Shown here piece by piece: positions 1 to 64,000 of a stretch of DNA of 64,000 nt. This stretch comes from Cephalotus follicularis. Lineage: Eukaryota > Streptophyta > Magnoliopsida > Oxalidales > Cephalotaceae. The notes beneath the pieces were generated by a model. That model made no database searches and was not told the origin of the DNA. It saw only the letters and a list, made by a program, of their open reading frames with translations. The position numbers and the translations under genes were made by a program. The stretch's first letter is position 1. Each line of letters begins with the position of its first letter. The stretch covers positions 117,308 through 181,307 of the forward strand of contig BDDD01000174.1 of assembly GCA_001972305.1 (NCBI GenBank). Direction: 5' to 3'.

Positions 1-424
1 TGTCGATAGAACCATTACCGACACAAACATTATCAGAATATATAAAACATTGAATGTCTTAGAATTTGAGCTCCAAGCCCAAATTGCATAAGTATGAAAC
101 ACTTATAATATTTCTAACAATGTTCGGTACATAACAACAAGGATTAATAGTCAATACATAACCATTACTAAAAATAACATCAGAAATCCCTACTGCTTCA
201 GCGATAATCCTAGATCCATCCCCAAGCTGCAAGTCAAACTCTCCAGCTCCAAGCCTTCTAACTTATCTTAGTCCCTGTAATGAATTGCATAGGTTAGTTC
301 CACATCTAGTATCCAATACCCATGAAGAACTACTATTCAAAGCTAGATTTAGTTCAATCATGAACATACCTGATGTGCTCACACCATGCGAAGCATCAGA
401 GGAGACTACAGCACCAGTTACCCG
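1..424 (-). pseudogene. pol: Ty1/copia protease region, remnant at left window edge
   Basis: Reading the minus strand on from the gag zinc knuckle gives a Copia-type aspartic protease region. It has the block around SSSWVLDTRCGTNLC, where the usual DSG/DTG catalytic triad reads DTR, followed by NSLQGLR and the ELQLGDG-like region. In-frame stops interrupt it, for example near 268-270. The frame runs off the window at position 1, so reverse transcriptase and integrase would lie outside. The altered triad and the stops mean it is inactive. Assignment to Ty1/copia rests on its order after a CX2CX4HX4C gag and on the general form of the block. Confidence 0.7.
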
Positions 425-1256
425 ACAATCTTTCTTCCAGTGTCCAGTGTTGCCACACTAAAAACAGGCACCCTCAGCCGCTAGTTGCTTCATACGATTA
501 TTGGAAACGCTCCCACTAGCTCCAAGCTTGCCCTTAATCTTCTTGTGCTTCTTCTTACCCTTTCCTTTTGTATTCAGAGGCCCGAGTATGCCCTTCCCTT
601 TAGAGGAAGATGTAGCACTGCCCTTTCCTTGGGCAGACCTAGAAGAAGGAAGAAGTAAGGAGTGGGTCTTTGATTTCCCAGAGTGAAAATCGGCCTCAGC
701 CATTCTCAACATAGCAATAACCTCTGAAAGAGTTACTTCTATCTTGTTCATATGGAAATTCATTAAGAACTGTTAGAATGACTTAGGAAGGGACGTAAGA
801 ATAAGATCCACATAAAGATCATGGTCCATCACAAACCCTAGTTGAGCAAGCTGCTCAATCATGTCTATAAACTTCAATCCATGATCATGGCTGAAGATCC
901 CTCTAGCATCTGCGCCTTGAAGAGCCTACGCTAGAGATTGAACCTCTAAGTTCTAGACTCAGCCCCATACATCTCCTGAAGATGGAGTAGTATAGCGGAC
1001 AATGTATCCATCTTCTCGTGCTGATGCTGCAGCTCCGGTATCATTCCCAGAAGGGCTGAACACCGAGCTTGCTCATCGTGCTCCAGCCACTTGGCCAAAC
1101 GGTACGACTCCACAGGCTTACGATCTACACATTCATAACATACTCCATTTTATAGGCCGTTCGGATGATCTTGAGGTTACGATATCAATCATAAAAATTA
1201 GGGCCCTCTAACATGTTGGTCTCTAGAATGCAGGACATAGAAGATTGAAAAGCCAT
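425..1256 (-). pseudogene. gag: Ty1/copia gag (UBN2-type) pseudogene with stop in the zinc knuckle
   Basis: The minus-strand ATG at 1256 opens MAFQSSMSCILETNMLEG, followed by the FYDWYRNL-type block of Copia Gag with its tryptophan codon now a stop. Further on come FIDMIEQLAQLGFVMDHDLY and LILTSLPKSF, the typical mid-Gag motifs of plant Copia capsid proteins that form the virus-like particle. The C-terminal knuckle (425-466) reads CF, stop, CGNTGHWKKDC; the TAG is at 458-460. Further stops occur at SF*QF near 770 and in the N-terminal third. A lysine/glycine/serine-rich linker (about 500-690) precedes the knuckle. The order gag then protease on the minus strand fits a Copia element whose 5' side lies to the right. 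Confidence 0.8.
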
Positions 1257-2544
1257 ATTCTAGCAACCTAGATAAGGAAACAAAAGATGGGTTAGCATTT
1301 ATTCCAATTTTAATATATGACAACCATAACACTTGGTCTTTAGTGTATATGGTTCCTCCCACTATTCTAATCGTATTTCATACGCCCATATGAAACTCAA
1401 GAAGTCCAACTTCCTAGTGGGGATTGGAATCCATCGCAATCATATTATGGCCTTAGCTAGGGCATAACAAACCATAATATATTCAATGGTAGGCTATCTT
1501 GACAATTTGCAGCCAATACAAGATTCAATCATAAAATTCGGCCTTTGATTCAATATGGCCTTAGCTAAGGCATAACAAACCATTATAATCAAGATAAGTC
1601 AAGCACCCACAATCTTTATTGGAATGCACTAGTGTTAACACCCACACGTAGGCGTGTCCAAGTGCTAAAACATAGCCACCCTTTGTAGTGCTTAACACCG
1701 ACGTTGACATAGTATGCCTTAGGATACTAGCCTCAGCTAGGGCATGACAAACTATTAACCCAGGTACACCACTCAACAAAAATTGTGGAAGGCCACAGGG
1801 AACCCCTCCATGAGTTCCTACGTTCAGACTTATTATTTAGTTGAGGAAATTTGAGGTCTCACATTTTAATTTACCAAGACTTTAATTCAATCATTGGTTT
1901 CATTACCCAATTCCAATTAATTACGGCTTTGCATGCATGACATGTATTTGGACTATCCATCTTATGCACCTTGGATTTATTTCTAAAATAAATCAATGGA
2001 ATGGCAAGGACCACACTATAAGTAATGACTCGAGCCCAAAGTCACTACTCGGTCTTCCTAGGTGCTATGATCAAATCTATCTCTTACATTTAGCTCCATG
2101 CATACATGGCCTTCAATGGTCTTGTACTTCGCTTCTCCTCTTCTCCATCCCTCATTGCAAGGTCTTCTTTTACAAATGAAATTTACATTCCAAATAAAAA
2201 TTACATACAAATTTTAAAGAAGAGAATACATATCAAAGGTGAGAAGAGATCCTATTCTAAAAAGGATACATAAGAGAAAAATAAATGGTGCACGCAGGAA
2301 CCTTATTACATATCATCAATGAATAATAGATAAAATCATCCACAAAAGAAAACCAAAACTACTTCTTGCCCTTATACGCCATGCATTGTGCATAAGAGTA
2401 TTAAAGCATATCTACTATAAGTTCTAAATCAATACACAAATGCCTCTCATAATAACCAATTTCAAATTTTAATAATGATTATTTATCCTCTGAGTGCCTT
2501 ATGCAAGAAATTCCAAATTTTTAGCAACAATGTAATTTTATGTC
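1257..2544. other. Non-coding stretch right of the Copia gag, probably its leader
   Basis: No coding region can be supported here. By position it would be the 5' leader of the minus-strand Copia element, but I could not find a primer-binding site. A short motif around GGCCTTAGCTAGGGCATAAC recurs at about 1451 and 1559 and in decayed form at about 1735, suggesting local duplication. AT content is high throughout. Confidence 0.35.
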
Positions 2545-2753
2545 TAGGCGTCGACGCTAAACGCCAAAGCGTCGACAGTTTACAACAAACCATCAATGCT
2601 CAGCATGCGTCGACACTTACAGCCTAAGAGTCGAAGCTTACTGCCTAAGCATCGACAGTTTGCAACAAACCGTCAACGCTCAAGACAGTAAACAATGCTT
2701 ATCATAAGCGCTTAAGCTAGCGTCAATGCTTTAACCACAAAGCGTCGACGCTT
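2545..2753. repeat. TCGA-palindrome cluster (GCGTCGACGC type)
   Basis: Repeated variants of GCGTCGACGCT, interleaved with AAACCGTC-type spacers, lie in otherwise AT-rich DNA. Several copies differ only by CG to TG or CA changes (GCATCGAC, CGTCAATG), as expected for decay of methylated CpG. Confidence 0.8.
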
Positions 2754-3323
2754 AGCACTTCAGCAGAATAGCACCATGCGACAAATTATAGTTTTTTCAG
2801 GAATTGGACTTAGGCAATTCAATTATCTGCACTATGCAAACATTATATGACCCAAAATGCACTATGCAGGTTCTAAACACAAGTCCAAACCCAATGGTCT
2901 ATGCAATTCACACATTCTTCAACCATTATCCATAAACTAGAAAACAAAGGCATCTCCAAGGATTACATGCAAGAGTATCATGAAGCAAGATAGTGGTTAC
3001 ATTCATGCTCCCACTATCTCCAACTAATGGACACTTGCCTGCCTATATTAAGTGCAGGAAAATCTGCACAATCCAAGTAATGCTCAATGCATTCCATATG
3101 TCTACGAACCGGGTAAAAAGAACTCCGAATTACATTCCATCTTGTAAACATATAGTAATACAATCGCCGGGACAATATCACACAAAATAGTTTCTGAATT
3201 CCATCCAATTTCATTCAAAAACATACAAAACACCAAATTACACTAAGGCACTTATGGATTGAGTTTAACTGTAAAAAAAAACTCTAATTAAACCTTTAAT
3301 CAATCATCATCCTAGGCATTAAC
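2754..3323. other. AT-rich non-coding stretch
   Basis: No coding potential, RNA gene or clear repeat is visible. It ends directly at the TGTTGGGA terminus of the LTR-like repeat at 3324. The sequence left of that junction does not match an initiator-Met primer site on either strand, so I cannot tie the two together as one element. Confidence 0.4.
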
Positions 3324-4428
3324 TGTTGGGAATGGTAATCCATCCCTGGAAAAAGAAATCGGACCATAGGGTGTTAAAGGTACAAAAAAAAATTGATTTA
3401 AACATGGTAGCGGAAGCAACCATCAACACCACTAAAACAGGTCCATACAGGGAATACAGGTCACAAGGAACACCACATCAATTACATAATTGAATTCATA
3501 TCACACAAAAATGCTTATGTGATATAACTATAGCAACACAGAGGCAAAATAGGAGACATACCGAATGCTGATGGCTCCTTCGTCATTGCCGGTTTCAAGC
3601 TTGGGTAGACTCACGTTGATACTTCAAGCTTTTGGTTTCTCCTCCAAGTCAAAATTCTACAGTGCTAACCACAAGGTTCCAAACGCCTGTGATGACCCAA
3701 ATTCTCTTTTTGTACTGTTCATGCATACCTTGTACTGTATCCTACCGTATTGAATTTTATTGAACCGAATTGTACTGTATTGACTTGTACTGGACCATAT
3801 TGTATCGTACCGGCATGAAATAAATATGTACCTATCGGTTATAGTATGGAACGTATGCATGTATAGTCAGGATTTTGGAATAAGTATCGGAGAGATAAGG
3901 AAATTGACTATATAAGTCGATTTCCTCCCTCTTTTCTCTCATTTTTCACCACCATCTCCCTCTCTATACCTTCCTCATCCTCTCTCTTAGCTAGACAGCC
4001 TCCATCCTTCATCTAGCAGCTCCGGTTTGGCTTCTTCCATCAACAAAGATAGCATTTGCAAGTGGTAGCGTACCAATTAAACAAGAAAAGAGAGTGGGCT
4101 CTTGGGAATCTCTGACTTTGATCAATTGTTTGTTCAACTGTTAAAGCTGCTATAATAGGTAGGACTTCTTACTTGAATTACCTACAGATTGTACTGATTG
4201 ATTGATCGAATTGCATGATTGAATGAATGTATTGAGTGAATTGTAGGTTTTAACTAAATCCTTAGCCAAATTGATATAGAAAATGATAGAATTTGTAAAT
4301 TGAAGGTAGTAACTTCTCTTACTAACCTTAAATGATTGATTTTAACACTTGGTTTTCAAAGAATGGGTTTTAAAGGGTTTTTGACCTGAGATTTGGCTAT
4401 TTTTCTGCATAAAATCGACCCTGCCCAG

Positions 4429-4773
4429 TAAAGACATCGATCTCTAGCCCATGGACATCGATGTCTTTTGCTTGAAATGCTGCATACTTGTTTTCTACAA
4501 CAAAGACATCGATGTCTTTCAAAGACATCCACGTCTTTGCCCATGATTTCTCATTTTTAAAGAAGACATCGATGTCGAGCATCGATGCGTATTTACAGGT
4601 TGTTTTTAATGAAACACGTCGACGCCTTTTTCCAAAGACATCGACGTCTTTAAACCATATGTTTATTCAAATAGAGAAAGACATCAACGTCTTTCAAAGA
4701 CATCAATGTCCTTCTACAGTTTTGAAGAATTGCCTGAAACGCATCGATGTCTTTCGCCAAAGACATCGACGCC
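4429..4773. repeat. TCGA-palindrome cluster (GACATCGATGTC type) in F LTR
   Basis: More than ten variants of AAAGACATCGATGTCTTT lie in 345 bp, about 740-1090 bp from the LTR start. Some have TCGACG or TCAACG cores. The flanks (GACAT...ATGTC) differ from those in the chromovirus LTRs although the core is the same. Confidence 0.9.
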
Positions 4774-6172
4774 TACAATGCAGAATGGAATTTTAACTAT
4801 TTTAAAGCTGGTTTTCAACTCCTTTTGACATTTGCCGCTTGACCGGAGCCTCACTTGAAGTATTCCAGCGTTTGAAATACAGTTTTCTACAGTTTTCAAA
4901 AATTGGTTTGATAAATTGATAGAGTGATGAAGTGAGCCATAGGAAAGATCCAATGACTTTCATCGACCGGGTAGACATTCCTTTCTATCTCGTTGATTCG
5001 ATTGTCACCGTCTATTGACTACTGACTGACTGATCGATCGATTGATTGATTGAGCCATAGGTGTTGCGAGTCTAAGTTCAGAACGTTGGACGCTTATTCC
5101 CATTTCTCCATTAGACATCACCACTTATCGGCTTCGTACTGACAGATTGATTGATTGTATTGTATGGATCCTATAGAGTGACCTTATGACCCATATCAGC
5201 ATGTTAGGTTATCGACCTTGTCCACCTATTTCATCGATCGCCTCATTTATTGTATTGATCTGCTAACAAGCAGTACTGTTACTGATTGACGATTGATGCT
5301 CCCGAAGGGTCGTAGCTCCCCCATGGTTGTAGCTCATCGATATTGTACTGACCCAGCCATAGGCTAGAAGATCTACGAGTTCCAGCATGATCAGTTTGAG
5401 AACAATAGATAGATCTCCCACCTTTTTCGAAGGACTACCTTCCGTGGGATTGATCATTACTATTGATTGACATTGTACCGACCCGAGGTCACATGCTCTA
5501 TAGGATATGATTGTTTGATTGGGTATTTGATACACCACCATTGAGTGTCTGTGATTGATTGTGATAGATTCTATCCATATGCTCTTTTATGGGCCAGTGT
5601 CATACAGATAGTCAGATCGCCAATTGTATTCATGTATTTGCCATATCATGCATTTATATTGTACACCGCATATTTATATTGCGTAGACTGTCATCGATAT
5701 TGCACATTGTACATGCATACATGCTGCATGGGGTTTCTGCTTAGCCCTGTGGCTAACCCCATCCCTCGGGGTGGGTCTATGTTGTACTCTTATGTGTGGC
5801 ATAGGTAGGGTAGCAGGTAGCAACGGGCAGAAGGATTGAAGTTTTGGTGCGACCGCATGATCGTTTGGATATGACAGAGCCGTCTTACAGATTGTGCTGA
5901 TGAGACTGAAGACTAGTGTTGTATGGAAATGTATCAGAATGAAATGACTGACATAGTATTGTAACTGAATAAGTGTTGCATTATAATGACTAGTACTGTA
6001 CCGTATTGTATCGCATGAATGAATATTAGTATTGTAGCTTCTGCATATGACATGTGTTTGAAAAGTTGTAAGTTTTCCACTTTTTTTATATTTCTAGTCC
6101 CGACCACTGTATTGTATATTGAATTGAGAGTAATGCCACGTGTTCGTTCTGCGGGCGCGGGGTGTTACAGAA

Positions 6173-6181
6173 TGGTATCAG
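6173..6181 (+). other. Truncated primer-binding site (initiator Met tRNA type) in F
   Basis: TGGTATCAG lies 3 bp after the LTR end at 6169. It is the first nine bases of the TGGTATCAGAGC site that also appears near elements A, B and C, and it breaks off at the deletion junction. Confidence 0.8.
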
Positions 6182-7156
6182 TGTCATACAGATAGTCAGA
6201 TTGCCAATTGTATTCATGCATTTTCCATATCATGCATTTATATTGTACACCACACATTTATATTGCATAGACTGTCACCGATATTGCACATTGTACTTGC
6301 ATACATGCTACATGGGGTTTTTGCTTAGCGTTGTGGCTAACCCCATCCCTCGGGGTGGGGCTGTGTTGTACTCTTATGTGCGGCATAGGTAGGGCAGCAG
6401 GTAGCGGCGGGTAGAAGGTAGCAACGGGCAGAAGGATTGAAGTTTCGGTGCGGCCGTATGATCGTTTCAATATGACAGAGCCGTCTTATAGATTGTGGTG
6501 ATGAGACTGAAGACTAGTGTTGTATGGAAATGTATCAGACTGAAATGACTGACATAGTGTTGTAACTGAATAAGTGTTGTATTATAATGACTGGTATTGC
6601 ACCGTATTGTATCGCATGAATGAATATTAGTACTGTATCTTCCGCATATGACATGTTTTGAAAAGTTTTAAGTTTTCCGCTTTTTTTATATTGCTAGTCC
6701 CGACCACTGTATTGTCTATTGGATTGAGAGTAATGCCACGTGTTCGTTCTGTGGGCGCGGGGTGTACAACGCCAGCAACTGATTTTCCAGAAAACCGTCT
6801 CTGTTTTGCACGACATTGTGTTTCCTATATGTGCTCACAAAGGGAACATTGCAATTGACAAAGGTTGTCAATAACAATCCACCCTAGGTTAGCTCCAAAC
6901 TTGGTGAACAAATCAGTGAAGGGATTACTCAAGTGTTGGACGCAGACGCACCAGCAATTTCATGCACTGTTTTTATGCCAAAAGGTAGCGCACAAAGTTT
7001 CACGCACCAGCGCCCACAAATCATGCACCATCACGACACTTCCTCTAAGGAAACCCCTTCCCACTCCCAACGTGCTCCCTCTTTTCTCACTGAGAAGGAA
7101 ATTTGGCTGGGAGTGGGAGAAGAACGTGCCCAAGTCGTGTGCCCATGTTAAGGCAC

Positions 7157-7194
7157 TAAGTATCGATGCTTTCTCCAAAGGCGTCGACGCTTAG
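7157..7194. repeat. Short TCGA-palindrome pair in the TGTTGGGA LTR, copy 1
   Basis: Two variants, TATCGATGCTTT and GGCGTCGACGCTTAG, are separated by CTCCAAA. The same pair, with changes, is at 9857-9892 in copy 2, so it belongs to this LTR family. Confidence 0.75.
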
Positions 7195-8610
7195 ACAGGC
7201 TGGGCTTTACACGTGTCAAAAATGAGTCCAACTCATTCTTTGTATGGCACATGTTCACTTCCCCAAGAAAATAGTCAACAATAACTTAAATGAGTCATAC
7301 TTATTTTAGTAATGCCACATACCCCTTCGAATATTAATTAAATAAGATTAAGCGAATATGTCACCATTTAACGATGACACAACTCGCAAATTCCACCTAA
7401 CCAATATTTGATTTTACAATTGTCACCAAGACTAAATACGCCCAACATATTTTATAAAGAAATCATTATCGGGCAAGGACCCTTTAAAATCTCAGTTAAA
7501 ATCAGTGGTGTTCATAAATTATTGAAATACCCCTAGGGTTTGGTTAAGTCATTCTAAATAGTCCAAGACCTATTTAAAATGCTTCCGGACAAATATCCAA
7601 TATTATCCATATTAAAAATTAATCTGATTAATTTTCTAATAATTTATTACACACCGCCGTAATGCGGGACATTCTGAGTCATCGGTTCGCGTGTACTATA
7701 AGCCCTCATCATATTTAGCCTCGATTGAGGTTTAGGATAAGGATAAGTGTCAACCCTAGATAATACCTCAATGGCTAAAATATCTGATTATCACTAGGAC
7801 CTTTGGTAGACTCTCCGGACATCCAATTTCCAGTCCACCTCAACCTTGGCCAAGGATTTCATAAGTCCAAAGTACAATCAGGCCATAATAGGACCAATCA
7901 CTTTCGCTCAGGTGTGACGATCCCATATTGCGCACTCACTTATATTAGTATAGATTCGATCATACCCAAAGACCACTCAATTGCCAGCACCACGGAAGAA
8001 CTATGTATGGTGGAGATCAAAACATAACTGTCTCCATATAATATAGAGCGGTCGCTCAGGTCTAAGGATCATACCAGTTCAAGAACTCGCTAAGTGACTA
8101 GCACATATACACAACCGCAATGAGTAGGAGTCACTACTGACACGAGAATAGCGACTATCCAAATAGTGTCTCCTACGCGGGTCCTGTTTAGTGTACTCGC
8201 TCCCAGCACCCACCCCGTATTTGCCCTAGTGTCCAACACAGATGGTAGTGAGAGAATCCAACCTCCAATTCCCAAAAGCAGGCAACATAAGCACAAGTCT
8301 ATCCGATTCACTAATGCCCAAAAATTGAACCTATGACTTGGAACACAAGGAATAAGGTATCCAATCTCACTGCCTCCATGCTTGGCATCCAACCTTATGT
8401 CCGGGCATCACAAGCACAAGTAGGTTTATATAAACTACTTCGATTATATGATGAAACACAAGTGATATTGCCATGTTAATTATAAACAAAATAGCACATG
8501 TCATATATCTGGAATAAGACTATTTATATATACAGATAGGTTTGATACAAAAGCTCATCCAACGGCTTGTTGGATCACCCTATCTAATAGCACCTTTTCT
8601 CCCAAAAACA

Positions 8611-9126
8611 CTAGAATATGAGACAAAGGAGGTGGATGGAGTTGCTTAATGATTATAACTGTGAGATACAGTACCATCCAGGCAAGGCCAATATAGTTGC
8701 AAACGCTTTGAGTCACCGATTAGCTTGCTTGAGAGTTTCCCAGATTCAGGTACGACCATGGTTATTAGATAGAATCAGTGAAGCTCAGGGTATGGATGGA
8801 AGCTTGCTCAAGATTGCATTAGATGGTCAAGGAGGGTTGAAACCCGAGCTCTCGATTCATGGTGATGGATTGATCAGGTCTTAGGGCAGAGTTTGTGTCC
8901 CTAACAGTAAGGAGCTGAAGGATGAGATTTTGTTGTAGGGTCACCGCTCTAGTTTCTCAGTACACCCAGGGAGACCAAGATGTACGGAGACTTGCAGCTC
9001 AGTTACTGGTGGAATGATATGAAAAGGGAGATAGCATAGTATGCCTAATTTGTCCGCAAGTGAAGGTAGAACACCAGAGGCCAGCTGGATTGCTTCAGTC
9101 GTTACCAGTGGCACAGTGGAAGTTGG
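8611..9126 (+). pseudogene. pol: Ty3/gypsy pol scrap: RNase H tail and integrase zinc finger
   Basis: The plus strand reads [15 protein letters not shown], then [16 protein letters not shown], the conserved end of gypsy RNase H. A linker with GRVCVP follows, and then a frame-shifted integrase HHCC region (HPG..K..., [10 protein letters not shown], with stops) and a fragment resembling [11 protein letters not shown]. It stops exactly where the second TGTTGGGA LTR begins. It resembles B pol at 34.9-35.5 kb most closely. It is a short broken fragment without active-site domains. Confidence 0.8.
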
Positions 9127-10654
9127 TGTTGGGAATGGAAGTTCATCCCCGGTGGAAAATAAGACATAGGGTATTAAGGGGAACATTTTTAATTTTTCTG
9201 GTTTAAGGAAGCGGAAGAATGCCCTCAACACTCCATCATAAGCAGGTCAAATTTTATCATCACATGTCTAAAGAACACCCACATCAACAACATAATTGAC
9301 TAGACATCACAAATGCATACTTATGTGATGTTCTAACTACACAGAGAAGAATTGGAGACATACCAAAAATGATGGCTCCTTCTTCTTTGCCGGTACACAC
9401 GTGGGAAGACTCCTTTTGTGTTCTCTAATCTTTTAGCTCCTCCAAGTCGCTAGAAACTGCTACTCCTAGCACCAAGAAAATAGGTAGTTGTCCTTCTTTA
9501 ATAAAACGATCCCTCTGTTGCAGATTGTGTTTCAACTAATCTAACTATGCTCACTAAGGGAGCATTGAAATTGACTAAAGGTTGTTAATCACAATCCATC
9601 CTAGGTTAGCTCCAAGCTTGGTGAACAAAATCAAAGAAGGAAGAAGAGAGGAAACACAAGCTCCAAGCTTTTTTTTTGTGTCGTTCTCTGTTCGACACCC
9701 AAAAAATTGTCGCTCTCTTCTAGTTCAGTTTTCTCTAAGAAAACTACCAGAATCATAGAATCGTGCTCCCGCATTTATTTCCTCTTATTATTCTCTAAGA
9801 AAGATACTGAGAGTTAGAGCAAGAACATGCCCATGTTTCTGTGGCGTTGTGGCACTAATCGACGACACTTTCGCCAAAGGCATCGACGCTTAGAAAAGAA
9901 AAACATGTTCGTTCTTGTGTTTTAAAACTGTTGGTGTTGTGGTCTACTTTTCATAGAAAAAGGAGTCTAACTCATTCCTTTCTTGTGCCATATGTCATTC
10001 TCTCCAAGAGAACAGCCACAACATCATATAAATAAGTCCTACCCATTTAAGTGATGTCACATATCCCTTCGAATATTAATTAAATAAGATCAAGCGAAGT
10101 AGTGCCATGTGTCACCATTAACGATAACATAGTTCGCAAAATCCACATAACAAATATTTGATTTCATAATTGTCACCAAGACTAAATATGTCCAACATAT
10201 TTATGAAGATATTATTATTGGATAAGGACCCTTTAAAATCTTAGTTAAAATCGATCGTGTTCATAAATTACCGAAATACCCCTAGGGTTTGGTTAAGCCA
10301 TTCTAAATAGCCCCAAACATATTTAAAATGCTTCCTGACTAATATCCAATATTATCCAGATGAAAAACTAATCTAATTAATTATCCCATAATTCATCTCA
10401 CACCGCTGTAACACGAGACTTTTTAAGTCGTTGGTTCGCGTGTACTATAATCTCTCGTTATACTTGGCCTTGATTGAGGTGTACAGTAGGGATACGTGTC
10501 AAACCTAGATAATACCTCAATAGCTAAAATATCTTATCATTACTCGGACCTTTGGCAGACTCTTCGAAAATCTAATTTCCTGCCCCCCTCAATCTTGGCC
10601 AAAGATTTCATAAATCCAAAGTACAATCAGAACATAATAGGGCCGATCACATTG
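9127..10654. mobile_element. LTR-like repeat, copy 2 (TGTTGGGA family), truncated on the right
   Basis: This is the second copy of the repeat at 3324-8610, in the same orientation, covering roughly its first two thirds. It ends abruptly at 10654 where a TGTAATATCC LTR begins, so the equivalent of about 7890-8610 is missing. It includes the palindrome pair at 9857-9892. No coding sequence. Confidence 0.6.
9857..9892. repeat. Short TCGA-palindrome pair in the TGTTGGGA LTR, copy 2
   Basis: ATCGACGACACTTT and GGCATCGACGCTTAG occupy the same place as the pair at 7157-7194. Confidence 0.7.
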
Positions 10655-11402
10655 TGTAATATCCTGTTTCTATGCTTATATGTTTATCGTTGGGTTTATA
10701 CCTTTTGTTGTGTGCTATGGCTTGTGGACCTGTTGATTTCTTTTCGAATTTCTCTTTCTTTTCTGGGCACAAAGCGTGGACGCCCTTATTAGAACCGCCG
10801 ACGCTTTGGCTGCTGTGTGATCGTGGATACCAAAACGTGTGACTTTGACGCGTTTTGTAACTTAAGGCTCAACCGTCGACGCTTTCAGTAAACCATCGAC
10901 GCTTTAGTCGACTTTCCTTATTGTTTTGGACGGTGGTTTGTTTATGGAAAGGAGGATTCTTTACCAAAATCGTTAATCCATTTTACCTTTTCTTTTGCAC
11001 GCGTTTTATACATATGGAAGGGTCTTAAATCCATAGATTTCACAATTCAATACCCATGTTTTATCTTTTTAAAAATCACTGATGCGTTGCATTGTTTTTC
11101 AAAACCATCTGCATTATTCTACACTGAAACGGTCACTTTGTTTCCTCTGTTCTTCGATATTTTGGCTTCAACAGAAGGTATTTCCTAAACAAAAGCTTTA
11201 GTTTTCGTGTTATATTACTGTTATTGATCGTTAGTTTGTACTAAAACATGTTAGAAATCAATTTTGATCATGAACTTTAGAGGCCCTGTTTTAAATATTT
11301 CTGTTTAGCATAAAAATGTGTTATGTTTAATGATCTATTTGTGATATTTTTATGCTTGGAATAGAATACTTTGGTTGTGTTATATTGATTTTAAGATATA
11401 AG
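10655..11402 (+). mobile_element. Chromovirus D-type LTR, first ~750 bp only
   Basis: It starts TGTAATATCCTGTTTCTATG and follows the D LTRs at 18248 and 27750 through the first palindrome cluster, the GATCG.../TTTGTACTAAAAC segment and beyond, with increasing divergence. It is cut off where the Athila LTR starts at 11403. No right-hand partner of this piece is seen in the expected place. Confidence 0.75.
10770..10905. repeat. TCGA-palindrome cluster in D-type LTR fragment
   Basis: Variants AAAGCGTGGACGC, GCCGACGCTTTGG, ACCGTCGACGCTTT and ACCATCGACGCTTT lie about 115-250 bp from the LTR start, matching the first cluster of the other D LTRs. Confidence 0.8.
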
Positions 11403-11505
11403 TGAAAAAGGACCAAAGTGAAAGAATACTACCCAAAGTTGTGCAAATTAGAGCTTGCAAGTGTAAAGATTGAAGAATTGACAAATTATGCAGAAACAGA
11501 GCAAA

Positions 11506-11806
11506 ACGCGTCGATGTCTTTCATAGGGATCGACGTCTTTTCTGAGTTTGCATTAAACGCATCAATGTCTTTTGTTGGGGATCGATATCCTTTTTGGGAT
11601 TGCAACTTACCTTCAAGACCTATGAAAAAGACATCGACGTCTTTCATCAAAAGGATCGACGTCTTTGTGCAAATTCGACCTGTAACTTTTGGATCAAAAC
11701 GCATCGACGTCTTTCATCAAAAGGATCGATGTCCATTACGCGCATCTAAGCAAACTGCAATTTTATTGTAAAACGCGTCGATGTCTAACCAAAGGCGTCG
11801 ACGTCT
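11506..11806. repeat. TCGA-palindrome cluster in Athila LTR
   Basis: About eight variants of ACGCGTCGATGTCTTT, GGATCGACGTCTTT and AAGACATCGACGTCTTT lie about 100-400 bp from the LTR start. Both GCGTCGATGTC and GACATCGACGTC forms are present. Confidence 0.85.
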
Positions 11807-12189
11807 TCTTCTGCAACAGAAATAGAAGTTAGATTTTTTTTTTTGCCAGATTTTGTAACTAGGATTGATTTATTTCTGTTTTTGATCAATTTTGTAGTAT
11901 AAAAACAATGCATGGCCGGCCAAATAAGAGAGGAGTGTAGAGAGGCTTGTAGAAACCCTATTTTTCTCCTTTGTCAATTTTAGTTTATTTTACAATGTTT
12001 AGTAGCTAAACTCTTCAAGGTTTTGGGGAAGAACAAAGCCTAGATTGTTATTGTTTCAGTTCCATCAATAAAAATCCTTGAATGTTTGATTTGTTCTTCA
12101 AATATTTCTGCCTTCGCACACACTTTGTCTGTCTGATTAAAATCCACAAACATCTTGTCGGTGAAGCTGAAAAGTTGATGAATAAATGG

Positions 12190-12370
12190 TGGTTAATTCA
12201 ATCAACGGAGTCTACTAATACGATTTGTCACAACGAACACACTTCGTATAGACCTAGCATGTCTACTCATACGTCTTGCCGCAGTTGCCGTACTTCGTAT
12301 AGACCTAGCAGGTCTACTCATACGTCTTGTTATCACCGTCGTACTCTGTATCGACCTAGCTGCCGCTAGT
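12190..12370 (+). repeat. 51-bp tandem repeat in Athila LTR
   Basis: The motif ACTTCGTATAGACCTAGCA followed by TCTACTCATACGTCTTG recurs with a 51-bp period (at 12241, 12292 and, decayed, 12343), with a partial copy before. The same array is in the LTR at about 21010-21190 and inverted at the right edge. Confidence 0.85.
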
Positions 12371-12633
12371 TATCAAGGTAAGATCGTTCAAATTAAGGGA
12401 ATTGTTCAATACAATCTACGGTGGGTTTGTATACCCTAAAACCGCTTCTTCATTATATATTTTCTTAGCTTCTATTCATTGGTTTGATAGTTTATCTCAA
12501 ATTTGGTATACTTCGCCTCGGTTGAATATATTATAACTAGTTTATCGTTTCCCTGCGTTCGACCCGTTACTCCATGATCCGTGCACTTGCGGCTATAAAT
12601 TTTAAAACATTCTTTTTACAGTGAACAAGTTTT

Positions 12634-12651
12634 TGGCGCCGTTGCCGGGGA
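12634..12651 (+). other. Primer-binding site, tRNA-Asp type
   Basis: TGGCGCCGTTGCCGGGGA is complementary to the 3' end of plant tRNA-Asp (known from the tRNA sequence), the primer used by Athila elements. It lies 6 bp after the LTR end at 12627. Confidence 0.9.
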
Positions 12652-12926
12652 AACGTTTTAAATTAGTTTAAATTTATTCGACTGATTCGTAGTATTTATT
12701 TGTGTTTTATTTTTCTATTTTTGTGTTTCCGTTTACTTTGTTAGCTTAGTTTAATTAGGGAATTGCATAAGCTTTAAAAAGAAATTCTAATAATTTTTGC
12801 ATAAGCTTTAAACAAACCCTAATTTTGCTAAGTTAGTTTTCTGCATAAGGTTTTTATAATTTAGTTTAATTTAGGCTTTAAAAAAAACGTTTTTACCATT
12901 AGTTTAGAATTCCATTAAGTTAGTTT

Positions 12927-14603
12927 ATGACTGAGTGGGTACGTGGCATAAATAATCGACTTGAGCGAAATAATCAACAGACACAAATGGCGGACGAAAG
13001 CCCACTCCAAACTTTGCGCGATAGATTCGAGCCCGCGAGGACAACGCAACCATCCTGCATCTTGTTGCCTACTCCTCAAGGGAACAATTTCGAGTTGAAA
13101 TCACAGTTCATTAGTATGCTCCCACACTTTCATGGTTTACCCAATGAGGATGCATATCTCTTTCTTCGCGAGTTCGAGGAGGTATGCGCCCTCATGAAAC
13201 TTCAACAACTCTTGGATGACGCAATTAAATTGCGTTTCATAAATTTTTCACTGAAAGATGGAGCTAAAAAGTGGCTCTATAGTCTCCCTAATGGTTCTAT
13301 TTCTACATGGGACCATTTCACCATATCGTTCCTAAAGAAATTCTTTCCACTTCATAAAACCAATAAACTTAGGAACGACATTCTCCAGTTTCGTCAAAAA
13401 CCCAATGAATCATTTTCAAGGTGTATGGAACGTTTTAAGGATCTTCTCTTCGAATGTCCTCATCATGGGTTGAACATGTGGCATTTATTCCAAATCATCT
13501 ACGAAGGCATTGATTGCTAGACCAAGCAATTGGTCGAATCTATGTTTCCCGGTGGGTTCACCTCATACACTGATGAAAACGAGGCATGGAATTTCCTTTT
13601 AGATTTGGGTGAGCGAACTAGAGAGTGGGAGTCAGCTCAAGTTTCTGAGAGAGCTCTACCAAATAAAGGGTACGTTGTAGAAGGAGAAGTTTCTAAAGAA
13701 GCACAACTAGAAAGTCTACTGACTAGACTAGAATCCCTAATTAGGGGTTCCACACAAGTAAATCAAATCGATCAAAGCACCCCTATGTGTTCTTGGTGCC
13801 AGTCCCCAAACCATGTTTTTGAAGAATGCAAAATTTATATTGACAACAAATATGCTCCTGAAAATGTGTCTGCTATGAACCAATACAACCCGTATAGTAA
13901 CACTTACAATCCGGGTTGGCGAAATCATCCAAACTTCTCATGGAGTCAAGGGCAAAACATGCGAGGACAATCCAGCTTTTTAGGGCAGCCTTCCAGTGTC
14001 GGAGCCCCACCTTCACACTTTTCGGGACAACCTTCGAGCTTCCCTAGCGAATCTGCACCACAACAGCCATTTCCAAGGTTCTCCCAAAATTTGAACACTA
14101 TTAGACCATCCATCCCACCACAAAATCAATTCTCAAGTCAACAGACATCAAGTTTGCCAAACCAAAGGGATGATACATCTAGGATTTCGTCGCTAGAAAA
14201 GATCATGGAACTTCTAATGAGCACCATGATGACTAGTCAGCATAACATGGAAAAACAAGTTTCACAACTAGCATCCACTCTGCACGAAAGAGGAAAAGGA
14301 AATATGCCCTCACAACCTGACCCGAATCCTAGGACTGCCTTAAACCAGTCCGCTCAAATCCAACAACCTATAAATCTGCAAAATTCGGCTTCCTCCTCTG
14401 GTCCATCAAAACAAGTTTTTGCCCTAAGGAGTGGAAATGAATACCATCCAGCGGATCAAACGGAAAATGTGAATGAGCAAATGGAGGAATCCTTGGCGCG
14501 AGAAAATTTACAAGAACCATTGAGTGACCCATCGGTGCAACCAATGCAATTGAATGCGCACGATGAATTGAGGAAGGAGAAAGAGGACGAGAAGAAGAAA
14601 TAA
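12927..14603 (+). pseudogene. gag: Athila gag with one internal stop
   Basis: The frame starts with ATG at 12927 (MTEWVRGINNRLERNNQQ), about 275 bp after the primer site. The retrotransposon Gag core follows: FELKSQFISMLPHFHG, EDAYLFLREFEE, WLYSLPNGSISTWD, FLKKFFP and FRQKPNESF. A TAG at 13518-13520 interrupts it, and the frame resumes in phase with LVESMFPGGFTSYT. A single CCHC-like knuckle, CSWCQSPNHVFEEC, is at 13789-13830, then a long Gln/Pro/Ser-rich linker. It ends in an acidic KEKEDEKKK tail with TAA at 14601. The product would form the particle and bind RNA. The following protease frame continues in the same phase, so this TAA may itself be a mutation in a once continuous gag-pol. Confidence 0.85.
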
Positions 14604-16484
14604 TCGGTCGAGGTGCCAAAGCGTTCATTTGACTCATCAGCTCCCTTTCTAAAAAGATTGCAAAGCAAGAAAGCCCCGGCAATGGAGAAGATCATCGAAA
14701 CATTTAACCAAGTCCAAATCAATATTCCATTGCTTGAAGCCATTGAGCAGGTGCCCTCTTACGCAAAAGTCCTCAAAGACTTATGCACTAAAAAGAGGAT
14801 CCTTCAAACTCTGAAAAAGGCTTTCTTGGCAGCCAACATTAGTGCACTATTTTCGCAACCCACAATGCGAAAGTATAAAGATCCTGGCTGCCCGACAATC
14901 TCTTGTGTTATTGGAAACACGAAAATTGAGCATGCCTTGCTCGATTTAGGAGCAAGTGTGAATTTTTTGCCATCATCGGTTTATAAGAAGCTCGAACTAG
15001 GAGAGTTAAGACCAACCACGATGACATTGCAATTAGTAGATAGGTCTGTGAAGGTTCCGCGAGAGAAAATCGAGGATGTGTTGATAAAGGTTGGAGAGTT
15101 TTTCTTTCCTGTCGACTTCGTCGTCTTAGAGACCCAGCCTGTTGTAATCTTAAATGATCAAATTCCAGTTATCCATGGTAAACCTTTCCTGGCAACCAGT
15201 AATGCGTTAATCAATTGTCGAAATGGTCTGATGAAATTAAGCTTCGGAAATACGTCCGTGGATTTTAATGTTTTCCGATTGGGTAAGCATTCCGCCGATT
15301 TTGATGAATTGAACGCAATCCATGCATTTCTCGATTATATTGATACACACTTCGACATTGATTTTGATGAAAATTTTAATGATTTCATGCGGGATTTAGA
15401 GGATGTCGATGGAGGTGATTTCGTTGATGCGTTTAGTATGCAGCCATTGGAGCCAGTGGGCCCCTTGTCCACATCCATACCTAAACCATCAATTGAGGAA
15501 CCTCCGAAACTTGAACTCAAAGAATTGCCCTCTACATTGAAATACTCGTTTCTCAGAGAAAACCAAACTCTTCCTATTATTATTTCATCTGATCTTACTC
15601 CCAGTCAGGAAGAGGAGGTTATTGACCCACTCAAAGAAAATAAAGAGGCAATTGGTTGGACAATGGCTGACATCAAAGGAATTATCCCTTCCATTTGTGA
15701 GCATCGCATAAATCTCATAGAAGGATCCAAACCTTCTCGAGAACCTCAACGAAGAGCAAATCCCTTGATGAAAGAGGCCATACAAAAAGAAATCTTGAAG
15801 TGGCTGGACAATGGGATCATTTATCCCATTTCGGATAGTCAATGGGTGAGTCCAGTCCACGTTGTCCCAAAGAAATCCAGAGTAACGGCAGTGCAATCCT
15901 CCACCGATGATTTACTCCCTACAAAAATCGAAACTGGATGGAGGGTGTGCATTGACTACCGAAAGTTGAATACAGCAACCTGGAAGGATAATTTTTCACT
16001 TCCATTTGTCGATCAAATGCTGGTTAGGTTAGCTGGTCATGAATATTATTGTTTTCTCGATGGGTACTCTGGATACAATCAAATTCCCATCGCTCTGCAA
16101 GATCAAGAGAAAACCACGTTCACATGCCCCTTCGGAACATTTGCTTACCAACGCATGTCGTTTGGCCTTTGCAATGCTCCCGCTACCTTCCAAAGGTGCA
16201 TGATGAGTATTTTCCCTGACATGGTGGAAGACTTTCTTGAAGTATTTATGGATGACTTTTCTGTGCATGGTTCCTCCTTTTCTCAATGCCTTCATCACCT
16301 AAAATTAGTACTCGAAAGAAGTCGAGAGAAGAATTTGGTGCTTAATTGGGAAAAATGCAATTTCATGGTAAAGAAGGGGATCGTTCTTGGACATGTAGTG
16401 TCAAAAGAAGGAATTCATGTAGATAAAGCGAAAATTGAAGTCATCAAGCATTTGCCTCAACCTCGCAATGTGAAAGATATCTGA
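14604..16484 (+). pseudogene. pol: Athila protease and reverse transcriptase
   Basis: In phase with gag, this frame holds EQVPSYAKVLKDLCTKKR (the Athila block before protease), the aspartic protease motif LLDLGASVNFLPSSVY near 14,935, and IPVIHGKPFLATS. Reverse transcriptase begins around 15,700 with HRINLIEGSKPSREPQRR, VCIDYRKLNTAT, YCFLDGYSGYNQIPI, CPFGTFAYQRMSFGL and the active-site FMDD near 16,245. A TGA at 16482-16484 interrupts the conserved motif usually read as [12 protein letters not shown] (CGA to TGA). The enzyme would copy the element RNA primed by tRNA-Asp. The catalytic DD pair is intact but the frame is broken. Confidence 0.88.
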
Positions 16485-18247
16485 GCATTCCTCGGACATG
16501 CTGGTTTTTATCAAAGATTCATCAAGGATTTTAGCAAGGAAGCACTCCCCTCGACTTCGTTCCTAGCGAAAGATCAAGATTTTGTTTTCTCTGATGAGTG
16601 CCTTGTAGCATTTAACCGCTTAAAGAAGGAGCTCACTTCCGCTCGTATCATTCAGGCACCAATTTGGACTGAGCCTTTTGAGATCATGTGTGACACTTTC
16701 GATAGTGCCATTGGAGCTGTTCTCGGCCATAGAATGAATAAACTGCCTCACGTTATTTATTATGCAAGTAAGACCCTTTCCGATGCACAATTGAACTACA
16801 CGACCACTGAGAAGGAATTCTTAGCTGTGGTATTTGCACTTGAGAAATTTCGTTCATATCTTTTAGGGTCACATGTCATTGTGTACACTGATCATGCTAC
16901 GATTCGGCATCTCATGAGTAAAAAAGATGCAAATGCGCGTCTTATTCGGTGGGTTCTGCTCCTTCAAGAGTTTGACGTTGAAATTAGAGACAAGAAAGGA
17001 ACTGAGAATTTGGTAGCCGGCCATCTATCTCGACTTTCCAATACACCCGAGGTCCATGGTCTGATTAATGAAAGTTTTCCTGATGAGCAGATTATGCGCG
17101 TTGAGAGCGAACCATGGTATGCGGAACTAGTGAATTATCTTGTTACGGGAAGTGTACCCTCAGAATGGTCCGCTCAAGTTAGGCATAGGTTTCTGTCGCA
17201 AGCAAAACATTTTTATAGGGATGATCCTTATCTTTTTAAAGCATGTTTGGATTTAATTTTGCGACGATATGTTCCTGATCATGAGCATCGTTCAGTTCTA
17301 TCTTTTTGTCATGATCAAGCATGTGGTGGTCATTTCGGCCTGACCAAGACAGCGGCTAAGGTTTTACAATGTGGTTTTTATTGGCAGACTATTTTTAAAG
17401 ATGCATTTCAGTACTGTAAGGCTTGTGCTTCGTGTCAAGCTTTAGGCCGTGTGACGAAACGAAATATGATGCCTTTGACACCGATTTTGACGGTTGAGAT
17501 CTTTGATGTTTGGGGTATTAATTTTATGGGTCTGTTTCCCAATTCATTTGGGAACTTATACATCCTTCTAGCTTTTGATTATGTTTCAAAGTGGATTGAG
17601 GCGATTCCTTGTCGAACCAATGACAACTCCGTCGTTGTTAAATTTCTCAAGGGACATATTTTTTCTCGTTTTGGCACCCCACGTGCCATTATCAGTGATA
17701 GAGGTACCCATTTTTGCAATCATTCATTTGAAGCCCTTATGAAAAGATATGGGATCACTCACAAGCTCGCCACACCATATCATCCCCAAACAAGTGGGCA
17801 AGTTGAGGTATCTAATCGCCTAATCAAGCAAATTCTCGAAAAAACAGTCAACCCCAATAGAAAGGATTGGTCCACGCGACTTGTGGATGCTTTATGGGCT
17901 TATCGAGCCGCTTTAAAAACTTACCTTGGTCAATCTCCTTACCGTCTTGTGTATGGTAAATCTTGTCATCTTCCCGTGGAGTTAGAACATCGAACCTTTT
18001 GGGCTATTAAGCAATTCAATTTTGATCATTCCGCTGCAAGTAGTCATCGTGCACTTCAATTATCTGAGTTAGAAGAAATTCAAAATGACGCATATGACAA
18101 TGCGAAGATTTCCAAAGACAAGACCAAGGCCTTTCATGATGCGCGGATTTTGCGGAAAAATTTTGAAGTTGGAGACAAGGTTATTTTATATAATTCACGT
18201 TTACATTTGTTTCCTGGAAAATTGAGGTCTCGTTGGGATGGTCCTTA
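16485..18247 (+). pseudogene. pol: Athila RT end, RNase H and integrase, cut at the 3' end
   Basis: Beyond the TGA the same frame continues: [20 protein letters not shown], RNase H ([46 protein letters not shown]), then the integrase zinc finger ([14 protein letters not shown] ... CKACASCQ). The DDE core has D in [10 protein letters not shown] in ISDRGTHF near 17,695, and E in GQVEVSNR near 17,800. After [14 protein letters not shown]-type sequence (the Athila integrase C-terminal block), the frame is cut at 18247 by a TGTAATATCC LTR. The downstream half of Athila, including any env-like region, polypurine tract and adjoining 3' LTR, is missing at this junction. Confidence 0.88.
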
Positions 18248-18381
18248 TGTAATATCCTGTTTTCTATGTTGACATGTTTGTATGATTATTGTTTGGGATC
18301 ATATTCTTTTTGACTTATGCTATGGTATGTGTATCCCTTTGGTTTTTAGTTTGAAATCCTTTTGTTGTTGATTTCTGGTTA

Positions 18382-18518
18382 CAAAGCGTCGACGCTCTCT
18401 TTAGAACCGCTGACGCTTTGGCTGTTGTGTGGCACGTCGACGCCTAAACGTGTGTCTCGACGTGTTTTGTATTTAAAGGCTTGACAGTCGACGCTTTGAG
18501 CAAACTGTCGACGCTTTG
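18382..18518. repeat. TCGA-palindrome cluster 1 in D LTR
   Basis: AAAGCGTCGACGCT, CGCTGACGCTTTGG, CACGTCGACGCC, ACAGTCGACGCTTT and ACTGTCGACGCTTT lie 135-271 bp from the LTR start. A TATTTAAAGG-type sequence lies between the units. Confidence 0.9.
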
Positions 18519-19270
18519 ATCGGGTTTCCATATCAGTTTGGTCGGTGGCAGTGTTTTTGGAAGGCTGATTTCTTTCCTTTTTCTGGCAATCCGATTTTCC
18601 TTAAGTGTTAGACACGTTTGATCTGTATGGTAATGTCCTAACACAGTAATCTTGACAATTAAACACTCGGATTTTGCATTTAACCAGACAAAATTGTTTT
18701 AAAAAGCATAAACTTTTCTGCACTTTTTACAAACGAACAGCAGCTTTGAACTCAAATTTCTACCTTGATTTCGACGTTTTCTGGAGGTAATTTCTAAACG
18801 AAACTTGTAGCTAGTATTATGTAGTTTCAATATCATCCATTATTTTGTATTAAAACCAACTATAACATGATTTTGAGCATGAATTAGTAGGACTGTTGAA
18901 ACTGAAATCTGCTGTTATTTTTATATGTTCATTCATGAGTTTTATGCATAACTAGTGATATTGATCCTTAAAAATAATGAAATCATACTTTTAACGAAGG
19001 TAGATATATGTATATGTCACTGGTTTTAGGATTTAAACAAAAGAAATTCGAAATTTTAGTTTGATTGCATAAACTGTTTATGTAGAAGAAAATTAGGTTT
19101 CAAAGTGGATTTTACTCTCTGTATGAAAACATAAGGTTATTTTGGCGTTTTGAAGTAATATAACATGATACTGAACTTACATGATGTTAGTTATGCATGG
19201 TGTTTATCAAAAATTGGATTATTCTTGAGATTGAAACTGCTTTCCGCAATTGTTGTTCTGTGACTGACGC

Positions 19271-19405
19271 AAACCGCCGACGCTTAATATCTGAGCACCG
19301 ACGCTTTGTGTTGTTTTATGCATTAGTCGGTCGACCCCTTGTTCGACGCTTAGTCCCTTTTTGCTATTAGACAGTCGACGCTTAGCAACAAACGGTCGAC
19401 GCTTT
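19271..19405. repeat. TCGA-palindrome cluster 2 in D LTR
   Basis: Variants of CCGCCGACGCTT, CACCGACGCTTTG, ACAGTCGACGCTTAG and ACGGTCGACGCTTT lie about 1.02-1.16 kb from the LTR start. Confidence 0.9.
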
Positions 19406-20242
19406 ATGACAGTTTTCATGTTTTGATTTCTTTTATGTTATGTGATGTTTGGACTCGTATGTTTAGGTCCTTATATCGTTCCTGGTGAAGTTTAGGACAC
19501 TTCTAGGATACTTTTGTCCGGTATACGTATTTGTTTAGATTGTTCAGTCAGCTAAGGTACGGATCATTCTTTCTTTGGCGCTCCTACTGTTTTATTATAG
19601 TAAAAGAATAGTTTTACACTATGGATAACGTACGGATTTTCTGCTCTTTGACTTATTCCTTCGAAATGAATTAAAATATGTTTTTGTTCGGATTCTTCGT
19701 TCTTTGGTACCCCTTCGATTAAACTTTTATTCATTGATGTTTTCGTACGTTTTATTGAGCAAATTATGTTTCTGGTTTTATTAGAAATAATATTCATATT
19801 TTAATTGGATATTCTCATTTCGATAATGATATTACTAAAATGAATTTTAGTATTGTTTCATCGGATATTGGTTTTGATATGAATGTTTTCACTATCAGAA
19901 ATATTAACATGGCTTCCACTTTTGGAGTATGTTAACTTCAGATACAGTTAAGATTTTGTTTTCAGATAAGATCAGAAATTGATTCGACATTGTTTTAAAT
20001 TGTTTTAGATTAAAATAATGTTTTTAGCATAATAACATACAGAGAAAATCCCTACCTATGAGGTATCATAGGCGTGTTCTTTGGCACGGAGGACATGACA
20101 CCTACCGTGGCGGTGTTATCGGTCTACGGCGTCTCTTTTAAATATGTATCCTGAGGGTAGGATATGGATCCTTTTGAGGCGTATGAGTATACTCTAGTTA
20201 TTGTAAGATAAGATTCAGTATTTGGGATTGTTTGTGTAGAAG

Positions 20243-21440
20243 TGCAAAAGGACCAAAGTGCAAGAATACTACCCAAAGTTGTGCAAATTAGTGCTTGAAA
20301 GTGTAAAGATTGAAGAATTGACAAATTCTGCAGAAACAGAGCAAAACACGTCGATGTCTTTCATAGGGATCGACGTCTTTTCTGGGTTTGCATTAAACGC
20401 ATCGATGTCCTTTGTTGAGGATCAATGTCCTTTCTGGGATGGCAACTTACCTTCAAGAGCTATGAAAAAGACATCGACGTCTTTGTGCAAATTTGACCTG
20501 TAACTTTTGGATCAAAACGCATCGACGTCTTTCATCAAAAGGATCGATGTCCATTACGCGCATCTCAGCAAAACGCAATTTTTTGCAAAACGCGTCGATG
20601 TCCAACCAAAGGCATCGACGTCTTCTTCTGTAACAGAAATAGAAAGTTAGCTTTTTTTTGCCAGATTTTGTAACTAGGATTGATTTATTTCCGTTTTTCA
20701 TCAATTTTGTAGTATAAAAAATACATGGCCGGCCAAATAAGAGAAGGAGTGTAGAGAGGCTTGTACAAACCCTATTTTTCTTCTTTGTCAATTTTAGTTT
20801 ATTTTACAATGTTTAGTAGCCAAACTCTTCAAGGTTTTGGGGAAGAACAAATCCTAGATTGTTATTGTTTCAGTTCCATCAATAAAAATCCTTGAATTAT
20901 TGATTTGTTCTTCAAATATTTCTGCCTGTGCACACACTTTGTCTGTCTGATTAAAATCCACAAACATCTTGTCGGTGAAGCTGAAAAGTTGATGAATAAA
21001 TGGTGCTTAATTTAATCAACGAAGTCTACTCATACGATTTGTCACAACGAACACACTTCGTATAGACCTAGCATGTCTACTCATACGTCTTGCCGCAGTT
21101 GCCGTACTTCGTATAGACCTAGCATGTCTACTCATACGTCTTGTCATCACCGTCGCACTACGTATCGACCTACCTGCCGCTGGTTATCAAGGTATGATCG
21201 TTAAAATTAAGGAATTGTTCAATACAATCTACGGTGAGTTTCTATACCCTAAAACCGCTTCTTCATTATATATTTTCTTAGCTTCTATTCATTGGTTTGA
21301 TAGTTTATCTCAAATTTGGTATACTTCACCTAGGTTGAATATATTATAACTAGTTTATCGTTTCCCAGCGTTCGACCCGTTACTGCATGATCCGTGCACT
21401 TGCGGCTATAAATTTTAAAACATTGTTTTTACGTGAACAA
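20243..21440 (+). mobile_element. Athila LTR, second copy (solo LTR without target duplication)
   Basis: It matches 11403-12627 from TGCAAAAGGACC to GTGAACA, end to end, with scattered changes and small indels. It is bounded on the left by a truncated D LTR and on the right by D gag zinc-knuckle sequence. The 5-bp flanks differ (AGAAG on the left, ATCAT on the right). It carries its own palindrome cluster (20345-20624) and 51-bp repeats. Confidence 0.85.
20345..20624. repeat. TCGA-palindrome cluster in second Athila LTR
   Basis: Same position and unit types as 11506-11806, with one unit fewer and a few different CpG changes. Confidence 0.85.
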
Positions 21441-23670
21441 TCATGCTTTGTGTGCGGACAGCAGGGCCATCATTTTATGGATTGCACATACCCTCGAGCA
21501 AAGGAGAGGAAAGGTAATGGCAGAAATGCGGGACAACGCAATGTAGGTGGCCGAGTCTTTGCTTTGACCACTCATCAGGCAGTGGGTGCTCCAGGCACTA
21601 TTTTGGGTTATGTCTTTATTTGTAGTCGTATGGCTTATGTTTTGTATGATACTGGATCGACTCACTCTGTAGTAGCGAGGTCTTTTGTTCGGCATCTTGT
21701 GGTGCCATCTCTATCTCTGGATCCAGCTTTGGTTTTTTTGACACCTATGGGGACATCTGTTGTGATATATGAATGTTTCCGTGCTTGTCCTATCGCTTTT
21801 GAAGATTGCGTTCGAGATGCGGATCTTTTCCCGATAGAAATGTATGACTTCGACATGATTCTTGGCATGGATTGGTTAGATCGCCATCGTGCCACGATTG
21901 ACTGTCACACTCGGAGGGTTCTGCTTGGGGATGTGGATAGACCTGATTTTATTTATCAGGGTTCACAACCGAGAAAAGGAGTTAAGTTCATTTCTGCTTT
22001 GAAGGCTATAAAGTTGGTAGCTAAGGGTGCTGAGGGTTACCTAGATGTTGTAAAAGACGTATCTAAGGATGAGCCTCGCCTTGAGGACTATCCGATAGTT
22101 AAAGAGTTCTCAGATGTGTTTCCTGAGGAGTTATCGGGTTTGCCACCGCAACGCGAAGTGGAGTTTACCATCGAGCTCATTCCCGGAGCGGCGCCGATAT
22201 CTAAAGCACCTTCCAGGATGGCACCATTGGAATTGCAAGAACTGAAGGAGCAGTTGCAAGAGTTGTTGGATCAGGGGTTTATCCGACCTAGTGTTTCACC
22301 GTGGGGAGCTCTGGTTCTTTTTGTCAGGAAGAAGGACGGGTCCATGAGGTTACGCATAGACTACAGAGAGCTGAATAAAATTACTATCATAAATAAATAG
22401 CCTTTGCCTAGGATTGATGACCTTTTTTATCAACTCCAAGGTGCACGGTATTTTTCTAAGATCGATTTGAGATCTGGTTATCATCAGCTACGGGTGAAAG
22501 ATGAGGACATAGCTAAGACTGCTTTTCGTACACGGTACGGGCATTATGAGTTTTGGGTGATGCCTTTTGGACTTACAAATGCACAGGTGGTCTTTATGGA
22601 TCTGATGAATCGAGTGTTTCATGAATACTTGGACAAGTTTGTGATTGTGTTCATCGATGACATTCTTGTGTAGTCCAAGTCGAGGGAAGAACATGAAGCT
22701 CAACTTCGTATAGTGCTGGGTATTTTGAGGATGAATCAGCTTTTTGCGAAGTTTTTGAAATGTGAATTTTGGTTGGAGCAGGTGACATTCTTAGGCCATG
22801 TGGTTACAACAGATGGTATTAGTGTGGATCCTGCTAAGGTTGAGGCTATTACCAAATGGCCGAGGCCTACTACAGTGATGGAAGTTAGAAGCTTTTTGGG
22901 TCTGGATGGCTACTATAGGCGGTTTGTGGAAGGCTTCTCCTCCATAGCCTTGCCACTGACACAACATTTAAGAAAAGGAGCCAAGTTTGTGTGGAACGAA
23001 GAAAGGGAAGCAAGTTTTGAGAAATTGAAGAATGGTTTGGTGTCTGCACCAATTCTTCGGTTACCGTCTGGGTCAGGGGGATACCAGATTTACAGCGATG
23101 CTTCCAAGAAGGGTTTGGGATGTGTTCTTATGCAGCACAGTCATGTGATAGCTTATGCTTCGAGACAGTTGAAGCCTTATGAAGTGAACTACCCTACACA
23201 TGATCTGGAGTTAGCAGCTGTGGTTTTTGCGTTGAAGATCTGGAGGCACTATTTGTGTGGAGAAACTTGTGATGTTATCACTGATCACAAGAGTCTCAAG
23301 TATGTCTTTACACAAAAGGAGTTGAATATGCGACAGAGGAGGTGGTTGGAGCTTTTGAAGGACTATGACCTGAATATTCAATACCACCCCGGTAAAGCAA
23401 ATGTGGTGCCTGATGCTTTGAGTAGGAAGAGTTTTGGAAGTGTAGCGGCTTTCTTCATACAGCCGCAGTTGATAGCAGATATGGAGCGTTTGGATTTGAA
23501 TTTGTTTGTTCAGGGTGCTGGAGGTTGTATGGCTAGTATGAGTATAGAGCCTACCCTTATATCTCGGATTAAGGCGGCTCAGAGTGATGATGGTAAGTTA
23601 TGGGCCTTAGTGCAGAACGTTGATGAGGGTAAACAACCAGAGTTCCGTGTGGATGATCATGGAGTGATAT
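21441..23670 (+). pseudogene. pol: Chromovirus D gag zinc knuckle, protease, RT and RNase H
   Basis: The coding sequence starts abruptly after the Athila LTR at the Gag knuckle [14 protein letters not shown]. The aspartic protease follows ([17 protein letters not shown], then [19 protein letters not shown]). Reverse transcriptase runs from [17 protein letters not shown] through [36 protein letters not shown] and the active-site FIDD near 22,655, then RNase H ([59 protein letters not shown]). TAG stops interrupt it at 22398-22400 and 22671-22673, each at a tyrosine position. The N-terminal Gag, leader and primer site are gone. The frame is split by a solo LTR at 23671. Confidence 0.88.
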
Positions 23671-23843
23671 TGTGACAACCGCAAATTCGATTTATGTATA
23701 TTGATTTCCATGTTTAAAATAAATATACATTTTTAATCGAATTATCTACCCAATTATCATAATTTTGTGATTGGTAATTGCTTGGGATGAATGGAGATGC
23801 AAATGGTGAAAATCAAACTCAAGAAACCCTAAAACAGCCTTGG

Positions 23844-23924
23844 ACAGTCGACTGTCACAGGGGAACAGCCAACTGCCTAGTGCGTATTGTGGACAGTCGA
23901 CTGGCCCATGTATCCAGTCGACTG
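23844..23924. repeat. TCGA-palindrome cluster 1 (CAGTCGACTG type) in solo LTR S
   Basis: ACAGTCGACTGTC, ACAGCCAACTGCC, ACAGTCGACTGGCC and CCAGTCGACTGG lie about 174-254 bp from the LTR start. The flanking bases make an 8-10 bp palindrome different from that of other families. Confidence 0.9.
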
Positions 23925-24960
23925 GAAATTCGACAGAACATGTGTCTGTGCAGGTGTCAAACTGAGCTTAGGCGTGGAAAGTAAAGGGACAAGTGTCATA
24001 GGCAAGCACCAGCTGCCATAACATGCAGAGATAACCCTTGCATGTGTTCTGCAATGACAGACCTGCACCTGCAACATTGAGAAGAGAAAAGAGTAAGAAA
24101 CATATGCATGTGAGAGAGGGGGGAAATGTGGGAAATGTTAGAGCAAATGATCTCTAGCGAATTCGTGGCTTATATCAATTGTTGAGAGGTGTGAAGGAGT
24201 GTTAGAAACACTGAACATTGAAGAGAATTGCTGGGAGTTTTGTTGGAACTTGCTTTGGAATGCATGTGATGGTGTAGAGCTCAAAGAAGGAAAAGGGAAG
24301 CTTGAACATCTCCTGGTAAGTTCCATTCGAATTCTCCGTGTAGTAGTAATCTGATAGTACGGTATCTAGGAATGCTTAACCTTCTGTTACATGGATATGA
24401 TTAGCATTTCTAGGATAGAATAGTATGGAAATCAAAATGGAATGTAACTTGGCTAAAGTAAATGGAAGTTAATCTCTAAATTGATTGAAGGTTGTTGTTA
24501 AGTATCATAAGCTACTGATTTACTTATGAATATACCTACACATCTACTGTTCACTAAGAGACTATGAATTGAGATAGTTAGACATGCATGAGAATATGGG
24601 AAAGGGAGCTAGATTAAGCTTAATGAACTAATGACCAAATCTACTATTGATTGGAGTTGTCATAAGGATGTTGAACATTCTGTAACTGATGCATGTATCC
24701 ATAACCTGCATGCATAGATCGAATTGCTGAGATTAAAGAATTGATTGGTGAAAGCTTTGGAAAAAGGCTTGGAACTTTAAAGAGAAAGATCGCTCAATTG
24801 ATCTTGGGATAGCAAATTGAGGTAGGGGTAATGAATGTTATGGAAGATATAGTATGCATATAGTGTATGTCCACTTTCTGCATTAATTACATGTGTTTAA
24901 ATTGATTGGAACTGAAATTGCATTGCATATACACTGTTCTGCCTGCATTTCTGGGCAAAA

Positions 24961-25075
24961 ACAGTCGACTGTCATTGAAAACAGTCGACTGCATAGTTGA
25001 TCCAGTCGACTGTCAAACCCCACAAGTCGACTACATAACCCAGTAGCCGACTGGTTCTTGAGAACAGCCGACTGT
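24961..25075. repeat. TCGA-palindrome cluster 2 (CAGTCGACTG type) in solo LTR S
   Basis: Six units of the form ACAGTCGACTG (some decayed to AGCCGACTG or AGTCGACTAC) lie about 1.29-1.40 kb from the LTR start. Confidence 0.9.
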
Positions 25076-26033
25076 GCTGGGGAAATTTTCTGGTATAAGT
25101 TCGTTAAGGCCTCCAATTGAAATGTAATTAGCTTGGCCTTCACATGGATGATTAGAACAATCAATCCTGGCCTTATATACAGTTACATTCTAATATTGAA
25201 CAACATACGCACTTAATTGTGCAAATTGCATATGAATGACTATGAGATATTGATCCGTTGTGATTCCTTGAATTACTTCTGCCATTTGTTAATGTTGCTG
25301 TTGAAATGTCACTACTGTATATGCTACCATTAGCCTAGTATATACTATTTTGGTGTCACTAACACCACCACCACTTGTATTTCAACAATTGAAACCAATA
25401 TGGGCTATGTACCCAAATTATGATATGCATTTTCGTTCACAAATGAAAACCTAATGATTTTCCTCCTATGAGAGGTACTAAATGTTTGTTCTCCAAAAGA
25501 GGACCACTATTGAATAGAGATCGTTTTCCTCCGAAGAGATGTACGATAAATGACTTGTTATACGTTTCTACAGAAACCACTTCTATATTGCATATTGCTG
25601 ATATATGTAATATTATTATTGAATTGATTGAATTGTTTGTCTATGTTACCGTCGTAGTTAGTGATGGAGGATATCACTGATTATGGATGTGATCCTGGGT
25701 GCCAGGAGTTGGCCAGAGTATCACCCAACGTATCTGCCTTGCAGATTTTATTTGTTACACTACCCGCCAATGCCGGTAGTAAATGTTACCTACCTATCAT
25801 CCTCGGAGTGAGGGTGATTGTTAGGTGGTGAACCATTGGTGCTAGGAGGTAGCGATCGGTGACACCCAAAACATAGTTGAATTGATTGTACCCTTGTGCG
25901 GTATTCTTGCATATGGATTGTTTATGGCCACTTGGCATGATTGCTTATATATTGACTCATTCAAATGTCATTTTGATATAAACTGTCATACATATTGCAT
26001 TTATATATTCCTTAGCATGCATTATCTTCCTAC

Positions 26034-26058
26034 TTAGCCAAGTGAGGACAACGGCTAA
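26034..26058. repeat. Conserved LTR hairpin TTAGCC ... GGCTAA in solo LTR S
   Basis: A perfect 6-bp stem with a 13-nt loop, followed by CCCCCCTACAGTTTCAG, lies about 370 bp before the LTR end. The same stem is present in the C and F LTRs and, slightly decayed, in B. Confidence 0.7.
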
Positions 26059-26402
26059 CCCCCCTACAGTTTCAGATTAGTGAAGAATGGGAGCTGCGGC
26101 GGAAGCTTGGAGAGCTTCTACTTTTATCGCTTTAAGGTTGTTATTTCTTTGATGTATTGTAATGCCATGAACGTATCATACCTCGTTTATGTTGTTTTCC
26201 TTATTTTAAGGATAATGTTGAATTGTACCCGCACGTAGTATGGGATGCGTGCGGATGGCTTGTAATTTTTTTATATATTCCGGCTTATTGACTGCTTCCG
26301 CATATTGTTATTTTACTTAATGAATTGCTGGAATGTATGTTTAATACTGATACCACCATATATGTTGTCTTATGGTAAGTGAACGAAAAAAAACGTGTGA
26401 CA

Positions 26403-27719
26403 GATCTGGTTGGGTGGTCGGTTGTGTGTGCCAGCTGATACTGCTATCAGAGATGCTGTTTTGTCAGAGGCGCACAGTTCTCCGTTCTCTATACATCCAG
26501 GTTCTACAAAAATGCATAGGGACTTGAAGAGAAACTTCTGGTGGGATGGAATGAAGAGGGATGTAGCCGAGTATGTTGGGAGGTGTTTGGCCTGTCAGCA
26601 GGTTAAGATTGAGAACCAATGAGCCAGTGGTTTGTTACAGCCCTTGGAAGTTCCAGTTTGGAAATGGGAGAGCGTAGCTATGGACTTTGTTACAGGATTG
26701 CCAAGGACGTTCAAGAGGAATGATACCATTTGGGTAGTGGTGGATCGTTTGACTAAATCGGCACATTTCTTGGCTATCCGGGAGGACTTTTCTGTAGATC
26801 GGTTGGTGGAGGTTTTCCAGCGAGAGATTGTGAGACTACACGAGACACATGTATCCATTATTTCGGATAGGGGTCCTCGTTTCACGTCTAGATTTTGGAA
26901 GGGATTCCAGAAGGCTTGGGGAACACGGCTCAATTGCAGTATAGCTTTCCACCCACAGACAGATGGGCAGTCGGAGAGGACCATCCAGACTTTAGAGGAC
27001 ATGCTGAGGTCTTGTGTATTAGAGTGGATTGGAAACTGGGATGAGTATTTGAGCTTGGTGGAGTTTGCATACAATAATAGTTGGCATGCTAGCATTCGGA
27101 TGGCTCCGTTTGAGGCTTTGTATGGGAGAAAATGTCGATCTCTGACATGTTGGGATGAGGTTGGAGAGAGAGTCTCGAAGGACCTGAGCTAGTTCAGATC
27201 ACTACGGAGAAAGTGACTGTAGCTAGGGAAAGACTGAAAGCAGCTCAATCCCGACAGAAGAGTTATGCAGACAAACATCGGAGGGAATTGGAGTTTAGAG
27301 TTGGTGAACATGTGTTTCTGAAAGTTTCACCATGGAAAGGAGTTCGAAGGTTCGGGCTGAAGGGAAAGTTGAGTCCACGATTTATCGGACCATTCAAAGT
27401 TTTGGAAAAGGTTTGAGCGGTTGCTTACCGGTTAGCTTTGCCTCCACAGTTATCTCATGTCCATAACGTGTTCCATGTGTCTAGGTTGAGGGGTTACCAG
27501 TACCATCCTTTGCACGTGGTTCACTATCCTTTTGATAGCATTCGTGAGGACTTGTCTTGCGATGAGGAGGTTGAGGCTATTCTGGATTGACAGGAGAGGG
27601 TTACTCGTAGTAACACCACCTCTTTTGTAAAGGTCTTGTGGAAGAATCATCCCGAAACCGAAGCTACTTGGGAGTTGGAGGAACATATTCGGGAAGAATA
27701 TCCTCGCCTGTTTGAATAA
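26403..27719 (+). pseudogene. pol: Chromovirus D integrase with chromodomain
   Basis: Right of the solo LTR the D frame resumes with the integrase zinc finger (H, H, C, C in HSSPFSIHPGSTKMHRDLK ... YVGRCLACQ). The DDE core has D in MDFVTGLP, D in ISDRGPRFTS and E in DGQSERTIQTLED. The GPY/F-like block KGKLSPRFIGPFKVLEKV precedes a chromodomain (VKVLWKNHPETEATWELEE, HIREEYPRLFE). TGA stops at about 26621 and 27414, a frameshift near 27190 and a further stop before the chromodomain break it. The integrase would insert the cDNA, and in chromoviruses the chromodomain biases insertion to heterochromatin (known for the family). The TAA after RLFE is near 27718. Confidence 0.87.
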
Positions 27720-27749
27720 GGTATGTGTATGGATATGATTTCAGGACGA
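27720..27749 (+). other. D pol end to 3' LTR junction, polypurine tract missing
   Basis: The sequence passes from GATTTCAGGACGA straight into the LTR. The G-rich tract that sits between the equivalent GGGACGA sequence and the 3' LTR in element C (51892-51904) is absent here. Confidence 0.55.
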
Positions 27750-27874
27750 TGTAATATCCCGTTTCTATGTGTATATGTTTTATCGTTGGGTGTATACCTT
27801 TTGTTTTGTTATGTGCTATGTGTTGTGAACCTTTTGATTTCTTTTTGAATTTCTTTTATTTTGATTTCTGGGCA

Positions 27875-28013
27875 CAAAGCGCCGACGCTCTTATTAGAAC
27901 CGCCGACGCTTTGGGTGCTGTGAGACACGTTGACGCCAAAACGCGTGACTTTGACGCGTTTTCCATTTAAGTGTTTAACCGTCGACGCTTTTTGAGAAAC
28001 TGTCGACGCTTTG
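27875..28013. repeat. TCGA-palindrome cluster 1 in D 3' LTR
   Basis: AAAGCGCCGACGCT, CCGCCGACGCTTTGG, CACGTTGACGCC, ACCGTCGACGCTTT and ACTGTCGACGCTTTGG lie 126-264 bp from the LTR start. Confidence 0.9.
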
Positions 28014-28756
28014 GTTGTCTTCCTTAATTGTTTTGGACGGTGACAGTGTTTTTGGAATGTTGGATTCTTTCCTTCTTTTGGCTATTCGATTTCCTTATGT
28101 ATCTGATGCGTTTTGGTTTTTTTGGTAATGTCTTAAAACACCGATTTTGCCATTAAACACACTGATTGTGCATTAAGCAGACAAATTGTTTTTAAAATTC
28201 AAACTCATCTCTGCATTTCTTACAACCCAACACAACAACTTGAGCACATTTTCTCTGCAGCGTCTTGACGTCTTCTGAAGGTATTTTCTAAACAAAAGTT
28301 ATAGTTTTGACTATGTGGTTTCAATTTCAATCATTGATTTGTACTAAAACTGGTTAGAATTTATCTTTGAGCATGTTTTTAGAGGCCTGTTGAAATAGAT
28401 TTCTGCTGTTTGAATTCAATATGCATTTCTTATTCTTAGATGTTTTAATTAATACACCGGTGTTTAAAGCAACGAATTTGTGTTATAAGTATATGTATGT
28501 CACTGATTTTAGGATTTGTGCACAGAAAAATCGGATTGTAGTTATGTTTGCATAAACTGTTTATATATCCGAAAATTTCAATTCAAAATGTGTTTTATAC
28601 TTTACATGAAATCATAGGTTTATTTTGGTGTTTTTGAACTGGTATAACATGTCACAGAGCCTGCATGTTGTTATTTATGTTCATTGTTTATGAAAAATTG
28701 GATTTACTTATGGTTTGCAACTGATTTTCTGCAACTGGTATTCTGTGTTCGCCGCA

Positions 28757-28967
28757 AACCGTCGACGCTTGTCTTTTAAGCGTCGCCGCTTTGTACTGTT
28801 TTATCCTGTGTTTAGTCGACGCTTTGGATCTTTGTTAGATGTATGAGTCGACACTTTCCTTTGTTAAATTTCAAGTTTTTGTCGACGTTTAGTGCTGCAC
28901 TTTGGTCCTTTTTGTTAACACTCTTCCCTAAAGCGCCAACGCTTAGTAATAAAACGTTGACGCTTTG
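28757..28967. repeat. TCGA-palindrome cluster 2 in D 3' LTR
   Basis: ACCGTCGACGCTT, AAGCGTCGCCGCTTTG, TAGTCGACGCTTTGG, GCGCCAACGCTTAG and ACGTTGACGCTTTGG lie about 1.01-1.22 kb from the LTR start. Confidence 0.9.
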
Positions 28968-29985
28968 GACGCATTCTGTGACGTTCTGGCAAGTTGTTTA
29001 ACATCGGTTTGATTATATTTTTTCGGTTTGGTTGATTTGCCTAGGTTCAATTATTTCTGTGGTAAACGTTAGGAGGTTCCAAGTGTGCTTTTGATTTGTT
29101 TTGGTTTGTTTAGACTTTGCCGACTAAGGTACGAATTCTTCGATTCTTGGATATTCCCTCGGTTAAAATTAAATAAAGTCAATATTTACTGATACATCGT
29201 TCTTGAACGGATTTATGATATTATGATTATGCTCCTGGTTTTATTCGGAATAAAATTCATATTTTGATACGGATATTCTCGTTTTGATAATAATCTTATT
29301 GAAATGAATTTTAATGTTGTTACATCAGATATTGATTTCGATATGCATGATTTTCACTATTGAAAATATATTATATAAACATGGGTTACACTTTCGAAGT
29401 ATGTTAACTTCAGAGATATTTAAGATTTTGTTTTCAGATAAGATTAGAAATTGTTTAGAAATTTATTAAAATTGTTTTGGATTAAAACAATATTTTAGCA
29501 TAATAACATACAGAGAAAAACCCTACCTATGAGATATCATAGACATGTTCTTTGGCACAGAGGACATTACACCTATTGTGGCGGTGTGATCGGTGTACGA
29601 CGTCTCTTTTAAATATGTATCCTGAGGGTATGATATTGATCCTTTTGAGGCGTATGAGTATACTCTAGTTAATGTCAGAATTCAGAAATTTGGTATTGGG
29701 ATTGTTTGTGTAGTGTCGTACACGACTTTTCCGTCAGAGCATGTCGGCCTCGCGAACCCCTTGCACCTATATATGTATGTATGTCAGAATTCTCTGTAAT
29801 GGAATTATGAAATCAGATAATGTTTTGAATTATGATGTTTTTCGTAAAGTTATGATGATTTTATAACAGCTCAATTTTAAATATTCCGCTTTACACTTTA
29901 AAGAATATTTACTATGTTGCTTTACTGAAATTTTAAAGTTCAAGATATTTTGCTTACAATTTATTGTTTTACTTCTTTATCCGTA

Positions 29986-30000
29986 CTGAGGTTTGCTCAG
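29986..30000. repeat. LTR hairpin CTGAG-GTTTG-CTCAG in D 3' LTR
   Basis: Perfect 5-bp stem and 5-nt loop about 370 bp before the LTR end. The A LTR has the same element with one stem mismatch (CTAAG) at about 57992-58006. Confidence 0.6.
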
Positions 30001-30367
30001 CCGCGTTTTTATTTCTATGCGACAGGTTTTCAGAAGGATGGGGGAAACGTGTGATGAGGGTTACCATTTTGTCAGAGGATCATCTAGGAGTTGGTCCATT
30101 GTGTTTTCAGTAGTGTCGATCGTGTTTGAGACAACATCAGAGTAGTTTTCCCTAAAACAATTTGACTATTTCAGATTAATGTTTTTGTTCTGGTTATGTT
30201 CAGTTTATGACTTATTGAAACTTTCAGACTCTGCTTTATATCAGTTTGTTATAAGATATATTTTCAGACCACCACATCCGTCTCGCATCAGTTTATTGTT
30301 GAGATATTCTGTTATATTTAGTTTGGTATTATGACCTGTAAGGGCTCCCACCATCGGGGGTGTTACA

Positions 30368-31142
30368 TGTACAGTCCTGTAACCCATGACCTCGTTGATG
30401 GATTTCAACGGAGCTGTTACTTGTGGTTGCCGAGGTGGTTCCGGCTATGGAAATGTATGAGTATGATGTGTGCATGAATGTGTGAGTATGATGTGTGTAT
30501 GTGTGGATTTGTGCATGTGATTGATACAGTACCAGTAGTCCTCTGATCTTTGTGATCCTCGAAGTCCTGATCATTTTGTTGATCCTCGGATCCTTGTCAT
30601 ATTTTTTATAACTTGTTGTTATTGCTTTCCTTGAGGTCTGTCATTGAGTTTTGTAGCTCTGACATCTCCTCAGACTCTTTATTGTTATTGATATTTGTGT
30701 ACATATTCACCTCTGCTTTATCCTTGTTGAACAGTGGATATGTGGTGTCCTCGTCCCAGTTGGGGCATGGCACGTTTGATGTGTTCTTAGCACTCAATGG
30801 TTGTGGGTTATTCGGGAATTTCTTTGATCTTACTCACTAGTTAGTTGGACTGATCCCCTCTCAGTTTTATGTGTAGAGGAAGCAGGGTTGCAGTGTTCTT
30901 GTGATCCATAAAGAGAAAGCGTGTTGGAAGAGGAAGACGTCTGATGCAAGCAACTTAGGATGGCTCCTTGGCCATGCCCGACCTTCATGCATTTTGGGGC
31001 ATTCTTTGGGCCATGCCCGACCTTCATCATTTATGGTTTACATGATGCTTTTACATGTTTATATATATCATGTAATGTTCCTCTGATGGATGTGATATTT
31101 TTCTCTAAGTGTGTAGAAGCCGAGATGACAAGTGTGTGCTAA
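30368..31142. other. Unassigned stretch between D and the integrase scrap
   Basis: I recognise no gene. It has a TGTG/TATG-rich stretch near 30470-30530, and a minus-strand open frame at 30606-30797 (63 aa, with NVPCPNWDEDTTYPLFNKDK and an acidic tail) that I cannot assign. The phrase GGCCATGCCCGACCTTCAT is duplicated at 30971 and 31010. Confidence 0.3.
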
Positions 31143-31435
31143 CTTCTTGATAGAATATGTCATATTTATCGAAAGAAAGTGAGCAGACTTGGTGAGTTTG
31201 TCCACAACAACCCACATTGCGTCATGGAGATTCTGTGATATCGGCAATCCAGAGACAAAATCCATGGCTACATGTTCCCACTTCCATTCTACTACTGGTA
31301 AAGACTGTAACAATCCGACAGTTTCTGATGTTCTTCCTTGACCCTCTGACAAGTCAAGCACCTTGCCACGAATTCAGCAATATCTCTCTTCATTCCACTC
31401 CACCAGTAGTTTCTCTTCATATCATGCCACATCTT
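31143..31435 (-). pseudogene. pol: Ty3/gypsy integrase scrap, minus strand
   Basis: The minus strand reads KMWHDMKRNYWWSGMKRDIA, then FVARCLTCQRVKEEHQ (zinc-finger end), a frameshift, then LPVVEWKWEHVAMDFVSGLP and WVVVDKLTKSAHFLSI, which ends around 31143. This is the HHCC end and the first DDE aspartate region of a chromovirus integrase. It is split off at 31435/31436 by the end of the B 3' LTR; its other half is not visible because the far end of B is truncated. Confidence 0.8.
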
Positions 31436-31821
31436 TGTCACACCCTGTGTCCATAAACAACAGTTATTGTGGCAATTTAACATAATATCCGGCTTATGCA
31501 ATTTACGGGAAATTTTTAAACTTTCCAGACATATCAACAGTGCGGGAGCATTTAATGATAAGCCGAATCTAAACACGTATCGCGCATCCCATACTACATG
31601 ATACAAACATTTAACAATAGTATAATAATCACATTGTAAATTGCCCACAACGGAGCGTGATCAATATCCAGCACAACAACCATCAGTACATAAATCCAAA
31701 ACAGTAATCCATATATTACAACAGTTCTTTTAACAAAAGAAGTACAAGTCCAACTCTGCGTCAGTTCCCCACCTTGCTTGAACGGCGTCAAGTCCACTAC
31801 ATCAATCTGAAATTGATAGGG

Positions 31822-31843
31822 TTAGCCGAATCCACTTGCTAAG
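31822..31843. repeat. Conserved LTR hairpin in B 3' LTR
   Basis: On the minus strand it reads TTAGC, an 11-nt loop, GCTAA, then CCCTATCAATTTCAG, about 386 bp before the LTR end. In the 5' LTR copy (near 38788-38805) one arm is changed to GGCTTT. Confidence 0.6.
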
Positions 31844-32099
31844 TAGAGAAAACATAAAAGTACTTTGGGGACAGCGATAACAGATGTCATGAAATGAATG
31901 CATTCATGATGCATGCACAAATATACATATACATATATATGTATCTAACAATAGGCAAACAACCATGCCACAAAACCATATGCTAATTGGCCGAGGCGAG
32001 GAGGGCACGAGGGCTGACTGTCCAAGGCTAGGAACAACATCCCACAACAACGGCCCCGAGATAGGAAAACTGGCGGGCAAATCATCTCATGGTACTGGG

Positions 32100-32330
32100 G
32101 TCAATCCAGAAATACATTTTCAAGTATTTATATGCAATAACGCATGGAATATAACAAAATACATTTCAAGTAGCTATATATAATAACGCTCGAAATACCA
32201 CATTTATTCAAAATGTATAATCCAAAATCAATTTCAAGTTGCTATATGTAATAACGCTTCAAATACACTTATATATATTTATTGAATATACATAAAACAA
32301 ATCCTTTTCAAGTAATTTATATGCCATAAA
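32100..32330. repeat. Degenerate ~55-bp tandem repeat in B 3' LTR
   Basis: Three to four copies of a unit with TTTCAAGTAGCTATATATAA, TAACGCTCGAAATAC and an AT-rich spacer. It is present also in the truncated 5' LTR at about 39090-39300. Confidence 0.65.
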
Positions 32331-32417
32331 GTACTTGCCATGCATATTTACTCAAATATGCAACAATTCATAGCCATATGCAAGCAACCATATGCTCAAA
32401 ATGTAGACAAACCCTTT

Positions 32418-32790
32418 TGGCGTCAACGTATACCCCATACGTGTGAATGTGTAAGTAGTTCTGTTAGGCGTTAACACCTATACTAGGGGTCAACGTGTAT
32501 GGCAACCCACTCAGGCGCCAACACGTGCTCTAGGTGTCAGTACGTGCAACAGCTCCTTTAGGCGTCAACGTCTTCCCTAGGCGGCAACGTGCATGGCAAC
32601 CCACTCAGGTGCCAACATTCTCTGTAGGTGTCAACGTTAACAACGCACAGTGTCTTGCATACACTTAGGCATTAACGTGATCGTTTGGTGTCGACATCTT
32701 AAGGTAAGGAACCTTAAGCGCCAACGCGTCGTGCGTTCCTTTCCTCATGTGACAGGTCATGGCATCAACGCACACCCATGGCGTTGACGT
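32418..32790. repeat. Palindrome cluster (GCGTCAACG type) in B 3' LTR, distal
   Basis: Many units of GGCGTCAACGT, GGCGTTAACGCC, GGTGTCGACATC and GCGTTGACGTC, about 0.94-1.31 kb from the LTR start. Most cores are TCAA or TTGA, the CpG-decayed forms of TCGA. Confidence 0.85.
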
Positions 32791-33399
32791 CTGTGAGACC
32801 AAAACAACGTCTCTTTCGTTGCAACTGTAACCATGTCTCAAAACAATGGTTCCAAACAACAACACATGCATTATTCAATTCATATTCACTCAAACAACTC
32901 TTATTATAACTGAACTCAAAATACAGTTATGTTATCCCTACCTCTGATTCCAAGTTAGGAATCGAAGTCCACCCATTCAGGCTTTACCGACCAGTAGCTT
33001 CCAAGCTCCCAAGTTTGACGGAATAGCTCCACGGTCAAGCTTGGCTCCAATCTTGGTTCGAGCCTCCAAGCTTCCAGGTCCAACAATGGAGACACACTCT
33101 CTCCTTCTCCCTTTTCTCTACTGTTTCTCACGGTTTCTCTCCTTCTTTCACGGCATAGGCAGAAGATGGTGAAGGTGAGAGATGTGTGTTTTTATGGAGA
33201 TTTCCTCTCCTTCTCTTCCTCACCCGCAGTCTAGGCGACACGGGTTCTCTCTCTCCTTCTTCTCTCTGCCGATGTGACGGCCATCAATCACTTCCATCTC
33301 TCATTCTGTCATGGCAGAGCATGGGGAAGAGTTAAAGTGTCTTTCCCATGTCCTTCACGCGTCTTATGTCAGTGTCTTGTTTCACTCCATAGATAGACT

Positions 33400-33565
33400 T
33401 TGGCGTCAACGTCTACGATACGCGTCGATGCGTTGACTCTTTCCTCTATCGCTAACAGGCTCCACGAACCGCGTTAACGCCTACCTTCTTATTCTTCCAA
33501 TCGATGGCATTGAGGCCTTAAGGCAAGGAGCCTTAAGTGTCACATTATCTCTTGGCGTTGACGCG
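33400..33565. repeat. Palindrome cluster (GCGTCAACG type) in B 3' LTR, proximal
   Basis: GGCGTCAACGTC, GCGTCGATGCG, CGCGTTAACGCC and GGCGTTGACGCG lie about 165-330 bp from the LTR start. Confidence 0.85.
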
Positions 33566-33730
33566 CAAGCGTCACTTTTCCTTTATTTTTCCCAACTCAA
33601 CAACATTTCTTCAACGCCCTTTATTGAAACTCAAAACAAGAAGTTGGAAATCCATAATTATCATTAATTCATCATGGAAAATACAAAGGAATTTACATTA
33701 ATATATTAAACAAAAATTCCGGGCATTACA

Positions 33731-33775
33731 TTCACTCTGATTTCAAGGAAATTCAATCTCGAATTTATAGCATCC
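33731..33775 (-). other. B pol end to 3' LTR junction with decayed polypurine tract
   Basis: On the minus strand the integrase stop is followed by about 45 bp ending in GAAATCAGAGTGAA directly before TGTAATGCCC. This is purine-rich but lacks the G run seen in element C. Confidence 0.5.
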
Positions 33776-35039
33776 CTAAAACAAATGGGGGTGATGTTCC
33801 CTCATCTCCTCTTCACGCTCCCATGTCCCTTCATCAGGGTGATGGAACTGCCATTGAACCTTTACCATAAGGATGGTGCGGTTCCTCAACACTTGAGTCT
33901 TCCAATCCAGAATCCTTACAGGCAACTCGTCACAAGAAATGTCATCTGGAACTGCTACCGAATCATAATCCAAGATGTGTGATGGATCCCGGATGTAACC
34001 TTGTAGCATAGATTATGAAAAACATCATGTACTCCGGATAATGCAGGAGGCAAGGCAAGCTGGTATGCTACCTCCCCAACCCTCTCAAGAATCTGAAAAG
34101 GACCAATATAGCGTGGAGCTAACTTGCCCTTTTTCCCAAACCTCTGAACGCCCTTCCAAGGAGACACTTTCAAAAACACATGATCACCGACATCAAAAGT
34201 TAAAGGCCTCCTTCTAACATTGTCGACATAACTCTTCTGCCGACTCTGAGCTGCAAGCAGCCTCTCTTTAATCATCTTGACCCTCTCTGTAGTCTCCTTG
34301 ACCAGATCAGATCCAAGTATCGGTCGGTCCCCAACCTCATCCCAACAAATAGGTGACCTGCACTTCCGTCCATACAGAGCCTCGTACGGAGCCATGCCAA
34401 TACTCAAGTGATAACTGTTATTGTACGAGAACTCAATCAAGGGAATATGATCCTCCCAAGTACCAGCAAAGTCAATAACACAGGCGTGGAGCATTTCCTC
34501 CAAAGTCTAGATAGTGCGCTCTAACTGCCCATCTGTCTGAGGATGGAAAGCTGTGCTAAAGTTCAGCTTCGTCCCACAAGCTGTCTGAAATGTCTTCCAA
34601 AAGTTGGAAGTAAAGATCGAATCCCGATCACATACGATACTAACAGGAACACCATGCAGTCTCACATTCTCCTTAATATACAGTCGAGCAAACTTGCTCG
34701 CTGAATCAGTAACATGTGAGGCAAAAAGTGAGCTGATTTCGTCAGTCTACCAACAACGACCCACACCGCATTGTGACGATTCCGTGTGAACGGAAAACCA
34801 GAAACAAAATCCATAGTCACGTGTTCCCATTTCCACTCCGCCACTGGCAATGGCTGCAACAACCCCGCCGGTCTCTGATCTTCGGCCTTGACCTTCTGGC
34901 AAGTCAAGCACTTAGCGATATACTCAGCAATCTCTCGCTTCATACTAGGCCACCAATAATTCTGCTTCATCTCGATACATTTTGGTGCTACCATGATGGA
35001 TACTGTTCCGTGATTTGTGAGCTTCATAATACAACTCAC
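33776..35039 (-). pseudogene. pol: Chromovirus B integrase and chromodomain, frameshifted
   Basis: Three overlapping minus-strand segments cover the integrase. First the zinc finger and start of the catalytic core ([55 protein letters not shown]). Then the core end with the glutamate region (EEMLHACVIDFAGTWEDH, IEFSYNNSYHLSI, YGRKCRSPICWDEV) and GPY/F block (GKLAPRYIGPFQILERVG). Last a chromodomain (LRNRTILMVKVQWQFHHPDE, GTWEREEEMREHHPHLF). Stops and frameshifts near 34504, 34660 and 34000 separate them. This is the integrase plus chromodomain order of a chromovirus. Confidence 0.87.
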
Positions 35040-35865
35040 CTTTCAACCCCTCAACATCTGGAAGACACACCCGTCCCCGAAACCTCAATATACCATCAGC
35101 ATGTACCTGGAAGTTAGGCCTCGACTCCAAAGCCTCTAAGATCTCATGCAATTCGGGATCATACGGTTGATCACTCTTTATCTCATCAAGTGGGGCTGAT
35201 TGTCCTCTAATGCTAGCAACAAAGACTCCAGGAGATCGTGTAAACGGAGTCCATTTCTGGAAATCCTCCGGCATCCTCCACTGAGACACCATCGTACTAG
35301 CTATCATAGCTTTAGGACTCAATGCATCAGCAACAATGTTTGCCTTGCCAGGGTGGTACTGGATGCTACAATCGTAATCATTAAAGAACTCCACCCATCT
35401 TCGCTGCCTCATGTTTAACTCATCCTGGCAAAACAAGTACTTTAGACTTTTATGATCATTGAATATCTCAAAGTGCGCCCCATACAAATAATGTCTCCAC
35501 TTCTGAAGAGCAAACACAATAGCGGCCAGTTCGAGATCATGCGTCGGGTAATTCTCTTCATACGGCTTTAGCTTCCTCGAAGCATATGCAATCACTCTGC
35601 CCTGTTGCATCAGTACGCAACCCAAACCTTTACCCGAAGCATCACTGTAAACCGCAAAACCCTCACTACCCTCGGGTAATGCCAAGGCAGGTGCAGAAAC
35701 CAAGCGATCCTTCAGCTCTTGAAAGCTGACCTCACAATCCTTGTCCCAGACGAACAAGGTCTTCTTCTGAGTAAGCATAGTCAAAGGTGCAACTATCCTC
35801 AAGAAGTTCTGGATGAACCTCCAGTAATAACCCGCCAAGCCAAGAAAACTACGCACCTCTGTCAC
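34945..35865 (-). pseudogene. pol: Chromovirus B RT thumb and RNase H
   Basis: The minus-strand frame starts [20 protein letters not shown], then [18 protein letters not shown], and RNase H with [48 protein letters not shown] (the third acidic residue retained) and [30 protein letters not shown]. It runs into the integrase N-terminus ([10 protein letters not shown]). It is separated from the polymerase segment by stops at about 35868-35880. Confidence 0.88.
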
Positions 35866-36735
35866 ATTCCTTTGTTACGGTCAATCACGCACCACCTCAG
35901 TCTTTGACGGATCCACCGCAAAGCCCTCACCAGATGCTATGTGACCAAGAAAGATCACGTGGTCAAGCCAGAATTCAAACTTACCGAACTTGGCATACAA
36001 ACAATGTTCCCTAAGAATCTGCAAGACCAACCTCAGATGATGCGCATGTTCCTCCTCGTTCCTCGAGTATATTAGAATGTCATCAATGAATATCACCATG
36101 AACTGGTCCAGATAGGGCCGAAACACATCGTTCATCAATGACATGATAGCTGCAGGTGCATTGAGAACACCAAATGGCATCACCAGAAACTCATAGTGAC
36201 CATACCGCGTTCAAAAAGCAGTCTTTTTGATGTCTCCTTCCCTTACTCTCAGCTGATGATAACCTGACCTCAAGTCAAGTTTAGAAAACACCCTCGATCC
36301 TTGTAATTGATCGAACAACTCCTCAATGTGTGGGAGGGGATACTTGTTCTTGATAGTGGCCTTATTCAACATCCGATAGTCGATGCAAAGTCTCATCGAC
36401 CTATCCTTCTTCTTCACAAATAACACCGGTGCTCCCCACGTGGAAACACTAGGTCGAACAAAACCCTTGTCGATCAGATCCTGTAACTGCAACTTCAGTT
36501 CTCTCAACTCCGCAGGAGCCATCAGGTAAGGTGTTTTAGAAATAGGAGTAGTACCAGGAACAAGATCAATAACAAACTCCATATTCCTCCTTGGCGGCAA
36601 TGACTCTAAGTCTGCCGGAAACACATCAGGAAATTCACTTACCACAGGAATTTCCTCCAAGTTCAATCCCTTCTCTTTCCTCCTATCAATCACATAGGCC
36701 AAATACCCTTCGCATCCCTTCTCGAGGTACCTCAC
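35866..36735 (-). pseudogene. pol: Chromovirus B reverse transcriptase with nonsense codons
   Basis: The minus-strand frame has [39 protein letters not shown], the fingers block [38 protein letters not shown] and [19 protein letters not shown] near 36208-36210 replaces the arginine of the [12 protein letters not shown] motif. The palm continues with [18 protein letters not shown] and the active site [13 protein letters not shown], then [18 protein letters not shown]. The catalytic FIDD is intact. Three nonsense codons between here and RNase H make it inactive. Confidence 0.88.
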
Positions 36736-36777
36736 AGGACGAGTGAAGGATATTATTGGTGTAGAAAATCCCGTAAA

Positions 36778-37338
36778 CTAGAAGGTAGTACCATCAAGAA
36801 GACAAAAATCCACCGTCTTGCTGTAATAATCCATACGAGCATGATGAGCTGACAGCCAATCCATACCCAAGATGATGTCAAAGTCATGAATGAGCAACAC
36901 TATCAAATCTGCATATAACGGAACACCCGCCACAAAAATCTCACAACTTCCATACATTGAATCCGCAAACATGGTGTCTCTAGCCGGATTACTCGCATAA
37001 AGCATATATGGCATGCAAACAGGTGCCACATCCAAACATGAAGCAAATCGTGAAGCAATAAAGAAATGTGATGCTCCAGGATCCATTAACACTCTAGCAG
37101 AAAAGCCATAAACATATACTGTACCTCCAATAATAGAAGTAGACTTCGGAACCTCTGTCTGAGTAAGGGTGAAAACTTTACCTTTCATGATACTCTTTCC
37201 AGTATCCCTCCCCTGTGAAGGTCCGGTTGCAGTATCGCTGCCACCCGTATGTCCAGTGGGCACTGTCGCTCGACCCCTCAGAAAATCTGTCGTCGCATGA
37301 CCGGATGTCCCACACTTTGCATATAACCCATTCTTCAC
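36778..37338 (-). pseudogene. pol: Chromovirus B Gag C-terminus and aspartic protease
   Basis: It begins in a damaged second Gag zinc knuckle (YAKCGTSGHATTDF: the first and last cysteines are Tyr and Phe). After GKSIMKGKVFTLTQ it enters the protease with VLMDPGASHFFIASRF, where the catalytic DSG/DTG triad reads DPG, and then HDFDIILGMDWLSAHHARM. The changed triad would inactivate the protease. A stop at 36775-36777 separates it from reverse transcriptase. Confidence 0.83.
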
Positions 37339-38297
37339 CCAACAATCCTTTTGCTAATGACCCTGGTTGGGAGTACCCTCTGTGGTGGACTGCTGAGCTT
37401 TGTTCTTTGAAGACTTGGACGAAGAACCACTGCCTTGCCATTCTAATGAAGCTAGTCTGGACTGTGTGTGGGCCTGTTTAGTCTGTTGCATACGGGCTCT
37501 CTCAGCAAGGTCGTCATTTTGTATGCTCTCCAATAGGCTCGTCTTTTGGGTGACCTGCACAAAGGATCCCAGCTCCATGGCTCTAACTCTCGCCTGAAGG
37601 TCCGGTTGCAGGCCCCTCATGAACCTTCGAATATTTTTCTCTTCATCTGCCACCAGATAAGCTGAGTGTCTAGCCAACTCCATAAATCTTGCCAGATATT
37701 CAGCCATTGTCATATCCCCTTGACGTAGCTCCAAGAGCTCCGTCTCTCTACACTCACGCTCTATCTGTGCCACATAAGCCTCAAGAAACTCCTCTTGGAA
37801 CCTCTCCCAAGTACTAGCAAGTTTGTCAGACTCCCACTTTGCTTTGACCATTTCCCACCAATGAGTGGCCTCACCCCATAACCGGTACACTGCAAACTTC
37901 AACTTCTGCTCGTCGGTACAATCGATGACATCAAAGATCTTTTCTAAGTCTTACAGCCATCTCTCTGCAATAGTAGCATCTAGCTCTCATCTAAAACTGG
38001 GAGGATTTTACAAAATAAATCTCTCAAGGTTCCTCCCGAACTGGTTACCGTCATCATATGCACCACAACCCAGAGTCGCGTGTCGAGGCTGTGCTTGGGT
38101 GTATAACCGCCTCATCTCCTCCAAGTTAGCTGCATTGGCAGCTATCTGCTTCTAGAAGTAGTCTACCATGCGATCTATCGGATCTCTCCCAACATTTCCT
38201 TCCCCGGGAACATTAGCCACCGGCTCTCCCCCGACGTTTGCTTCTTGAAGGGCATCCTCATTAATAGCTCTACGCCTTCCAGGTCTTATCCGTCCAT
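37339..38297 (-). pseudogene. gag: Chromovirus B gag
   Basis: The minus-strand ATG at 38297 aligns with the start of C gag, then a frameshift within a few codons. The N-terminal third (GNQFGRNLERF, ELDATIAERW, DLEKIFDVIDCTDEQKLKFA) carries at least four stops. The central Gag domain is open from 37902 (AVYRLWGEATHWWEMVKAKW, STWERFQEEFLEAYV, ELRQGDMTMAEYLARFMELA, RRFMRGLQPDLQARV). The first CCHC knuckle is reduced to GH, stop, QKDCW near 37350. Close similarity to C gag (49.3-49.7 kb) links the two families. Confidence 0.83.
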
Positions 38298-38392
38298 TTC
38301 GTTCCCTATAAGGATGATGTAATTGGTCATCTCATGGAACAATTATTAATTGCTAAGAAACATATCAAAGCTAAGCATATAATATCATATAT

Positions 38393-38404
38393 GCTCTTAT
38401 ACCA
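38393..38404 (-). other. Primer-binding site of B (initiator Met tRNA type, one change)
   Basis: On the minus strand it reads TGGTATAAGAGC, one base different from TGGTATCAGAGC, 4 bp after the LTR end at 38409. Confidence 0.8.
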
Positions 38405-38408
38405 ATGT

Positions 38409-39521
38409 TGTCACACCCTGTTTCCATAAATAACATTTATCGTGGCAATTTAACATAATATCTGGCTTCTGCAATTTACAGGAAACTTTTAAACTTTCCA
38501 GACATATAAACAGTGCAGAAGCATTTAATGATAAGCCGAATCTAAACACGTATCGCATATCACATACTACGCGATACCAACATTTAACAATAATATAATA
38601 AGCACATTGTCAATTACCCACAACAGAGCGTGATCACAACAACCATCAATACATAAATCAAAAACAGTAATCCATATATTACAGCAGTTCTTTTAACAAA
38701 AGAAGTACAAGTCCAACTCTACTTCACTTCCCCACCTTGCTTGAATGGCGGCAAGTCCACTACATCAATCTGAAATTGATAGGGAAAGCCGAATCCACTG
38801 GCTAAGTAGAGAAAACATAAAAGTACTTTGGGGACAGTGATAACAGATGTCATGAAATGAATGCATTCATGATGCATGCACAAATATACATATACCTATA
38901 TATGTATTTAACAATAGGCAAACAACCATGTCAAAAAACCAGATGCTAACCGGCAAAGGCGAGGAGGGCCCGAGGGCTAACTGTCCAAGGCTAGGAACAG
39001 CATCCCACAACAAACAAGCCAACCCGGGCCCGATATAGGAAAGCTGGCGGGCAAACCGTTCTATGGTACAGGGGTCAATCCAAAAATACATTTTCAAGTA
39101 GTTATACGCAATAACACTTGGAATATAACAAAATACATTTCAAGTAGCTATATATAATAACTCTCAAAATATGACATTTATTCAAAATGTATAATCCAAA
39201 ATCCATTTCAAGTAGCTATATGTAATAACACTTGAAATACATTTATATATTTTTATAGAATATATATAAAACAAATCCTTTTCAAGTAATTTATATGCCA
39301 TAAAGTACTTTCCATACATATGTACTCAAATATGCAACAATTCATAGCCATATGCAAGCAACCATATGCTCAAAATGTAGACAGACCCCTTTGGCGTCAG
39401 CATATACCCCATACGCGTCAATGTGTAAGTAGTTCTCTTAGGCGTTAACGCCTATCCTAGGCGTCAACGTGTAAGGCAACCCACTCAGGCGCAAAAACAT
39501 GCTCTAGGTTTCAGTACATGC
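38409..39521 (-). mobile_element. Chromovirus B 5' LTR, only its last 1.1 kb
   Basis: On the minus strand it ends AACAGGGTGTGACA at 38409, next to the primer site. It follows the 3' LTR (31436 onward) for about 1.1 kb, including the AAGTAGCTATATATAATAAC repeats and a few GGCGTCAACG palindromes at 39390-39510. It stops inside the distal palindrome cluster at ...CAACAGC, where A-type LTR sequence begins. The first ~1.2 kb of the LTR is missing. Confidence 0.83.
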
Positions 39522-39578
39522 AACAGCAAGCCCAAATATCACATAACATAAAAAGACGCAAATATCAAAACTGCCAGA

Positions 39579-39812
39579 GAAAGCGTCGACGTTTAACTAT
39601 AGGCGTCGATGGTTTCAATGCATGAAGGAACAAAGCGTTTAGCAAGGCGTCAACAAAGCACATATCATAAAACAGTGGAAAGCGTCGATGCTCAAAGATA
39701 GGCGATGACGGTTTAGGCATACCAGTAGACGCTTGACACATGCATGGCGTTTTAAAACTGATTTTACACATGAAGGAGTCGACGCATACGATAGGCGTCA
39801 ACGCTTAACGTC
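39579..39812. repeat. TCGA-palindrome cluster 2 in A-family LTR piece
   Basis: AAAGCGTCGACGTTT, GGCGTCGATGGTTT, AAGCGTCGATGCT, GGAGTCGACGC and GGCGTCAACGCTT; same place as 59005-59236 in the A 5' LTR. Confidence 0.85.
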
Positions 39813-40600
39813 AAAAAAATGAAACCAGTTGCAGAAAATAAGTTGAAAACCATGGCTATAATCCTATTTTGTCTTACTCATCATGACGCAGTGGTATGTA
39901 TAGGTTCTAAAACATTTTTTCTATGCATGTAATTATCAGTATACACATATATCAATGCATGATCATGGACAACATACCGTATACAAGCTACTCATATCAA
40001 TAATAACTTGAAGATATTTCTTAGCAGTTAGTATGGATGATCAAAATCTAGTTTCTTTAACCAATACTTATAAAACCATAGCACGCAAATTCAAAATCAT
40101 GGCTTTCATAGTTGTAAAATACCATTATAACATTTCAGATAAACATAGACATATAGATTATAGGTTGATCATAGTAATAATAATTTTAAAAATATATTTT
40201 CTGGTTCTACTTAATCTTAAACAGATTTTGTATATGACAAGATATAACCATGTTTTGATCAATCTACAACCCTCTAATATGCAAAACAGTAATAAGGTGG
40301 TAATAATGAAGATAGTAGAATGTCATACCTTCAAATGACACAAACAGATGATGAGAGAATGCAAGAAAATTTGCTGCCAGGTTTTGAAAAGATAAGGCAG
40401 ATGCAGTGGTTTTTAAAACAGTCGAAAGTATAAGTTAAATGCTGAACTCATTGTCTTGAAGGCAAAGATTGGTGGATTCAAAACCTTCCATTTGTGCAGA
40501 AAACGCGTCTAACCAACAAGGAAAATGGATGAACTGAAAATGGCAAAAATCTCATCTTCCATACAAACCCACCGTCTAGACAGATAAGGAAAACCATACA

Positions 40601-40738
40601 TAAGCGTCGATGGTAATGTCAAGGCATCGACGCTTACACCTTTAAAAGCCAAACGCATCGATGTCATGAATATGGGCGTTGACGTGTTTCACAAAGCCAA
40701 AGCATCGGCATTTCTGATCAAGGAGTCGACGCTTAGCG
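40601..40738. repeat. TCGA-palindrome cluster 1 in A-family LTR piece
   Basis: AAGCGTCGATGG, GGCATCGACGCTT, ACGCATCGATGTC, GGCGTTGACGTG and GGAGTCGACGCTTAGC lie about 125-260 bp from the LTR start at 40862. The same cluster is duplicated at 42503-42640. Confidence 0.85.
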
Positions 40739-40862
40739 CCCACAAAATAAAAACAAAGGATTTTCATCATAAAATCAAACGGTTCAAAAACCATAGCATA
40801 AATCAGAAGACATGAACACAACAATTATGATAAACACGTAAGCATAGAAACGGGGCATTACA

Positions 40863-42161
40863 TCCGGCATTTCTGAAGGAGTCGACGCTTAGCGCCCACA
40901 AAATAAAAACAAAGGATTTTCATCATAAAATCAAACGGTTCAAAAACCATAGCATAAATCAGAAGACATGAACACAACAATTATACCATATGCAGGGGAT
41001 GGTACTGATAACCCCTCAACAGAGACACATGGAACACATTATGGACATGAGACAATTATGGAGGCAAAGCTAACCAATACACAACTGCTCCAACCTTTTC
41101 CAGAACTTCAAAGGGTCCTATATACAGAGGACTCAACTTCCCTTTCAAGACAAAATGACGGACTCCCTTCTTAGGTGAGACCTTCAAAAACACATGTTCA
41201 CCTACTTTGAACTCCAATTCCCTCCGATGTCTATCTGCATAACTTTTCTGTCTGGATTGAACTGCCTTCAATCTCTCCCTTGCTATAGCCACTTTATCAG
41301 TAGTGATCTGAACTAGCTCAGGTCCCTCAATAACTCTTTCTCCAACCTCATCCCAACACGTCGGAGCTCGACACTTTCTTCCATACAACGCTTCAGACGG
41401 AGCCATCCAAATGCTAGCATGCAAACTGTTATTGTAAGCAAACTCCACTAAACTCAAGTACTCATCCCAATTTCCAGTCCACTCTAAAGCACCAGACCTA
41501 AGCATGTCCTCTAAAGTTTGGATAGTCCTCTCAGACCTCCCATATGTCCGTGGGTGGAAAGCTGTACTGTAATTGAGTCGCATTCCTCAAGCCTTCTTGA
41601 ATCCTTTCCAAAACTGCGAAGTGAAACGGGGATCCCTATCCAAAACAATGGATACCGGTGTCCCGTGAAGTCTCATTATCTCCTTATGGAAAACCTCCGC
41701 CAAACGGTCCAGAGAGAAATCCTCTCGAATAGCCAATAAATGCAGCGATTTGGTCAAACGATCCACCACTACCCAGATGGCATCATTTCTTCTGAAAGTT
41801 CTCGGCAAACCAGTAACAAAATCCATCGCTATGCTCTCCCATTCCAAAACTGGAATCTCCAAGGGTTGTAACAATCCACTGGCTCGCTGGTGCTCAATAT
41901 TGACCTGCTGACAAACCAAACACCTCCCAATATAATCGGCCACATCCCTCTTCATTCCATTGCACCAGAAATTTCTCTTGAAATATCTATACATTTTTGT
42001 AGAACAAGGATGTATAGAGAACGAAGAGCTGTATGCCTCTGACAGAATGGCCTCTCTGATTTTTGGATCAGTAGGCACACATAACCGTCTACCCAACCAA
42101 ATAACTCCATGCTCATCCACACAGAACTCTAACTGCTTACCTTCATCAACATTCTGGACTA
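40863..42161 (-). repeat. Duplicated block: LTR scrap plus A integrase segment
   Basis: 40863-40978 repeats the LTR sequence at about 40708-40829. 40980-42160 then repeats, at the DNA level almost without change, the A integrase region 43145-44320 (identical translations, for example [24 protein letters not shown] and TCWDEVGERVIEGPELVQIT). At 42161 it switches back into LTR sequence. The coding content is a copy of the A integrase, including its TGA at about 41584-41586. Near-identity beside an N gap suggests an assembly duplication. Confidence 0.75.
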
Positions 42162-42763
42162 AATCTACAACCCTCTAATATGCAAAACAGTAATAAGGTG
42201 GTAATAATGAAGATAGTAGAATGTCATACCTTCAAATGACACAAACAGATGATGAGAGAATGCAAGAAAATTTGCTGCCAGTTTTTGAAAAGATAAGGCA
42301 GATGCAGTGGTTTTTAAAACAGTCGAAAGTATAAGTTAAATGCTGAACTCATTGTCTTGAAGGCAAAGATTGGTGGATTCAAAACCTTCCATTTGTGCAG
42401 AAAACGCGTCTAACCAACAAGGAAAATGGATGAACTGAAAATGGCAAAAATCTCATCTTCCATACAAACCCACCGTCTAGACAGATAAGGAAAACCATAC
42501 ATAAGCGTCGATGGTAATGTCAAGGCATCGACGCTTACACCTTTAAAAGCCAAACGCATCGATGTCATGAATATGGGCGTTGACGTGTTTCACAAAGCCA
42601 AAGCATCGGGATTTCTGATCAAGGAGTCGACGCTTAGCGCCCACAAAATAAAAACAAAGGATTTTCATCATAAAATCAAACGGTTCAAAAACCATAGCAT
42701 AAATCAGAAGACATGAACACAACAATTATGATAAACACGTAAGCATAGAAACGGGGCATTACA
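42162..42763 (-). mobile_element. A-family LTR start, second copy (adjacent to the gap)
   Basis: Its minus strand starts TGTAATGCCCCG at 42763 and runs about 600 bp, nearly identical to 40258-40862 (two differences noticed), including the palindrome cluster at 42503-42640. This copy is in the right place to be the start of the A 3' LTR, because the polypurine-like G run lies directly before it on the minus strand. Confidence 0.8.
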
Positions 42764-42767
42764 TCAA

Positions 42768-42918
42768 CCCCCCCCCCCCCCCCCNNNNNNNNNNNNNNNN
42801 NNNNNNNNNNNNNNNNNNNNNNNNNNNNNNNNNNNNNNNNNNNNNNNNNNNNNNNNNNNNNNNNNNNNNNNNNNNNNNNNNNNNNNNNNNNNNNNNNNNN
42901 NNNNNNNNNNNNNNNNNN
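42768..42918. other. Poly-C run and 134-base N gap at the A polypurine tract
   Basis: Seventeen C (42768-42784; G on the minus strand) are followed by N from 42785 to 42918. In element order this is the polypurine tract just before the 3' LTR. Sequencing or assembly evidently failed through the G run. Confidence 0.9.
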
Positions 42919-42960
42919 ATAAAAGGGATTTCGTCTCGAAATCACAAACATACTCATACC

Positions 42961-45327
42961 TTATTCAAACAAATGAGGGTATTCCTCCCGAATATGCTCC
43001 TCCAACTCCCATGTAGCCTCACGTCCAGGATGGTTCCTCCACAAGACCTTGACAAAAGAAATGGTCTTATTACGAGTAACCCGCTTCTGCCGATTCCGCC
43101 TCCTCATCACAAGATGAATCCTCCCGAATACTGTCCAAAGGATAGTGAACCATATGCAGGGGATGGTACTGATAACCCCTCAACAGAGACACATGGAACA
43201 CATTATGGACATGAGACAATTATGGAGGCAAAGCTAACCAATACACAACTGCTCCAACCTTTTCCAGAACTTCAAAGGGTCCTATATACAGAGGACTCAA
43301 CTTCCCTTTCAAGACAAAATGACGGACTCCCTTCTTAGGTGAGACCTTCAAAAACACATGTTCACCTACTTTGAACTCCAATTCCCTCCGATGTCTATCT
43401 GCATAACTTTTCTGTCTGGATTGAACTGCCTTCAATCTCTCCCTTGCTATAGCCACTTTATCAGTAGTGATCTGAACTAGCTCAGGTCCCTCAATAACTC
43501 TTTCTCCAACCTCATCCCAACACGTCGGAGCTCGACACTTTCTTCCATACAACGCTTCAGACGGAGCCATCCAAATGCTAGCATGCAAACTGTTATTGTA
43601 AGCAAACTCCACTAAACTCAAGTACTCATCCCAATTTCCAGTCCACTCTAAAGCACCAGACCTAAGCATGTCCTCTAAAGTTTGGATAGTCCTCTCAGAC
43701 CTCCCATATGTCCGTGGGTGGAAAGCTGTACTGTAATTGAGTCGCATTCCTCAAGCCTTCTTGAATCCTTTCCAAAACTGCGAAGTGAAACGGGGATCCC
43801 TATCCAAAACAATGGATACCGGTGTCCCGTGAAGTCTCATTATCTCCTTATGGAAAACCTCCGCCAAACGGTCCAGAGAGAAATCCTCTCGAATAGCCAA
43901 TAAATGCAGCGATTTGGTCAAACGATCCACCACTACCCAGATGGCATCATTTCTTCTGAAAGTTCTCGGCAAACCAGTAACAAAATCCATCGCTATGCTC
44001 TCCCATTCCAAAACTGGAATCTCCAAGGGTTGTAACAATCCACTGGCTCGCTGGTGCTCAATATTGACCTGCTGACAAACCAAACACCTCCCAATATAAT
44101 CGGCCACATCCCTCTTCATTCCATTGCACCAGAAATTTCTCTTGAAATATCTATACATTTTTGTAGAACAAGGATGTATAGAGAACGAAGAGCTGTATGC
44201 CTCTGACAGAATGGCCTCTCTGATTTTTGGATCAGTAGGCACACATAACCGTCTACCCAACCAAATAACTCCATGCTCATCCACACAGAACTCTAACTGC
44301 TTACCTTCATCAACATTCTGGACTAAGGCCCATAATTCAACATCGTCACTCTGAGCCGCCTTAATTCGAGATATAAGGGTAGGTTCGACATTCATCCCCA
44401 CAATAAAACCTCCAGAACTCCAAACGAACAAGTTCAAGTCTAACCGCTCCATATCTGATATCAACTGCGACTGAGTAAGCAAAGCTGCTACACTCCCAGA
44501 ACTCTTCCTACTCAGAGCATCAGCTACCACGTTAGCCTTACCAGGGTGGTACTGAATATTTAGATCATAATCCTTCTGAAGCTCCAACCATCGCCTTTGT
44601 CGCATGTTCAGCTCCTTTTGAGTAAAGATGTACTTGAGAGTCTTGTGATCGGTAAAAATGTCACAAGTTTCTCTGTAAAAATAATACCTCCAGATCTTTA
44701 AAGCAAAAACCACCGCTACTAACTCCAGGTCATGTGTGGGGTAGGTCAACTCATAAGGCTTAAGCTGTCTGGAAGCATAAGCTATGACATGACTGTGCTG
44801 TATCAGAACGTAACCCAAACACTTCTTGAAAGCATCGCTGTATATCTGGTACCCATCTGACCCAGACGGTAATCGAAGAATTGGTGCAGACACAAGACCA
44901 TTCTTCAAATTCTCAAAGCTTGCCTCACGTTCTTCGTTCCACACAAACTTGGCTCCCTTTCTCATAAGCTGAGTCAGTGGTAAGCATATAGAGGAAAAGC
45001 CTTTCACAAACCGTTTGTAGTAACCAGCCAAACCCATATAGCTTCTCACCTCTATAACTATGGTAGGTTTTGACCATTTAGTAATAGCCTCAACCTTAGC
45101 AGGATCCACACTGATGCCTTCAGCAGTAACCATGTGACCGAGAAATCCCACATGTTCCAACCAGAACTCACACTTTGAAAACTTCGCATATAGCTGATTC
45201 TTCCTTAAAATCCCCAGCACTATACGAAGTTGTTCCTCATGCTCTTCTCTTGACTTGGAAAACACTAAGACATCATCTATAAACACAATGACAAACCAAT
45301 CCAAGACCTAATGGAAAACCCTATTCA
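42961..45327 (-). pseudogene. pol: Chromovirus A RT (C-terminal part), RNase H, integrase, chromodomain
   Basis: The minus-strand frame from 45327 has the RT active site [46 protein letters not shown] and RNase H ([58 protein letters not shown]). The integrase zinc finger ([18 protein letters not shown] ... RCLVCQ) and DDE core follow ([31 protein letters not shown]). A TGA at 43748-43750 replaces the Trp of KKAWG, and a TAG lies near 45308. The GPY/F block is KGKLSPLYIGPFEVLEK. The chromodomain (about 42961-43120) is present but shifted out of frame by a small deletion; its end reads ELEEHIREEYPHLFE. The upstream part continues at 55280, beyond element C. Confidence 0.87.
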
Positions 45328-45332
45328 TCAAG
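45328..45332. other. Left target-site duplication of element C (TCAAG)
   Basis: TCAAG directly precedes the C 5' LTR and recurs at 55275-55279 directly after the 3' LTR. The A reverse transcriptase sequence is continuous across the insertion if one copy is removed. Confidence 0.93.
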
Positions 45333-45681
45333 TGTAACGCCCCGAATTTCATAAATAATTATTATGAAATTGGTACGTGTATGGTTGTAATAAAACCGAT
45401 GGAGGCTGGAGTAATAAAAAGGCATTACGCGTTGAAGTCGTAATTGCGTTGCCCAAAACGGCTAATAAAACCTATTTTCATTGCACGACAATAAAGCCCA
45501 AATGTTCGCATTTCTATTGCGATTATTTTGGTAGTCATTTGGATAATTTATATCGCGGTTTACAAAAAAATCGGGACCCAGACCTTAGTATTTTACCAGA
45601 AAATTCTAAGGAGGGAGGAAAATAATAAAGGAAGAAGGGGGAGACACAGGCGCATAGCGCGCTCGTGCGAAGGGGTACTGC

Positions 45682-45684
<3 letters not shown>

Positions 45685-45720
<36 letters not shown>
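45685..45720 (+). repeat. GA microsatellite in C 5' LTR
   Basis: About 36 bp of alternating GA, followed by more GA-rich sequence to about 45750. The equivalent in the 3' LTR is at 52258-52294, interrupted by GATA. Confidence 0.95.
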
Positions 45721-45721
<1 letters not shown>

Positions 45722-46025
45722 CTGGGAGAGACAGTGAGAGAGAGAGGGAGAGAGGGCGCCGGAGACGACGCCGGAGCCAGCCACGTGACTAGGAGAGGAC
45801 GGCGGACCACCCAGGCACGCCTACCATAGGTAAGCTCCTCCCCCTTCCCCTCTTTTCTCTTCATTTTCTTCTTCTTCCCCGCCACTGTCGCACCTCCGCC
45901 GTGCGTTTCCCGGCGCCATTAGCGTCGCGAATGGCGTGGGTTATGGTGTAGAAGGCCCGCTCTACCCATTTTGACCACCGATGAGGCGTGATTCTGCTGG
46001 AAATGGCCAGAATAAGTTTACTGAG

Positions 46026-46190
46026 TCAACTCAGCGAGTCGACTCACTGCCGCCTGAGACACAACGTTTGGCGCCGAGTCTCGGCGAGTCACGAGCAGTG
46101 ACGCGTAGGGCTGGTGAATGTGGGGTGTTTTTGGGTGGTGATCGGACCTGTTGAGGTCTGGCGAGTCGACTCAGTGAGTCGCAACTCACT
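46026..46190. repeat. TCGA-palindrome cluster (GAGTCGACTC type) in C 5' LTR
   Basis: TGAGTCAACTCAG, CGAGTCGACTCACT, CGAGTCTCGGCGAGTC, CGAGTCGACTCAGTGAGTC and related units. The core is the same as in the other families but the flanks are GAG/CTC. Confidence 0.85.
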
Positions 46191-46833
46191 ACCGTCCATG
46201 GCGCGGCGTTCGGTGCCAATTCCCGGTGAGCCTTGACCGGTTTTGAGTAGACCATTCAATGTGGAACCCGTTGTTGGGTGTTTCGCGAGCTGGATGAGTC
46301 GGCCGGATTCCGGCCTGCATTTCGGTGACGGCAATGCTTTATGCGTTGATCGTAACGGAAATGTGTTGTATGTGCAGTGTGCGAGTGGCAATTGGATTTG
46401 GCATTGAGGAACTGATCAATAAGCGAGAACCGGGTTCGGTTCAACGGTTTCTGGGAAAGGTTCAGCAATTGAACCTGCGGCTCGACTATATTGCTGCTAC
46501 TACGATTCCTAGCTTGGAATAAGAGGTAGGGGAAGCTATACATGCAACTTTGAGTTCAATAATATTGTATTGCCATTGATGAAATGCATGGTTTACGGAT
46601 TGTGAATTGTGTGACTGTGTTAGGGTTACTGTGAATAGTTAACCTGTTATGCATATCGTGTTGCAGAATGATTGTGGACCGTGGATTATGGATTGTGTGA
46701 CTATATTAGGGTTACTATGAATAGTTAACCTGTCATGCATATTGTGTTTTACAATGATCGGATTGCATGTGTTGTATGCTTGAACTCTATTGGTTTTGAG
46801 ACGTGTTGAGGGAACCGTGTTTTGGTTCGCTTA

Positions 46834-47106
46834 ACCGTCGACGCTTAGGAAAGAAGCATCGACGCTATGGATTGTTATACGGAGAATGATTCCTAATTCG
46901 CGATAAATGTCGACGCTTACATAAACGTCGATGCCATGATTCATTGTATGTGAGAATGGACACGTGTTCCGTTGATGCCTGAGGTTCCTACCTCAGAGCA
47001 TCGACGCCAAAGGGATGAGACGTTGACGCGTAAAGTTTCTGGTTGATAGCGTTGACACCAAGAGTTAAGCGGCGATGCTTAAGTGACTGGGTTGAACATT
47101 AACGCC
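46834..47106. repeat. TCGA-palindrome cluster (GCGTCGACGC type) in C 5' LTR
   Basis: ACCGTCGACGCTTAGG, AGCATCGACGCTATGG, ATGTCGACGCTTAC, ACGTCGATGCC, ACGTTGACGCG, GCGTTGACACC. This LTR thus has two different palindrome types. The 3' LTR copy lost about 20 bp here. Confidence 0.85.
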
Positions 47107-47523
47107 TATATGGTGCATGTTGTCGCGAATAGAACCCGTTTGATTTATTGAGCATATGTTCGCATTGCATACAATTGTTGATTGAGCTATCACCTGATTT
47201 CTAAAATTTTCTTCATTTTAGAAGTGTATAAATTGTTTATTAAATCATTGTTATATGGAAATGTATGTTTTCCAAAAGGATTGTGAAAGTGGTTTTAAGG
47301 GATTGAGAAACTGTTATGCGAAAATGAGTATTTTTGTGTATTCGAACATGATTCGAATGACTGGTTTTACATTTTAAAATGTATTGTTTTTTAGTATTGT
47401 ATTATACATTGCAACTACTTGAAAACGATTGCAAAAGGATTGTTATATATATTGAGCAAATATATATGTTTTTCAAGTGTTTATATTTATAAATTACTTG
47501 AAATGGATTGAGAAACTTGTGAT

Positions 47524-48062
47524 GACTACTAAGCCCTGTTGGGTAAGTAGCCAAGACCGTGCACCGTTTTAAAAGGACCGATGTACATTTGGAAATGTAT
47601 TGTTTACAAGTTTTATATTTGTTAATAATTACTTGTAATGGATTGATTGATTGTGTTTGGCTGCTAAGCTCTGTTGAGTAAGTAGCCAAGAACTCTACTG
47701 CTAAGCTCTGTTGAGTAAGTAGCCTGAGATTCCATATATGGTAGCTATTAAGCTCTGTTGAGTAAGTAGCTAGGGTTTCCCAAGCAATGGTTACTAAGCT
47801 CTGTTGAGTAAGTAGCCAGGGACCCCCTTTTGGGTTACTAAGCTCTATTGAGTAAGTAGCCAGGAACTCCACTGCTAAGCTCTGTTGAGTAAGTAACTGG
47901 AGATTCCATATACGGAAGCTACTAAGCTCTGTTGAGTAAGTAGCTTGGGTTTCCCATACAATGGTTACTAAGCTCTGTTGGGTAAGTAGCCAGGGACTCC
48001 CTTTTGGTTACTAAGCACTATTGTGTAAGTAACCGGTTGCTAAGCACTGTTGTGTAAGCAAC
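47524..48062 (+). repeat. Array of eleven hairpin units in C 5' LTR
   Basis: The core unit is GCTACT-AAG-CTC-TGTT-GAG-TA-AGTAGC, spaced about 30-50 bp apart, with one longer gap after the first unit. The inner 3-bp stem occurs as CTC/GAG, CCC/GGG (first unit), CAC/GTG (last two units) and the wobble form CTC/GGG. The outer stem occurs as GCTACT/AGTAGC, GGTTACT/AGTAACC and GTTGCT/AGCAAC. Loops are TGTT or TATT. Some middle units have decayed outer stems. The minus strand is open for 156 codons across it, but only as a reading of the repeat. Confidence 0.9.
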
Positions 48063-48069
48063 TTCAATT

Positions 48070-48180
48070 GGACTGATGGGTCTTAGTGACCTGATTACTG
48101 GATTGATCAGCCCATTGAGGCATAACTAATGGATTGTCTGGTCCTTTGAGGACATGATTGTGATTGGTCCGCTGAGGACA
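48070..48180 (+). repeat. Second hairpin group in C 5' LTR (4-bp stems, 5-nt loops)
   Basis: GGTC-TTAGT-GACC, then GTCC-TTTGA-GGAC, then GTCC-GCTGA-GGAC, spaced about 30-60 bp apart, directly after the main hairpin array. The same group is in the 3' LTR at about 54615-54725, with GTCC-GTTGA-GGCA and GTCT-GCTGA-GGAC as decayed forms. Confidence 0.7.
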
Positions 48181-48339
48181 TGACCGTGATTGTGTTGATG
48201 TAGCCCTAACGGGTTGCACCTTTACTGTGAATATGCATATATAGATACATATATATATATAGTGTTATATATACCGTACTGCATCACTGTGCATTCATAC
48301 ATGACATGCATTATCATTGAAACAAAACTGTATTTATAC

Positions 48340-48364
48340 TTAGCCGAAAGAGGACAAAGGCTAA
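48340..48364. repeat. Conserved LTR hairpin TTAGCC ... GGCTAA in C 5' LTR
   Basis: 6-bp stem, 13-nt loop, then CCCCCTACAATTTCA, about 390 bp before the LTR end. The 3' LTR copy is at 54884-54908. Confidence 0.7.
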
Positions 48365-48734
48365 CCCCCTACAATTTCATATTGATTTCAGGTTGATGCA
48401 GCGGATTGTTACCGCTGAGTTTCGTGGAGCAAAATGGAGTTTTATGTTGTTTTTACTTTCGAGAAACAATAATGGATCATTGTAATAAATGAATCGATGT
48501 ATTGATGAATATTGTTCACGCTCCGTTTAAGGGCAGTTAACTTTGATGATGTTTATTGTTGTAGCATATAGTATGGGATGCATGTTACGTTTTAATTCGG
48601 CTTATATTTAAATTCTTCCGCAAGTTTTTAATGGCTATGGAAAGTTTTAAATTTATGGTAAATTGCATAAGCCGGATTTATATGTTGATTGCCGCCACTA
48701 TATATGTTGTTTGTAAAACGGGGTGTGACAACAG

Positions 48735-48746
48735 TGGTATCAGAGC
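48735..48746 (+). other. Primer-binding site of C (initiator Met tRNA type)
   Basis: A perfect TGGTATCAGAGC lies 4 bp after the 5' LTR end. Confidence 0.93.
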
Positions 48747-48846
48747 ATATATCCATTTATATGCTTAGCTTGGATAAGTTCTTTGGCAATTAACGAATGG
48801 TTTCCTTGAGATGATTACTAATGACATCTTTTCCATATAGGAACAA

Positions 48847-50030
48847 ATGGACAGAAGGAGAACACGTGCGAGAGCTAGAGCCGCTGAGGCAGATGCTCCC
48901 CGGGAAGCGAGTGTTCCACAAGGGGTGAATGTTCCCCAAAATGCAAATGAAAGGAAGGATCCGATGGATCGGATGGCCGACTACTTTCTGTAGCAGATGG
49001 CTGCTAATGCAGCTAATATGGAGGAGATGCAGCGATTGTACGCCCAAGCTCAGCCGCGAGGTATGGCTCCCAACCAGGGTGTATATCACGAGGGAAGTCA
49101 GTTTGGAAGGAACCTTGAAAGGTTTATGAGACAGAATTCACCCAGTTTTAGAGGAGAGTTGGATACTACCATTGCTGAGAGGTGGTTACAGGATCTAGAA
49201 AAGATCTTTGAAGTGATGGACTGCACTGACAGCCAAAAAATTGAAGTTTGCAGTATATCGACTCTAGGGTGAGGCCATCCACTGGTGGGAGATGGTCAAG
49301 GCAAAGTGGGAGTCGGCTGGACTCGACGATACATGGGAAAGGTTCCAAAGGGAGTTCCTTGATACTTATGTACCTCAAATTGAACAAGAACGGAGAGAGA
49401 CAGAACTCATGGAGCTGCGACAAGGAGAGATGACTGTGGCCGAATACCAGGCCAGGTTTATGGAGCTAGCCAGACACTCAGCTTATCTGGTAGCTAACGA
49501 AGAAAAGAAGATTCAGAGGTTCTTGAGAGGCCTGCGACCGGATCTTTGGTCAAGGATTAGAGTGATGGAATTGGGGACTTTTGTACAAGTCGCTCAGAAG
49601 GCGAGATTGCTGGAGAGTATCCAAAATGAAGACCGCGCTGAGAGGGCTCACGTGCAGTAGAACAGACAAGCCCCCACACAGTCTAGACCAGCTCCATTGA
49701 AAGGGCAGGGTAGTGGTTCTCTGACGAAACCATCGAAGAACAGACTTCAACAGACCGTTATTCATGGTACTCCTAGTCAAGGGAGTAATGCGAGGATTGA
49801 AGTCTGTCCTTATTGTGGCCGCAAGGGCCATCAACCGGAAGATTGCTGGTGGAAGAATGGCTTTTGCACGAAGTGTGGAGCACCTGACCATTTACGGAGG
49901 GATTGTCCGACGAGGCAAGTAACAGTGCCCACTGGACCTACGAGTGATGGTGGCGCCACAGCTGGACCATCACAGCGGAGAGATACCGGTAAAAGCATCA
50001 TGAGAGGTAAGGTCTTCGCTCTTACCTTTA
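48847..50030 (+). pseudogene. gag: Element C gag with two CCHC knuckles
   Basis: The ATG at 48847 opens MDRRRTRARARAAEADAP, followed by ANMEEMQRLYAQAQPRG, GSQFGRNLERFMRQ, ELDTTIAERWLQDLEKIF. Defects are a TAG in the DYFL*QM segment (about 48991), one extra A in a homopolymer near 49240, a TAG shortly after, and a TAG at 49658-49660. The Gag core is intact from 49292 (EFLDTYVPQIEQERRETE, ELRQGEMTVAEYQARFMELA, RFLRGLRPDLWSRI). Two CX2CX4HX4C knuckles, CPYCGRKGHQPEDC and CTKCGAPDHLRRDC, are both complete (about 49806-49910). The frame is lost after GKSIMRGKVFALT, where protease would begin in B. It is closest to B gag. Confidence 0.87.
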
Positions 50031-51689
50031 CAGGTTACTTATATAGTCCAAAGTACATCATATTGTTATTTATCGTAACTGTATTCATTAGATGGTTATG
50101 GTTGGCAAGTGTATTGTTATCGATCGTATCGTATTGTCATGAGCCATTATCAACGGATGGTGATCGAATGAACTGTTATTGAGCGGTTAATGATCATATG
50201 GACCATAAATGGTTATGGACCGTGAACGGCTGTTGGCCGTAACGGATATGAATTGTAGAATGGTATTGACCGTAAACGGCTATAGGCCATAAACGGATAC
50301 GAATTATGAATGGATATAGACCGTAAACGGCTATGGACCGTAAACGGATGTGAAATGTAATGGATAGAGCACAATCATTGATTGATACGGGACGAAAGGC
50401 CCCGGATGATGGTATATGGTAGAGTTACTGATGACGTATTGTGTTATGACTTGTATAAATGTGAAATGACATTGTTCACATTGCTTATGCTATGTACGCA
50501 TCTCACATGATTGACATTTTATATATATCTGCTACACCTCTGGATACATTCATTGCATTTGTATATTGTACACAGCTATTGGCTGCTGACCGTTTCATTG
50601 AAATGAAGTGGGTCAGGTTTGGGTTCAGATGGCAGTTACAGTGATTAGTCAAGACAAGCGCATGGTAAGAAATTTCATTTCTCCAGCCTATCTTGTGTTA
50701 TATGAATAAAGTAAGGGAACTGATATTTTGAGGCTTGTTATTTTATATTATATGACCTGCCGGCATGTGGCAGTGCTGCAAATGAATGTGTCTTGATGTA
50801 TTGGACCTGCCGGCATGTGGCAGTGCATCATTTGATCGGTCTATGATATTACTGGATATGATCAGACCCATCATCTGAGGTTTTGACGTGATTATCCTTC
50901 GCATGTGTATGATATTATTGGATATGATCAAACCCATCATTGAGAGTATTGAAAGGATTGTCCTTTGCATGCAAATGATATATTTGGATTTAATTGAGAT
51001 GTAATCTGGTGTGGGTGGAGCCCCCAGCATATAGATTGTCATGAGATATGAGGGTTAAACCCCAAAACATATAAACTGTGGTTTCTCAGGTGGCATGGAC
51101 TTCGATAAAAGAATACTTCATGCCGAAATTTCGAAAAATCCTAAGAGTGATTTTAATGGATTCATTACTTGAGATATTAGAATGATGATTCGGATCTAAA
51201 TTGTGGTTTATTAAGGCCTGAGCCCATTTATGACTGTTGGTTCCTCCTTCGGGAGTACGGATATAAATTGTGTTTTCTTTACAGGGGGCATAGTCCTGTA
51301 AACAAATACTTCATGCCCGATTTTTGGGAGATTATAAGAGTTGAAATGTATTCAACTGATTATTCTGCTGACATGATGTGATTGTTTAAAGATCGAGATT
51401 ATAGCACTCTTGAGTATGATTGATGTATGACTGTTGCAGAGCTGTGCTGGATATACCAGTGTAGGATCCTTACTGTTGGGAGATTGAAAGTGATATGATT
51501 GATTAAGTGCTAATTGGAGTTATTTGGAGTTGCGGAATAATAATGGGTAAGATGTTGGGTTCTTGGAGACCTAGTGATATGGATATAGTATGGTTACAGA
51601 TTGAACGTATGCAGATTGTGCGGTTACGGAACGTGCGGTCACAAGCCATATAGTTATGGATCGTATGCTTATGAATTGTTTGATGTGGA
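50031..51689 (+). other. Non-coding interior of C, rich in small repeats
   Basis: No gene is supported. 50165-50350 has repeated CCGTAAACGG / CCGTGAACGG / GCCGTAACGG units. 50756-50830 has two copies of CTGCCGGCATGTGGCAG (5-bp stem). 50850-50990 has two copies of a GGATATGATCARACCCATCA unit. 51050-51320 has a repeated motif around ACTTCATGCC(C)GA with ...TTTCGAAA/TTTTTGGGA. It replaces the pol genes. Confidence 0.6.
50165..50350. repeat. CCGTAAACGG palindrome array in C interior
   Basis: At least five units of the ACCGTAAACGG type with ATAT/TATGG spacers alternate with GGCC-containing variants. The units are short inverted repeats (CCGT...ACGG). Confidence 0.65.
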
Positions 51690-51891
51690 TGAGCTGTGGT
51701 CGCAAGCCTACCGCTCCACTTTCTCCATACATCCGGCGATTTACAAGATGTATCGAGATCTGAAGCTCGATATTGGTGGTAGTGTGATGGTAATACCATG
51801 GGCTTGGAAGGCCACTTGGAACGAGAGGTAGAAGTGAAGGCATTCTACCTTTACATGTTTAATCTAGGGAATCTCGGGACGAGATTTCTTT
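51690..51891 (+). pseudogene. pol: Relics of integrase zinc finger and pol end in C
   Basis: ELWSQAYRSTFSIHP, then KMYRDLKL, matches the integrase HHCC start (compare [17 protein letters not shown] in B). It is followed soon after by KATWNER, a scrap like the chromodomain TWERE segment, and then GGGACGAGATTTCTTTAAGG, the usual sequence just before the polypurine tract. So C arose from an autonomous element by deletion of most of pol. Confidence 0.6.
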
Positions 51892-51904
51892 AAGGGGGGG
51901 AGGA
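51892..51904 (+). other. Polypurine tract of C
   Basis: AAGGGGGGGAGGA directly before the 3' LTR start TGTAACGC at 51905. Confidence 0.9.
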
Positions 51905-52263
51905 TGTAACGCTCCGAATTTCATAAATAATTATTATGAAATTGGTATGTGTACGGTTGTAATAAAACCGATGGAGGTCGGAGTAATAAAAAGGAATTAC
52001 GCGTTGAAGTCATAATTGTATTGCCCAAAACGGCTAATAAAACCTATGTTTAATGCGCGACAATAAGCCCAAATGTTTGCATTTTTATTGCGATTATTTT
52101 GGTGGTCGTTTGGATAATTTATGTCGCGGTTTGCGGAAAAATCGGGACCCAGAGCTTAGTATTTTACCAGAAAATACTAAGGAGGGAGAAAAATTATAAA
52201 GGAAGAAGGGGGAGAAACGGGCGCATAGCGCCCCCGTGTGAAGGGGTACCTGCAGACGAGAGA

Positions 52264-52294
<31 letters not shown>

Positions 52295-52592
52295 GCTGGG
52301 AGAGACAGAGGGAGGGAGAGGGAGAGAGGGTGCCGGAGACGACGCCGGAGCCAGCCACGTGACCGGGAGAGGACGGCGGACCACCCAGGCACGCCTACCG
52401 CCGGTTAGCTCCTCCCCCTTCCCCTCTTTTCTCTTATTTTTCTTCTTCTTTCCTGCCACTGTCGTACCTCCGCCGTGCATTTCCCGGCACCGTTTGAGTC
52501 GCGGATGGCGTGGGTTATGGTGTAGAAGGCCCTCTCTACCCATTTCGACCACCGGTGAAGCATGATTCTGCCGGAAACGACCGGAATCAGTT

Positions 52593-52765
52593 GACTGAGT
52601 CGACTCAGCGAGTCGACTAACTGTTGCCTGAGACACGGCGTTTGGCGCCGAGTCTCGGTGAGTCACGAGCAGTGACGCGTAGGGCTGGTGAATGTGGGGT
52701 GTTTTTGGGTGGTGATCGGACTTGTTGAGGTCTGGCGAGTCGACTCAGTGAGTCGCAACTCACTA
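52593..52765. repeat. TCGA-palindrome cluster (GAGTCGACTC type) in C 3' LTR
   Basis: Same place and unit type as 46026-46190; the first unit here is TGAGTCGACTCAG, without the decay seen in the 5' copy. Confidence 0.85.
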
Positions 52766-53397
52766 CCGGCCGTGGCACGGCGTTAGGCGACGATTCCCGG
52801 TGAGTCTTGACCGGTTTTGAGTACACCGTTCAATGTGGAACCCGTTGATGGGTGTTTCGCAAGCTGGATGAGTCGGCCGGATTCCGGCCAGCGTTTCGGT
52901 GATGACAATGCTTTGTGCGTTGAAATGTGTTGTATGTGCAGTGTACGAGTGGCAATTGGATTTGGCATTGAGGAATTTATCAATAAGTGAGAATCGGGTT
53001 TGGTTCAACAGTTTCTGGGAAAGGTTCAGCAATTGAACCTGCGGCTCAACTGTACTGCTGCTACTGCGATTCCTAGCTTGGAATCAGAGGTCGGGGAAGC
53101 TATACATGCAAGTTTGAGTTCAATAATATTGTATTGCCATTGATGAAATGCATGGTTTGCGGATTGTGAATTGTCTGACAGTGTTAGGGTTACTGTGAGT
53201 AGTTAACTTGTTATGCATATCGTGTCGTAGAATTATTGTGGACTGTGGATTATGGATTGTGTGACTATGTTAGGGTTACTATGAATAGTTAACCTGTCAT
53301 GCTTATTGTGTTTTACAATGATCGGATTGCATGTGTTGTATGCTTGAACTCTATTGGTTTTGAGACGTGTTGAGGGAACCGTGTTTTGGTTTGCTTA

Positions 53398-53650
53398 ACC
53401 GTCGACGCTATGGATTGTTATACGGAGAATGAGTCCTGATTCGCGATAAACGTCGATGCTTACAGAAAACGTCGATGCCATGATTCGTTGTATGTGAGAA
53501 TGGACACGGGTGCCATTGACGCCTGAGGTTCCTACCTCAGAGCATCAACGCCAAAGGGATGAGACGTTGACACGTAAAGTTTATGGTTGAAAGCGTTGAC
53601 ACCAAGAGTTAAGCGGTGTCGCTTAAGTGACTGGGTTGAACATTAACGCC
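53398..53650. repeat. TCGA-palindrome cluster (GCGTCGACGC type) in C 3' LTR
   Basis: Counterpart of 46834-47106, missing one unit. It includes ACGTCGATGCTTAC and ACGTTGACACG. Confidence 0.85.
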
Positions 53651-54069
53651 TATATGGTGCATGTTGACGCGAATAGAGCCCGTTTGCATTATTGAGCATA
53701 TGTTCGCATTGCATACAATTGTTGATTGAGCTATCACCTGATTTTTAAAATGTTCTTCATTTTAGAAGTGTATAAATGGTTTATTAAATCATTGTTATAT
53801 GGAAATGTATGTTTTCCAAGAGGATTGTGAAAGTGGTTTTAAGGGATTGAGAAACCGTTATGCGAAAATGAGTATTTTCGTGTATTCGAACATGATTCGA
53901 ATGATTGGTTTTACATTTTAAAATGTATTGTTTTCGAGTATTTTATTATACATTGGAACTACTTGAAAACAATTGCAAAAGGATTGTTATATATATGGAG
54001 CAAATATATATGTTTTTCAAGTGCTTATATTTATAAATTACTTGAAATGGATTGAGAAACTTGTGATGA

Positions 54070-54606
54070 CTACCAAGCCCTCTTGGGTAAGTAGCCAAGA
54101 TTGTGCACCGTTTTAAAAGGACCGATGTAAATTTGGAAATGTATTGTGTACAAGTTTTATATTTGTTCATAATTGCTTCTAATGTATTGATTGATTGTGT
54201 TTGGCTGCTAAGCTCTATTGAGTAAGTAGCCAGGAACTCCAATGCTAAGCTCTGTTGAGTAAGTAGCCAGAGATTCCATATATGGTAGCTACTAAGCTCT
54301 ATTAAGTAAGTATCTAGGGTTTCCCATGCAATGGTTACTAAGTTCTGTTGAGTAAGTAGCCAGGGACCCCCTTTTGGGTTATTAAGCTCTGTTGAGTAAG
54401 TAGCCAGGAACTCCACTGCTAAGCTCTGTTGAGTAAGTAACCAGAAATTCCATATACGGAAGCTACTAAGCTCTGTTGAGTAAGTAGCTTGGGTTTCCCA
54501 TACAATGGTTACTAAGCTCTATTGAGTAAGTATCCAGGGACTCCCTTTTGGTTACTAAGCACTGTTGTGTAAGTAACCGGTTGCTAAGCACTGTTGTGCA
54601 AGCAAC
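54070..54606 (+). repeat. Array of eleven hairpin units in C 3' LTR
   Basis: Counterpart of 47524-48062 with the same order of units. The first unit again has CCC/GGG (loop TCTT) and the last two CAC/GTG. The final unit here reads GTTGCT ... GTGC-AAGCAAC. Confidence 0.9.
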
Positions 54607-55274
54607 TTGAATTGGACTGATGGGTCTTAGTGACCTTATTACTGGATTGATCGGTCCGTTGAGGCATAACTGATGGATTGTCTGGTCCTTTGAGGACATG
54701 ATTGTGATTGGTCTGCTGAGGACATGACCGTGATTGTTTTGATGTAGCCCTAACGGGTTGCACCTTTACTGTGAATGTGCATATATAGATGCATATATGT
54801 ATATACTGTTATATATACCGTACTGCATCACTGTGCATTCATACATGACATGCATTATCATTGAAACCAAACTGTATTTATACTTAGCCGAGTGAGGACA
54901 AAGGCTAACCCCCTACAATTTCAGATTGATTTCAGGTTGATGCAGTGGATTGTTACTGCTGAGTTCCATGGAGCAAAATGGAGTTTTATGTTGTTTTTAC
55001 TTTTGAGAAACGATAATGGATCACTGTAATAAATGAATCGATGTATTGATGAATATTGTTCACGCTCCATTTATGGGCAGTTAACTTTGATGATGTTTAT
55101 TGTTGTAGCATGTAGTATGGGATGAATGTTACGTTTTAATTCGGCTTATATTTAAATGCTTCCGCAAGTTGTTAATGGCTATGGAAAGTTTTAAATTTAT
55201 GGTAAATTGCATAAGCCGGATTTATATGTTGATTGCCACCACTATATATGTTGTTTGTAAAACGGGGTGTGACA

Positions 55275-55279
55275 TCAAG
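55275..55279. other. Right target-site duplication of element C (TCAAG)
   Basis: Pairs with 45328-45332. Confidence 0.93.
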
Positions 55280-56381
55280 TCCATAAAGACCGCTGGCGCA
55301 TTGGTAAGTACGAATGGCATCACCAAAAACTCGTAATCCCCGTACCGTGTGCGGAAAGCAGTCTTAGGTATGTTTTCATCTGTCACCTGTAGCTGATGAT
55401 ATCTGGACCTCAAATCGATCATAGAAAAATACAGTGCACCTTGGAGTTTATCAAATAGGTCATCAATCCTAGGCAAAGGGTATTTGTTCCAGATAGTAAT
55501 CAGCTCCCTGTAGTATATGCATAGCCTCATTAAACCGTCCTTCTTTTTCACAAACAGAACCGGAGCACCCCATGGTGAAACACTGGGCCGGATGAAACCC
55601 TGATCCAATAGTTCTTGTATCTGCTCCTTCAGTTCTTGCAACTCTAATGGTGCCATCCTATATGGTGCTTTAGATATAGGTCCTGCTCCAGGAATGAGCT
55701 CGATGGTAAACTCAACTTCCCATCGCGGTGGCAAACCCAGTAACTCCTCCGGATACACATCTGAAAACTCTCTGACAATAGGATAGTCCTCAAGGCGAGG
55801 CTCATCCTTAGAGACGTCTTTTACAACAGCTAAGAATCCCTCAGTGCCCTTAGCCACCAACTTCTGAGCCTTCAAAACAGAAATAATCTTGATAAGTAAA
55901 ATCAGGCCTATCCACATCCCCAAACAAAATTCTCCGAGCGTGACAATCAATCATGGCACGATGGAGATCTAACCAATCCATGCCAAGAATCATGTCGAAG
56001 TCATGCATATCAATCGGAAGAAGATCCACATCACCAATCTGATCATCAAAAGCAATAGGGGAAGCACAAAAACATTCAGATATCCCAACAGATGTCCCCA
56101 TAGGGGTCAAAAGAACCATAACTGGATCCAGAGACTGAGATGGCACCCCAAGATGCCAAACAAAAGACCTCGCTACTACAGAGTGAGTCGATCCAGTATC
56201 ATACAGTACATAAGCCATACGTCTACAAACAGACAGATAACCCGAAACAGTACCTAGAGCATCTGCCACCTGGTGAGTCGTCAATGCAAAGACTCGGTCG
56301 CCTATATTGCGCTGTCCCACATCTCCACCATTTCCTCTCCTCTCCTTCGCACGAGGGTTTTGAAAATCCATAAAGCAATGA
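55280..56381 (-). pseudogene. pol: Chromovirus A protease and N-terminal reverse transcriptase
   Basis: From the Gag knuckle the minus strand runs through [19 protein letters not shown] (intact DTG protease triad) and [18 protein letters not shown], a frameshift near 55,900, then [60 protein letters not shown] and [11 protein letters not shown]. It is interrupted at 55279 by element C; the RT palm with FIDD continues at 45327. LCIYYREL, in place of LCIDYREL, has lost a conserved Asp. Confidence 0.87.
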
Positions 56382-57466
56382 CCCTATTGTCCACACAAAA
56401 AGCAGGCCCCAGTCGACTTGTAACAAGTCTAAACCGGATGTCGCTTCCCACAAGTGTCACACAGAGCAATCTGCACATTAGGGTTACCCCCACCACCAGC
56501 TCCTTGAGCTTGTCTATGGTCATTCCCTTACTGACACTGCTGTACTCCTCCCTTGTTCTGATTGTCATTCTTCTTTTGTTGCTTGCCATCTCGGCCCTTA
56601 TTCCACTAGCCGCCTTGTCCTTTATTTTGCTGCCCATAATTCTATCCTTGAGCATCACTTCTGTTACGCTTCCGCTCACCTTCTTGCCGAGCAGCCTGAA
56701 AATCTAACCTTTCCATCTCCATGTTCTTTGCAGCATTTGCAACCTCCAATACATCAGCAAACCTTGAGTTAATCAGCTTACCTCTGAGCTGATCGTGCAA
56801 CTTCCATTTGAACTTTTCTGCCTGTTCTGCCGACGACCCCGCTGCATGTCCAGCAAAGCTTGCCAACCTGATAAACCGGGCCAAGAACTCAGTAACAGAC
56901 TCACCCTCCTTCTGTCTCGTCATCACGAACTCTCTTGCGTAAGCCTCTTTATTAGCAGTGGGAAAATACTGCTGATAGAAGATCTCACAAAAGCCAGACC
57001 AGGACAAAGCATCAATAAATCCTTCACCCTTAGCAATTTTCAAGGTCTTCCACCAAGTTTGGGCAATGCCCTCCAGCTTATACACCACCAATCTAACCTT
57101 CTTTTCATCACTGCATCCAAGCACATCAAAGATTTTCTCCAAATGAGCAATCCAGTGCTCAGCCTCCACAGGTGTTGGCACTGAACTAAAGGACTACGGT
57201 CTCTGCTTTTGGAACCTCTCAAGCCAGACATAAACTGGAGTGTCAGGCCGGTCCCCAGCTCCCCTAGCTTCATGAGCATCAACAGGTAGATTCTCCTCAG
57301 CTACATGCTCACGACGACCATGTCCAGGATTTTGTTGTTGCATTACCTAATTCACTTCTTGCGCTACTGCCTGTCGTACCACTTCGTCCACAACATGCTC
57401 ATTTCTTACTTCATCCCAAGCCACAATTGGTTCGGCCCTCTGAGGGGTGTTCCTTGTTCGCACCAT
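56382..57466 (-). pseudogene. gag: Chromovirus A gag
   Basis: The start ATG at 57466 (MVRTRNTPQRAEPIVAWDE) lies about 160 bp after the primer site on the minus strand. The N-terminus has stops near 57343-57345 and 57190. The Gag core is open (VEAEHWIAHLEKIFDVLGC, VYKLEGIAQTWWKTL, GFCEIFYQQYFPTANKE, RQKEGESVTEFLARFIRLA), followed by a basic Gln/Asn/Gly-rich linker with several stops. There are two knuckle-like motifs: CDTCGKRHPV*TCY, and CFLCGQ, TAG (56382-56384), GHCFMD. This Gag is of a different type from that of B and C and matches the D knuckle ([14 protein letters not shown]). Confidence 0.85.
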
Positions 57467-57623
57467 CGACACAACAAAAACCAGGAAAAGATAAAGACAA
57501 ACAGTATTAGAAGTCGAAACAAAAGACATATCAAAACGACCTTAACGAAAAACCCTAACCCAAAGTCTACCCAAATCGCACAGGTCAAAATCTAGTTAGG
57601 CCTTCTAAGTAACAAAACCTATC

Positions 57624-57635
57624 GCTCTGATACCA
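57624..57635 (-). other. Primer-binding site of A (initiator Met tRNA type)
   Basis: On the minus strand, TGGTATCAGAGC lies 5 bp after the LTR end at 57641. Confidence 0.93.
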
Positions 57636-58225
57636 GAATCTGTAACACCTCCGAAGGTGGGAGCCCTTACAGGCACAATAACAGAACTTGAACATAACAT
57701 ATCATAATACTTAAATCTTAACTTTATTCCAGAAACGTGATGGTCTAAGTCATATCATAATATGAAACATAGTCTGAAAACTCTAACTTAACCAATTTCA
57801 AAACCATAACCGAATTCTGAAAACATAAACCAAAAACATAACATTGTTCAAAGGACTGGCCTAAACATGACCATGAAATAACGGAAATAAAACAGGATCG
57901 ATTCCTAGGTGATCCTCAGACACAAGGTGGATATCTCTCTCACACATTTCCCCGATGGTCCTGAAAACCTGCCGCATGGAAACAAAAAGTGACTGAGCAA
58001 ACCTTAGTACGGATAAGGAATATAAAATAGTAAACGGAAATTTAAAAGTTAAACAAATATCTGAATTCTAAAATCAACAAATAATATGATTAAATATTCT
58101 TTATAATGTAAAGCAGAACATTTAAACAACCAGTTATAAAATCTTCGTAATTTTCTGAAATGCGTAGTATCATAAATCATAATTCAAATATTTATCTGAT
58201 TTCATAATTTCATAACAGAGAATCT

Positions 58226-58227
58226 GA

Positions 58228-58262
<35 letters not shown>
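58226..58262. repeat. TG/TA microsatellite in A 5' LTR
   Basis: About eleven TG repeats run into six or seven TA repeats. Confidence 0.95.
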
Positions 58263-59004
58263 TACAAGGGGTTCGCGAGGCCCACATGCTTCGACGGAAA
58301 GACGTGTACGGCACTACACAATCAATCCAAAATTTGAATATGAATCTGACAATAACTAGAGTCGACTCATACGCCTCAAATGGATCCATGCCCTACCCTC
58401 AGGATATATATAAAAAGAGACGCCGTAGACCGATCACACCGCCATGGTAGGTGTCATGTCCTACATGCCAAAGAACATGCTTATAAGACCTCATAGGTAA
58501 GTTTTTCTCTGTATGTTATTATGCTAAAACATTGTTTTATTTGAAAACAATTTCAAAACATAAATAGATTTTATAAACAATTCTGAACATATCTGAAATC
58601 ATAATCATATATGTATATGAAAGTTAACATACTTCCGATGGTGAAAGTCATCTCTATTTAACATATTTTCGATAGTGAAAACCATGTTCGTTTAACATAT
58701 TTTCGATAGTGAAAATCATGCGCAGACTATAAAATTAGTAATATTAACCTCAGTAATAAAAAACATTTTATTCAAAATAAACCGAATATCCAACAACGAA
58801 AAATCCATTTCAATAAAATCAGAGAATAGCCAAGAATTGAGAAATATCCGTACCTTAGCAGTTCAAAAACTAAACAAACCCGAATACAGAACAAAAGCAC
58901 ACATGAAGTATCCTAACCTCCGCCAAAGATGATATTAAGACCTAAACATTTAAGCCCAAATATCACATAACATGAAAAGACGCAAATATCAAAACTACCA
59001 GAGA

Positions 59005-59236
59005 AAGCGTCTACGTTTAACTATAGGCGTTGATGGTTTCAATGCATGAAGGAACAAAGCGCTTAGCAAGGCGTCGACATAGCACATAGCATAAAACAGT
59101 GGAAGGCATCGACGCTCAAAGAAGGGCGTCGACGGTTTAGGCATAACAGTAGACGCTAAGACACATGCATGGCGCTTTAATACTGATTTTACACATGAAG
59201 GCATCGACGCTTATGATAGGCGTCGACGCTTAACGT
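59005..59236. repeat. TCGA-palindrome cluster 2 in A 5' LTR
   Basis: GGCATCGACGCT, GGCGTCGACGGTTT, GGCATCGACGCTTA, GGCGTCGACGCTTAACGTCG and others, about 1.05-1.28 kb from the LTR start. Confidence 0.9.
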
Positions 59237-60024
59237 CGAAATATGAAACCAGTTGCAGAAAATCAGTTGAAAACCATGGCTATAATCCTATTTTCTCTCA
59301 CTCATCATGACGCAGTGGTATGTATAGGTTCTAAAACATGTTTTCTATGCATGTAATTATCAGTATACATATATATCAATGCATGATCATGGACAACATA
59401 GCATATACAAGCTACTCATGTCAATAATAACATGAAGATATTTCTTAGCAGTTAGTATGGATGATCAAAATCTAGTTTCTTTAACCATTACTCATAAAAC
59501 CATAGCATGCAAATTCAAAATCATGGCTTTCATAGTTGTAAAATACCATTATAACATTTCAGATAAACATAGACATATAGATTATAGGTTGATCATAGTA
59601 ACAATAATTTTCAAAATATATTTTCTGGTTCTTCTTATTCTTAAAGAGATTTTGTATATGACAAGATATAACCATGTTTTGATCAATCTACAACCCTCTA
59701 ATATGCAAAACAGTAATAAGGTGGTAATAATGAAGACAGTAGTATGACATACCTTCGAATGGCGCAAACAGATGATGAGAGAATGCAACAAAATTGGTTG
59801 TCGGGTTTTGAAAAGAAAACCCAGATGCAGTGGTTTTTAAAATAGTTGAAATTGTAAGTTAATGCTGAAATCATTGGCTTAAAGGCAAAGATTAGTGGAT
59901 TCAAAACCTTCCATTTGTGCAGAAAACACGTCTAACCAACAAGGAAAATGGATGAACTAAAAATGGAAAAAATCTCATCTTCCATACAAAGCCACCATCC
60001 AAACAGATAAGGGAAACCAGACAT

Positions 60025-60160
60025 AAGCGTCGACAGTAATTTCAAGGTGTCGACACTTACACCTTTAAAAACCAAAGGCATCGATGTCACGACTATGGGC
60101 GTTGATGTGTTTCACAAAGCCAAAGCATAGACGTTTCTGATCAAGGCGTCGACGCTTAGC
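60025..60160. repeat. TCGA-palindrome cluster 1 in A 5' LTR
   Basis: AAGCGTCGACAG, GGTGTCGACACTT, GGCATCGATGTC, GGCGTTGATGTG and GGCGTCGACGCTTAGC, 126-261 bp from the LTR start. A TTTTTAAAGGTGTAA promoter-like sequence lies between units on the minus strand. Confidence 0.9.
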
Positions 60161-60627
60161 GCCCAGAAAATAAAAACAATGGATTTTCATCATAAAATAA
60201 AACGGTCCAAAAACCATATCATAAATCAGAAGACATAAACGCAACAACAACGATAAACACGTAAGCATAGAAACAGAGCATTACATCTTGAGATTCCACT
60301 AGTATTCAATTCACTCTTGAAAACGAACTCTGAATATCTTTACAGGAGCTATTTGGTACACCTTACACTTTTCTGTGATTGAACTCAATCACAACACCTT
60401 GGGTTCACTCCCCAATTTTGATTGAAGGGTTCACTCCCCTTATACAATGGAATTGATACAATGATGTTTGGTAGCCTTGGGTAACCTCTATAAGGTTTGA
60501 TATAGACAAAAAAGCTCACAAGAAGAACAACTCGAGATAATAACGATAAAGCTCTAGAATCCTTGATATGAATTATTGCAGTGTTGATTGCTTTGTTGGT
60601 TGTTGTTTTCTGTGGATCCAAACCTCC

Positions 60628-60635
60628 TTTTTATA
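60628..60635 (-). promoter_or_regulatory. TATA box of the Copia-type LTR
   Basis: TATAAAAA on the minus strand, followed by GGAGG, about 115 bp downstream of the nearest palindrome unit. Inferred from sequence only. Confidence 0.55.
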
Positions 60636-60749
60636 GTGTTATTCAGATTATAGCTGTTGGAATTTGTCACAAAGTCGTTGTAGTCATTTGGAAATTTGTC
60701 CTTGAATTAAGCATTGATAAGGCTTATCTGATTCTAATCGCCAACCAGA

Positions 60750-61060
60750 ACGTCGACGGTTTCTATTTAAGCGTCGCCGCTTTAATGTTACCGTTACGAT
60801 TTATTTTCTTCACCTCATGTAAACTGTTACCGCTTTAAGCTTCAACCGCTGATGCTCTAACCTCAACCTCTGGCGCTTTGTACTCAAATCGTTGCCGCTT
60901 TGTAATAAACCATTGCCGCTTTATACCGTTTGTTTGGTTCAACTACTGGCGCTTTATAACAAATCCTTCGACACTTAAGGTCCTAAGAGCTGCCGCTTTT
61001 GCAATAAGCGTTGCCACTTTTTGTCCTAAGTGCTGACGCTTTCAGTTGCCGTTCGATGGT
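60750..61060. repeat. TCGA/TCGCCGC-type palindrome-derived cluster in Copia-type LTR
   Basis: ACGTCGACGGTTT, AAGCGTCGCCGCTTT, CGTTGCCGCTTTG, CTGCCGCTTTTG, GCTGACGCTTTC and more. Most units keep the right half (CCGCTTT or ACGCTTT) and have a degraded centre. It lies directly upstream of the TATA box on the minus strand. Confidence 0.8.
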
Positions 61061-61175
61061 TTATAGTCCAATTTTACCTGGAAATGCATTGTTCTTGACT
61101 TGCATATAATGCTTTGCACATTGCTTTGCACATTTGCCTTGGCTAAATTTCAACTTTTGTTAACTAGCACATAAA

Positions 61176-61610
61176 CTAAAACTGATTAGATGAAAATATG
61201 TTATCATCAAAATTTAGGACTGAGACAAAAATGTCAACAATTATTATGTACAATCCATTGCCAACAAAACATTCAACATGCAAAACATCATTCATATATA
61301 AAGAAAAACTCTTATCTTCAATAACACAAGTAAATCCATTGGACATAAGTGGAAAAATAGAAAGCATGTTCTTCCATAAGGAAGGTACATATAGAGTGTC
61401 CTTAAGCTCAAGGCTCTTGCCAGTGGGCAAGAAAATATAAGTAGATCCTACAGCTAATGCTTCAACACTTGTTCCATAAACTACTTTCAAGTCCACTTCT
61501 CCCTTCACAAGGGTTCTACTTTGTTCAAGGTCCTACACATTAACACAAATGCATGAGGAACATCCAGTCTCTAATACTAAGAAGTAGGATAACTCTTATC
61601 AATAAACATA
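61176..61610 (-). pseudogene. pol: Ty1/copia protease and pre-integrase scrap
   Basis: The minus strand reads (frame-shifted) VLETGCSSCICVNVQDLEQS, LVKGEVDLKV, then VEALAVGSTYIFLPTGKSLE, LKDTLYVPSLWKNMLSIF, GFTCVIEDKSFSLYMNDVLH and GNGLYIIIVD. This is the Copia protease start (DSG-type triad read as ETG) and the block before the integrase zinc finger. Stops occur near 61540. It is similar in type to the remnant at 1-424 but not adjacent to recognisable gag. Confidence 0.75.
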
Positions 61611-63448
61611 TTTATCTGAATCATAAATGACAGGACCCATTCCCGCTACCTCTACCGAGGACGAGCCCTGCCCGGGGATGGAGCTCCTTGCCAACAACCC
61701 TGCTCTGCTAACTGCGCTCAAACTACTAAGGTTGATCTTCTCAACTACTATACAAAGGCCAAACGAAGAGGCCAAGGCTGGGCGCGCAACTGGTACGAGA
61801 CAACCAGGGTAGAGGACTCAAAGGGGCAGAGGATCCAAATTCCCCTCCTCCTTATGTCCTCAACACTACTTAACCAAAACTCCAAAATGCACTGCACCAC
61901 TAAAAACACTCATATGCTCCTCATATGCTCACTTAACTTCAGGTTTGCTAACACCCGAGGACACACCTCCTCCACGGGAGTTCTCCTCTGCACAACTCTA
62001 GAGTGCTCTCCTTAACATAAACTAAACTATGCCTCAAAATGCACAGCTTAAAACACTGTAGCGCGACTACTTCAAGTCGTCCACGAACCCCTGGCTCTCT
62101 TATCTCCTCTGACCTTTTTCTGAGGACTCCCCCCTAGAGCCTTTACTCACTCAAAAGCCTTATCTCATCATCCGAGGACTACCTGCCTCCTTGGGTAAAA
62201 CCTCATACTCAAAACATCCACCCTTGTCGTCCTCTGCTAAGATATCTGAGGATTCGCCTCTACTATGCTGTCAGAGGACTCTCTAGCTCCTCAGATGAAC
62301 CCTAAAATATAAAGCTCACAACACAAAACATTAATCATATCATAAGGTAAAACTAATCCACTGACTAGAAACATCAAATACTTCCTTAAAAATGTTATTA
62401 CACAATAAGTTAGTCCTTTGACTAAAACATCCTCTGTTCAACAAAAGAATATCATAAGCTTACTTTCTATACAAAAGATATACTCTTGGCTAGTCTACAA
62501 CAAAAGAAGGTAGATGAACCCAAAAGAATGCCCAATGCTATGCAATACTAGATGTCTGAGCTGTGTCATCCGAGATGCCAAGGTAAAAAAGCTAGCTTCC
62601 TTAGCTCTCTACTAGTTGTCTGGAGGATCTCCTCCTCCTGTTACTAGGTCCTTTACAAAAGAATCTATGAGGGGGTTTGTCCAACTGACTAAGTGACTGA
62701 GAACAAATCATCCTCTGATACATTCCATAAAATGAATGTGCTGAAAGAAAATATGCCATGATCATGATTAAGGATCCTAACTGGGAAAAAAAATCAAACT
62801 ATACAAAGATGAATGTCGTGGCTCACATCTAAAGAAGTGCTCAAAGGACATGAAAGAAAAGCTTACTCTCTCGTCTGCTTATCTAATGCTCTAAGATACT
62901 TACAAAAAAGTGAAGAAAAGTTGAGATAAAACAAAGACTTGCTGAAGTGTTCTGGAAGAGGATCCAACTTGGCCTGAAGTGATGAGAAGGATGAAACTAG
63001 ATTGGAACTTACTTTTCTTTGCTATGCGTTGCTTCACTGTTTACATACTATAATTGCCAACTTATAGTGGCGTTGGACTGAGCTGATCTAGGCAGAAGCC
63101 TGCTTGGAAGTATCTGTCGAGAACCCATGGTTCTCCTCTGTGCTTACTATTCTTTGCTTTACTTTCTTATCTGGGCCGGGGGCTAACTGTCGAGGACAAG
63201 GTCCTCCTCTAGAAGACTTAATGAAAGGCTCTACTCTCTGATCTCGGGTAACTTAGCTCTGCGGTGCTCACCGCTAAACACCGTCAGAGACAACAGTGTA
63301 AAGGAGATCCAGGTAGGACCTGGGGACAGTCTCGCTCAACAACCCATCATAGACAATAGATACGCTGAGGAGGTTGGAGCTATGTACTTAGTGCTTGGCT
63401 GCGCTCACCGCTGTGCACCATCATATACAACAGTGTAAGGAGATCTTT
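61611..63448. other. Unassigned repeat-like region, probably an LTR or leader fragment
   Basis: I recognise no gene; open frames are short (for example 61627-61812). Many GAGGACT / CTGAGGACTCC / TCCTCAGATG phrases recur from about 61900 to 63220, including GTCGAGGACAAGGTCCTCCT near 63190 (an inverted repeat). Two related units with GCTCACCGCT ... ACAACAGTGTAAGGAGATC lie at 63268-63312 and 63405-63446. The style resembles Tat/Retand-like LTRs, but this is a guess. Confidence 0.35.
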
Positions 63449-64000
63449 TTTCCACTGATTTAGAATGTTTTAAAATTTATAGCCGCAAGTGCACGGATCA
63501 TGCAGTAACGGGTCGAACGCAGGGAAACGTAAACTAGTTGTAATTTATCCAACCTAGACGAAGTATACCAAATTTGTGATAAACTATCAAAAATTACTCC
63601 TAATTATGCCAAAATAATAAAATAATTGAAAACAGGAAAGAAATAAATAAAATAAAATAACAGACTAAAATAAAATAACAGAAAATAACACTTGCAAATT
63701 AAAATTAATTAAAACAATAAATAAAACTAAAGAAAATATATAATGGATTAAAATTAATTAAAACAATAAATAAAACTAAAGAAAATATATAATAGAAAAT
63801 TGGTTTTAGGGTATAGAAGCTCACCATAGATTGTATTGAACAATTCCATTTAATTGAACGATCATACCTTGATAACCAACGGTAGCTAGGTCGATACGGA
63901 GTGCGGCGGAGACGTATGAGTAGTCATGCTAGGTCTATACGAAGTGTGGATTTTAATCAGACAAGATGTATGAGTAGTCATGCTAGGTCTATACGAAGTG
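63449..64000 (-). mobile_element. Athila-type LTR, minus strand, running off the right edge
   Basis: The complement matches the right half of the Athila LTRs: TATAAATTTTAAAACATTCT, TGCACTTGCGGC, AGTAACGGGTCGAACGCAGG on the plus strand, the AGAAGCTCACC... segment, and the 51-bp repeats (GTATGAGTAGTCATGCTAGG) at the edge. A ~55-bp AT-rich segment is duplicated in tandem at about 63695-63795. The left terminus is decayed (TCCACTG in place of TGTTCACTG). Confidence 0.82.

Follow-up and report, generated by a model that had tools for sequence, protein, structure and literature searches.

The long terminal repeats (LTRs) of a retrotransposon in the genome of Cephalotus follicularis contain a run of small hairpins with stems of variable sequence. 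Has selection maintained these as folded structures, and if so, does it act on RNA or on DNA, and to what end? We have studied this in a 64,000-nucleotide stretch of contig BDDD01000174.1, here called the window. A sequence-only reading of the window had proposed that paired changes in the stems reflect selection on the folded form, in an element unable to move autonomously.

The hairpins are carried by a gag-only, non-autonomous Ty3-type retrotransposon, occupying 45333 to 55274 of the window. The two LTRs were delimited by self-BLAST and a check of the borders. The 5′ LTR (45333–48730, + strand) has 3,398 bases and reads TGTAACG...GTGTGACA, while the 3′ LTR (51905–55274, + strand) has 3,370 bases and is preceded by a purine-rich tract resembling a polypurine tract. 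They are 92.8% identical to each other. The target-site duplication TCAAG flanks the element at 45328–45332 and 55275–55279, and the host site is a reverse-strand Ty3-type pol gene. A primer binding site, TGGTATCAGAGC, is seen in the sequence at 48735–48746 (+ strand), and we take it to be of the tRNA-Met type. The gag region is present in broken pieces (48997–50182, + strand), with a capsid-type domain and a CCHC zinc knuckle (Pfam Retrotrans_gag, E = 1.6e-17; zinc knuckle, E = 5.4e-6). For comparison we have used L141, a copy belonging to another subfamily, whose segment is cut within both of its LTRs; here gag is an open frame of 322 amino acids, whereas it is broken in the window copy. No pol domain was found by Pfam in the interior open reading frames scanned; neither three interior frames of the window nor the three other frames of at least 110 amino acids in L141 gave any Pfam match. 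The proposal of a non-autonomous element is thus borne out by the gag pieces together with the lack of a pol domain in the frames scanned. With its two LTRs, its target-site duplication, and gag as the sole retroelement protein among the frames scanned in the window and L141, the carrier fits the TR-GAG type.

Each LTR contains eleven hairpin units, 22 in the window, in agreement with the earlier count. The array of the 5′ LTR, defined by sequence and folding, extends over 47524–48062 (+ strand), exactly as first described, and its units start at 47524, 47659, 47696, 47743, 47789, 47833, 47870, 47917, 47963, 48006 and 48035. The array of the 3′ LTR, defined by sequence, lies at 54068–54606 (+ strand), and thus begins two bases before the position 54070 originally given. 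The unit folds into an outer stem, a 2 × 1 internal loop, an inner stem of 3–4 bp and a UGUU-type loop, the fourth pair of the inner stem being G·U. In unit columns, 2–8 pair with 24–30 and 11–14 with 19–22, A9 and A10 face A23, and the loop has four bases. The stem types listed in the sequence-only reading are all found in the window units, both for the inner stem (CTC/GAG, CCC/GGG, CAC/GTG and the wobble form CTC/GGG) and for the outer stem (GCTACT/AGTAGC, GGTTACT/AGTAACC and GTTGCT/AGCAAC). Over the 22 units 92.6% of the cells are paired, compared with 87.5% after shuffling (0/500), and control registers obtained by sliding give only 15–45% pairing. Changes on both sides are found at 4 of the 11 pairs. 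Taken alone, this number is not unusual among shuffled units (98/500).

The array as a whole is predicted to fold with −197.4 kcal/mol on the + strand (z = −7.2) and −150.6 kcal/mol on the − strand (z = −4.6); elsewhere in the window there are stretches with stronger z values than that of the array. All units of the 5′ array except 3 and 4 were folded, singly or with stems formed by the spacers, and these nine gave energies of −10.7 to −24 kcal/mol (z = −2.1 to −4.5). Two units may be lengthened by their spacers. In unit 9 the extended stem GGG-TCCC / GGGA-CCC (47946–48002, + strand; −24 kcal/mol, z = −2.67) is paired beyond its null in 148 arrays (96.8% compared with 89.3 ± 4.9%, 3/500). A possible extension of unit 7, GGAA-CTCCA / TGGAG-TTCC (47862–47908, + strand; −18.1 kcal/mol, z = −3.35), is weak in the same set (91.6% compared with 85.9 ± 4.3%, 40/500). 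A 174-bp tandem duplication (47656–48031, + strand; 2.2 copies, 91.3% identity between copies), in which units 2–5 correspond to units 6–9, gave rise to the form with 11 units. A covariance model of the units recovers 20 of the 22 window units, the last of each array overlapping its neighbor, and gives nothing else convincing elsewhere in the window. No Rfam family matches the array, either in a scan of the window or in a permissive scan of 47400–48800.

Other structures and repeats in the window may be recorded here. The strongest 200-base folds of the 64 kb are at 2601–2800 and 4401–4800 on the − strand (z = −8.2 to −10.8), and are unrelated to the array. A match to Rfam snoR71, a plant C/D snoRNA, lies at 13365–13471 on the − strand (46.7 bits), just before a long open reading frame of a different retroelement. 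A 1,178-bp direct repeat of 100% identity (40985–42162 and 43149–44326) overlaps a retroelement pol and is adjoined by a 604-bp repeat at 99.7%, reflecting either recent duplication or an effect of assembly.

A genome of 1.58 Gb was searched for related arrays. A strict 18-base unit core gave 5,690 matches compared with 46 for the reversed control; unit matches in the thousands imply that the element has been mobile in the past. The covariance model, with E up to 0.1, gave 110 matches across 20 further loci, with 4 to 8 at each. We compared 148 arrays, comprising subfamilies A (n = 41; 11 units per array), B (n = 40; 6 units) and C (n = 33; 6 units), picked by similarity, and a fourth, mixed set (n = 34). 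Scoring in the array searches was limited to the best 40 of 2,019–2,485 candidates each, so that this is not a random sample. The fourth group contains 34 of 42 loci, those dropped (L078, L181–L186 and L190) having no match over 90% of the block. Among L078–L097, four loci (L081, L083, L088 and L097) were placed in no group. L001–L008 are repeats of places refetched as L009 and later, or lie inside the window, and L048–L077 were left ungrouped, though the ones on contigs C9 and C16 do not recur among the other loci retrieved. Groups A to C provide 889 unit rows, of which the 873 free of gaps were used in the unit-level covariation and tree-aware tests. Six unit types are found in the same order across the subfamilies. 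This recurrence speaks against gene conversion of two ancestral units only, the alternative that had been set against selection. Array matches that are side by side or paired within less than 1 kb, at L188 (G000:C2140:97675-98280) and L166/L177 (C813), are possible further array duplications.

Is pairing in these arrays conserved beyond what their shared ancestry would give? Covariation was tested for each pair by a procedure modeled on R-scape, using a tree built with FastTree and a null that preserves columns. No stem pair alone reached E below 0.05 at the level of either the array or the unit. The array-level scan was dominated by subfamily markers, and the sole pair with E below 0.05, 47830–47835, is not in a stem. 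In the unit-level scan the middle inner pair ranked first of 378, with E = 0.36–0.89; thus the compensatory changes noticed in the sequence do not amount to a significant signal at any single stem pair of the unit alignment.

Tests of the whole structure gave a different result. Using 79 distinct units seen at least twice, the nine core pairs are paired in 97.05% of cells compared with 89.2 ± 3.3% in the tree-aware null (0/1000), and all eleven pairs in 93.9% compared with 87.9 ± 3.2% (11/1000). Doubly changed Watson-Crick cells over the eleven pairs number 63, against a null of 17.9 ± 9.6 (1/1000). For units seen at least four times there were 21 double changes compared with 7.8 ± 4.3 (9/1000), with a marginal excess of pairing (93.7% compared with 88.3 ± 3.4%, 50/1000). 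Orthologous arrays are 94.7% paired, compared with 88.2 ± 1.8% (0/500), but their doubly changed Watson-Crick cells do not exceed the null (42 compared with 55 ± 26), compensation in these arrays going by way of G·U. Since the joint tests are mostly significant, while single pairs and the double changes of orthologous arrays are not, we conclude that pairing is maintained as a whole, largely via G·U steps. RNAalifold over the block mixed up the units, and its result was not used.

The tree of the arrays contains a built-in control. Changes on terminal branches represent mostly decay after insertion, while inner branches represent the lineages that kept copying. A transition in a stem can leave the pair as G·U, whereas a transversion breaks it. 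For the block of units 6–10 in the 148 arrays, terminal branches gave a ratio of transitions to transversions in the stems of 195:183, clades of two to three arrays one of 47:20, and larger clades one of 38:2. At unpaired sites the corresponding ratios were 154:92, 46:19 and 24:22. The contrast on the deep branches, 38:2 in stems compared with 24:22 at unpaired sites, has p = 6.9e-6, and was retained on a tree calculated from unpaired columns only (p = 6e-5) and on leaving out A, B, C or the fourth group (p = 0.0036, 5e-4, 8e-7 and 0.0018 respectively). The ratio of inner to terminal rates in stems and spacers differs in the 148-array set (p = 0.014), but not when summed within groups A to C (p = 0.33). 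Where Watson-Crick pairs were lost, pair 14–19 being left out, the products G·U, A·C and mismatch number 71, 61 and 114 at the tips, and 40, 14 and 14 on inner branches. Comparing pairing kept with pairing broken among these losses, tips and inner branches differ with p = 1.2e-5.

The types of loss also bear on the strand. A Watson-Crick pair is about equally likely to be lost to G·U or to A·C by mutation, and selection on + strand RNA prefers G·U. On inner branches the ratio of G·U to A·C was 40:14, compared with 71:61 at the tips (p = 0.013; 0.038 on the unpaired-column tree). C14 is in a CHG context and is frequently changed, and we have therefore relied on tree-based counts made without pair 14–19; with it included p = 0.059. 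On omission of A, B, C or the fourth group p became 0.049, 0.3, 0.076 and 0.017 respectively; within groups A to C the bias (27:15 compared with 107:77) was not significant (p = 0.49), and the G·U share of cells did not exceed the tree-aware null over the eleven pairs (359/1000) or the core (58/1000). A count of shared and private changes (34:12 compared with 47:50) weakened on removing CG/CHG sites or pair 14–19, and was set aside. The preference for G·U on inner branches leans toward sense RNA as the form that folds, and away from DNA, whether double-stranded or antisense. The folded form under selection is thus likely to be sense RNA, by a bias that is modest and is lost in some subsets. 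Weighing the deep-branch contrast, the G·U bias and the whole-structure tests against the null results, we think that selection has probably kept the sense RNA of the array folded. The original proposal of selection on the folded form is therefore supported in part, by the tree-aware tests of the whole structure and by the deep branches, but not by any stem pair on its own.

Within the variable helix lies a core that has hardly changed. Columns 7, 8, 10, 12, 21, 24 and 25, which were chosen after the data were looked at, have 81 changes at the tips and 9 on inner branches, compared with 212 and 86 in the spacers. They comprise the pairs C7–G25, U8–A24 and C12–G21, framing the internal loop, and the unpaired A10. 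The loop ends U15 and U18 have 20 tip changes and 1 inner change. The other internal-loop positions behave differently; columns 9 and 23 have 6 and 7 inner changes (18 and 10 at the tips), column 23 having no fewer than the spacers, leaving A10 as the sole constant position of the internal loop. Such constancy inside a helix that otherwise varies might be expected of a protein-binding site.

The assignment of the array to U3 depends on the promoter. An AT-rich, TATA-like stretch was identified by eye downstream of the array (48226–48290, + strand), where it may act as the promoter. It is common to the window, L141 and a pol-bearing relative, lying some 480 to 580 bases upstream of the end of the LTR. 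If this is the promoter, then the array lies in U3, and the RNA would contain it near its 3′ end alone. The pol-bearing relative is on the reverse strand of the window at 31435–39527, has an RNase H domain, and is 74% alike in its gag-side DNA; the covariance model found no unit in it, the one pol-bearing relative compared. Between the window and L141 the first 2 kb of the LTRs can be aligned only in patches. Units 6–11 (47829–48096) match at 85%, compared with only 77.5% for the wider region containing unit 1 and its flanks (47352–47858) and 79% for the stretch comprising the LTR end, primer site and gag.

Further small structures were observed in the LTRs. A perfect AT-rich inverted repeat lies at the very start of the LTR (45345–45371, and again at the start of the 3′ LTR), and L141 has one in the same place with different letters (about 6541–6571), with z = −3.1 and −3.25 in the window and L141 respectively. 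Two more hairpins, of GTCC/GGAC type, follow right after the array (48139–48190), where L141 has one of CCCC/GGGG type. Downstream of the TATA-like stretch, the hairpin TTAGCC...GGCTAA (48340–48364, z = −1.9) has identical arms in L141 and is a possible stem-loop of the R region. An acceptor-like TTTCAG near 48386 raises the idea of a role in splicing. By eye, short palindromes of the GTCGACGC type recur at 46840–47100 in the LTR and elsewhere, for example at 18370–18400.

The explanation that we prefer, with a probability of about 0.47, sees in the array a cis-acting RNA element, repeated in multiple copies and placed in U3 of a gag-only Ty3 retrotransposon of the TR-GAG type. If the array is in U3, it is the copy in the 3′ LTR that would be transcribed, near the 3′ end of the RNA. 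Each unit would form a hairpin whose stems are free to change while remaining paired, around the near-constant core. The core would be the putative binding site of a single protein, with repetition providing avidity, and the binder would most likely bring the genomic RNA into the replication path of the element. Within this explanation the element's own Gag, acting in packaging, is our tentative first candidate, taking around a third of it; recognition by Gag is attractive because Gag is all that the element encodes, its gene is open in L141, and the rest is supplied by others. A host export or stability factor might account for about a quarter, other binders taking the rest; export is also favored by precedents for structured RNA in U3 (PMC11379458; PMC12786077), in the portions of those articles available. 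A more far-reaching proposal, which we regard as doubtful, is that a multivalent RNA signal, absent from the one pol-bearing relative compared, arose in the non-autonomous element and was then amplified. This would favor the RNA of the element over that of its helper in access to Gag or an export factor, with the number of units acting as the dial of the competition.

The hairpins could instead have arisen without function, by tandem-repeat expansion and gene conversion of a hairpin-like unit. The number of units does vary by block duplication, and covariation is not significant pair by pair, yet the tree-aware nulls, the deep-branch contrast and the like order of unit types across subfamilies all run counter to this account, and we consider it very unlikely. 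Paired changes could also be generated without selection through correction of quasi-palindromes, where a template switch, occurring in replication or in reverse transcription, rewrites one arm as a copy of its partner. Swaps of T-A to A-T would be expected of such a process, as at 47916–47946 (92 TA and 38 AT of 147 arrays), as would the TA, AT and CG types of the middle inner pair. However, it leaves unexplained both the near-absence of transversions on deep branches alone and the persistence of G·U at pair 11–22, and one-step changes from one Watson-Crick pair to another account for only four unit-pair changes in orthologous arrays. It is thus quite improbable as the source of the pattern.

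Among functional explanations, the units may be dyads in double-stranded DNA, that is, repeated palindromic sites for transcription factors forming a U3 enhancer. The array is upstream of the TATA-like stretch, several spacers are likewise dyads, the strand bias opposing this idea is only modest, and tandem U3 repeats with regulatory roles exist, for example in tobacco Tnt1, according to the available text of PMC3601003. Yet DNA dyads provide no reason to prefer G·T over A·C on one strand (40:14 among inner losses), nor would one expect stem bases to vary as long as they pair, or an asymmetric internal loop between the stems; we judge this unlikely, if deserving to be taken seriously. A role in RNA export or stability, as for RcRE, CTE and the RTE of IAP, overlaps our preferred explanation as one branch of it; a host or element protein bound to the hairpins would take unspliced RNA from the nucleus or shield it. 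On the accessible parts of the sources, structured RNA in U3 has such a role in HML-2 (RcRE; PMC11379458), and RTE and MTE export full-length RNA of mouse elements (PMC12786077), but the array is without an Rfam match, and taken as a separate answer this seems rather improbable. A decoy for small-RNA machinery or a dimerization signal was suggested in the sequence-only reading, and a precursor of small RNA might likewise be imagined from the large number of hairpins. Stems of about 11 bp would be short for Dicer-like enzymes, and a UGUU loop is not self-complementary and should be unable to kiss itself, making these roles highly improbable.

How the RNA of plant LTR retrotransposons is chosen for export and packaging is poorly defined, and we know of no such element in which a cis-acting signal for packaging or transport of the RNA has been defined. 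If the array is a multivalent signal, it would be an example. With its constant core, thousands of unit copies and natural variants, the repeated hairpin is a candidate open to direct test. The comparison of tips with inner branches, with the balance of G·U and A·C hinting at the strand, is applicable to other LTR families in the search for RNA structure. Whether export motifs of the CAR type exist in plant elements is called unclear in a 2025 review, in the text available (PMC12786077). No hairpin array under selection for pairing in a plant LTR was found among titles and beginnings of abstracts in an open-access library, which is weak evidence of absence; words for transposons or repeats are absent from the available portion of a 2025 paper on new classes of structured RNA in plants (PMC12218528).

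The nearest known systems each share part of this arrangement, so far as the accessible portions of their descriptions go. Transcribed and mobile examples of TR-GAG elements exist, and like the present element these have two LTRs and a gag region without pol; the difference lies in the hairpin array, which those texts do not mention for TR-GAG (PMC8704663; PMC9784723). Retrozymes are also non-autonomous plant LTR elements with structured RNA in the LTR, but their LTRs, of about 350 bp, carry hammerhead ribozymes, and they lack a coding region (PMC4918200). No hammerhead was found here, in the Rfam scan of the window or the permissive scan of 47400–48800. RcRE, CTE and RTE are structured RNAs in U3 or near the 3′ LTR, as is proposed for the array; unlike the present array, they belong to animal retroviruses and elements, and are not described in the available text as arrays of equal small hairpins (PMC11379458; PMC12786077). 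Tandem repeats, here in the putative U3, are shared with Tnt1, whose repeats act, by the account accessible, in the regulation of transcription (PMC3601003), whereas in the Cephalotus array it is the pairing that is conserved, with a modest bias to the sense strand.
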